From IMG/VR virus record IMGVR_UViG_3300029319_000122, positions 1 through 42,668 of that record: DNA of 42,668 nucleotides; one strand, 5' to 3'. The notes under the pieces were generated by a model that saw only the letters and a list, made by a program, of their open reading frames with translations, was not told the DNA's origin and did not search any database. The stretch is from a virus. Position 1 is the first letter of the stretch. The number at the start of each line of letters is the position of its first letter. Of the stretch, positions 1 to 42,668 are shown piece after piece. Both the position numbers and the translations under genes were made by a program.

Positions 1-72
1 AAGGCAGATATAAATTACACGTCTTAAAAAAAATTTTCGCATATATAAAAACGACGACTAGGTTTTCATGAA

Positions 73-249
73 ATGAAAAAAAATTTTGACGAAATTTATT
101 CAACTGTAGAGATCGATCCAGTAACTGACCGATATCATATGACAATTCCAGAGGAAGTTGTAAACGAACTTGACTGGTATGAGGATATTGTGCTAAAATG
201 GAATCTAGAAGTCGATGGAATCTACCTCACACTCAAGAAGGATGACTAA
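73..249 (+). CDS. small AbrB/MazE-like protein (58 aa)
   Basis: A 58-codon frame opens at ATG 73 and closes with TAA at 247-249. Residues about 10-56 read like a swapped-hairpin AbrB/MazE-type domain: a first strand, then the segment MTIPEEVVNELDWYEDIVLK, then a final strand ending in lysines. Proteins of this fold bind DNA as dimers, as transition-state regulators or antitoxins. That role is inferred from pattern only, and no toxin gene is visible beside it. The upstream ATG at 68 is followed at once by a stop, so 73 is the only sensible start. Its last bases overlap the next ORF in an ATGACTAA junction, which suggests translational coupling. Confidence 0.55.
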   Translation: MKKNFDEIYSTVEIDPVTDRYHMTIPEEVVNELDWYEDIVLKWNLEVDGIYLTLKKDD

Positions 250-421
250 AAGTTACCACATTTACCTCAATGATAAATGCCTGTTTAAGAACCTAACACT
301 TGAAGAATTTACAATAATATGGAATAAGTTATATACATCATACTGGAGAGAAGAAATTACATATACAGAGGTACATGAAATGAGTGTGGAAGACTCTACA
401 ATATATGAATCTTCTTATTGA
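242..421 (+). CDS. small conserved-type hypothetical protein (59 aa)
   Basis: This 59-residue frame starts at ATG 242, inside the stop region of the preceding gene. An in-frame ATG at 215 would overlap that gene by 35 nt, so 242 is preferred. The product begins MTKSYHIYLNDKCLFKNLTL and reads as a small alpha/beta protein with several aromatic residues and no cysteine motif or membrane segment. Proteins of this appearance recur in T4-like cyanophages without known function (from memory, not searched). Its TTG/stop end also forms the start of a sigma70-like promoter for the next gene. I do not recognise a function. Confidence 0.55.
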   Translation: MTKSYHIYLNDKCLFKNLTLEEFTIIWNKLYTSYWREEITYTEVHEMSVEDSTIYESSY

Positions 422-446
422 CAAAACGTTCTATATAAGTTAGAAT
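418..446 (+). promoter_or_regulatory. sigma70-like promoter, TTGACA-N17-TAGAAT
   Basis: TTGACA at 418-423 and TAGAAT at 441-446 are separated by exactly 17 nt. The -35 box matches the consensus fully and the -10 box matches 5 of 6. Transcription would start near 453, about 14 nt before ATG 467. Early promoters of T4-like phages use the host housekeeping sigma factor, so this could drive the glycosyltransferase gene early, unlike the late boxes elsewhere in the window. Confidence 0.55.
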
Positions 447-466
447 TGAATTGATATCAATCTATT

Positions 467-1243
467 ATGGCAAAAGGATTTACAGTAAAAGCAAAGAAAC
501 CCACTGCTCAGAAAAAACCCGAATGGGATTATGAGAGAGCAAAGGAATTAATTAAAGGTAAAAAAATAGTTTTTTGTTTACCAGGTCGAGGAGTATCATA
601 CGTATACTTAAAAAATTTCGTACAACTATGTTTTGATCTTGTACAGTGTGGTGCAAGTATTCAAATTTCACAAGATTATTCATCAATGGTTAACTTTGCC
701 CGTTGTAAGTGTCTTGGTGCAAACGTACTTCGAGGACCAGATCAGATTCCATGGGATGGAAAATTGGAATATGATTATCAACTTTGGATTGACTCTGATA
801 TTGTTTTTAATTCAGAGAAGTTCTTTCAGTTATTTTTGGATGCAAATCCAGAAGGAGAAAAGCAAAGAGAAATTGTCGCAGGATGGTATTGTACCGAAGA
901 TGGTAGAACCACATCGGTGGCACATTGGTTGGAGGAAGACGATTTTCGAACCAATGGTGGTGTGATGAATCACGAAACAATCGAAAGTATATCAAAACGA
1001 CGCAAACCTTTCACCGTTGATTATACAGGTTTCGGATGGTTACTCATTCAGAAAGGAGTATTTGAACACGAAGGACTACCTTATCCATGGTTTGCTCCAA
1101 AGATGCAGGTGTTTGAGTCTGGTGAAGTACAAGATATGTGCGGCGAAGATGTCTCGTTTTGTCTCGATGCAAAAGAGGCAGGATTTGAAATTTGGTGTGA
1201 TCCAAGAATTCGTGTCGGACATGAAAAGACAAGAGTTATATAG
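467..1243 (+). CDS. GT-A fold glycosyltransferase (258 aa)
   Basis: The product looks like a soluble GT-A fold (GT2-like) glycosyltransferase that would move a sugar from a nucleotide-sugar donor onto an unknown acceptor. Visible features are an opening strand with a nucleotide-binding-type turn (residues 33-42), a DxD-type metal and donor motif DSD at 109-111 in WIDSDIVF, an acidic GEDVSFC motif at 226-232, and a closing histidine at 252 in RVGHEK. This arrangement is typical of GT2/GT27-like enzymes. There is no signal peptide or membrane segment, and the N-terminal 20 residues are lysine-rich. It follows a sigma70-like promoter and overlaps the next small ORF by 23 nt. The substrate cannot be read from sequence; DNA, virion protein and host glycans are all possible. 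Confidence 0.75.
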   Translation: MAKGFTVKAKKPTAQKKPEWDYERAKELIKGKKIVFCLPGRGVSYVYLKNFVQLCFDLVQCGASIQISQDYSSMVNFARCKCLGANVLRGPDQIPWDGKLEYDYQLWIDSDIVFNSEKFFQLFLDANPEGEKQREIVAGWYCTEDGRTTSVAHWLEEDDFRTNGGVMNHETIESISKRRKPFTVDYTGFGWLLIQKGVFEHEGLPYPWFAPKMQVFESGEVQDMCGEDVSFCLDAKEAGFEIWCDPRIRVGHEKTRVI

Positions 1244-1394
1244 GGTTCGTCGAGGACAGAAGATTCTTGGTAAGAATCTAACAGAGGAGGAGTACTTTGA
1301 TTTAATGGAAGATCTTGCCCAAGATTTTTATGATGGCAAACTTCCAAACCCTCTCGATTTAACAACTGAAATACAAAAAGAATATGAAGAATGA
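1221..1394 (+). CDS. small acidic hypothetical protein (57 aa)
   Basis: The frame stays open upstream to 1017, but that part lies wholly inside the glycosyltransferase gene. ATG 1221, 23 nt before that gene's end, gives a compact protein beginning MKRQELYRVRRGQKILGKNL, so it is the better start. The central segment LTEEEYFDLMEDLAQDFYDG should form an acidic amphipathic helix. The stop overlaps the next start in an ATGA arrangement at 1391-1394. Similar short proteins beside this glycosyltransferase are familiar from T4-like cyanophages (recollection, not searched). Function unknown. Confidence 0.6.
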   Translation: MKRQELYRVRRGQKILGKNLTEEEYFDLMEDLAQDFYDGKLPNPLDLTTEIQKEYEE

Positions 1395-2113
1395 GTACAT
1401 TAATTACGAATCTACCCTCCTATGAGGTATGGGTACGAAAAGAATACTTAACCGATCACAAGAGTGGTCATGGTGAATTTGTGAAGGGAGTCTGGGTATC
1501 TGCAAAAAGTATACCTGGTCGTGCCTTTTATTTTGAGACTTATCTACCTGAGTATGCGGCCATGTTTGATAAGTTGCCAATTTCTGCGTTTCTCTCGTCT
1601 CCAGAAATACCCGATCCTGATATGACACTGCATAATCTACAGTTTTGGAACTGTATGGACTATGGTGTGGTTGCCGTTCAGAAGCAGTTTATCGGAAGTA
1701 TGCACTATGAAGTCTATACAAGAGATTATGGCAATCAGACGGGCACGTACATATGTACTCTCGACAATTATCATTCGGATGTAGACGCAATTGATTACTC
1801 AACCAGTGAACAACCTGCCGAACACAAGTCTCATAACCTCCTTGAATTGGACAATGGGCAGTTTTGTCTCTATCCAAACAACAGAATGAGAATTTATGAT
1901 AACAGTATCACTCCTGAGACACCTAAGATTCCTGATTTTAAAGTGTCAACCGTGTATTATCAGGTGGAGAATGGTCATGATCGTGATGGATTAGGTTCAG
2001 AAGAGAATTATTTTTGGAAAACTGCCAAAGAAAGGTCTGTTAATACTGAAACTGAAGTCGGAAATACGGCAACTGGGACTGTAGATATCAATATTGAACC
2101 AGAACTCGGATAA
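1391..2113 (+). CDS. unrecognised protein upstream of gp25 (240 aa)
   Basis: This clear 240-codon gene starts at ATG 1391, overlapping the previous stop by 4 nt. The product is rich in Tyr, Trp and His, has no evident signal peptide or membrane helix, and is likely a beta-rich globular protein. The stretch LHNLQFWNCMDYGVV near residue 80 and the YTRDYGNQTGTY segment are distinctive but do not point me to a family. The last 30 residues are acidic and Thr/Glu-rich. It is the final gene before the late promoter of gp25, so it probably belongs to the transcription unit begun at the glycosyltransferase. A virion or assembly role is possible from position only. Confidence 0.6.
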   Translation: MSTLITNLPSYEVWVRKEYLTDHKSGHGEFVKGVWVSAKSIPGRAFYFETYLPEYAAMFDKLPISAFLSSPEIPDPDMTLHNLQFWNCMDYGVVAVQKQFIGSMHYEVYTRDYGNQTGTYICTLDNYHSDVDAIDYSTSEQPAEHKSHNLLELDNGQFCLYPNNRMRIYDNSITPETPKIPDFKVSTVYYQVENGHDRDGLGSEENYFWKTAKERSVNTETEVGNTATGTVDINIEPELG

Positions 2114-2130
2114 TTTTGTTAAAAAAAGGG

Positions 2131-2138
2131 TATAAATA
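2131..2138 (+). promoter_or_regulatory. T4-like late promoter for gp25
   Basis: TATAAATA lies 17 nt before ATG 2156, in the 42-nt gap after the 240-residue gene. T4 late promoters consist of this single -10-type box, read by the gp55 sigma factor. The box sits in an extended TATAAATAAATATA core. No Shine-Dalgarno sequence is seen in the predicted leader of roughly 12 nt. Confidence 0.7.
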
Positions 2139-2155
2139 AATATAAAACTTGGTTC

Positions 2156-2557
2156 ATGGCAATCAAAAGGGTATCAAGAGCGTTTAAAGACATAAGTTTG
2201 TCGTTTTTACCCCACCCAGTCACAAAAGATCTACCCATTCTCAAAAATGAAAGGGCAATTAGTCGGTCTGTACGCAATATTGTAGAGACAATACCGACTG
2301 AAAAATTTTTTAATCCTGATTTTGGGTCTGATGTATACAAAAGTTTGTTTGATTTTGTTGATTTTGGTACGGCAAACATTATACAGAGTCAAATTGAGTC
2401 TTCGATTGCAAATTTTGAGTTAAGAGTTGATAATGTAAGGGTTGAAGTTGACCCACAACCTGATTTAAATCAGTTTGAAGTCACCGTAATTTATGATATT
2501 GTTGGTCAAGAGTTCCCAACTCAGGAATATTCATTTATATTAGAGGCAACAAGGTAA
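2156..2557 (+). CDS. 25: baseplate wedge subunit gp25
   Basis: This is the gp25/gpW-family baseplate wedge protein, which anchors the wedge to the hub and helps start sheath polymerisation. Its 133 residues match T4 gp25 (132). The region SFLPHPVTKDLPILKNERAI followed by SVRNIVETIPTEKFFNPDFG is the family core, and the closing strands read as in other gp25 proteins. It follows a late promoter and ends directly against the gp6 start with no gap (TAA then ATG). In T4 gene 25 lies away from gene 6, so this adjacency is a rearrangement relative to T4, though common in cyanophages. Confidence 0.93.
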   Translation: MAIKRVSRAFKDISLSFLPHPVTKDLPILKNERAISRSVRNIVETIPTEKFFNPDFGSDVYKSLFDFVDFGTANIIQSQIESSIANFELRVDNVRVEVDPQPDLNQFEVTVIYDIVGQEFPTQEYSFILEATR

Positions 2558-4471
2558 ATGCCTTTCTCAAATTTCACAAATCTTGATTTCGATCAGATAA
2601 AAACATCAATTAAGGATTATTTAAGAGCAAATTCCAACTTTACGGACTTTGATTTTGATGGTTCGAACTTTTCTGTCTTAATTGATACTCTTGCATACAA
2701 CACATATATCACTGCATTCAACTCAAACATGATTGTGAATGAATCTTTTCTTGATTCTGCCACTTTGAGAGAAAATGTAGTGTCATTAGCAGGTAATGTT
2801 GGATATACACCACGGTCTCGAACGGCAGCAAACGCACAAATATCATTTAATGCTAAAATTACAAGCAATGTAAGCACAGTTGACCTACAACCAGGTATAG
2901 TTTGCACTGGGGACATTGATAATGAGACATATACCTTTGCAATTACAGAAAAAATAAGTGCAAATGTCGTTGATGGAATCGCAAAGTTTGAAAATATTAA
3001 CGTTTATCAAGGAACTTATCTCGAAAAACAATTTACATATGATGGATCTCTCGATCAACGGTTTATTTTAGATAATTCTTTCATTGATACATCTAAAATT
3101 GCAGTTTATGTTAAAAATAGCACTGATAGTGGTGATGGTATACAATATTCCTTAGTAAATGATATTATTACTATCGATTCAAACTCAAAAATTTTCTTAA
3201 TAAAGGAAATTCAAGACGAAAAGTATGAATTAAAGTTTGGAGATGGATTTTTTGGTAAAAAATTGGGAGAGGAACCAGGTTTAGATGGAAATATTATTAC
3301 AGTTAAGTATATTACAACAGATGGAGAGGATGGTAACGGTGCTCAGAGATTTACTTTCTCTGGAAGAATAACAGATACGAATAAAAATGCAGTTAATTTG
3401 GAATCAACACCAATTATTCCTTCTGAATCAGTTGTAAAGTCTCAAAATGGTGGAAATATCGAATCTATAGATTCTATTAAGTATTTTTCACCTCTTTTAT
3501 ACTCATCACAGAACAGAGCTGTTACTGCAAGAGATTATGAAGCAATAATCAAGAAAATTTATCCAAATACTGAGTCGGTTTCGGTGATTGGTGGTGAAGA
3601 ACTTGATCCTCCAGAGTTTGGAACAGTTGCGATTAGTATAAAACCCAAAAATGGTGATTTAGTATCTGATTTTTCAAAAAATCAAATTTTATCTAAATTA
3701 AAACAGTACTCGATATCAGGTATTAATCAAAAAATCATAGATTTAAAGTTATTATATGTTGAACTTGACTCAAATGTTTATTATAATGATTCTCGTGTCT
3801 CAACCGCAAATTCATTAAAAACTGATGTTGTAAATTCATTAACAACCTATTCAAAATCAATAAATTTGAATAAATTTGGTGGAAGATTGAAATATAGTAA
3901 ATTACTTAAAGTTATAGATGACACTAATAATGCAATTACGTCAAATATCACTAAAATTAGAATGCGTAGAAATTTACAAATATCTGCGAATCAATTTGCA
4001 CAGTATGAACTTTGTTTTGGAAATAAATTCTATGTTAATCCAAACGGATATAACATAAAAACAACTGGATTTACTATTTCTGGGTATTCGGGAACATTAT
4101 ACTTAACTGATATTCCAAATTCAGATTTAAAAACGGGAATTATAAGAATAATTAAATTATTGGATGATAATACAATTCGAGTTATTGATTCATCGGCAGG
4201 ATCTATTGATTATGAAAAGGGGGAGGTAAATTTATCAACTATTAATTTTTTATCAACAACTAAACCAAATAATATAATTGAAGTGCAAGCATTTCCAAGA
4301 TCAAACGACATTGTTGGTTTGAAAGATTTATATATTTCATTGGATGTGTCGAATAGTACAATAAATATGGTTAGAGATGTTATTTCATCGGGAGATGAAG
4401 TTTCTGGTGTACAATTTACTAGAGATTTTTATTCATCAAGTTATCCAAACGGAAAAATAATTAGAACATGA
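2558..4471 (+). CDS. 6: baseplate wedge subunit gp6
   Basis: This is gp6, the J-like wedge protein that forms the inner dodecameric ring of the baseplate. Its 637 residues are close to T4 gp6 (660). The N-terminal segment FSVLIDTLAYNTYITAFNSN, followed by MIVNESFLDSATLRENVVSL, is the hallmark of the family. The central part with ARDYEAIIKKIYPNTESVSV corresponds to the baseplate J-like core. It starts immediately after the gp25 stop and overlaps the next ORF by 4 nt (ATGA), as expected for co-assembled wedge proteins made from one message. Confidence 0.93.
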   Translation: MPFSNFTNLDFDQIKTSIKDYLRANSNFTDFDFDGSNFSVLIDTLAYNTYITAFNSNMIVNESFLDSATLRENVVSLAGNVGYTPRSRTAANAQISFNAKITSNVSTVDLQPGIVCTGDIDNETYTFAITEKISANVVDGIAKFENINVYQGTYLEKQFTYDGSLDQRFILDNSFIDTSKIAVYVKNSTDSGDGIQYSLVNDIITIDSNSKIFLIKEIQDEKYELKFGDGFFGKKLGEEPGLDGNIITVKYITTDGEDGNGAQRFTFSGRITDTNKNAVNLESTPIIPSESVVKSQNGGNIESIDSIKYFSPLLYSSQNRAVTARDYEAIIKKIYPNTESVSVIGGEELDPPEFGTVAISIKPKNGDLVSDFSKNQILSKLKQYSISGINQKIIDLKLLYVELDSNVYYNDSRVSTANSLKTDVVNSLTTYSKSINLNKFGGRLKYSKLLKVIDDTNNAITSNITKIRMRRNLQISANQFAQYELCFGNKFYVNPNGYNIKTTGFTISGYSGTLYLTDIPNSDLKTGIIRIIKLLDDNTIRVIDSSAGSIDYEKGEVNLSTINFLSTTKPNNIIEVQAFPRSNDIVGLKDLYISLDVSNSTINMVRDVISSGDEVSGVQFTRDFYSSSYPNGKIIRT

Positions 4472-7400
4472 TAGAAACAGGTATTGTAAGTAAAGTTAAG
4501 ATACAAGATGTGTTATCAAATCAACTTCCGAATTTTATTCGGGATGAAAGTCCATCGACTATTGATTTTTTAAAACAATACTATGTTTCGCAGGAGTATC
4601 AAGGTGGACCAAGTGATATTTCTGACAATTTAGATCAATACTTAAATATTAATAATTTAACTCCCGAAGTCATAGTTGATAGTTCTACTACAGTTGGTAT
4701 CACTACTATTGGTGATAAAATAATTAATGTTACTAGCACGAAAGGATTTCCAAATCAATATGGTTTATTAAAGATTGATGATGAGATAATTACATATACA
4801 GGAATTACCAAAAACTCCTTTACTGGATGTAAACGTGGATTTAGTGGTATTACAAGTTATCATGCAGATACAAATAAAGAAGATTTAGTATTCAGTTCTT
4901 CATCTGCAGCAGAACATCAAAACTTATCCACAGTTAAAAATTTAAGTTCATTATTTTTAAAAGAATTCTATAAAAAGTTCAAATCAACCTTTTTACCTGG
5001 TTTAGAAGAAATTGATTTTCAATCAAACTTAGATGTTGGTACATTTATAGGTGAAGCAAGATCATTATATCAAACAAAAGGAACTGAAGAGTCATTTAGA
5101 ATACTTTTTAATGTTTTATATGGTATTACTCCAAAATTAATAAATTTGGAAGAGAGATTGATAAAACCATCATCTGCAAATTATGTTAGGAGAAGAGTTT
5201 GTGTTGCAGAGTTAATAGAAGGAAATCCAATAAAACTTAAAGGTCAAAGTTTACTTAAAGGATTAGCTGGACAAACTCTTTTCAGAAGTGATCTTGATTT
5301 AGATATCAACGCTGCTATCTCTGATATAGAACCTTTTGAGAGAAGTGGATCTGGATTGAGTGGAATTACTACTTACTATAAAATTGGTTTATTTGTTGGA
5401 TATGATGAAACCTCAGATATTGCAGGGGATTTTGTTATTGTACCAAATACAAAATCTTTAGAAACAGTATCAGCAGGTTCAAATATAATTTCCGTTGATT
5501 CTACCATTGGTTTTGGTGTAACAGGAACTTTAATATCAGGTTCTAATGTAATTAATTATACCGATAAAACTGTTAATCAATTTTTAGGTTGTACCGCAAC
5601 CAACGCAGGTTCATTTAATGATTCAATTGAACCAACTGCAAATATAAGATCAAACATTACATATTTTGGTTTTGAAGATGGTGATTTAGATAAAAAAGTT
5701 GTTTTAAGATTAACTGGTGTATTATCAGAATTTGAGCAAGATGGTAGTTTGGACGTTGAAGAGGGGGAAATGATATCAGTAAGATCTATTGGTGATAAAG
5801 TTGAGAATCCTCCTGTTGATAATTCATTTAAACAAATATTCTGTAACTCTTGGATCTATAATACAAGTTCCTCTTATTTTATTGACCTCGGAGATAATCC
5901 CTCTAGTGATCCATTTAATTTATCAAGTAAAACTGACCGATCTAGTCTAAAAGTAGGTGATTTTGTAGAGATAGTTGAAAGAGATAGTAATAAAATTATT
6001 GATACTGGCGATGCGTTTGTATCAGTTATTAATGATAATAATGTTACACTTGGTAGTGGGGATTTTAGTAAACTAGGTATAGGAACAGATTATAAACTAA
6101 GAAAAAAATTAAATAAGGCAAACAGTTCTGGTGCACCAATTGAATTTGGTAACGATGTAATTATTTCAGATGTTCAAAATGTTTATCTGGAATCCGAACA
6201 TGCATATGTGACATCAAACTCCTTACCATCTTTTGTTAATAAAGGTATCAATAATTCTTCAAAATTTTCAAAACAAATTAATATTGATGTAGATCAAATA
6301 TCTCTCAATTTAACTGATCCTAATGCTAATACTAATTCACTTTCAGGAGATACTGGTGATGAAACTGATTTTTCAACTATAACTTTTAACACTGATGTTC
6401 CATTCAATACTGGTGATAAAGTATTTTATACGTATTCGAATGGTAATTCTCTCGTTGGTTTAGATACAGGAATTTATTTTATTAATAAAGTCGGAGATAA
6501 AAGTATTAAATTGTATGGGTCTCCATCTGGTATTGCGGATGGAAAAAATATAACCTTTTCAAGAGGTGAAAATAGTGGTATTCTGAATTTTATTTTATTT
6601 TCTCAAAGATCTGGACAGATAGGAGCACAAAAATTAGTTAAAAAGTTTCCTTTAACTCAAAATTTAAGTAATGGTAGTGATGATCCAACTCCAATAGGAG
6701 AAGTTGGAATGTTAAAAAATGGTGTTGAAATATTAAACTATAAGTCTGAAGATAAAATGTTTTTCGGTCCTTTGACTGAAGTAAGTGTTTTAAACGAAGG
6801 AGAAAATTTTGATGTAATTAATCCTCCAGTCATATCTATTTCTCCTGGAATTGGAGAAAATGCCTTAGTTCAACCAGTTATCAGTGGAAAAATTGAAGAT
6901 GTATTTATTGGTAATCAAACTTTTGATATTGATAAAATTATTTCGATTGGTGTAACTGGGGGAAATGGATCTGGATGTATACTTGAACCAGTTATTGGAA
7001 CTCGATATAGAGAAGAATTTTTCAATGCAAAATCAACCAAATCTGGTGGAGGAATATCAACTGTTACAGTTGGAAATCCAACATCTAGAATTGTATTTAA
7101 TAAAAATCATAATTTTAAAACATCTGAACCAATAATATATGATTCTAATTTAAATCCAGAGATAATAATTGGATTTGGAACAAATACTCTAGTTAGTCAA
7201 TCAGTATATTATCCTAAAGTATTAAGTAGTAATACAATAGAATTATATGAGTCCCTTTCAGATTTATCATCAGGAATAGGAACAGTAAGATTAAGTGGAA
7301 ATTCTTCGGGAAATCATATATTTAAAGTTGGTCTTCGAAATACACTCTTAGATGTAAATGTAATTGATGGGGGTATGAATTACACTAATCGTAATTTATA

Positions 7401-10400
7401 TGTAAAACCATCAGGAATATCCACATCAAATAATAAAATAAATTTCGTAAATCATGGATTCTCTCATGGTGATTTAATTAACTATTCAACCAAAATTGGA
7501 CTTGGATCTGATATACCACAAACAATAAGTGGGTTAAGCACATCATTAAGTTATTATGTATTAAAAGATGATAATAATTCATTTAGATTAGCAAACGCTG
7601 GTATTGGTGGGACGATTATATCTAATTTTCAAAGAAATAAAAATGTATCTCTAGGATCCACTGGAACAGGATTCCAATCTTTTGCTTATCCAGAAATAAA
7701 AGTTATAGTGAACTTTAATTCTGTTGGTGTTGGAACATCACCAATAGTTCAAACAATCGATGCAATACCAAAAGTTAGAGGATCTATAAAACAAGCTTAT
7801 CTTTATGAACCAGGAAAAGGTTATGGATCAACAATTATTAACAATCATAAAAAACCAATTATAACTATAAAAAATGGTAAACAAGGATCGATAAAACCTG
7901 TTATTATAAATGGAAAAATTGATTCTGTAATAATTAACTTTGTTGGTCAGGAATATTTCTCCTCACCAGATCTTGAAGTTATAGATCCTACTGGTTTAGG
8001 AGCAGGTGCTAAATTAAGACCAATTATAGAAAATGGTAAGATTGTTGATGTAGAAATAGTAAATGAGGGAATTGGATATTCTAAAGACACATCAATAAAT
8101 GTTAAATCAGCAGGGCAAAATGTATTTTTTGATTCAAATGTGAGAGCATTAACATTAAATAAACATAGATCAAAACTGGATGCTAGTGATAATGTACGAA
8201 ACGAATATCAATTCTTAGAAGAATCTGATAATAAATTAAAATATTCTTTCATAGGATATCCTATTTCATTATTGGGTGATTCTGATTTAATAGGTTGGGC
8301 TTATGATGGAAATCCAATATATGGACCTCTTGGTAATAATGATCCTCAACAATTATCTCCTTTAGAAACAAGACTAAAATCTGGATATGTTAAAGATTTT
8401 AACAATATTGAAGATAGACCAGATGTAACTATATTTAAAGAAGGTTTCTTTGTTGAAGACTTTAAATATGATGGTAGTGGTGATTTAGATGAACATAATG
8501 GTAGATTTGAGGTAACTAAAGAATTTCCAAATGGAGTTTATGCTTATCATGCGACAATAGATGATCAAAATAAACCACAATTTCCATATTTTATAGGAAA
8601 TACTTTTAGATCAAAACCAATTTCCTTTAACTTTAATAATAATTTACAAACTAATTTTGATTTTATATCGAACAATCTAATTCGAAATACATTTCCATAT
8701 AAAGTCGCAGATGATTTTGCAGAAAATGATTTTATAGTTGAAACAAATGAAATTCAAAATCAAAAAATTGAAATTAACTCAATCTCTTCTGGTTCAGTTA
8801 CAGGATTAGATATCATATCTGGAGGATCAAACTATAAAGTTAATGAGTTTTTAAAATTTGATAGTGAAAATACTGGAGGAGATGGGTTTATATCCGCTGT
8901 ATCTAAAGTTTTAGGAAAAACAATACAATTAATTGATACTACAATTGAAAAAAATAATAATTCAGTTATTACTTGGTCGGAAAATAAAATTAATATTTTT
9001 ACTAATCCACATCATAATTTTAAGAATAATGATATAGTTAAAGTATCAGGAATATCATCTGATATTTCATTATTAAATAATTCATTTAAAGTTGGAGTAA
9101 CAACATTTACAACAACTACTATATCAACAATAACAGCATCACCATCTGCTGGATTTACCACTGAAATATTTGTATCAGACATACCATCTATAGTTTCAGT
9201 TGGTAGTAGCATTACCATCGGAACTGAAACTTTAAAAATATTAAACATCTATAAAAATTTAAATATATTAACAATTCAAAGAGGTTCATTTGGAACTGTG
9301 CATCCAAAAGGATCAATTGTAAATTACTTAACAAATAAATTTACAATTAGTAAATCAATTTCAGAGTTTAATTCAAAAGTTAATCAAAAAGTATTTTTTA
9401 ATCCAGCACAATCAATTGGAGTAGGTGTTAATGATGGGGATGTAGGTGAAGTTTCATTCTCTTTTGCAGGAAAAGATATTAAAAGAAATATCCCAGTAAA
9501 ACAAATTTTCATTGAGAATCATCCTTTCAAAACTAACCAAAAAATAAAATTTACGAAACCTGATTCTAGTCCTCAAATTTCAATATCAACTGAGACTGCA
9601 TCATCACTATTCAATTTACCCTCGGCACCTGAATACTTATATGTTGTAAATAAAACTCCAAATACAATTGGAATTAAAACTGGAATTGGAAATAATTTTA
9701 ATGAAGTTTATTTTAGAAATATTAATAGTGCCGATAGTGATTTATATCAATTTGAAACAGATTTTGATCAGATTACAGGTAATGTTGAAAGTATAAAAAC
9801 CATAGTAACAACAACAGAATCTCATGAGTTACAAAATGAGGATGAGATATCATTATCATTAAAGTCTAATTTATCCACTGGAATTGGTCAGTCCACATCG
9901 GTAAATGTTTCTAGAGACTCTGTAACAGGAAATATATTAATTAATCGTGTGGGATTTAATTCTGAGTCAATTAATATATCTACTAATACAATTACAATTC
10001 AAAATCATGGATTAAAAACTGGTGATAAAGTAAAATATGAATCAGATCTTTTACCAGAAGGATTAGAAAATAAAAATTATTTTGTTTATAAAATTGATGA
10101 TAATAATATTAAATTATGTGAAACTAATATTGACGTATTTAAAAATATTCCAAACATTACTAGTATTGGGTCAACAGGTGGAGTATCACAGTTTATATCA
10201 TTAATTAATCCTGAAATAAGATCAGTTAAGAATAATAACTTGGTTTTTGACCTTTCAAATTCTTCCCTGACTGGATATGAATTTAAAATTTATTATGATC
10301 AGGAATTTAAAAATAATTTTGTATCATCAGGAGAAAGTGCAGTATTTAATATTTCCACATCAGGATCAAATGGATCAGTAGGAGCAGCTTTAACAATTGG

Positions 10401-13400
10401 TTATGGAAACACCTCACCAGACATATTATATTACAATTTAGAAAAAACAGGAACAATTAGCACAACTGATACAGAAGTTAAAAATTATTCCAAAATATCT
10501 TTTATTGATAGTGTTTACAATAAATCCTTTAATATTTTTAATGTAAATAGTAACAATTTTCAAATATTTTTAAATGCTGTTCCAGAAAAATTATCTTATA
10601 ATTCTAGTGAGTGTGATGTATTAAAATATAGCACTAATTCAAAAACGGCAAAAGGATCAATTGAAAATGTTAAAATAGTTTCTGGAGGATCAAATTATAA
10701 GAAACTTCCTAATTTTGTAGGAATTGAGAAAAACTCTTTAGGAAAAGATGCGGTAGTTGTACCAACTTCAAATTTAATTGGAAATGTTAATAGTGTTAGA
10801 ATTATAAATGAAGGATTCGAATATTCTTCTGATCAAACTTTAAAACCAGAAAGTCTTATCTCTCCAAGTATTAATATTATTAATACTGAAACTCTTGGTA
10901 TTGTTAGTGTTACTAATGGTGGATCAAATTATATTCAAGCACCTGATATTATTATAGTTAATACTGATACTGGTAAAGAAATAAAAAGTGGATTTTTAGA
11001 ACCTGTGATGTTGGAAAATAGTATTTTATCTGTAAATATCACTGAACTCCCAATTGGTTTACCTTCAAAGACAGTAACTTTGAGAACAATTAATAATACT
11101 AATGGAATTGTAATAACAGATGTAAAATCAAACGGTTCAGGAATTTTTACGTGTAGAATAGCTACACCTACTCCTGCATTTCCTATAGATCCATTTTCTG
11201 TTGGAGACAAGGTGTTTATTGAAGGTATTGAAAAATATGAATCTTCTGGATCTGGATTTAATTCAAAAGATTATGGATATAAACTCTTAAATGTTGTATC
11301 ATTTGATCCTAACGTAAATAATCAAGCAGAGGTTGGAATAAGTGTAACTGAATTTGGTTCTACAAATACAGGAATTGCTGTAACGGAGGTAAAAACCTTT
11401 TCAACTATTATTAATGAATCAGATTATCCATCTTTTTTAGTTTCTCAAAACCAATCAATATTCAATCTTGGAGAAAAGTTAATAGTAAACAATATTCCAA
11501 GTAATTTTACTATTAGTCGTGTAGATGTTGGAAAGTTAAAAGTTTTTGGAAAAGATGAATTAAAAGTAGGTGATAAATTACTTGGACAAAACTCTGGAAG
11601 TCAATGTGAAATATCTAAAATAACTAAAAATGAAGGAAAATTTAAAACTAATTTTTCTATACTTAAAAATTTAAATTGGAATGATAATATTGGAAAATTA
11701 GATGAAGATTTTCAAGTTGTTGCTAATAATGATTACTATCAAAATATGTCATACTCCATTCAAAGTCCTATTGAGTGGCAAACTTTAAGAACACAAGTTA
11801 ATAATATTCTTCATACAAGTGGTATGAAGAATTTTGCTGATACCGAAGTATTATCGTCTGCTTCTGTGGGAATTGGATCAACATCTGATGTGAATTTAAT
11901 TGTAGATTTGATTAGTGAAAAAAGAGTGGATGAAGTTAAAGATATTGATCTTGTAAGAGATGTTGATGTCGTTGGTAATAATTCCAGATTTATACAATTT
12001 AAAAATATAAGATTATCTGATTTTATTAAGTGTAATACAAATGATGTTTTAGTAATAGATAATATAAGTGACAGATTTTCAAATTTTCAAGGAACTTTTA
12101 ACAAACACATTGATATAATTAATTTTAATAATATAACTGAATTATTTGATGATCTTATAGTAATTACAAAAAGCACAGCAACTTCTGGAATTTTTGATAA
12201 AATTCAATTATCAAATTTACTTTTATTGGGTAATGGATCTAAAAATATTTTAGTAGAAAAATCAGATTTAATTAATTCAGGAGATGGATTTGTCAATTCT
12301 GAAAGTAATAATTTTGTTGATTTTAATTTAATTAATAATAATTTAAGATTTACACCCAATACAGATTTGGATTTGACAAATGATAGAGATTATGATTTAA
12401 AAATATTTTCATCTAAATTTAATACAAACTTAGTTGGAGTTGGAACATCTTCAATTGGACCGATAGATTTAAGTTCTCGTATTCAGACATGTGCAACTGG
12501 GATTACGACTAATATAATTTCTGTTCCTACAAACAATTTTGAGTCTTTATATGCAACAATACACGTAATTGATACGATTACAAATGAAATGAATTTGGTT
12601 GAAAGTTTTATATCTCATTCTGGCACAAATACTTTCCTCTCAGAAGCATATTTCAATACTGAGGGTGGTGCTTTATCTTTAAATCAGTTAGGAATTGTTA
12701 CATCAAGCATATCTAATAATAATTTAGTATTAGGATTTGAAAATAATGGTTCGAATACTTTAAAACTTAAAACTAGAATTATAGGTATAGGGACAATTGG
12801 TGTTTCTGATGCAACTTATAGATTTACGTCAACTGGACAAATATCTGGTAGTGAAAGGTCATCACTTTATTCTGGAGTATCTACGAGTAACATAGGAATA
12901 TCAACATTAGTCAACTTAGATTCAAGTTTATTCAACGCAGTTAAATCAATCGTTGAAGTTAGTATTGGATCTTCAAAAGCTATTCATGAGGTACTATCTA
13001 TTCATGATGGTATGAACGCATATGCACAACAATCTGGATCTTTATCAGTTACGAAAGATAGTGCAACGGAGTATGATCCATCTTCAGGATTAGGAACTTT
13101 TGGAGCAACACTTTCAGGATCTAATTATAAACTTATATTTCATCCAGATAATTTATCTGGAATTTCAACTGTTGTATCATTAAATCATTGTTTTTATATT
13201 AAAACTGATACGGAAAACACTCCCGAAGATTTAAATTATGGTGTCATCACTGAAAATAATTCAACTCAATCATACAATTCAATATCTGGAAATCGAATCA
13301 ATAGAACACAATTTACTCTTAAAAATAATTCAACACCAATTTTTGGAAAAGTGTTTAATCCATCAGATACAACAGGTAAATTTATATCATCAACTGGTCA

Positions 13401-16400
13401 ATTTAATATAGATAATCATTTCTTCAGAGAAAATGAAGAATTGGTTTACAAACCAGCATCCACATTTATCGGTATTGGTTCCATACCTATACAATTTAAA
13501 AATGGTTCCATAATTGATGAATTACCAACTACAGTTTTTGCAAAGAGTGTTACAAGCAATTCATTCTTTATATCAACCACAAGAGCAGGAACTGCTGTTA
13601 CATTTGTAAGTTTAGGTGAAGGAAATGCTCATGAACTAAACATGGCAAAGGCAAATGAAAAAACTTTAATAACAGTAGATGATGTAGCTCAATATCCGTT
13701 AATAAGAGCTGATGTAACACATACTTTAGATAGCAACATAGGGTCTCAAGTTGGGTTAACAACAACCATCATCCATTTGAGTGGAATATCTACAATTTCA
13801 TCTGAGGATGTTTTAAAAATAAATGATGAGTTTATGAAAGTTGTAAACGTTGGATTTGCTACAACAGGATTTGGTCCCGTTGGTTCATCAGGAACCTTCA
13901 ATTCAGTTGAAGTTCAAAGGTCTTTTGTTGGCACATCGGCAACCACACATAATGACGGAACAACAGTTAACTTATTCAGAGGATCTTATAATATCTCTGG
14001 TAGAGATATATTCTTCACTCAAGCTCCCAGAGGAAATCCTGCAAACCTTAAAACTGAAAATAATTTAAATTTTGCAACTTCTAATTTTAATGGAAGAGTA
14101 TATTTAAGAAACGATTACAGTTCAAATGTCATCTATGATGATATATCAAACCAGTTCACAGGAAATAAATCTGATTTTATTTTAAAACTTAATGGGTCAG
14201 ATAAAGTAGGATTAGGAACAACTGGAGGAAGTGGAGTATTATTTATTAATGGAATATTCCAATCACCATCAACTGAATTTAATCCAAACCAAAACTACAT
14301 AATCACAGACAATGCCACTGGTGGTGCGGGAGGAGCAAATATCATTAATGTTGGATCAGGATATACTGCATCTGATGGTTCTGCCAACGGGACACGATTA
14401 AATGTTAATACAACTGGTGGAAGTGGAACAAGTCTCACAGTTGATATAACAGTTACTGATGGTGTGGTAAGTTTAGTTGGAATTAGTACCGTTGGCACAG
14501 GTTACAAAGTTTCAGATGAGATTACAATTACTCGTCCTGGTGGAGGAGACGCAAAATTTATAATCCCTTCCATTACGAATGCGGTTGGAGTATCTACCCT
14601 AACATTTACAGGAATTACATCAAGTAATGGATCCACCTTTACCTCAAATAATATTAATACAAATGAACTACCTAGAGGTGGTGTACCAATTTCGATTGGA
14701 AACACAGTTAATGGATTAGGATATGCTCCTCTTGTGGGTGCAAATGTTAAACCTCTCTTTAACGCTGGTGGTCAAATTACAAGTATAGTTGGAGTTGCTT
14801 ACAGTGGATCTGATTTGGGTATTCAAACTGCTGCATATAATAATGTAACTGGAATCATAACGTTTACAACTGTTAATGAACATAAATTTAGAGATTCAAA
14901 TGATTTTGTCTTGATTGATAATATGGTTTTTGATCCTCCATTACCAGGTGGTTTCATAAGAAGTAATGAATATGAAGTTGTTTCAATAGCTGCTACAAAT
15001 GTTTTCGGTGTAAGCATCGGGTCAAGCACAGTATCTAATGTGTATCAAGGTTCTGGTAACTTATATCCATTCTTCCCCAATTTAACTTTTGGATCAGGAT
15101 ATAACGGTCTCTCACCAATTGGAGTTGCAGTGACTGACTTGGGATACGAACATCGTTTTGTATCTGCAAATACAGATGCGATTTTTGTAATGCCTGGAGT
15201 GTCACTCACACCTACAAACGCAGTATACAATCCTGTTACAGGTGAATTACAATTGACTGTTCCAAATCATGGGTTAACTGGTGGTGTTGTTTTATTACAG
15301 GATCGTAGTATATTTTTCACATGTTCAAGGGATGATTTTAGAACTGTTCATCCCTACCCAAGACCAACAGATCCAGCATCAGGACAAAATTTAGCAGTCA
15401 CAAAAATTACTGATGATATATTCAGTGTGAATGTTGGAGTCAATGTTGGTTCTGGTGCACAGGTAACTGCCACTGCAGGTGTTGGAGGAACAGCAATATT
15501 CTCAGTCGTAGGAATTGGGACAAGTTATAAAGATCCGCAGATATTTGTTTCTCAACCATCATATTCCAATCTATCAGTTAGAGGAGTATCACGACTTGGA
15601 ATTGGTTTAACAACCGATACAGGAACTGGTTTAAGAGTAAATGCAATCGTTAAACCAGTCACAGGAATCGGATCAACTTTATTTGAGGTATCTGAATATG
15701 AAATAATAGATAAAGGGTTTGGATACAAGAAAGGTGATGTTGTAGAGGCTGTTGGATTAGTTACTTCAAAAGACATGCCTAGTCTTGTTGAGAGATCAAC
15801 ATTAACTATTAATGAAGTATTTAATGATTCATTTGCACTCTGGCAATTTGGTGACTTTGATTATATTGACTCAATTAAAACGCAACAAGATGGTGTTGAA
15901 ACTAATTTCCCACTACAGTTAAATAATCAATTGGTTAGTGTTGAAACTAGTGATAATTTACTTGAGAATGTTGATATTGAAAACATATTTTTAGTTATTG
16001 TAAATGGTGTGATTCAAAAACCAAAAATATCATATAGTATTGTTGGAGGAACTATTATTAGTTTTGTAGAACCACCAATACCAGAAGATGATATTACAAT
16101 ATTATTCTACAGAGGAACTGCTGAACAAGATTCAAAGGTTAATCTTGCACAAAAATTAATCATAGAGGAGGGAGACAAAGTTCAAATAACACAAGGTTCA
16201 GGAGTTGTAGAGCAGAATGAAAGAACAGTGTTTAGTTTAAACACCTCTAAAAAATTAGAGACTAACGCATATGTAGGTGATGGAATTAGTGAAAGTGTTG
16301 ATAGACCTCTCAATCTTATCAAACAAAAAGAAGATAAGATTATTAATAAATCATTAGTTTCAAAGAAAAGATCAAGCATTGAACCAAGAATTACACCAGT

Positions 16401-17421
16401 GGCAAAAATTATAAGTGATATTGTTCCAACTGGTTCGGGAGGAGCAAGAGTTTTATTTGTTGATAATGCACAATTATTCGAATATGAATTAACCACTCCT
16501 GATGTAAGTAATCAGGCAATGAATTTATCAATTAATTTAAAAGAACAATTTGATTCTGTGAATGCATCAGCAACTGCAAATGTATCAATTGCAGGAACTG
16601 TTTCATCAATATCAATTGGAATTGCTGGAACAGGATACGATTCTGCACCAACTGTTAAATTATCAGCACCACCATCAATTAGTGTTGGTGTAGGAACAAC
16701 GGCAACAGCAGAGGCAACCATCGGTACTGGTGGAACTGTCACTGCAATAAATATCACAAATCCTGGTCTAGGATATACTATCGCACCAAAAGTGCTGATA
16801 TCAAGTCCCATAGACTACCCCACTACTATTGAAAATCTTACAACAGAGGCTGGTGGTTCCTTAAATATTAGACACAGTTATGGTGTAATAACAGGAATTG
16901 GAACAACTATTTCAAATAATCTTAGACATTCCAATAAATTAGGAATTAAATTTGAACTCTATAAAGATCCTAGTCTAAATGATTTTGCTCCTGTATTTTA
17001 TAGAGATGATGGAACTGATGATAGACCAGTTAACATCTTTGATACTCGTGTTGGAACAGGAGTCACATCAATTTCTCAAAGTGGATTTGATAGTGATGTT
17101 ATTGCCTTTGGAGAATCTTTCTTAGATAACGTGTATGAAATAGCAGGTTTTTCTTACTCTGGTTCTGTTGGAGTACTTACATGTTTAATTAAATCCGATA
17201 CTGATACCACAGGTCTTACATCAACAGGAACTCAATTTCAACCAGTCGGTAAATTCTCTCTTGGTCGAATTGGAAATATTAAAAGATCTTCAAATCTAGC
17301 TATTGGAGTAACTGGATTTACTGTCGGATCAACCACTGGTTTGAGCACATTCCCAACAATAAAAAGGACTGGAGGAGCAGATACTTTTGAACAAAGTGGT
17401 GCAATTCAACCAGAAGATTGA
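4468..17421 (+). CDS. giant baseplate/tail protein in the gp7 position (4317 aa)
   Basis: A single uninterrupted frame of 4317 codons fills nearly a third of the window. Residues about 1-260 hold a helical segment around GTEESFRILFNVLYG (about 205-220) that recalls P2 gpI/T4 gp7-type wedge proteins. With its place between gp6 and gp8, this suggests it supplies the gp7 wedge function (inference). The rest is a mosaic of beta-rich modules: G-S-G-Y repeats, about ten FCCH-like repeats, RG-x-x-GT...H modules, a YHYH-like domain at about 1270-1385, a segment YYQNMSYSIQSPIEWQ near 2425, and two 'NG-hh-Q-P' fibre-type motifs. No signal peptide or membrane helix is seen. It overlaps gp6 by 4 nt. Base composition rises sharply after about 13.6 kb. 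It may form peripheral baseplate or fibre-like structures contacting the host, which is unproven. Confidence 0.85.
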   Translation: MIETGIVSKVKIQDVLSNQLPNFIRDESPSTIDFLKQYYVSQEYQGGPSDISDNLDQYLNINNLTPEVIVDSSTTVGITTIGDKIINVTSTKGFPNQYGLLKIDDEIITYTGITKNSFTGCKRGFSGITSYHADTNKEDLVFSSSSAAEHQNLSTVKNLSSLFLKEFYKKFKSTFLPGLEEIDFQSNLDVGTFIGEARSLYQTKGTEESFRILFNVLYGITPKLINLEERLIKPSSANYVRRRVCVAELIEGNPIKLKGQSLLKGLAGQTLFRSDLDLDINAAISDIEPFERSGSGLSGITTYYKIGLFVGYDETSDIAGDFVIVPNTKSLETVSAGSNIISVDSTIGFGVTGTLISGSNVINYTDKTVNQFLGCTATNAGSFNDSIEPTANIRSNITYFGFEDGDLDKKVVLRLTGVLSEFEQDGSLDVEEGEMISVRSIGDKVENPPVDNSFKQIFCNSWIYNTSSSYFIDLGDNPSSDPFNLSSKTDRSSLKVGDFVEIVERDSNKIIDTGDAFVSVINDNNVTLGSGDFSKLGIGTDYKLRKKLNKANSSGAPIEFGNDVIISDVQNVYLESEHAYVTSNSLPSFVNKGINNSSKFSKQINIDVDQISLNLTDPNANTNSLSGDTGDETDFSTITFNTDVPFNTGDKVFYTYSNGNSLVGLDTGIYFINKVGDKSIKLYGSPSGIADGKNITFSRGENSGILNFILFSQRSGQIGAQKLVKKFPLTQNLSNGSDDPTPIGEVGMLKNGVEILNYKSEDKMFFGPLTEVSVLNEGENFDVINPPVISISPGIGENALVQPVISGKIEDVFIGNQTFDIDKIISIGVTGGNGSGCILEPVIGTRYREEFFNAKSTKSGGGISTVTVGNPTSRIVFNKNHNFKTSEPIIYDSNLNPEIIIGFGTNTLVSQSVYYPKVLSSNTIELYESLSDLSSGIGTVRLSGNSSGNHIFKVGLRNTLLDVNVIDGGMNYTNRNLYVKPSGISTSNNKINFVNHGFSHGDLINYSTKIGLGSDIPQTISGLSTSLSYYVLKDDNNSFRLANAGIGGTIISNFQRNKNVSLGSTGTGFQSFAYPEIKVIVNFNSVGVGTSPIVQTIDAIPKVRGSIKQAYLYEPGKGYGSTIINNHKKPIITIKNGKQGSIKPVIINGKIDSVIINFVGQEYFSSPDLEVIDPTGLGAGAKLRPIIENGKIVDVEIVNEGIGYSKDTSINVKSAGQNVFFDSNVRALTLNKHRSKLDASDNVRNEYQFLEESDNKLKYSFIGYPISLLGDSDLIGWAYDGNPIYGPLGNNDPQQLSPLETRLKSGYVKDFNNIEDRPDVTIFKEGFFVEDFKYDGSGDLDEHNGRFEVTKEFPNGVYAYHATIDDQNKPQFPYFIGNTFRSKPISFNFNNNLQTNFDFISNNLIRNTFPYKVADDFAENDFIVETNEIQNQKIEINSISSGSVTGLDIISGGSNYKVNEFLKFDSENTGGDGFISAVSKVLGKTIQLIDTTIEKNNNSVITWSENKINIFTNPHHNFKNNDIVKVSGISSDISLLNNSFKVGVTTFTTTTISTITASPSAGFTTEIFVSDIPSIVSVGSSITIGTETLKILNIYKNLNILTIQRGSFGTVHPKGSIVNYLTNKFTISKSISEFNSKVNQKVFFNPAQSIGVGVNDGDVGEVSFSFAGKDIKRNIPVKQIFIENHPFKTNQKIKFTKPDSSPQISISTETASSLFNLPSAPEYLYVVNKTPNTIGIKTGIGNNFNEVYFRNINSADSDLYQFETDFDQITGNVESIKTIVTTTESHELQNEDEISLSLKSNLSTGIGQSTSVNVSRDSVTGNILINRVGFNSESINISTNTITIQNHGLKTGDKVKYESDLLPEGLENKNYFVYKIDDNNIKLCETNIDVFKNIPNITSIGSTGGVSQFISLINPEIRSVKNNNLVFDLSNSSLTGYEFKIYYDQEFKNNFVSSGESAVFNISTSGSNGSVGAALTIGYGNTSPDILYYNLEKTGTISTTDTEVKNYSKISFIDSVYNKSFNIFNVNSNNFQIFLNAVPEKLSYNSSECDVLKYSTNSKTAKGSIENVKIVSGGSNYKKLPNFVGIEKNSLGKDAVVVPTSNLIGNVNSVRIINEGFEYSSDQTLKPESLISPSINIINTETLGIVSVTNGGSNYIQAPDIIIVNTDTGKEIKSGFLEPVMLENSILSVNITELPIGLPSKTVTLRTINNTNGIVITDVKSNGSGIFTCRIATPTPAFPIDPFSVGDKVFIEGIEKYESSGSGFNSKDYGYKLLNVVSFDPNVNNQAEVGISVTEFGSTNTGIAVTEVKTFSTIINESDYPSFLVSQNQSIFNLGEKLIVNNIPSNFTISRVDVGKLKVFGKDELKVGDKLLGQNSGSQCEISKITKNEGKFKTNFSILKNLNWNDNIGKLDEDFQVVANNDYYQNMSYSIQSPIEWQTLRTQVNNILHTSGMKNFADTEVLSSASVGIGSTSDVNLIVDLISEKRVDEVKDIDLVRDVDVVGNNSRFIQFKNIRLSDFIKCNTNDVLVIDNISDRFSNFQGTFNKHIDIINFNNITELFDDLIVITKSTATSGIFDKIQLSNLLLLGNGSKNILVEKSDLINSGDGFVNSESNNFVDFNLINNNLRFTPNTDLDLTNDRDYDLKIFSSKFNTNLVGVGTSSIGPIDLSSRIQTCATGITTNIISVPTNNFESLYATIHVIDTITNEMNLVESFISHSGTNTFLSEAYFNTEGGALSLNQLGIVTSSISNNNLVLGFENNGSNTLKLKTRIIGIGTIGVSDATYRFTSTGQISGSERSSLYSGVSTSNIGISTLVNLDSSLFNAVKSIVEVSIGSSKAIHEVLSIHDGMNAYAQQSGSLSVTKDSATEYDPSSGLGTFGATLSGSNYKLIFHPDNLSGISTVVSLNHCFYIKTDTENTPEDLNYGVITENNSTQSYNSISGNRINRTQFTLKNNSTPIFGKVFNPSDTTGKFISSTGQFNIDNHFFRENEELVYKPASTFIGIGSIPIQFKNGSIIDELPTTVFAKSVTSNSFFISTTRAGTAVTFVSLGEGNAHELNMAKANEKTLITVDDVAQYPLIRADVTHTLDSNIGSQVGLTTTIIHLSGISTISSEDVLKINDEFMKVVNVGFATTGFGPVGSSGTFNSVEVQRSFVGTSATTHNDGTTVNLFRGSYNISGRDIFFTQAPRGNPANLKTENNLNFATSNFNGRVYLRNDYSSNVIYDDISNQFTGNKSDFILKLNGSDKVGLGTTGGSGVLFINGIFQSPSTEFNPNQNYIITDNATGGAGGANIINVGSGYTASDGSANGTRLNVNTTGGSGTSLTVDITVTDGVVSLVGISTVGTGYKVSDEITITRPGGGDAKFIIPSITNAVGVSTLTFTGITSSNGSTFTSNNINTNELPRGGVPISIGNTVNGLGYAPLVGANVKPLFNAGGQITSIVGVAYSGSDLGIQTAAYNNVTGIITFTTVNEHKFRDSNDFVLIDNMVFDPPLPGGFIRSNEYEVVSIAATNVFGVSIGSSTVSNVYQGSGNLYPFFPNLTFGSGYNGLSPIGVAVTDLGYEHRFVSANTDAIFVMPGVSLTPTNAVYNPVTGELQLTVPNHGLTGGVVLLQDRSIFFTCSRDDFRTVHPYPRPTDPASGQNLAVTKITDDIFSVNVGVNVGSGAQVTATAGVGGTAIFSVVGIGTSYKDPQIFVSQPSYSNLSVRGVSRLGIGLTTDTGTGLRVNAIVKPVTGIGSTLFEVSEYEIIDKGFGYKKGDVVEAVGLVTSKDMPSLVERSTLTINEVFNDSFALWQFGDFDYIDSIKTQQDGVETNFPLQLNNQLVSVETSDNLLENVDIENIFLVIVNGVIQKPKISYSIVGGTIISFVEPPIPEDDITILFYRGTAEQDSKVNLAQKLIIEEGDKVQITQGSGVVEQNERTVFSLNTSKKLETNAYVGDGISESVDRPLNLIKQKEDKIINKSLVSKKRSSIEPRITPVAKIISDIVPTGSGGARVLFVDNAQLFEYELTTPDVSNQAMNLSINLKEQFDSVNASATANVSIAGTVSSISIGIAGTGYDSAPTVKLSAPPSISVGVGTTATAEATIGTGGTVTAINITNPGLGYTIAPKVLISSPIDYPTTIENLTTEAGGSLNIRHSYGVITGIGTTISNNLRHSNKLGIKFELYKDPSLNDFAPVFYRDDGTDDRPVNIFDTRVGTGVTSISQSGFDSDVIAFGESFLDNVYEIAGFSYSGSVGVLTCLIKSDTDTTGLTSTGTQFQPVGKFSLGRIGNIKRSSNLAIGVTGFTVGSTTGLSTFPTIKRTGGADTFEQSGAIQPED
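4771..4875 (+). repeat. RG-x-x-GT...H module, copy 1
   Basis: The residues run IDDEIITYTGI, then CKRGFSGITSYHAD. This 30-40 residue pattern (an I-D-x-E strand, a variable loop, R-G-x-x-G-T, then H) is common in phage tail proteins. Related copies in this window are near 9211-9320, 13810-13971 and 25356-25482, the last in a different gene. A degenerate copy lies around 5520-5600. Confidence 0.6.
6393..15440 (+). repeat. FCCH-like repeats in the giant protein
   Basis: About ten segments share the pattern N/H-x-h-x-x-G-D-x-h-x-Y ... Y-x-V-x-x-h-x-x-N-x-h-x-L, as in the FCCH-like repeat found in many phage tail proteins. Copies begin near 6393, 7105, 7450, 9010, 9516, 9820, 10003, 13414, 14878 and 15265. 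The clearest is NHGLKTGDKVKYESD at 10003 with YFVYKIDDNNIKLCE. They alternate with other modules rather than forming a clean tandem array. The degenerate ones (9010, 9820, 14878) are weaker calls. Confidence 0.55.
6781..16810 (+). repeat. G-S-G-Y beta-repeat family in the giant protein
   Basis: Units of about 35-50 residues follow the pattern h-x-h-x-x-x-G-x-G-Y-x-x-x-P-x-h-x-h, often followed by a Gly-rich 'GxGA' turn and an 'I-x-x-G-x-I/V-x-x-V-x-I' pair of strands. Clusters lie near 6781-6910, 7786-8106, 8788-8925, 10651-11040, 14335-14590 and 16600-16810. A clear unit is IGIAGTGYDSAPTVKLSAP, followed by INITNPGLGYTIAPKVLIS. The same family appears in gp8, the DUF4815-type protein and gp14. 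Confidence 0.7.
8270..8610 (+). other. YHYH-like domain inside the giant protein
   Basis: Residues about 1270-1385 contain WAYDGNPIYGPLG, then LDEHNGRFEVTKEFPNGVYA, YHATID and FPYFIG. This is the order of motifs in YHYH domains. Here the name-giving motif is YAYH rather than YHYH, so one histidine is replaced by alanine. The domain is found in secreted and phage structural proteins; its biochemical role is unclear. Confidence 0.7.
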
Positions 17422-17439
17422 TTAACTTATAAAATGTTG

Positions 17440-17447
17440 TATAAATA
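17440..17447 (+). promoter_or_regulatory. T4-like late promoter for gp8
   Basis: A perfect TATAAATA lies in the 43-nt gap between the giant gene and gp8, 17 nt before ATG 17465. Spacing is the same as at gp25. No Shine-Dalgarno sequence is visible between the box and the start. Confidence 0.7.
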
Positions 17448-17464
17448 TCTAAAAAACTATTAAT

Positions 17465-19054
17465 ATGCCCGCCGTAGTAACAGATCAGTTTAGAATAACG
17501 AACGCAAGTAATTTTGTAGACTCTGTATTAGATTCTAATAATTCTTATTATGTATTTTTAGGATTACCAAATCCAGCGGTAACTGGTTTTGGAAGAACAT
17601 CAAATTGGAATTCTTCAACACCGAATCCAGTAGATAATTTACAATATCTTACTCACTATAGAGATACATCATTATTTGGAAAGAAAATAAATTCTTCAAA
17701 TATTCGTAGAGTAGTAAAAAAACATACATGGGCTGCAAATACCAAATACGATATGTATCGTCACGATTATGAAGCATTGAGTAATCCTGCACCTAATTCA
17801 CAAACTGGAAGTTTATATAAAACAAATTACTATGTGATTACATCTGAATTTAAGGTTTATATTTGTTTAGATAATGGTAGTAGTGCAACTAATCTAAAAG
17901 GAAATGAATCATTAGATGAACCCACCTTTACAGATTTAGAACCAGCAGCTGCTGGAACACAAAATGACGGATATATTTGGAAATATTTGTTTACGGTTTC
18001 TCCGAGTGATGTAATAAAATTTGATTCGACTGAATACATAGTTCTCCCAAATGATTGGTCAACTACGACTGATGCTCAAATACAATCAATAAGAGAATCT
18101 GGAGATTCGGATATTAACAGAAATCAATTGAAAAAAGTTTACATTGCCGATGGTGGATCTGGTTATAATGGTGGTAGTACTGCAACTAGATCTGAAATTT
18201 GTAATATTCTTGGTGATGGAAGTGGTGCAAAAGCACTAGTAACAGTTACTAGTGGTGTTATAACTGACGTAGTTGTTACCTCTGGTGGATCTGGTTATAC
18301 TTTTGGAATAGTAGATTTAACTCCTATTAATAATATTGGTGTAGAAGAATCAAATAAAGCAAAACTGATACCAATAATTCCACCATCAAAGGGGCATGGG
18401 TTTGATATCTATACTGAACTTGGTGCGGATAAAGTTTTAGTTTATTCACGTTTTGATGATTCAACAAAGGATTTTCCAACAGATACCCATTTTGGTCAGG
18501 TAGGAATAATTAAAAATCCATCACAATTCAGCACGGCAGCAGGTATTTTAACAACACCTCAATTTTCATCATTATCATCAATTAAATTACAGTCATCCAT
18601 TGACACTTCTGATTATAATAATTTAATTGGAGTTAGTATAGCACAAACTGTAACTGGTGGTACTGCAAGAGGTATTGTTGCGTCTTATGATCAGGATACT
18701 TTTGTCTTAAAATACATTCAAGATCGAAGTTTAAATTTAAATCAAACTACCAATGATACAACTGATTATCAGGGTGTGGATTTAAGAGGTGGAGTATTAT
18801 CTTTTGAATCAAGTGATGCATCTATAAATGGAAGTGGTAGTGTTTCATTTGATGCCTCAATAGATAAGAGTTTTAGTGGTATAACTACAACTATCGGCAA
18901 CAAACAAATTAATTTGGGAGTTGAGTTCACAGGAGGTCTAGCTAATCCTGAAATAAATAAAAAGACTGGTGATGTTATCTACATTGATAATCGAAAAAAA
19001 GTTGAAAGAAACATCAGACAAAAAGAAGACGTTAAAATTATCCTAGAATTCTAA
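17465..19054 (+). CDS. 8: baseplate wedge subunit gp8, enlarged
   Basis: This is gp8, which forms dimers at the periphery of the baseplate wedge. The N-terminal part with YYVFLGLPNPAVTGFGRTSN matches the gp8 core, as do DGYIWKYLFTVSPSDVIKFD and EYIVLPNDW. The C-terminal IYIDNRKKVERNIRQKEDVK plus IILEF matches the end of T4 gp8. At 529 residues it is far longer than T4 gp8 (334). Much of the excess is an insert of G-S-G-Y repeats at residues about 222-290 and further beta segments near 390-460. It has its own late promoter and ends 4 nt before the next gene. Confidence 0.9.
   Translation: MPAVVTDQFRITNASNFVDSVLDSNNSYYVFLGLPNPAVTGFGRTSNWNSSTPNPVDNLQYLTHYRDTSLFGKKINSSNIRRVVKKHTWAANTKYDMYRHDYEALSNPAPNSQTGSLYKTNYYVITSEFKVYICLDNGSSATNLKGNESLDEPTFTDLEPAAAGTQNDGYIWKYLFTVSPSDVIKFDSTEYIVLPNDWSTTTDAQIQSIRESGDSDINRNQLKKVYIADGGSGYNGGSTATRSEICNILGDGSGAKALVTVTSGVITDVVVTSGGSGYTFGIVDLTPINNIGVEESNKAKLIPIIPPSKGHGFDIYTELGADKVLVYSRFDDSTKDFPTDTHFGQVGIIKNPSQFSTAAGILTTPQFSSLSSIKLQSSIDTSDYNNLIGVSIAQTVTGGTARGIVASYDQDTFVLKYIQDRSLNLNQTTNDTTDYQGVDLRGGVLSFESSDASINGSGSVSFDASIDKSFSGITTTIGNKQINLGVEFTGGLANPEINKKTGDVIYIDNRKKVERNIRQKEDVKIILEF
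18130..18330 (+). repeat. G-S-G-Y repeat pair inserted in gp8
   Basis: Two units, VYIADGGSGYNGGSTATRSE and ITDVVVTSGGSGYTFGIVDL, flank a GDGSGAKALVTV linker. The pair interrupts the gp8 fold between the EYIVLPNDW region and the C-terminal strands, and it has no counterpart in T4 gp8. Its pattern is the same as that of the giant protein and gp14. Confidence 0.75.
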
Positions 19055-19058
19055 GAAA

Positions 19059-22000
19059 ATGTCACAAAAAATTAATTTAAATGCAAGTCCATATTATGAT
19101 GATTTTGATAATCAGAAAAATTTTCATAGGGTTCTTTATAAACCTGGTTTTCCAGTACAAGCAAGGGAATTAACACAACAACAATCAATATTACAAGATC
19201 AAATCGAAAAGTTTGGTGATCATGTTTTTAAAGAGGGTTCAGTCGTAATACCTGGAGGAATTGGATATGACACACAATATAATGCCGTAAAATTAAATAA
19301 TACTAATTTTAATATTGATATATCGATTTATATTAATAATTTTTTAGGTAAAAGAATAGTTGGAAGTGAGTCTGGGATTGAAGCTGTTGTAAAATTTATT
19401 GCTCTTCCAGATGGTGGTGATGTAGAAAATATAACCTTGTATGTAACATATTTAAGTGCCGACAATAATTCACAATTCAATTCATTTACAGATGGAGAAA
19501 CATTAAGTGCGACTGAAAATGTCATATACGGTAATACCACAATAAGTGCTAATACTCCATTCGCTTCACTTATTTCTGAAGATGCAACTGCAGTCGGATC
19601 TGCTGCATTTATATCTCAGGGAGTATATTATGTCAGGGGATTCTTTGTTAATGTTTCCAATCAAACAATAATATTAGATCATTATTCAAACACCCCTTCA
19701 TACCGTATTGGGTTGCAAGTCAGAGAAATTATTGTAAATGCCAAAGATGATGGAAGTTTATATGATAATGCAAAAGGATTTACTAACTTTGCAGCACCAG
19801 GTGCAGATAGATTAAACATTGAGTTAATATTAACTAAAAAGTTATTAACAGATAAAAATGATACTGATTTTATTGAGTTGCTAAGACTTGATGAGGGGTT
19901 ATTAAAAATAATACAATCAAAGAGTGAGTATAATAAAATTCGTGATTGGATTGCGGAAAGAACCTATGATGAGTCTGGTGATTATAGTGTCGAACCGTTT
20001 AGAATGAATTTATTTAATTCACTAAATGATAATTTTGGAAATGGTGGTTTATTTTTTGAAGGTGAGAGAACAGATCAAGAAAATGAACCATCAGATGATT
20101 TAATGTGCTTAAAAATATCTGCAGGTGAGGCATATGTGAGAGGATATGATGTTAATAAAACAGGAACAACAATTATAGATGTTGATAAACCAAGAGATGT
20201 TGGTATCAGAAGTGATATTGGTGTTGGTTTTGAGATGGGAAATATTTTAAAATTAAATAATGTCACAAAAGGTGTTATAAATCAAGGAAGTATCGTAAAA
20301 TTATTTGATAATTTTAATGGTGCAGGAACTAATATTGGTAGTGCAAGGGTTTATTCGTTTAATTTAGAGGACGCTGCATATGAGGGTAATGCTACAAGAT
20401 GGGAACTAAGATTATTTGATGCTCAAACAAATACAGATTTAGTTTTAAATCAAACAGTAAGTAGCACTGAACTACCAGCAGGTTCTTTCATAAAAGGAAA
20501 AAATAGTGGGGCAAGTGGATTTGCCGTTGGTGCTGGTGGTAATTCAACATTAGTTAAATTAAATGAAACTTCAGGATCATTTAATATTGGTGAACAGATA
20601 CAAATAAATGGTGTTGATTTCCCAAGAACAATTGGAATAGCAACTGTATATACAGCACAAGATATCAAATCTGTGGATGACGGTGACAAATTAAAGGCAG
20701 ATGTCGTATTGGAAAGATTCAGATTGCCAAATAACATTGTCAATGTAGTTATTAATGGTGCCACTGTTACCGCACCAGGTAACGTATTTACAGGCATGAA
20801 GGCTGGATCTGTTGTTAGATATGCAAAACCAGGATTTACAACAGAAACTTATAATAAAGTTGCAGAAGTTGGTGTTGGTGGAACTAATTTAACACTTGAA
20901 AGAATATCCACAGGAGTTGCTGGTGTATATGAGGGTGAACTCGTTGCTGGAGATTCAATATCAGTTCCAATGTTTATTGGCGCACCATTTATTACTGGAT
21001 CTGGAGCTTTATATGCACCATTACCAAATGGTAATGTATCAGATATTGATTTATCAGATTCTACATTAAAGGTGACAGAAACAAATCTTAGAAAGCAAGC
21101 AGGTGGTCAAGAGTTAACAATTGACATTGGTAATACAAGTTTAAGCACTGATGCAATATTTGAAAATTTTGATCAAGAGAGATATTCATTATTTCAAGAC
21201 GATGGTAAACCCTTACCAATTACAAATGATATATTCGAATTAAAAGATGGAAGTAAACAAATTGTTATTTCTAATTTGCCAAATAATTTTTTTAGAACAA
21301 GTCTAACTCTTACAAAAACAAAAATAAGATCAAAAATAAAAAATTATAATCGAAGTCAAAAATTAAATGTAACTAGATCAAAACTTGCACAATCAGGTAG
21401 TGTTGCGGGAGGAGATAGCAAATCAATTGCTGATGGACTTACATTTGATGCCAGATATGGTTTAAGAGTGCAGGATGAAGAAATATCTTTAAATTATCCA
21501 GATGTAGTTAAGTTTCTGGCAGTTTATGAGTCTACAAACACATCTACACCAGTATTAGATAAATTAACCTTTACAAGCACTGTTGCTGTACAGACTAATG
21601 CAATTATTGGTGAAAATATAATAAGTAAGGACACTAGTGTCATTGCAAGAGTTGTATCCTCACCTTCTAATAACATATTAGAAATTGTATACTTAACATC
21701 AGGAAAATTCCAAGCAGGTGAATCAGTCGAATTTGATGAATCAAATATAAAAACAACTATCGAATCAATTACAATAGGAAATTATAAAGATATAACAAAT
21801 TCATTTACTTTAGATAAAGGTCAAAAAGATCAGTATTATGATTATTCAAGGTTAGTTCGTAATCGAAATGTTCCAGAACCAAGTGCTCAATTATTAGTTG
21901 TATTTGATTATTATTCTGTTGCTTCTGATGATGGTGATGTATTTACAGTATTAAGTTACGATGAAGAAAGATTTTCAAATGATATACCATATATTGGTGC

Positions 22001-25000
22001 ATTTGGTATAAGAGCAACCGATACACTTGATTTTAGACCAAGAGTTTCAGTATATGATCCCTCTTCTAATACAGGTTCACCTTTTGAATTTTCTGCAAGA
22101 GATTTTAGTGGAACTGCAGTTTTACGTTATCTAACTCCAAATGAGAGTTCTATAGTTGACTTTAAACATTACCTACCAAGAGTAGATAAAGTTTATCTTA
22201 ACAAATTTGGTGAATTTATCTATGAAAAAGGAGTTTCAAGTTTAGATCCAAAAGCACCAACCAAAACTGGTGAATTAATGCAGTTAGCAACAATTACATT
22301 ACCATCTTACTTATACGATACTCAAGATGCAATTTTAAGTCTTGTTGATAATCGAAGATTTACAATGAGAGATATTGGTGATATTGAAGATAGAGTTACA
22401 AATTTAGAAGAAACTACCACATTATCTCTTTTAGAGGTGAGTGCTCAAACTTTACAAATTCAAGACGAAGAAGGTAGAAATAGATTTAAAAGTGGATTAT
22501 TTGCAGACTCATTTAGAAATTATTCATTCATAAATCGAGATCAATCATTAATACAAATAAATCCCAATGCACAAGAACTAATAGCACCTAGAACAAGGGA
22601 TACTCTAGCATCTCAAATCACACCAGCACAAAATACCATTAGTTCAGAGTTGGATTTTAATGAAGATTTTGAATTATTTGATTCAAATGTTAAAAAAACA
22701 GGGAACATAGTTACGTTAAATTATGATGAAGTTGAATGGATTAGTCAACCATATGCAACAGAAACTATAAATGTTAACCCTTACGAATTACCTGTGTTTT
22801 TTGGTGAAGTAGAATTAGATCCTCAAAGCGACATATGGACTAAAACTGTACAACTTGAAGATAAAACTATTCGACAAACGGGTGTTGATAAAACTCTAGC
22901 GTTCTTTGATGAACGAGTAAATCAAAGTGCCTTGAGGAAAATCAACAGTTTTGATCAAGCTAATAATGCACAAACATTTGATGGAACGTTATATCGTAAT
23001 CAATTCTCAACTAATGCTCAAAGACAAAGAGAAAAAATAATGAAGGCAGGACAATTTGTTCAACAACTCGATGCAGACGGAATATCTAGAAACAAGTACG
23101 TACAAGATCAAAAAGTTTTTTCAAACACTCGAATTTTAAGTAATCAAAATCTTTTAATTGCATCAAGTAATGATGATTTTGTTAGATCTCGAAATATTCA
23201 ATTTATATCTGAGGGATTCTTAGACTTTGTACAGACATACTTATTCTTTGATGGTCAAAAGATATCAGATATAATTCCAAAATTACTTGAAATAACACCA
23301 ACAAAAAATGGTTCTGTGTCTGGATCAAATGGTGCGTTTAAAATTGGAGAGGAGGTTCATGCTCTTAATGCAGAGGGTAATGTAATCATGAAATTTAGAT
23401 TATGTAAACCAAATCATAAATTTGGAAAATATGATAGTCCATCTGAGACATATTTTAGTAACCCATATAATTCTAATTTGGAAATATCATCAGATTATAG
23501 TCAATCATCAACAGTCTTAAATGTTGATACAAAAGCGTTATCTGAGGAAGCACAGGGTAAATATTTTGGATATGTTGAAAAAAATTCTCAATTAGTTGGG
23601 CAGGAAAGTAACGCTACTGCATATGTAAAAGACCTGAGATTGATTACTGATGCTTTTGGTGATATAATTGGATCATGTTTCATTCGAGATCCTCTCAATC
23701 AACCAGCACCAAAAGTTAAGATACAAGCAGGTCTTACAAACTTTAAACTTACTACAAGTCCAACAAATGAAAATATAGAACCAACACAAAAATTTGGACT
23801 TGTAACTGCCGAGACAGAATATAATGCTGTTGGTACAACTGAGGAATGGCAGCAAACACAAGTTGAAGTTGAAGATAAAGTAACAATTCAATTAAGAAGA
23901 CCAAGGAAAAAACACTACGATCCTCTCGCACAAACATTTGTTGTAGGTGGTAATGTTATAGAAGCAACTGATGCAAGGGATTCAAATAAAGATTTAAATG
24001 GTGTTTTCATAACTGCGGTTGAAGTTTATTTTGCAACGGTAGATACTGTGGCAAATGCTCCAATAAGATGTGAAATAAGATCAACTGTTGCAGATGCAAG
24101 ACCATCATTCGAGGTTATAGGAAGAAGTAAGACTCTTAGACCAAAGGGCACCGATGCAAATGGAAATGAAATTACATTAATCGAAGCAGATCCAGATCAG
24201 GCAAGTAAACCAACCAAATTTACTTTCCCTGAACCAATTTATTTGGATTCTGGTAAATCTTATTCTTTTGTATTACTCGCACCAAGAAGTGTTGCTTATA
24301 ATGTCTGGACAGGAAGGCATGGTAGTGTTGCCGTAAACCCAGCTACAATTCAAGGAGCAGATCCTGGTTCTTCATTAATTTACTCAACACAGTATGGTGC
24401 AGGTGCCTTATTTAAGTCACAAAATGGTGCTCTCTGGACAGAGGATCAACATCAAGATATGACCTTCAAGTTATATAAAGCTAAGTTTACATCTAAATCA
24501 GGTTCAGTATTCTTTAATAATCCTGATTTGGATGAAAGTAATGGTTATGGAACTGGGTTAATCAACAATCCTCTATTCACACTTTCAAAAACAGGATCAA
24601 TTGGTATAACTACAAACTTAGGTATGGGAACATTACTCTCACCAGGTCGAAAAATTTGTGGAGGTTCAACAAATTCAACAGCTGTAATTACAGGAACTGG
24701 AAGCACGGTAAGTGCTGTTACACTTCTAAAAGGAGGAACTAATTACTCGATAACTCCTTCTTCTGACACTGACAATGTGGCCACATTTGCCATCACTGGT
24801 AAGGGTTCTGGACTTAGATTAAATTTAACTGTTGGTTCTGATGGTGTTATCACTGGATTTGATAATTCCGAACCGATAGTTGCACATGGAAGTGGATATC
24901 AAGTTGGAGACGTTGTTGGTATAGACACAAGTACTGCTGGTAAACAAGGAACTGGCGCAGAGATAACAATTTCGGGTTCCAATGGTATTGATACATTATT

Positions 25001-26528
25001 CCTAACAAATATACAGGCAGACGAAAGTCCAAATGGATTCCAAGTTGGAACTCAAATCAAATATTTCACTGATGCTGGAAGTGTACAAGGAATAGGTGCT
25101 ACAGGTACTATTCTTTCTGGTGGAGTTAATTTTGATGGTGGATTACATGCTGGTAATGTAATGTTTGTCGATCAATTTAATCATGGAATGTACTCTTCAT
25201 CAAATAAAGTAAAATTAAGTGATATTGAGTCTGATGTTGAACCAACTGTAATAACCGCAGACTTAAGCAAAACAGAAACATCTATCATCAGTGTTGCATC
25301 AACATCTCAATTTGCTAATTTTGAGGGAATAGCAGTGGGTGCTGCAAACACTGGATATGTTAAAATAGGTAGTGAAATTATAGGATATGAGGGTGTTGGA
25401 GTAGGTGAATTATTAATCGGTAGTGGTCAAAGAGGTGTTGATGGCACAATAATAATTGATCATTCATTAAATTCAGTTGCCAAGAAACACGAAATTGCTG
25501 GAGTATCAATAAGAAGATTAGAGACGACTGATACAACAGGTCTTTCAGTAACTACTCCTATAGATCTCGATGATTATCACGTAACCTTTGATAGATCAAC
25601 TAATGGAAAGAAAAGAGATATATTTGATACTACTGATAATTCCCCTCAATTATCATTTAATAGTGATGCATTTTTAGGTGGATCAAATGTAAAAGCGACC
25701 CAGAATATATTGTATAGTGCTTTAGTTCCAAGATATGATGTGTTAACTCCAACTGGTGTGAATGGTGCTGTAACAGGCATAGAGGCATCAATTAGAAGTG
25801 TTTCTGGTACAAGTGTAAGTGGGAACGAAATATCATTCTTAGATGAAGGATTTGAAAATGTTCAAATTAATAGTATTAATTCATTTGATAAAGTTAAATT
25901 GGTGGCATCCAAATTAAATGAAAACCAATACTTAACTAATCTACCGTCAAATAAATCATTCACAACTATTCTTAATCTAACTACAAATGATGAAAATATA
26001 TCTCCTGTAGTTAGATTGACCAGTGGATCTGAAACTGAGTTTATAAGTAACAGATTAAATAGACCGATTGATTTAGAAGATTATGATACTAATGGTCGTG
26101 TGAATTCAATTTCTGACGATCCTCACTATGCAATTTACGTTTCAAACACAGTTTCATTAAGTAAACCAGCCACTTCATTAAAAGTATTGTTGAGTGCATT
26201 TAGATCTCAATCCTCAGACTTTAGAGTTCTTTATAGTTTAGATAGATCAGATTCAAGTGAAATAGAACAAGCATTTGAACTATTTCCTGGTTTTAAAAAC
26301 ACAACTAAAACGGATAATGATGGTTTTATAGTAACTGATGAATCAAAAAATGATGGTAGACCTGATACGATAGTCACACCAAGTGAAAGTAATCAATTTA
26401 AGGGATATCAATTCACTGTTGATAATTTACCTGAATTTACAGGATTTACCATAAAAATTGTAATGTCAGGAACAAATCAAGCTCAACCACCTAGAATTAA
26501 AGATTTGAGAGCAATTGCAGTTAGATAA
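19059..26528 (+). CDS. DUF4815-type baseplate/fibre structural protein (2489 aa)
   Basis: The N-terminus, LNASPYYDDFDNQKNFHRVL followed by FPVQARELTQQQSILQDQIE and VFKEGSVVIPGG, is the signature of DUF4815-type virion proteins. In T4-like marine phages these sit where T4 has genes 9-12. Residues about 1-1150 appear to be the conserved part. A probable coiled coil at about 1096-1145 (DIEDRVTNLEETTTLSLLEV) hints at a trimeric fibrous region. The C-terminal half carries G-S-G-Y repeats (near 24700-24980), an RG-x-x-GT...H module (near 25356-25482) and a final beta domain of the kind often found at fibre attachment sites. No membrane segment is seen. It probably forms part of the baseplate periphery or links fibres to it (inference). 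Confidence 0.8.
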   Translation: MSQKINLNASPYYDDFDNQKNFHRVLYKPGFPVQARELTQQQSILQDQIEKFGDHVFKEGSVVIPGGIGYDTQYNAVKLNNTNFNIDISIYINNFLGKRIVGSESGIEAVVKFIALPDGGDVENITLYVTYLSADNNSQFNSFTDGETLSATENVIYGNTTISANTPFASLISEDATAVGSAAFISQGVYYVRGFFVNVSNQTIILDHYSNTPSYRIGLQVREIIVNAKDDGSLYDNAKGFTNFAAPGADRLNIELILTKKLLTDKNDTDFIELLRLDEGLLKIIQSKSEYNKIRDWIAERTYDESGDYSVEPFRMNLFNSLNDNFGNGGLFFEGERTDQENEPSDDLMCLKISAGEAYVRGYDVNKTGTTIIDVDKPRDVGIRSDIGVGFEMGNILKLNNVTKGVINQGSIVKLFDNFNGAGTNIGSARVYSFNLEDAAYEGNATRWELRLFDAQTNTDLVLNQTVSSTELPAGSFIKGKNSGASGFAVGAGGNSTLVKLNETSGSFNIGEQIQINGVDFPRTIGIATVYTAQDIKSVDDGDKLKADVVLERFRLPNNIVNVVINGATVTAPGNVFTGMKAGSVVRYAKPGFTTETYNKVAEVGVGGTNLTLERISTGVAGVYEGELVAGDSISVPMFIGAPFITGSGALYAPLPNGNVSDIDLSDSTLKVTETNLRKQAGGQELTIDIGNTSLSTDAIFENFDQERYSLFQDDGKPLPITNDIFELKDGSKQIVISNLPNNFFRTSLTLTKTKIRSKIKNYNRSQKLNVTRSKLAQSGSVAGGDSKSIADGLTFDARYGLRVQDEEISLNYPDVVKFLAVYESTNTSTPVLDKLTFTSTVAVQTNAIIGENIISKDTSVIARVVSSPSNNILEIVYLTSGKFQAGESVEFDESNIKTTIESITIGNYKDITNSFTLDKGQKDQYYDYSRLVRNRNVPEPSAQLLVVFDYYSVASDDGDVFTVLSYDEERFSNDIPYIGAFGIRATDTLDFRPRVSVYDPSSNTGSPFEFSARDFSGTAVLRYLTPNESSIVDFKHYLPRVDKVYLNKFGEFIYEKGVSSLDPKAPTKTGELMQLATITLPSYLYDTQDAILSLVDNRRFTMRDIGDIEDRVTNLEETTTLSLLEVSAQTLQIQDEEGRNRFKSGLFADSFRNYSFINRDQSLIQINPNAQELIAPRTRDTLASQITPAQNTISSELDFNEDFELFDSNVKKTGNIVTLNYDEVEWISQPYATETINVNPYELPVFFGEVELDPQSDIWTKTVQLEDKTIRQTGVDKTLAFFDERVNQSALRKINSFDQANNAQTFDGTLYRNQFSTNAQRQREKIMKAGQFVQQLDADGISRNKYVQDQKVFSNTRILSNQNLLIASSNDDFVRSRNIQFISEGFLDFVQTYLFFDGQKISDIIPKLLEITPTKNGSVSGSNGAFKIGEEVHALNAEGNVIMKFRLCKPNHKFGKYDSPSETYFSNPYNSNLEISSDYSQSSTVLNVDTKALSEEAQGKYFGYVEKNSQLVGQESNATAYVKDLRLITDAFGDIIGSCFIRDPLNQPAPKVKIQAGLTNFKLTTSPTNENIEPTQKFGLVTAETEYNAVGTTEEWQQTQVEVEDKVTIQLRRPRKKHYDPLAQTFVVGGNVIEATDARDSNKDLNGVFITAVEVYFATVDTVANAPIRCEIRSTVADARPSFEVIGRSKTLRPKGTDANGNEITLIEADPDQASKPTKFTFPEPIYLDSGKSYSFVLLAPRSVAYNVWTGRHGSVAVNPATIQGADPGSSLIYSTQYGAGALFKSQNGALWTEDQHQDMTFKLYKAKFTSKSGSVFFNNPDLDESNGYGTGLINNPLFTLSKTGSIGITTNLGMGTLLSPGRKICGGSTNSTAVITGTGSTVSAVTLLKGGTNYSITPSSDTDNVATFAITGKGSGLRLNLTVGSDGVITGFDNSEPIVAHGSGYQVGDVVGIDTSTAGKQGTGAEITISGSNGIDTLFLTNIQADESPNGFQVGTQIKYFTDAGSVQGIGATGTILSGGVNFDGGLHAGNVMFVDQFNHGMYSSSNKVKLSDIESDVEPTVITADLSKTETSIISVASTSQFANFEGIAVGAANTGYVKIGSEIIGYEGVGVGELLIGSGQRGVDGTIIIDHSLNSVAKKHEIAGVSIRRLETTDTTGLSVTTPIDLDDYHVTFDRSTNGKKRDIFDTTDNSPQLSFNSDAFLGGSNVKATQNILYSALVPRYDVLTPTGVNGAVTGIEASIRSVSGTSVSGNEISFLDEGFENVQINSINSFDKVKLVASKLNENQYLTNLPSNKSFTTILNLTTNDENISPVVRLTSGSETEFISNRLNRPIDLEDYDTNGRVNSISDDPHYAIYVSNTVSLSKPATSLKVLLSAFRSQSSDFRVLYSLDRSDSSEIEQAFELFPGFKNTTKTDNDGFIVTDESKNDGRPDTIVTPSESNQFKGYQFTVDNLPEFTGFTIKIVMSGTNQAQPPRIKDLRAIAVR
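24699..24978 (+). repeat. G-S-G-Y repeat pair in the DUF4815-type protein
   Basis: One unit reads AVTLLKGGTNYSITPSS and a second reads PIVAHGSGYQVGDVVGID, with a GKGSGLRLNLTV strand pair between them. This is the same repeat family as in gp8, gp14 and the giant protein. Confidence 0.65.
25356..25482 (+). repeat. RG-x-x-GT...H module in the DUF4815-type protein
   Basis: The residues read VKIGSEIIGYEGVGVGELLI, then GQRGVDGTIIIDHS. The arrangement matches the modules at 4771-4875, 9211-9320 and 13810-13971 in the giant protein, so this module too is shared between the two genes. Confidence 0.55.
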
Positions 26529-26734
26529 TGATTAAAGTAGAAGGTCACTCTCACTTATACAGAGATGAAACAACTGGAGCAATTATTAATTGTGATGATA
26601 GTGGTTATGATCAGTATGTAAAATCTTTAACTTATAGGAAAAATCAAAAGGAAGAACTTAACAATATGAAAAAAGAACTTGATGAGATAAAGTCTTTACT
26701 CAAAATTTTAGTGGAGGGTAAAAATAACTCATAA
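26528..26734 (+). CDS. small coiled-coil protein of T4-like phages (68 aa)
   Basis: The 68-residue product begins MIKVEGHSHLYRDETTGAII, a pattern I recall in small proteins of many T4-like and marine phages. Residues about 36-62 should form a charged coiled coil (KNQKEELNNMKKELDEIKSL). The start overlaps the previous stop by one base (TAATG), so it is probably translated by reinitiation after the DUF4815-type protein. Its function is unknown; position suggests a virion or assembly protein. Confidence 0.7.
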   Translation: MIKVEGHSHLYRDETTGAIINCDDSGYDQYVKSLTYRKNQKEELNNMKKELDEIKSLLKILVEGKNNS

Positions 26735-26737
26735 ATA
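26730..26737 (+). promoter_or_regulatory. candidate late promoter (CATAAATA)
   Basis: CATAAATA differs from TATAAATA at the first base only and overlaps the stop of the 68-residue gene. It lies in the only gap of this stretch, 25 nt before ATG 26763. Confidence is lower than for the perfect boxes. Confidence 0.45.
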
Positions 26738-26762
26738 TAATTAGAAAATACTATTGAAATAG

Positions 26763-27107
26763 ATGTCATCTGTATATGTTTCAAATTTAATAATAAACAC
26801 AGGAGCAACTTTTAGTCAATCTTTCGACTTATTAGATTCTGAAAGTTCTGGTCCTTTGAATTTGAATGGGTTTACTGTTGCATCACAATTTAGAAAACAT
26901 GCAGGTAGTAGTACAAAAACTGATTTTACAACTGCAATAACAGATGCTACAAATGGTCAGATATCCATTAGTTTAACATCCACACAAACTGCTGCCATAT
27001 CAAAACCAGGACGTTATGTTTATGATGTTGTAATCGATAATGGATCTTCAGTAAAAACTAGAGTAATTGAAGGTTCGGTTCTGGTTAGGGAGGGAGTAAC
27101 AAAATAA
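26763..27107 (+). CDS. small beta-rich virion-type protein (114 aa)
   Basis: The product has the alternating pattern of an immunoglobulin-like or BppU-N-like beta sandwich: NTGATFSQSFDLLDSESSGP, then GFTVASQFRKHAGS, then PGRYVYDVVIDNGS and a closing strand. Proteins of this type in tailed phages attach to baseplates or fibres. It lies just before a fibre-like protein and the neck gene gp13, where T4 has fibre and whisker genes. I infer a structural role but cannot name a T4 equivalent. The start follows a candidate late promoter and the stop overlaps the next start by one base (TAATG). Confidence 0.65.
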   Translation: MSSVYVSNLIINTGATFSQSFDLLDSESSGPLNLNGFTVASQFRKHAGSSTKTDFTTAITDATNGQISISLTSTQTAAISKPGRYVYDVVIDNGSSVKTRVIEGSVLVREGVTK

Positions 27108-27613
27108 TGTCTGTAAAAGTAAGAGTTCAACAATCACCACTAAAAGTTAGAGTCGGACAGTCAGATGCAATAAAAATATTATCCAGTGCACCTATTGGAT
27201 CTGCAACAGTTAAAAATGTTGTAGGTGGAATTGCTGATGTTACTGCGTTAAATGTATCTGGTATTTCAACATTTGCTGGTAATATTAATTCAAATGGAAA
27301 TATTGTAGGTGATAGTGCGACAAATATTTCAGGTATAAGTTCCGTAACTGCAACATCATTCTTTGGTGATGGTTCTGGATTAACTAATACTGGTGCAGTA
27401 TTAAGTGCAGCATCTGGTTCTCAAAGATTAATTTTATCAAGTTTGACATCAGGTATTATGGTAAGTGCTGCAACTGATGCAGATTTGTCATTCAATGCTA
27501 CAAGTAATTTATTAAGTTCAGGAAATCTAAATATCACAGGCACCGCAACTGCAAACACTATGAATGTGACTGGAACACTTACTGCTGGATTAATCGATGG
27601 AGGCTCATTCTGA
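27107..27613 (+). CDS. fibre-like structural protein (168 aa)
   Basis: Residues 1-30 resemble a small attachment domain (VKVRVQQSPLKVRVGQSDAI). From about residue 45 the sequence is Gly/Ser/Thr/Asn-rich with repeated short strands such as LNVSGISTFAGNI, FFGDGSGLTNTGAV and LNITGTATANTMNVTGTLTA. This style is typical of trimeric beta-structured fibre stalks in marine T4-like phages. It is short for a full host-recognition fibre, so it may be a collar, whisker or short fibre component. One-base overlaps link it to both neighbours, and the gp13 start lies in its TGATG stop. Confidence 0.7.
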   Translation: MSVKVRVQQSPLKVRVGQSDAIKILSSAPIGSATVKNVVGGIADVTALNVSGISTFAGNINSNGNIVGDSATNISGISSVTATSFFGDGSGLTNTGAVLSAASGSQRLILSSLTSGIMVSAATDADLSFNATSNLLSSGNLNITGTATANTMNVTGTLTAGLIDGGSF

Positions 27614-28452
27614 TGGCAAAACCAAGCACTAGACAAGGACTCATTGACTACTGTTTTCGAAAATTAGGTGCGCCAGTTTTAGAAGTAAATGTAGATGACG
27701 ATCAAGTAGATGATTTAGTTGATGATACTATTCAATATTTTCAAGAACGTCATTATGATGGTATTGAAAGGATGTATTTAAAATATAAAATAACTCAGGA
27801 TGATATCAATAGAGGGCAAGCATCGGGAACTTCTGGAGTTGGAATTGTAACCACAACTGGTATATCAACTAATACAGCAGGAACAGTTACAAGTAATTTT
27901 TATGAAACTTCAAACTTCTTATCAGTCCCAGATGCTGTTGTAGGAGTAAATCGTATATTTAAGTTTGATACGAGTTCTATTTCAGGTGGAATGTTTAGTA
28001 TTAAATATCAGTTATTTTTAAATGATCTTTATTATTTTAATTCAGTAAATCTTCTTCAATATGCGATGACTAAAAGATATCTTGAGGATATTGATTTTTT
28101 ACTCACAACTGATAAGCAAATAAGATTTAATAAGAGGCAAGATAGATTATATCTTGATATTGACTGGGGTGCACAGGATGTAGATACGTTTATTGTTATT
28201 GATTGTTATCGTGCTTTAGATCCTGATTCATTCACACAGATATATAATGATCCATTTGTAAAATTATACCTCACCACACTTATCAAAAGACAGTGGGGAC
28301 AAAATCTTATAAAGTTTCAGGGTGTTAAATTACCAGGTGGATTGGAATTAAATGGAAGACAAATATATGATGATGCTGAAAGAGAAATGGAAGTGATAAG
28401 AGAAAGAATTGCAAGAGAGTATGAGATGCCTCCTCTTGATTTCATTGGGTGA
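27613..28452 (+). CDS. 13: neck protein gp13
   Basis: This is gp13, the head-completion/neck protein that joins with gp14 to form the collar closing the packaged head. The opening RQGLIDYCFRKLGAPVLEVN, then VDDDQVDDLVDDTIQYFQER with HYDGIERMYLKY, is characteristic of the family. Length is 279 residues against 309 in T4. A Gly/Thr-rich loop near residues 68-100 (GTSGVGIVTTTGISTNTAGT) is low in complexity. It starts within the previous stop (TGATG) and precedes gp14 by 6 nt. Confidence 0.9.
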   Translation: MAKPSTRQGLIDYCFRKLGAPVLEVNVDDDQVDDLVDDTIQYFQERHYDGIERMYLKYKITQDDINRGQASGTSGVGIVTTTGISTNTAGTVTSNFYETSNFLSVPDAVVGVNRIFKFDTSSISGGMFSIKYQLFLNDLYYFNSVNLLQYAMTKRYLEDIDFLLTTDKQIRFNKRQDRLYLDIDWGAQDVDTFIVIDCYRALDPDSFTQIYNDPFVKLYLTTLIKRQWGQNLIKFQGVKLPGGLELNGRQIYDDAEREMEVIRERIAREYEMPPLDFIG

Positions 28453-28458
28453 TGACTA

Positions 28459-29889
28459 ATGGCACTAAATCCCTTTTTTCTACAAGGATCGCAAAGTGAG
28501 CAGAGACTTGTTCAAGATTTAATTAATGAACAATTAAAAATTTATGGTGTAGAGGTTATATATTTACCTCGTAGAATTGTAAATAAAGATAGTATTTTTA
28601 CAGAAATACAATCATCAAAATTTAGTGATAATTTTTCAATTGAAGCTTACGTCAATACATTTGACGGATATGGTGGAGCTGGTGATATAATGACTAAATT
28701 TGGAATGAGTTTAAAAGATGAATTAATTGTTACAATATCTAAAGAAAGATTTGAAGATTTTATTTCACCATTTTTACAAAGTTTACCTGAAAGTGAAATA
28801 GAAGTTGCAAGTAGACCTAGTGAGGGTGATTTAATTTATTTTCCTTTAGGTAAAAGAATTTTTGAGATTAAATTTGTTGAACACGAAAAACCATTTTATC
28901 AGTTAGGTAAAAATTATGTATACGAACTTAGATGTGAACTCTTCGAACTTGAAGATGAAATGGGTGGTTGGGATCAACTTAGCACATCAACAGAGGCAAT
29001 TGATGATGTTCTTGTAGATCAAGGATATATTACGTCACTTAAACTGATATCGGTTGGTTCAACAGCAACTTTAGGTGTTGCGACTGCGACTGGATATATT
29101 CGTAAAATATTCCTCAATGATGATGGATATGATTATACTAAAATTCCCACAGTTTCGATTGAACCTGCACCTGCAGGTGGGACAAACGCCACTGCCGTTG
29201 CAATAACATCATCTATCAGTGGATCAGATTCAGTAAGGGAAATATTATTGACAAATCCTGGTGCTGGATATACTGTAACTCCGAAAGTTACAATTGTGAG
29301 TGCTACATCAACGATTCTTGGTATTGGTTCCACATCTTATGGTGTCGGAGCTGCTGCGACAGCATTATTAGTTACAGATAATGCTGGTATTGGTACTGTA
29401 ACACTAACTTCACCTGGTAGTGGATATCCTACTGCACCAACATTATTCTTTACTACCCCTACTTCTGGAGTTGGAACTGCCACAGGTAGAGTTTTAGTAA
29501 GTGCTGCAAATACAGTTACTCAAGTTCTAATATCTGATGCAGGTATTGGTTACACTTCTGGAACAGGAATCGCAACAGTTTCTCCACCTCCAGTAATAAC
29601 TGGTATTGGAACTTTCCAATTTAATGAACTTGTTACTGGATCACGTTCAGGTGCACAAGGTAGAGTTAAATCATGGAATACTACTACAAATGAATTAAAA
29701 TTAGGCACTACTAACGGAACTTTTGTAGCAGGTGATGTAATTGTAGGAGCAGAATCCTCCGCAAGTTATACTGTTGATTTTATTGAGTCGGCAGAATTTG
29801 CTGATAAATATGATAAAGGTGAGGAAATCGAAACAGAAGCAGATGCAATTATTGATTTCTCAGAGAACAATCCATTTGGTACATTTTAA
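28459..29889 (+). CDS. 14: neck protein gp14 with a long beta-repeat extension
   Basis: Residues about 1-185 are a normal gp14 core: ALNPFFLQGSQSEQRLVQDL, then YGVEVIYLPRRIVNKDSIFT, and FELEDEMGGWDQL. gp14 works with gp13 at the head-tail junction. T4 gp14 has 256 residues; this one has 476. The excess, about 187-430, is made of G-S-G-Y units and one module around GSRSGAQGRVKSWN, before a short conserved-looking acidic tail (AIIDFSENNPFGTF). The extension probably decorates the collar (inference). The stop overlaps the gp15 start by one base. Confidence 0.9.
   Translation: MALNPFFLQGSQSEQRLVQDLINEQLKIYGVEVIYLPRRIVNKDSIFTEIQSSKFSDNFSIEAYVNTFDGYGGAGDIMTKFGMSLKDELIVTISKERFEDFISPFLQSLPESEIEVASRPSEGDLIYFPLGKRIFEIKFVEHEKPFYQLGKNYVYELRCELFELEDEMGGWDQLSTSTEAIDDVLVDQGYITSLKLISVGSTATLGVATATGYIRKIFLNDDGYDYTKIPTVSIEPAPAGGTNATAVAITSSISGSDSVREILLTNPGAGYTVTPKVTIVSATSTILGIGSTSYGVGAAATALLVTDNAGIGTVTLTSPGSGYPTAPTLFFTTPTSGVGTATGRVLVSAANTVTQVLISDAGIGYTSGTGIATVSPPPVITGIGTFQFNELVTGSRSGAQGRVKSWNTTTNELKLGTTNGTFVAGDVIVGAESSASYTVDFIESAEFADKYDKGEEIETEADAIIDFSENNPFGTF
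29098..29600 (+). repeat. G-S-G-Y repeat array in gp14
   Basis: Four related units are visible: IFLNDDGYDYTKIPTVSIEP, ILLTNPGAGYTVTPKVTIVS, VTLTSPGSGYPTAPTLFFTT and VLISDAGIGYTSGTGIATVS. Gly/Ala/Thr-rich strands separate them. This is the most regular example of the family in the window and gives its consensus. Confidence 0.8.
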
Positions 29890-30686
29890 TGTTAGGAACT
29901 TATTACTATCACGAAATAATTAGAAAGACAATTGTTTCTTTTGGAACATTATTTAATGCGATTAATATACGTCATGATGATTCTACAGGAAATACTTACA
30001 GTGAATTAAAAGTTCCATTAGCATATGGACCTTCACAAAAATTTCTTGCAAGACTCGAACAACAGGCAGATTTAAATAAACCAGTGGGTATCACTCTTCC
30101 CAGAATGTCATTTGAGATGAATAGTGTAAGTTATGATTCATCTCGTAAAACTGGAGTTACTCAAACATTTAAAGCGTCTGATGGGAATAATATAAAAAAA
30201 GTTTTCATGCCAGTTCCATATAATATTGGATTTGAATTAAATATACTTACTAAATTAAATGATGATGCTCTACAAATTATTGAACAGATATTACCATATT
30301 TTCAACCATCATTTAATCTTACAGTTGATTTAGTCAAATCAATTGGAGAAAAAAGAGATATACCAATCGTTTTGGACAGTATTAATTTTCAAGATGATTA
30401 TGAGGGTGACTTTTCTACAAGAAGAGCGTTAATATATACACTAGGATTTACAGCAAAGACATATCTCTTTGGTCCTGTCGCAGAATCTTCTGAGGGTCTC
30501 ATTAAGAAAGTTCAAGTTGATTATAGTGCAAATACTGACACTAAAAATGCAAAACGTGAAATGAGATATACAGTTACTCCAAATCCTGTTGATGCAGGTC
30601 CTGATGATGATTTCGGATTTAGTGAAACTACTTCTTTTTTCTCAGATTCTAAATCTTATAGTCCTACAAGACAAACTGATATCTAA
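29889..30686 (+). CDS. 15: tail completion/sheath stabiliser gp15
   Basis: gp15 caps the tail tube and sheath and provides the binding face for the head. The product starts MLGTYYYHEIIRKTIVSFGT, and the core QIIEQILPYFQPSFNLTVDL aligns with T4 gp15 (VEQILPYFQP). Further matches are the 'YEGDFSTRRALIYTLGF' segment and 'VAESSEGLIKKVQVDY'. Length is 265 residues against 272 in T4. Its start lies in the gp14 stop (TAATG), as does the gp16 start in its own stop, so gp14-gp15-gp16 look translationally coupled. Confidence 0.93.
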   Translation: MLGTYYYHEIIRKTIVSFGTLFNAINIRHDDSTGNTYSELKVPLAYGPSQKFLARLEQQADLNKPVGITLPRMSFEMNSVSYDSSRKTGVTQTFKASDGNNIKKVFMPVPYNIGFELNILTKLNDDALQIIEQILPYFQPSFNLTVDLVKSIGEKRDIPIVLDSINFQDDYEGDFSTRRALIYTLGFTAKTYLFGPVAESSEGLIKKVQVDYSANTDTKNAKREMRYTVTPNPVDAGPDDDFGFSETTSFFSDSKSYSPTRQTDI

Positions 30687-31138
30687 TGGATAATTATAAA
30701 TCTATTGATAAAGCTCTAAATATCAACTCTGAGGTTGTACCTACACCTGAAGATCTTGTTTCTAAAAAGGGTCAACTTAAAAAAGTTGAGGGACAGGATA
30801 TAGGAAAAGATTATGATTATACAAGAGGTAATTTATATTCATTAATCGAGAAAGGACAAGAAGCAATCAATGGTATTATGGAAGTTGCAGGTGAAACTGC
30901 AAGTCCAAGGGCATATGAAGTTGCAGGTCAATTAATAAAATCAGTGGCGGACACAACTGATAAGTTGATGGATTTACAGAAAAAAGTCAAAGAAGTTGAA
31001 GAAGATAGTAATAAAACTACAAATAATGTCACAAATAATGCCTTGTTTGTTGGTTCAACATCGGAGTTATCAAAAATGCTGAAACAAGGAATTCTAAATA
31101 ATAAAGAGGCATCGAATCCTAAGAATGAAAAAGTGTAA
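30686..31138 (+). CDS. 16: small terminase subunit gp16
   Basis: gp16 forms the ring that recognises viral DNA and regulates the gp17 motor. The core YDYTRGNLYSLIEKGQEAIN, then SPRAYEVAGQLIKSVADTTD and KLMDLQKKVKEVEED, matches the helical middle of T4-type small terminases and predicts a coiled coil. Length is 150 residues against 164 in T4. The Asn/Thr-rich tail (TTNNVTNNALFVGSTSELSK) is also typical. It overlaps the next gene by 14 nt, and that gene separates it from gp17, unlike the direct 16-17 neighbours of T4. Confidence 0.88.
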   Translation: MDNYKSIDKALNINSEVVPTPEDLVSKKGQLKKVEGQDIGKDYDYTRGNLYSLIEKGQEAINGIMEVAGETASPRAYEVAGQLIKSVADTTDKLMDLQKKVKEVEEDSNKTTNNVTNNALFVGSTSELSKMLKQGILNNKEASNPKNEKV

Positions 31139-32909
31139 ATCTGGATACTATTATTGCTATACTGATAAAAAGTGTAAACCAATTCCAAAAGGTTATCGCA
31201 TTGGTTTTGGTGGTTATCTACGTCAAGAAAAAGATGATGATACAAATGGTAAAAAGAATGGTAATGGAGGTAATGGCAATGGTGGCAATGGCAATGGCAA
31301 TGGTGGTAATGGGAACGGTGGATCTAATGGGGGTGGAAATGGAGGAGGAATGAGTGAAGGATCATTACATAAATGGTTTAAAGGTTCCAAATCCAAAGAT
31401 GGTAAAGGTGGTTGGGTTAACGTAGTCACAGGTGGAACCTGTGCAAGTGACGAACCTGGTGAAGGAACACCCAAATGCGTCTCTTCTGCAAAGAGAGCAA
31501 GTATGACGAAGGCAGAAAGATTATCTGCTGCACGTCGTAAGAAAAAAGCAGATCCTGGTCAACAATCAAAAACTGGTGCTGCAAAACCAACATATGTATC
31601 AACTGATAGTCCAAGGAAGAAAAAAATGAAGGAAGAAATTCAAATTACTGAGGCAGACAAAAAAGGTAAAGGTAGTGGTACAAAAGATGCTTGTTATCAC
31701 AAAGTAAAATCAAGATATTCTGTGTGGCCAAGTGCTTATGCATCAGGTGCTTTAGTTAAGTGTCGTAAAGTAGGTGCTGCAAACTGGGGTAATAGTAGTA
31801 AAAAAGAAGAGTTTGAACCAACTGGTATTTCATTCCAACAATTTACTGAAAAATGCTGGAAGGGATATGAAAAGAAAGGCATGAAGACGATGTTTGGTAA
31901 GAGGTATCCAAACTGCGTAAAAAAGGAGCAAGTTGAAAGGGATGAGTATGGTGATCCAATGGGTGGACCAAAGATATCAGATAAACAGAAAAAGAAAAAT
32001 TTAGCAAAGAACGAACCAGATAAGCAACATACTACAGATACCTCTGAAGGAATGGCATACGGAATCACTAGAGGATCAGGTAAACCATCAGGTCAAATGG
32101 CAGCATTTGGTAAACAGAAGAAAGAAAATCCTTATTCACTTAAGAATAAGGTAAAGATGGTAATTAAATCTGTCGCTGAAAAGGAAAGAGCAAAAGCAGG
32201 TGTGACAAAAGAAGATGTTATACCAGAGGCAAAGTATGAATCTGGTGCATCAACTTATGGTAAAGCAACAATCAGAAATAAAAGAAAGTTTGGAACACCT
32301 GGTGAAATGCCAGATATTATGACTGGAAAGAAGATTACAAAAGATGCAACAAGAGGTGAATTAATTGCTAAAAGAAGAGAGGAACACAAAGCAAAACGTG
32401 GTGTGAAAGAGGAAGTTGGTATTACCACTCATTCTATGATGATGAAAGATAAGGCAAAGAGAGAAGCAGAACTTCGTAAGAAAGAGCAGGATGCTGTCGC
32501 AAAGAAGATGAAGAAAGAGGAAACAGTCACTTTACAAGATGCGAACGGTAATGATTTTATAGAAGTTATTGATATTATCTCAGCAAAAAAAGTTCAATCT
32601 GATTGGAGAAGTGAACTCAGTGAAGATGATATGAAAGGTATGAGTGTTAAATCAGGGCATAAAAGACCTACAAAGAGTGGTGCTGGTATGACACAAAAGG
32701 GTGTTGAAGCATATCGTCGTCGAAATCCTGGTTCTAAATTAAAGACTGCAGTCACTACAGAACCATCTAAATTAAAAAAGGGTTCAAAGGATGCAAATCG
32801 TAGAAAAAGTTACTGTGCAAGAAGTGCAGGTCAAATGAAGAAGTTTCCAAAGGCAGCAAAAGATCCAAATAGTAGATTAAGACAAGCACGTCGTCGTTGG
32901 AACTGCTGA
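31125..32909 (+). CDS. basic DUF5872/DUF6321-like protein between terminase genes (594 aa)
   Basis: This Lys/Arg-rich protein starts with a four-cysteine cluster in MKKCKSGYYYCYTDKKCKPI, then a Gly/Asn repeat tract (residues about 43-75). A DUF5872-like segment follows, with GGWVNVVTGGTCASDEPGEG and TPKCVSSAKRAS. A second segment, DACYHKVKSRYSVWPSAYAS with GALVKCRKVGAANWG, and the C-terminus CARSAGQMKKFPKAAKDPNS with LRQARRRWNC are further Cys/Arg-rich blocks. The middle is charged and probably disordered. Family names are from memory. It overlaps gp16 by 14 nt and ends 6 nt before gp17, so a role with packaging or packaged DNA is plausible but unproven. It could be nucleic-acid binding. Confidence 0.75.
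   Translation: MKKCKSGYYYCYTDKKCKPIPKGYRIGFGGYLRQEKDDDTNGKKNGNGGNGNGGNGNGNGGNGNGGSNGGGNGGGMSEGSLHKWFKGSKSKDGKGGWVNVVTGGTCASDEPGEGTPKCVSSAKRASMTKAERLSAARRKKKADPGQQSKTGAAKPTYVSTDSPRKKKMKEEIQITEADKKGKGSGTKDACYHKVKSRYSVWPSAYASGALVKCRKVGAANWGNSSKKEEFEPTGISFQQFTEKCWKGYEKKGMKTMFGKRYPNCVKKEQVERDEYGDPMGGPKISDKQKKKNLAKNEPDKQHTTDTSEGMAYGITRGSGKPSGQMAAFGKQKKENPYSLKNKVKMVIKSVAEKERAKAGVTKEDVIPEAKYESGASTYGKATIRNKRKFGTPGEMPDIMTGKKITKDATRGELIAKRREEHKAKRGVKEEVGITTHSMMMKDKAKREAELRKKEQDAVAKKMKKEETVTLQDANGNDFIEVIDIISAKKVQSDWRSELSEDDMKGMSVKSGHKRPTKSGAGMTQKGVEAYRRRNPGSKLKTAVTTEPSKLKKGSKDANRRKSYCARSAGQMKKFPKAAKDPNSRLRQARRRWNC
31245..31350 (+). repeat. Gly/Asn-encoding low-complexity repeat
   Basis: An irregular run of GGN/AAY codons (ggtaatggcaatggtggc-like units) encodes roughly 30 residues of only Gly, Asn and one Ser. 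Such tracts change length easily by slippage. It separates the N-terminal cysteine block from the rest of the basic protein and probably acts as a flexible linker. Confidence 0.8.
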
Positions 32910-32915
32910 TAAGTT

Positions 32916-34562
32916 ATGGTTGATAATGTATATCTTGGTAATCCAAATTTAAAAAAAGCAAATACTCCTCATGAATTTACGGAGGAGCAGGTCATTGAAT
33001 TTATTAAATGTAAAAATGACCCAGTTTATTTTGCAAGAAATTATATTAAAATTGTTTCTCTTGATGAGGGACTTACCCAATTTCATCCATATGATTTTCA
33101 GGAAACTTTAATTAAAAGGTTTCATGAGAATCGTTTTAATATATGTAAGATGCCTCGACAGACTGGTAAATCTACCACATCTGTATCATATCTTTTACAT
33201 TATGCTGTTTTTAATGATAGTACAAACATTGGTATTCTTGCAAACAAAGCGGCAACTGCAAGAGATTTATTAGGTAGATTGCAAACTGCATATGAAAACT
33301 TACCTAAATGGATGCAACAGGGTATTATATCTTGGAATAAAGGATCACTGGAGTTAGAAAATGGATCAAAAATACTGGCAGCATCTACCTCTGCATCTGC
33401 AGTTCGAGGTATGTCTTTCAACGTTCTTTTTCTGGATGAATTTGCCTTTGTTCCTAATCATATTGCTGACTCGTTCTTTGCCTCTGTATATCCTACTATC
33501 ACTTCTGGTAAAAACACCAAAGTCATAATGGTCTCAACCCCTCACGGGATGAACCATTTTTATAGGTACTGGCATGATGCTGAGAGAGGTAGGAATGAAT
33601 ATGTTACAACAGATGTTCACTGGTCGGAGGTTCCTGGTAGAGATGATGTTTGGAAACAACAAACAATTGCAAACACATCGGAACAACAATTTAAAGTTGA
33701 GTTTGAGTGTGAGTTTCTTGGATCAGTCAATACTTTAATAAATCCTGCCGTATTAAAAAATATGGTATATGATTCACCTATTACAAAAAATGCAGGATTG
33801 GATATTTACGAAGAACCAATAAAAGAACATAATTATATTATTACAGTTGATGTGGCTCGTGGATTAGGAAATGATTACTCTGCATTTATAGTTTTTGATG
33901 TTACACAGTTTCCTTATAAAGTTGTAGGAAAATATCGAAATAATGAAGTCAAACCAATGTTGTTTCCAAATGTAATATTTGATGTTGCAAAGGCTTATAA
34001 TAACGCATACTTATTAGTTGAAGTTAATGATATTGGTGATCAGGTCGCAAGTATTCTTCAATTTGATCTTGAATATGAAAATCTACTTATGGCTTCAATG
34101 AGAGGTAGAGCAGGTCAGATTGTGGGACAAGGATTTTCAGGAAAGAAAACACAGTTGGGTGTTAGAACAACTGCAGCAGTTAAAAAATTAGGTTGTAGTA
34201 ATCTTAAAACTATGATTGAGGATAATAAATTATTAACTTGTGACTATGAAATTATATCCGAGTTAACCACATTTGCCCAAAAACACAATTCATTTGAAGC
34301 AGAAGAGGGATGTAATGATGATTTAGCAATGTGTTTAGTTATATTTGCATGGTTAGTTGCACAAGATTACTTTAAGGAAATGACGGATAATGACATCAGA
34401 AAAAGATTATATGAAGAACAAAGAAATCAAATTGAACAAGACATGGCACCTTTTGGTTTTATTAACGATGGTTTAGATGAAACAGTAACAGTTGATTCAA
34501 ATGGTGATAGGTGGTATGCTGATGAATATGGTGATCGATCATATATGTGGGATTATCAGTAG
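32916..34562 (+). CDS. 17: large terminase subunit gp17
   Basis: This is the DNA-packaging motor: an N-terminal ATPase and a C-terminal nuclease. The Walker A region is MPRQTGKSTT at residues 79-88 (Lys85), Walker B is LFLDEF at 171-176 (Asp174, Glu175), and the coupling motif STP is at 207-209. Nuclease carboxylates are visible at Asp312 in TVDVARG, Glu369 in LLVEVND and Asp468/469 in GCNDDL, matching the T4 triad in order. Length is 548 residues against 610 in T4. It begins 6 nt after the basic protein. Its TAG stop overlaps a GTG start (TAGTG) of the next small gene. Confidence 0.96.
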   Translation: MVDNVYLGNPNLKKANTPHEFTEEQVIEFIKCKNDPVYFARNYIKIVSLDEGLTQFHPYDFQETLIKRFHENRFNICKMPRQTGKSTTSVSYLLHYAVFNDSTNIGILANKAATARDLLGRLQTAYENLPKWMQQGIISWNKGSLELENGSKILAASTSASAVRGMSFNVLFLDEFAFVPNHIADSFFASVYPTITSGKNTKVIMVSTPHGMNHFYRYWHDAERGRNEYVTTDVHWSEVPGRDDVWKQQTIANTSEQQFKVEFECEFLGSVNTLINPAVLKNMVYDSPITKNAGLDIYEEPIKEHNYIITVDVARGLGNDYSAFIVFDVTQFPYKVVGKYRNNEVKPMLFPNVIFDVAKAYNNAYLLVEVNDIGDQVASILQFDLEYENLLMASMRGRAGQIVGQGFSGKKTQLGVRTTAAVKKLGCSNLKTMIEDNKLLTCDYEIISELTTFAQKHNSFEAEEGCNDDLAMCLVIFAWLVAQDYFKEMTDNDIRKRLYEEQRNQIEQDMAPFGFINDGLDETVTVDSNGDRWYADEYGDRSYMWDYQ

Positions 34563-34789
34563 TGGAATTTGATACACAAATAGAATTAGAACATTTATTA
34601 TTTTCAGAAAGAAAATGCAGAGTATGTGGTAAAGTCAAAAATTTAATTGAAGATTTCTATCTTACACGGAAACACAAGGGAACTACTCCGTCAGCATATT
34701 CATATGAATGTAAAATCTGCACGGTACAAAGAATTACAAAAAGAAGAAAAACAAGTTCTATAACACAAGATTTTTATCCTGACTGGTAG
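34562..34789 (+). CDS. small zinc-ribbon-like protein (75 aa)
   Basis: The product holds two CxxC pairs, CRVCGK and CKIC, 33 residues apart, with basic residues between and after them (LTRKHKGTTPSAYSYECKIC, TKRRK). This suggests a zinc ribbon or treble-clef fold that may bind nucleic acid; a remnant HNH/endonuclease-VII-type domain is an alternative. No ATG is suitable. GTG at 34562, overlapping the gp17 stop as TAGTG, is preferred, while GTG at 34547 would add five residues within gp17. Its place directly after gp17 hints at a packaging-linked role, but that is inference. It ends the transcription unit before the gp18 promoter. Confidence 0.7.
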   Translation: MEFDTQIELEHLLFSERKCRVCGKVKNLIEDFYLTRKHKGTTPSAYSYECKICTVQRITKRRKTSSITQDFYPDW

Positions 34790-34797
34790 TGTTCACG

Positions 34798-34827
34798 CAT
34801 TGTTTCCCCAATGTAAATACCCTTTTT
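34798..34827 (+). terminator. weak candidate terminator
   Basis: CATTG at 34798-34802 can pair with CAATG at 34809-34813 across a 6-nt loop. A run of five T follows at 34823-34827, nine bases later. The stem is only 5 bp and the T run is distant, so this is a weak call supported mainly by its place between two units. Confidence 0.2.
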
Positions 34828-34828
34828 C

Positions 34829-34835
34829 CTAAATA
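34829..34835 (+). promoter_or_regulatory. late promoter for gp18 (CTAAATA)
   Basis: CTAAATA is the variant of the T4-like late box reported for cyanophages. It lies 34 nt upstream of ATG 34870 in an 80-nt gap, the longest in the window. Predicted transcripts would start near 34841 and include the strong GAGGAG ribosome binding site. Confidence 0.6.
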
Positions 34836-34857
34836 TTTTTAGATAAATTTGAATTAC

Positions 34858-34863
34858 GAGGAG
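34858..34863 (+). promoter_or_regulatory. ribosome binding site of gp18
   Basis: GAGGAG stands 6 nt before ATG 34870. It is one of the few strong Shine-Dalgarno sequences in the window, fitting the high copy number of sheath protein. Confidence 0.75.
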
Positions 34864-34869
34864 TAAGGG

Positions 34870-37299
34870 ATGGCCTTAAATTTAGCATCTCCAGGTATAC
34901 TAATAAGGGAAGTCGATCTTACGATTGGAAGAATCGATGGGACAACAGGTAAAGTTGGTGGAATCGTTGGATCTTTTGAAAAAGGACCTGTCGGTGAACC
35001 AACTCCTATTACAGGAGAAAATGACTTGTTTGACCAGTTTGGTAAACCATACGATACAGATAAACAATACGAAACATGGATGGTAGCATCTTCATACTTA
35101 GCATATGGAGGAAGTTTAAGTGTAATCCGAGCAGATGATAGTGCATTGACAAATGGTTTTGCAGGAACTGCAACCTCTGTAAAAATTAAAAGCACAGAAC
35201 ACTATCAGGAATTAGGGTATCAGGAAAGTGCTTTAACAACTGTAACTGTTGCTGCAAAAAATCCTGGCTCATGGTCAAATGATATTAGAGTTGCAATCAT
35301 AGATGGTAAAGCAGATCAAATACTAGACATGAGTACAACTGGTATTTCATCATTTAGTGCTGCAATTAATAACAGAGCAGCCACAGTAGCCACTGGTGCA
35401 GCAACAACAGTTGGTATTACAACAACTTCAATTGAGGTTGGTCAAGTTGTTCAAGGAAATTTCATACCATCAGGCACAACAGTTTCTGGAATAACCACTG
35501 GAGCAATTACATTATCAAATACTTTAACTAACTTTGAATCTGGATCTACTAATTTAGATTTTGGATCTTTAGTTTTCTCAGCAGCTGCACTCCAAGTCGG
35601 TTCTGGTATAGAACAAGATGTTCCAAATAACACTGTCGTATCAGGAGTTGGTGGAACAAGTCTGCTTAAGGGAAAATTCAAAGGTATAGTTACAGAAATT
35701 ATCAGCGACACTCAAGCATCTGTTAAATTCTTATCACATGTGTCTACTGCAGGTACTGAGACAGCACAAGACTTTAATAGTATATACAAATTCTCTGGAT
35801 CAGGAACAGTTGCGATTACCACAGCTGGAGAGACAACATCTTATGGATCAACTGCTGTCACATCAGCAAAAGATTGGTTTGATGAGCAGACTTATGATGT
35901 AACCACTTCAACAAAAGGTGGAACTACAACTACAGTAACTGCTAAGTGGAATGCAATTGCCGATAAACCTGGCACATCTAATTATGCTTCTGCTAGAGGT
36001 GGTAGATTTGATGAAGTTCATGTTTTGGTTATTGATGCAAAAGGAACTATTTCAGGAAATGCAGGAACAGTATTAGAAAAACATCTTAACTTATCAAAAG
36101 CAAAAGATGCAGAGTTCTCAGTTGGATCACCATCTTACTGGAGAAAGTATCTTTATACAAACTCTGATAATATATTTGGTTTAAGTGGTGCAATAATTGG
36201 TGTTACTACAACTGGATACAGCAGTGGATTCACCCCTGCAACTGATGGTGATTGGGATAAGGATGCAGAAGGAATTATTTTCAATAGTTGTGGAGCAACT
36301 GATTTAACATTAGCAGGTGGTAAAAACTATGGTGGAAAAACAGATTTAACAAGTGACGGTGCACTTAACTCTGGTTTAGGTGATTTGATTACAGGATATC
36401 AAACATTTGAGAATGATACAATCAATAATGTTGATTTCTTACTCATGGGTGGTGGACATCTTGGTAAAGATAGCACGAGACAATTAGCAACAACAATGAT
36501 TTCTGTTGCAGAGGTTAGACAGGATGCTGTTGCATTCATCTCACCATCAAGAGATAGTATCATAACAGATAATCCAACTCAAGCAGATTCTGCTGTTAAG
36601 AGTGATGAGGAAATCACCACAAATGTAATTGATTTTTATGACCCAATTACATCAACAACCTTCGCAGTATTTGACAGTGGGTACAAATACATGTATGATA
36701 GGTTTAATGAAGTGTTCCGTTATGTTCCATTAAATGGAGACATTGCGGGAACATGTGCAAGAAACGACATTAACGATTTCCCTTGGTTCTCACCAGCAGG
36801 TACAGACAGAGGAGCAATCTTAAATGCAGTTAAACTTCCATACAATCCAACTAAATTACAGAGAGATAAACTTTATTCAAATCGAATAAACCCAGTAATC
36901 AATTCACCTGGTGCTGGAATTATCTTATTCGGTGATAAAACTGCTTTCGCAAAAGCATCAGCATTTGATAGAATCAATGTTCGCAGATTATTCATCTACC
37001 TTGAGCAAGGTATTGCAGCTGCTGCTAAAGATCAGTTATTCGAATTCAACGATGAAATCACAAGGGCAAACTTTGTGAACATTGTCGAACCTTTCTTAAG
37101 AGATGTTCAATCTAAGAGAGGTATTCAAGATTATATTGTTATTTGTGATGAGACAAATAACACTGCTGCTGTTATAGATAACAATGAGTTTATAGCAGAT
37201 ATCTTTATCAAACCAGCAAGATCAATTAACTTCATTGGTCTTACCTTTGTCGCCACTCGAACTGGTGTATCATTCGAAGAAGTTATCGGTTCCGTTTAA
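34870..37299 (+). CDS. 18: tail sheath protein gp18
   Basis: gp18 polymerises around the tube and contracts on infection. The N-terminus ALNLASPGILIREVDLTIGR and GSFEKGPVGEPTPI are typical, as is the C-terminal half with YVPLNGDIAGTCARND, FPWFSPAGTDRG, RINPVINSPGAGIILFGDKT and FDRINVRRLFIYLEQGI. Length is 809 residues against 659 in T4. Extra Thr/Gly/Ser-rich beta sequence around residues 150-305 accounts for most of the difference and probably forms a surface domain. It has its own late promoter and a strong ribosome binding site. Confidence 0.96.
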   Translation: MALNLASPGILIREVDLTIGRIDGTTGKVGGIVGSFEKGPVGEPTPITGENDLFDQFGKPYDTDKQYETWMVASSYLAYGGSLSVIRADDSALTNGFAGTATSVKIKSTEHYQELGYQESALTTVTVAAKNPGSWSNDIRVAIIDGKADQILDMSTTGISSFSAAINNRAATVATGAATTVGITTTSIEVGQVVQGNFIPSGTTVSGITTGAITLSNTLTNFESGSTNLDFGSLVFSAAALQVGSGIEQDVPNNTVVSGVGGTSLLKGKFKGIVTEIISDTQASVKFLSHVSTAGTETAQDFNSIYKFSGSGTVAITTAGETTSYGSTAVTSAKDWFDEQTYDVTTSTKGGTTTTVTAKWNAIADKPGTSNYASARGGRFDEVHVLVIDAKGTISGNAGTVLEKHLNLSKAKDAEFSVGSPSYWRKYLYTNSDNIFGLSGAIIGVTTTGYSSGFTPATDGDWDKDAEGIIFNSCGATDLTLAGGKNYGGKTDLTSDGALNSGLGDLITGYQTFENDTINNVDFLLMGGGHLGKDSTRQLATTMISVAEVRQDAVAFISPSRDSIITDNPTQADSAVKSDEEITTNVIDFYDPITSTTFAVFDSGYKYMYDRFNEVFRYVPLNGDIAGTCARNDINDFPWFSPAGTDRGAILNAVKLPYNPTKLQRDKLYSNRINPVINSPGAGIILFGDKTAFAKASAFDRINVRRLFIYLEQGIAAAAKDQLFEFNDEITRANFVNIVEPFLRDVQSKRGIQDYIVICDETNNTAAVIDNNEFIADIFIKPARSINFIGLTFVATRTGVSFEEVIGSV

Positions 37300-37306
37300 T
37301 TAATTT

Positions 37307-37311
37307 AGAGG
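37307..37311 (+). promoter_or_regulatory. ribosome binding site of gp19
   Basis: AGAGG is 8 nt before ATG 37320 in the 20-nt gp18-gp19 gap. No late box is seen in this gap, so gp19 is probably read from the gp18 promoter. Confidence 0.65.
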
Positions 37312-37319
37312 TTTAAGAA

Positions 37320-37913
37320 ATGCCTTCACGTCAACAAATAAACACTATTCCTTTAAGGAAAATTAGTGATTTTAAAAGCAGATTGTCTGGTGGTGGTGCT
37401 AGACCAAACCTCTTTGAGGTAGAGTTAGCATTCCCAGATGCCGTTGCAATTGCAAACGATGTCTTACAGAAATCTAGATTTTTAGTCAAAGCAGCAGCAC
37501 TTCCTGCTTCAACAATTGCTCCAGTCGAAATACCATTCAGAGGTCGTATTTTAAAAGTTGCTGGAGACAGAACATTTGAAACTTGGACTATCACAGTTAT
37601 CAACGATACAGATTTTGTTATCAGATCTGCGATGGAAAAATGGATGAATGTAATTAACAAACTAGAAGATGCCACAGGATTAACTGATCCAGATGAATAT
37701 CATAAAGATGCTTTTGTTCATCAGTTAGATCGTGATGGTTCAATTCTACGTTCATACAAATTCTGGGATATTTTTCCAACTAATATTTCCACGATTGATC
37801 TAAACTATGAGACAACAGATACTATCGAACAGTTCGATGTTGAAATGCAGGTTCACTGGTGGGAAGCATTCAAGGGAACTAGCAGTTCAGCTGGTGGTGA
37901 AAATATCAGATAA
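37320..37913 (+). CDS. 19: tail tube protein gp19
   Basis: gp19 forms the inner tube of the contractile tail. Typical segments are PLRKISDFKSRLSGGGARPN with LFEVELAFPDAV, then VEIPFRGRILKVAGDRTFET with WTITVINDTDF, and YKFWDIFPTNISTIDLNYET near the end. Length is 197 residues against 163 in T4, within the range of marine relatives. It directly follows gp18, as in T4, and its stop codon lies inside the candidate late box for gp20. Confidence 0.95.
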   Translation: MPSRQQINTIPLRKISDFKSRLSGGGARPNLFEVELAFPDAVAIANDVLQKSRFLVKAAALPASTIAPVEIPFRGRILKVAGDRTFETWTITVINDTDFVIRSAMEKWMNVINKLEDATGLTDPDEYHKDAFVHQLDRDGSILRSYKFWDIFPTNISTIDLNYETTDTIEQFDVEMQVHWWEAFKGTSSSAGGENIR

Positions 37914-37916
37914 ATA
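37909..37916 (+). promoter_or_regulatory. candidate late promoter for gp20 (GATAAATA)
   Basis: GATAAATA differs from TATAAATA at the first base. It overlaps the gp19 stop and lies 24 nt before ATG 37941. The match is weaker than that before gp25, gp8, gp67 and gp22. Confidence 0.45.
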
Positions 37917-37940
37917 ATAAAATACTAGTACAATTATAAT

Positions 37941-39605
37941 ATGGCACGGCTATTTGGGTTTTCTGTTGAAGATAACGAAAAAAAATCACCGTCAATAGTT
38001 TCACCCGTTCCTGAGAATAATCAGGACGGGTCTGACTATTATATACAGAGTGGGTTTTATGGTTCTTACGTAGACATCGAAGGAGTATATCGTAACGAGT
38101 TTGATTTAATTAAAAGATATAGAGAAATGGCACTTCATCCAGAGGTTGATGGTGCAATTGAAGATATTGTAAATGAAGCAATCGTAAGTGATCTTTACGA
38201 TTCACCTGTTGAAATTGAATTATCAAATTTAAATGCAAGTGATAAATTAAAAAAAATAATTCGTGAAGAGTTTAAAAATATCAAAGAAATATTAGATTTT
38301 GATCGAAAGGCGCATGAGATATTTCGTAATTGGTATATTGATGGCAAATTATGCTATCTCAAGGTTATTGATCAAAAGAGACCGCAAGACGGTATTCAAG
38401 ATTTAAGATATATTGATTCACTTAAGATTAAATATATTCGCAAAGAAAAGAAACAAAATAGAGATGCTTATATCAATGTAAATGGTAATCGTGGAAATGA
38501 TGAATCAACTCTTAATCCACAGATTGATGAGTATTACATGTATACTCCAAAACCATCATATCCAACTAATCTTGCAACAGGTGGTGGTGGAACTAAGGGA
38601 ATTAAGATTGCAAAAGATGCAATTACATATTGCACATCAGGTCTAGTAGATCGTAATCGTGGAAGTGTTTTATCATATTTACATAAGGCAATCAAAGGAC
38701 TTAATCAATTGAGAATGATTGAAGATAGTCTTGTAATTTATCGTTTATCAAGAGCACCAGAAAGAAGAATATTTTATATTGATGTTGGTAATCTTCCAAA
38801 GATAAAAGCAGAACAATACTTAAAAGAGGTAATGTATCGTTATCGTAATAAGTTGGTTTATAATGCTCAGACTGGAGAGGTTCGTGATGATAAAAAATTC
38901 ATGAGTATGATGGAAGACTTCTGGTTACCAAGAAGAGAAGGTGGAAGAGGAACTGAAATTACAACATTACCTGGTGGGCAAAATCTTGGTGAACTCTCAG
39001 ATATTGAATACTTCCAGAAAAAATTATATCGTGCACTTGCCGTTCCAGAATCACGTATTGCATCTGATGGTGGATTTAATTTAGGTCGTTCATCTGAAAT
39101 ATTGAGAGATGAACTTAAGTTCTCTAAATTTGTAGGACGTTTGAGAAAACGTTTTGCACAGATGTTTAATGATATGTTAAAGACTCAATTAATTCTTAAG
39201 AATGTAATCACACCAGAAGATTGGGAGTCAATTCGTGAACACATTCAATATGATTTTCTATATGATAATCAGTTTGCAGAACTCAAAGAATCTGAATTGA
39301 TGAATGAAAGACTCGGAACTCTTGCAACAATCGAACCTTATATTGGTAAGTATTACTCAAATGATTATGTAAGAAGAAAAGTATTACGTCAGACTGATTC
39401 GGAAATGATTGAAATTGATGAGCAGATTGAACAGGAAATTAAAGATGGTATTATTCCTGATCCAAATGCAGTTGATCCAATTACAGGTGAACCACTTGAG
39501 GGTGGTGGAGATTTAGGAGATATTCCAACTGAACCTGATTTGGAAAAATCTGCAGCAGTTACTGATGCACAGCTAAGTAAAGATACTAAATCGGCGGAGA
39601 TATAA
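37941..39605 (+). CDS. 20: portal vertex protein gp20
   Basis: gp20 forms the twelve-subunit portal through which DNA enters and leaves, and it starts prohead assembly. Family features include YRNEFDLIKRYREMALHPEV with DGAIEDIVNEAIV, the IFRNWYIDGKLCYLKVID strand region, YRLSRAPERRIFYIDVGNLP, and FWLPRREGGRGTEITTLPGG with QNLGELSDIEYFQKKLYRAL. Length is 554 residues against 524 in T4. The acidic C-terminal tail (from about residue 500) is probably flexible. This gene is the classic diversity marker of marine T4-like phages. Confidence 0.96.
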   Translation: MARLFGFSVEDNEKKSPSIVSPVPENNQDGSDYYIQSGFYGSYVDIEGVYRNEFDLIKRYREMALHPEVDGAIEDIVNEAIVSDLYDSPVEIELSNLNASDKLKKIIREEFKNIKEILDFDRKAHEIFRNWYIDGKLCYLKVIDQKRPQDGIQDLRYIDSLKIKYIRKEKKQNRDAYINVNGNRGNDESTLNPQIDEYYMYTPKPSYPTNLATGGGGTKGIKIAKDAITYCTSGLVDRNRGSVLSYLHKAIKGLNQLRMIEDSLVIYRLSRAPERRIFYIDVGNLPKIKAEQYLKEVMYRYRNKLVYNAQTGEVRDDKKFMSMMEDFWLPRREGGRGTEITTLPGGQNLGELSDIEYFQKKLYRALAVPESRIASDGGFNLGRSSEILRDELKFSKFVGRLRKRFAQMFNDMLKTQLILKNVITPEDWESIREHIQYDFLYDNQFAELKESELMNERLGTLATIEPYIGKYYSNDYVRRKVLRQTDSEMIEIDEQIEQEIKDGIIPDPNAVDPITGEPLEGGGDLGDIPTEPDLEKSAAVTDAQLSKDTKSAEI

Positions 39606-39608
39606 ATA
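39601..39608 (+). promoter_or_regulatory. late promoter for gp67
   Basis: A perfect TATAAATA begins inside the last codons of gp20, and its A/T extension runs on as AAATATAA. It lies 24 nt before ATG 39633 and would serve gp67, the 91-residue protein and gp21. Confidence 0.65.
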
Positions 39609-39632
39609 AAATATAACGTTATAATTTAAAAT

Positions 39633-39830
39633 ATGGAAGACATCATCGATTTGATAGCAACAGACTCTGCTGCTTCTGAGGTAACTGATAAACTCAAAGA
39701 CATTCTTTTTACAAAATCTGCAGAAAGAATTGAGGCTCAGAGACCGAATATTTCTGCGTCTATGTTTGATGAACCTGAAGTGGAAACTGAAACTAATGTA
39801 GAACCAGAGGAAACAGAAGAAAATGAGTAG
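39633..39830 (+). CDS. 67: prohead core protein gp67-like (65 aa)
   Basis: The small acidic product has an N-terminal helical half (MEDIIDLIATDSAASEVTDK, LKDILFTKSAERIEA) and a Glu-rich tail (EVETETNVEPEETEENE). This is the layout of T4 gp67, an essential prohead core protein cut by gp21. The position between gp20 and gp21 is the same as in T4. Sequence identity to T4 looks low, so the call rests on layout, charge and synteny. It overlaps the next gene by 8 nt. Confidence 0.8.
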   Translation: MEDIIDLIATDSAASEVTDKLKDILFTKSAERIEAQRPNISASMFDEPEVETETNVEPEETEENE

Positions 39831-40098
39831 GATTCTTGTAAAAGGAACACAAATAAATGTACCAAATACTGTCGGTGCTGCATCTAGTTTTAGTGAGGCA
39901 ACAGTTGTTCGTCTAGTAAACACAACTACAGATGCTAGACTTGTTACTGTGGCCGAAGATAACAGTGGCACCACTACTATAGGAACTTTTACAATATTAG
40001 GAAGTGCATCAGAATTAGTAGAAAAAAATCCAACAAATGTTGTTTTCGTTGATTCTGGAACTAATGTAAAAGGTGCAAAAGTAGGATTTACCAATTAG
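39823..40098 (+). CDS. unrecognised small beta protein in the gp68 slot (91 aa)
   Basis: The 91-residue product (MSRILVKGTQINVPNTVGAA, then SEATVVRLVNTTTDARLVTV) looks like a compact all-beta protein of alternating hydrophobic residues. T4 has gp68, a prohead core protein, at this place, but this sequence is not charged or helical like a core protein. It is more like a small capsid-decoration or structural protein. The start overlaps gp67 by 8 nt and the stop is 4 nt before gp21, so it is made with the head assembly genes. Function unknown. Confidence 0.65.
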   Translation: MSRILVKGTQINVPNTVGAASSFSEATVVRLVNTTTDARLVTVAEDNSGTTTIGTFTILGSASELVEKNPTNVVFVDSGTNVKGAKVGFTN

Positions 40099-40102
40099 AA
40101 AA

Positions 40103-40753
40103 ATGAAATTAATTACAGAAGAAATTTCAAGCGTTAAATTTATCACCGAAGGAAAGGGTGCTAAAAAGAAAATGTATATTGAAGGTGTTTTCCTACAAGG
40201 TGACATCAAAAATCGTAATGGTAGAATGTATCCAGTAAACACTCTTGCAAAAGAGGTTGGTAGATATAATGAATCTTTTGTACAGAAAGGTCGTGCACTT
40301 GGTGAACTTGGACATCCAGATGGTCCGACAGTAAACTTAGATCGTGTCTCTCATAAAATTACTTCTCTTAAACAAGAGGGAAATAATTTTGTTGGAAAGG
40401 CACAACTTCTTGATACACCAATGGGTAAGATTGCAAAGTCTCTCATCGGTGAAGGTGTAACACTCGGAGTCTCGTCTCGTGGTGTTGGATCTTTAAAAGA
40501 AGATCGTGATGGATGCAAAGTAGTTGGTGAAGATTTTATGTTAGCAACTGCTGCAGATATCGTTGCTGATCCTTCTGCACCTGACGCATTTGTATCAGGA
40601 ATTATGGAAGGAAAAGAGTGGGTTTGGGAAGGAGGAATTCTTCGTGAACAACAAGCAACAATTACAAAAAAGAGAATTAATACTCTTGTAGATCAAGGTA
40701 GATTGGAAGAACATAAACTGAATTTATTCAGTGATTTCTTATCAAATCTATAA
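40103..40753 (+). CDS. 21: prohead protease gp21
   Basis: gp21 is the core-located serine protease that cuts scaffold and capsid proteins after L/I-x-E during head maturation. The product has YIEGVFLQGDIKNRNGRMYP, the histidine motif GELGHP (His71), and the serine motif LGVSSRGVGS (Ser124 or Ser125), followed by DIVADPSAPDAFV. Length is 216 residues against 212 in T4. It lies immediately before its substrates gp22 and gp23. The start follows the previous stop by 4 nt with no strong Shine-Dalgarno sequence. Confidence 0.95.
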   Translation: MKLITEEISSVKFITEGKGAKKKMYIEGVFLQGDIKNRNGRMYPVNTLAKEVGRYNESFVQKGRALGELGHPDGPTVNLDRVSHKITSLKQEGNNFVGKAQLLDTPMGKIAKSLIGEGVTLGVSSRGVGSLKEDRDGCKVVGEDFMLATAADIVADPSAPDAFVSGIMEGKEWVWEGGILREQQATITKKRINTLVDQGRLEEHKLNLFSDFLSNL

Positions 40754-40754
40754 G

Positions 40755-40774
40755 TTCTATAAATAAATATAGAA
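40755..40774 (+). promoter_or_regulatory. late promoter for gp22 within a perfect inverted repeat
   Basis: TATAAATA at 40758-40765 lies within TTCTATA-AATAAA-TATAGAA, a perfect 7-bp inverted repeat with a 6-nt centre. ATG of gp22 is at 40806. The central TATAAATAAATATA is identical to the gp25 promoter core. Confidence 0.7.
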
Positions 40775-40805
40775 AAATCTCCGAAAAGGCAACAATTTAC
40801 ACAAC

Positions 40806-41948
40806 ATGGAAAACGTAGTAACCAAAGGAGCTAAACCTGCAGAACCAATGCAGAAGCTTACCACAGGTGGTATATCACCATCAGTAGAGGATCTAGGCGG
40901 TCCTACACCAGAAAACTATAAACCAGACGACGACTCAGCAAAACTCAAAGATGCTGGTGCAATCCTTAAGCAAGTTAAAGACATTGTAAATAAGGGAGCA
41001 AAACCAGCAGAGCCTATGAAATCATCAGGCATGAAAGAGGAAGAAGAGATCGAAGGTGAAGTAGTTGCTGAAGATGAGCAAACTACTGAAGATGTTGTTT
41101 CCGAAGAAGAAACTACAACCGATGAAGTGGTATCTGAAGAAGAAACTACAGAAGAGGAAGTTGTTGCTGAAGAGGAAGAGACAGAAGAAGAGGTTGTTAC
41201 CGAAACTATCGTCAATGTTGACGAAGATATCGAGGCACTCTTAGAAGGTGAGGAATTATCTGAAGAGTTCCAAGAGAAGGCAAAAACAATCTTTGAAGCT
41301 GCTATTAAATCAAAAATTGCAGAAGTTAAATCAGAACTTCAAGAGCAATACGAAGCAACTATTGTAGAAGAAGTTGCTACTGTTAAATCAGAATTAACAG
41401 AAAGAATCGACGCATACCTTGAGTATGTTGCCGATGAATGGATGTCCGAAAATCAACTCGCAGTTGAAGCAGGACTTAAAACAGAAATGACAGAATCATT
41501 CCTTACAGGAATGAAGAGTCTATTTGAAGAACATTATGTAACAATCCCTGAAGAAAAATACGATGTACTCAATAATATGGTAGATAAACTTGATGAAATG
41601 GAAGGAAAACTCAACGAGCAAATCAATAAAAACATCGCTCTTACTAAGAGATTGTCAGAATCTACTTCTGATGTAATCTTTGCAGATGTCACAGAAGGTC
41701 TTGCTGTAACACAGAAAGACAAGTTGGCAAAACTTGCAGAGAATGTTGAGTTTGATAGTGAAGACGCATACCGTGAGAAATTAGTGACATTAAGGGAGTC
41801 TTATTTCCCAACTAATGGATCTAATGTTCAAAGGAACGAAACTGAGACATTAACTGAAGGTACAGAAACAGGTCATCAAGAACCAGCGGTCACTGGTATG
41901 ATGGAATCTTACCTTAAGACTCTAAGTAGATCAGTTCCTAAAAAATGA
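40806..41948 (+). CDS. 22: prohead core scaffold gp22
   Basis: gp22 is the main scaffold of the prohead core and is degraded by gp21. The product is strongly acidic and helical. Residues about 140-300 should be coiled coils (LQEQYEATIVEEVATVKSEL, MVDKLDEMEGKLNEQINKNI), and the C-terminal part ends YLKTLSRSVPKK. Length is 380 residues against 269 in T4. The N-terminal extension holds a duplicated KGAKPAEPM motif (residues 7-15 and 63-71) and an acidic EEET-type repeat (about 85-133). Several L-x-E sites (for example around LLEGEELSEE) would suit gp21 cleavage. It has its own late promoter. Confidence 0.92.
   Translation: MENVVTKGAKPAEPMQKLTTGGISPSVEDLGGPTPENYKPDDDSAKLKDAGAILKQVKDIVNKGAKPAEPMKSSGMKEEEEIEGEVVAEDEQTTEDVVSEEETTTDEVVSEEETTEEEVVAEEEETEEEVVTETIVNVDEDIEALLEGEELSEEFQEKAKTIFEAAIKSKIAEVKSELQEQYEATIVEEVATVKSELTERIDAYLEYVADEWMSENQLAVEAGLKTEMTESFLTGMKSLFEEHYVTIPEEKYDVLNNMVDKLDEMEGKLNEQINKNIALTKRLSESTSDVIFADVTEGLAVTQKDKLAKLAENVEFDSEDAYREKLVTLRESYFPTNGSNVQRNETETLTEGTETGHQEPAVTGMMESYLKTLSRSVPKK
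41041..41215 (+). repeat. acidic EEET/VV-S/A-EE repeat in gp22
   Basis: Four to five imperfect copies of a 10-12 residue unit (EDVVSEEETTT, DEVVSEEETTE, EEVVAEEEETE, EEVVTET) encode a Glu/Thr/Val-rich stretch. The DNA repeats are imperfect (gaagaagaaactac-like), which suggests expansion by duplication. Confidence 0.75.
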
Positions 41949-41957
41949 TTTTTATAT

Positions 41958-41965
41958 CATAAATT
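41958..41965 (+). promoter_or_regulatory. weak candidate late box before gp23 (CATAAATT)
   Basis: CATAAATT has two mismatches to TATAAATA. It overlaps a small hairpin ATGAT-N6-ATCAT (41945-41960) formed around the gp22 stop, 31 nt before gp23. A strong promoter would be expected for the major capsid gene, so gp23 may also be read from the gp22 promoter. Confidence 0.25.
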
Positions 41966-41982
41966 CAAACTAAACTTTTAAC

Positions 41983-41986
41983 GAGG
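41983..41986 (+). promoter_or_regulatory. ribosome binding site of gp23
   Basis: GAGG within ACGAGGTAAA lies 10 nt before ATG 41997. It is the only Shine-Dalgarno-like element in the gp22-gp23 gap and helps fix the start. Confidence 0.6.
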
Positions 41987-41996
41987 TAAATTTCAA

Positions 41997-42668
41997 ATGC
42001 AAGCTCCTATTAATCACGAGCATCTGCAAAAGAAGTGGGCACCATTACTTGATTACGATGGACTAGATCCAATCAAGGATAATCATAAGAGAATGGTTAC
42101 CGCACAACTTTTGGAGAACCAAGAACAAGCAATTAGAGAAGAAAAAGAGTTTCTTTCAGAAGCAGTACCAACAAACTTTACTGGTTCCAGTGGAGCCAAC
42201 GCAGGTATGAGTGGTAGTGCAACAGGTGAACTAAAGGGTTTTGACCCTGTTCTAATCAGTTTGATCCGTCGTTCAATGCCTAACTTGGTCGCATATGACC
42301 TAGCAGGTGTTCAACCAATGACTGGTCCTACTGGATTAATCTTCGCAATGAGATCCAAGTTCAGCACACAGGGCGGAACAGAAGCACTATTCGACGAAGC
42401 AGATACTACATTCTCTGCAGTCAGCGCTAACAGAGCTGCTGGAGATGTTGGTAGTGGATACGTCGCAGGTGGAGACGGACAGGCAGTTGGTTTTGGTACA
42501 ACTACACAAAAACCAGCAGCAGGAACAAGTGGAAATCCTGGATTACTTAACCCAAGTACAAACGCAACTCAAGATGCATACAATACTGGTATTGGTATGG
42601 ATACTGAGAAGGCTGAAGCACTTGGAACAAGTGGATCACCAGCTTTCAACGAAATGGCATTCTCAATC
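41997..42668 (+). CDS. 23: major capsid protein gp23 (N-terminal part, runs off the window)
   Basis: An open frame of 224 codons from ATG 41997 reaches the window end without a stop. It encodes the gp23 major capsid protein (521 residues in T4). Hallmarks are LISLIRRSMPNLVAYDLAGV followed by QPMTGPTGLIFAMRS. The N-terminal helical delta region ends in EFLSEAVPTN, where gp21 would cut after Glu55 in L-S-E. T4 cuts after residue 65. After FAMRS comes a Gly/Ala/Thr-rich insert (residues about 122-205), likely equivalent to the variable surface insertion domain of T4. Codon use is richer in G+C than in the baseplate genes, as expected for a highly made protein. Confidence 0.96.
   Translation, partial: MQAPINHEHLQKKWAPLLDYDGLDPIKDNHKRMVTAQLLENQEQAIREEKEFLSEAVPTNFTGSSGANAGMSGSATGELKGFDPVLISLIRRSMPNLVAYDLAGVQPMTGPTGLIFAMRSKFSTQGGTEALFDEADTTFSAVSANRAAGDVGSGYVAGGDGQAVGFGTTTQKPAAGTSGNPGLLNPSTNATQDAYNTGIGMDTEKAEALGTSGSPAFNEMAFSI

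Follow-up and report, generated by a model that had tools for sequence, protein, structure and literature searches.

The baseplate wedge protein gp7 of phage T4 (PHROG 964) has 1,032 residues, the size given in the original prediction for the locus studied here, and is encoded after gp6 and before gp8. Much smaller homologues are encoded in the same slot by other phages (PF23786, PHROG 26741 and PHROG 17744), among them those of SKML-39 (284 residues), IME-SM1 (503 residues) and BUCT-ZZ01 (607 residues). In Vibrio phage XM1, the gp7 orthologue gp17 has 242 residues, and spikes attach via an internal loop (residues 80–106) and the C-terminus (PMC10457771). For pelagi- and cyanomyophages it was stated that T4 gp7 is absent and is replaced by VrlC (PMC7029224), and gp10–gp12 are absent from cyanomyoviruses (PMC2984593). 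T4-like cyanophages routinely carry an ORF of 3,000–6,200 residues between gp6 and gp8 (PHROG 2885), which is often already annotated as gp7. The S-SM1 orthologue T4-GC969 (SSM1_102) was found in the virion by mass spectrometry (PMC3037559). In S-CREM2, 91 unique peptides with 27% coverage were assigned to a protein of 1,937 residues (by coordinates) encoded between gp6-like and gp8-like ORFs (PMC10665884). Virion presence holds for the S-SM1 orthologue and probably for that of S-CREM2, which was assigned by gene position.

Results

The window analyzed here is a linear virus sequence of 42,668 bases, probably a fragment. Its wedge genes, and all features of the gp7-slot ORF described below, lie on the plus strand in the order gp25 (2156..2557; PHROG 261), gp6 (2558..4471; Pfam Gp6-like_1st, E = 8e-18), gp7-slot ORF (4468..17421), gp8 (17465..19054; Pfam Phage-Gp8, E = 1.5e-13) and VrlC (19059..26528; DUF4815, 2,489 residues). 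The start ATG of the gp7-slot ORF overlaps the gp6 stop, and its 4,317 codons run in one frame with zero internal stops. The predicted 466-kDa product matched the PHROG 2885 baseplate wedge subunit with E = 0. At 27–34% GC, chance cannot account for an open frame as long as this. The single 12.95-kb frame claimed between gp6 and gp8 was thereby confirmed, also by single-frame relatives in 12 IMG/VR contigs and by purifying selection.

Several further observations were made around the wedge genes. Late-promoter-like sites (TATAAATA) were found at 2131, 17440, 39601 and 40758, all on the plus strand, the former two preceding gp25 and gp8, respectively, by 25 bases. No such site was found between gp6 and gp7, and the total count across the 42,668 bases was not above chance. 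The ORF at 1391–2113 is conserved (PHROG 3704), and its relatives are named ferredoxin or PurM; no Pfam domain was found in it, and the label looks doubtful. Near VrlC, positions 26763–27107 encode an LtfC-like beta-sandwich protein whose relatives are annotated for L-shaped tail fibre assembly, making it a possible candidate for a fibre adaptor.

To place the ORF among known proteins, it was compared with the giant cyanophage family. The PHROG 2885 profile scored 3,189 bits over residues 2–3658. By tblastn, 466 phage records matched, nearly all of them cyanophages, and in 92 of these the match spanned 80% or more of residues 1–2,977. Proteins in the same slot have 3,048 residues in S-PM2, 3,895 in S-SRM01, 4,225 in ACG-2014f, 4,314 in S-CAM7, 4,454 in P-HM2, 4,749 in S-T4, 4,878 in Sf-CH5, 5,195 in P-SSM2 and 6,180 in S-SM1. 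Family members (P-SSM2 PSSM2_111, S-SKS1, S-SRM01, S-T4 and S-CAM7) share the gene slot, colinearity over the whole chain, 33–46% identity over the first 2,970 residues, the same two core blocks described below and the same module set; they differ only in length and in one indel-rich block. By these matches the ORF is a member of the known giant gp7 family PHROG 2885, and its size is normal for cyanophages. The expectation that it would be among the largest phage virion proteins holds across phages generally, but within T4-like cyanophages it is of ordinary size.

Twelve independent IMG/VR metagenome contigs carry complete single-frame relatives of 4,194–4,347 residues. Among these, dN/dS was 0.07–0.41 in every block tested, which indicates purifying selection along the chain (0.07–0.09 in core block 1, 0.08–0.16 around core block 2, 0.18–0.32 in the inserts and 0.33–0.41 after residue 3280). 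An alignment of seven viruses was colinear over the whole chain with 25–56% identity per 100-residue block, except for residues ∼3290–3670 and the far C-terminus. In the former, the indel-rich variable block (14335..15477), identity fell as low as 14%, gaps reached 61% and three of the other phages had insertions of 41–185 residues. Both core blocks are the extremes of conservation and dN/dS along the ORF.

The first core block is N-terminal. A profile built from a panel of 16 gp7-slot proteins of cyano-, pelagi-, Sinorhizobium, Stenotrophomonas, Salmonella and Acinetobacter phages matched T4 gp7 725–759 with a score of 65 (E = 7.7e-9; best of 100 shuffles, 23). This match defines block 1b, the KGT helical hairpin (residues 146–254; 4903..5229). 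A profile of the cyanophage N-terminus alone matched T4 gp7 724–827 with E = 2.3e-6. Block 1a comprises the first helices (residues 11–60, QLPNFIRDE..FLKQYY; 4498..4647), which correspond to the T4 gp7 helical domain 643–689. Its assignment is based on helices in a low-confidence AF2 model and on hhalign. When the barrel between the helices (residues 64–149) was excised, the match became colinear with T4 gp7 644–861 at a score of 61, compared with a maximum of 28 for reversed and column-shuffled controls. A search of PDB sequences with an N-terminal profile of close relatives alone gave no match. The AF2 model of residues 1–600 (34 sequences) had a mean pLDDT of 57 with unreliable core helices, and no gp7 was among the fold matches listed for it, barrels filling the list. 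For the gpI likeness raised in the original prediction, a profile comparison with a single P2 gpI sequence as target gave no signal over background, scoring 10.9 against 15.8 for shuffled controls.

The second core block (motif YYQ..SYxI..HPxG) lies at residues 2409–2472 (YYQNMSYSI..HTSGMKNF; 11692..11883) and was located with PHROG profiles, the panel and a conservation peak of 0.81. The fragment matched the compact gp7 families PHROG 26741 (E = 2.4e-8) and PHROG 17744 (E = 1.9e-5), both of which also match block 1. Against T4 gp7 865–893 the panel scored 37.9 (best of 100 shuffles, 24.3). With close relatives only, similarity of block 2 to T4 was weak (E = 0.015) and was improved by adding S-PM2, S-SM1 and the compact gp7s; the link to T4 therefore runs through the compact homologues. 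When all PDB sequences were searched with a profile of four compact gp7s, T4 gp7 ranked first (E = 0.0024). The match covered T4 644–759 and, weakly, 864–890 in the right order, the second segment not being significant alone. In held-out sequences, the block 2 HMM found HTVC008M gp055 (E = 3e-19) and P-HM2 gp7 (E = 2e-16).

The original prediction had confined the likeness to gp7 to the first few hundred residues. This was borne out for the KGT hairpin, but homology extends to residues 2409–2472 as well, and the part of T4 gp7 that is matched is its C-terminal third (∼644–890), not its N-terminus. By sequence, the core of the gp7-slot protein consists of blocks 1 and 2, homologous to T4 ∼644–760 and 861–890, and we consider it likely, jointly with the architecture proposed below, that the ORF encodes a real gp7. 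T4 gp7 resembles the ORF in its gene slot and in having both blocks in the same order. It differs in that ∼640 residues precede the core and a 96-residue domain V (766–861, Pfam) sits exactly between the two blocks, whereas here the core begins at the N-terminus and ∼2,150 residues part the blocks. Pfam matches to T4 gp7 domains V and VI (PF21427 and PF21456) were not detected in the ORF at E ≤ 1; it is therefore not filed as a Straboviridae-type gp7 (PHROG 964). The compact gp7s have the same blocks, order and slot as well, but their blocks are 46–305 residues apart and they have few or no beta modules.

The gap between the blocks forms a series, from 46–47 residues in the compact homologues of Ackermannviridae through 123 in T4 to 244–850 in intermediate phages. 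Measured from the KGT motif to block 2, the distance is 46 residues in SH-Ab 15599, 47 in SKML-39, ∼123 in T4, 244 in BUCT-ZZ01, 304 in IME-SM1, ∼560 in HTVC008M, 847 in phiM7, ∼1,630 in S-PM2, 2,219 in this ORF, ∼2,275 in P-SSM2, ∼2,400 in P-HM2 and ∼2,760 in S-SM1. Judged from this series, one loop of the gp7 core has grown about 50-fold. The chain after block 2 grows likewise, from ∼40 residues in SKML-39 to ∼2,700 in S-SM1. Growth on a smaller scale is seen at a third site, which separates the first helices from the KGT hairpin and holds one beta barrel here and ∼500 residues in S-SM1. A literature search, with most subscription papers beyond reach, found no earlier description of a split gp7 core. 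Giant gp7s are usual in cyanobacterial phages; the split core and the growth series are the added insight here.

Two arms follow from this arrangement. Arm 1 is a core insertion of ∼2,150 residues (255–2408; 5230..11691), delimited by the spacing series and consisting, by HMM, mostly of beta modules. Arm 2 is a C-terminal extension of 1,845 residues (2473–4317; 11884..17418), which is absent from the compact gp7s and follows the length series. Iterated HMMs found nine GxGY, six NHGF, two barrel and two HDG modules in the ORF, and Pfam added a YHYH domain, in agreement with the claim that the remainder is a mosaic of beta modules. Barrel C1 (residues 62–143; 4651..4896; HMM E = 7e-36) lies between the core helices and aligned in VIA-align with 8jov_1 (Z 10.0, 84 residues aligned, rmsd 2.8) and the phage baseplate 8rk3_b (Z 9.3). 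Barrel C2 (residues 323–400; 5434..5667; HMM E = 2e-26) matched 9in6_M (Z 9.4) and 9n71_A (Z 8.7). The barrels thus resemble phage tail-hub barrels (Z 8.7–10, 69–84 residues aligned, rmsd 2.1–2.8). In arm 2, module D was found by HMM in two copies, at residues 2681–2759 (12508..12744; E = 1e-28) and, as HDG, at residues 2812–2894 (12901..13149), the latter containing the third strong conservation peak (residues 2821–2880; 12928–13107).

GxGY modules are also present in the same core loop of the IME-SM1 and phiM7 gp7s. Within this virus, beside the nine in gp7, three were found in gp14 (28459–29889), two in VrlC and, by HMM, one in gp8 (17465–19054). The module is common to the neck protein gp14 and to baseplate proteins, as if moving between distant parts of the virion. 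The AF2 model of residues 980–1395 was confident (pLDDT 81) and mostly beta. It was in this part that the YHYH domain was detected (residues 1272–1365; 8281..8562; PF14240, E = 3.6e-19). The YHYH histidines were proposed to bind zinc, and YHYH in general was predicted to be a metal-dependent hydrolase (PMC7824862). In this family they are not conserved: the positions of H1343 and H1361 hold histidine in just 46 of 84 relatives and otherwise Asn, Phe or Tyr. A fold search with the module B/YHYH model gave a best Z of 6.0, which is within background and uninterpretable.

The core blocks were then sought in VrlC. Like the gp7-slot protein, VrlC belongs to the baseplate region, is encoded in the same operon, is very large and has GxGY and barrel modules; it differs in being without gp7 core blocks, neither of which was found in VrlC of this virus by profile and HMM searches. 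Conversely, Pfam detected no DUF4815 domain in the gp7-slot ORF; this domain belongs to the neighbouring ORF. In pelagi- and cyanomyophages, the ORF between gp6 and gp8 has both core blocks. The published claim that VrlC replaces gp7 is contradicted by this distribution. In the pelagimyophage HTVC008M, gp055 (21435–24485) lies between gp6 and gp8 and has block 1 (E = 1e-33, as a panel member) and block 2 (held out, as given above). Its RefSeq name is head closure Hc2. On these matches gp055 is the gp7 of the reference pelagimyophage, misnamed Hc2, a label that probably stems from the GxGY modules common to gp14. HTVC008M gp059, gp062, gp063 and gp064 (32145–42905), which are named baseplate wedge initiator, matched neither core block significantly. 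It seems that fibre-like proteins have come to bear the gp7 name.

Discussion

The explanation that we regard as probable is that the ORF encodes a cyanophage-type gp7 with a two-block core, a looped arm and a C-terminal arm at the baseplate periphery. In this wedge protein of a marine T4-like cyanophage-type virus, the two blocks, ∼2,200 residues apart, would come together in space, and the joined core would pack on the gp6 dimer in the manner of T4 and XM1. Each of the six wedges would then bear one looped arm leaving and rejoining the core and one free C-terminal arm. From their position and from the absence of gp10–gp12, the arms may form the periphery of the baseplate, substituting for T4 gp10–gp12; sequence matches of T4 gp8–gp12 to the giant ORF or to VrlC were not found. 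By position, the arms might also carry host-contact or fibre-attachment sites. There is about an even chance that the core loop is a growth site, extending from 46 to more than 2,700 residues, and that the looped and C-terminal arms jointly replace gp10–gp12. As in XM1 gp17, the two expansions are one internal loop and the C-terminus. XM1 gp17 is tiny, and its orthology to gp7 is as published.

Were the ORF an unrelated tail protein occupying the gp7 position and VrlC the replacement of gp7, this would fit the report of T4 gp7 absent and VrlC present (PMC7029224) and the lack of a gp7 Pfam match in the full ORF. However, both core blocks are in the gp7-slot ORF and none in VrlC, and HTVC008M gp055 likewise has both, so this explanation is strongly disfavoured and very improbable. 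The giant chain might instead be a polyprotein cleaved as the virion assembles, for instance with a cut between block 2 and arm 2, yielding a modest gp7 and separate fibre or spike proteins. The modules are fibre-like, and selection is relaxed toward the C-terminus, from a dN/dS of 0.07–0.09 in block 1 to values reaching 0.41 in the last 600 residues. Yet the single frames are colinear with no indel hotspot at a block border, the variable block lying at 3290–3670 instead, and the 91 unique S-CREM2 peptides fall under one ORF (PMC10665884), although this is compatible with cleavage too. We regard cleavage as improbable.

Slightly less improbable, but still unlikely, are arms that are mainly enzymatic or receptor-binding, for example with YHYH as a metal-dependent hydrolase at adsorption (PMC7824862). 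The significant YHYH match speaks for such a role, as does the resemblance of module B to a domain of phage endosialidases (Z 5.5–6). But the proposed zinc-binding His is kept in only about half of the relatives, and a Z of ∼6 is background, ubiquitin E1 scoring the same.

The cyanophage-type gp7 reading locates the gp7 core for structural biologists in a phage group that is among the most abundant in the ocean. It corrects the view of VrlC as the gp7 substitute in pelagi- and cyanomyophages and names HTVC008M gp055 as gp7. The two gp7 growth sites are of the same kind as the two points at which a minimal phage attaches its spikes. If the proposed architecture is true, these phages would have wedge proteins whose core is put together from two segments separated by thousands of residues.
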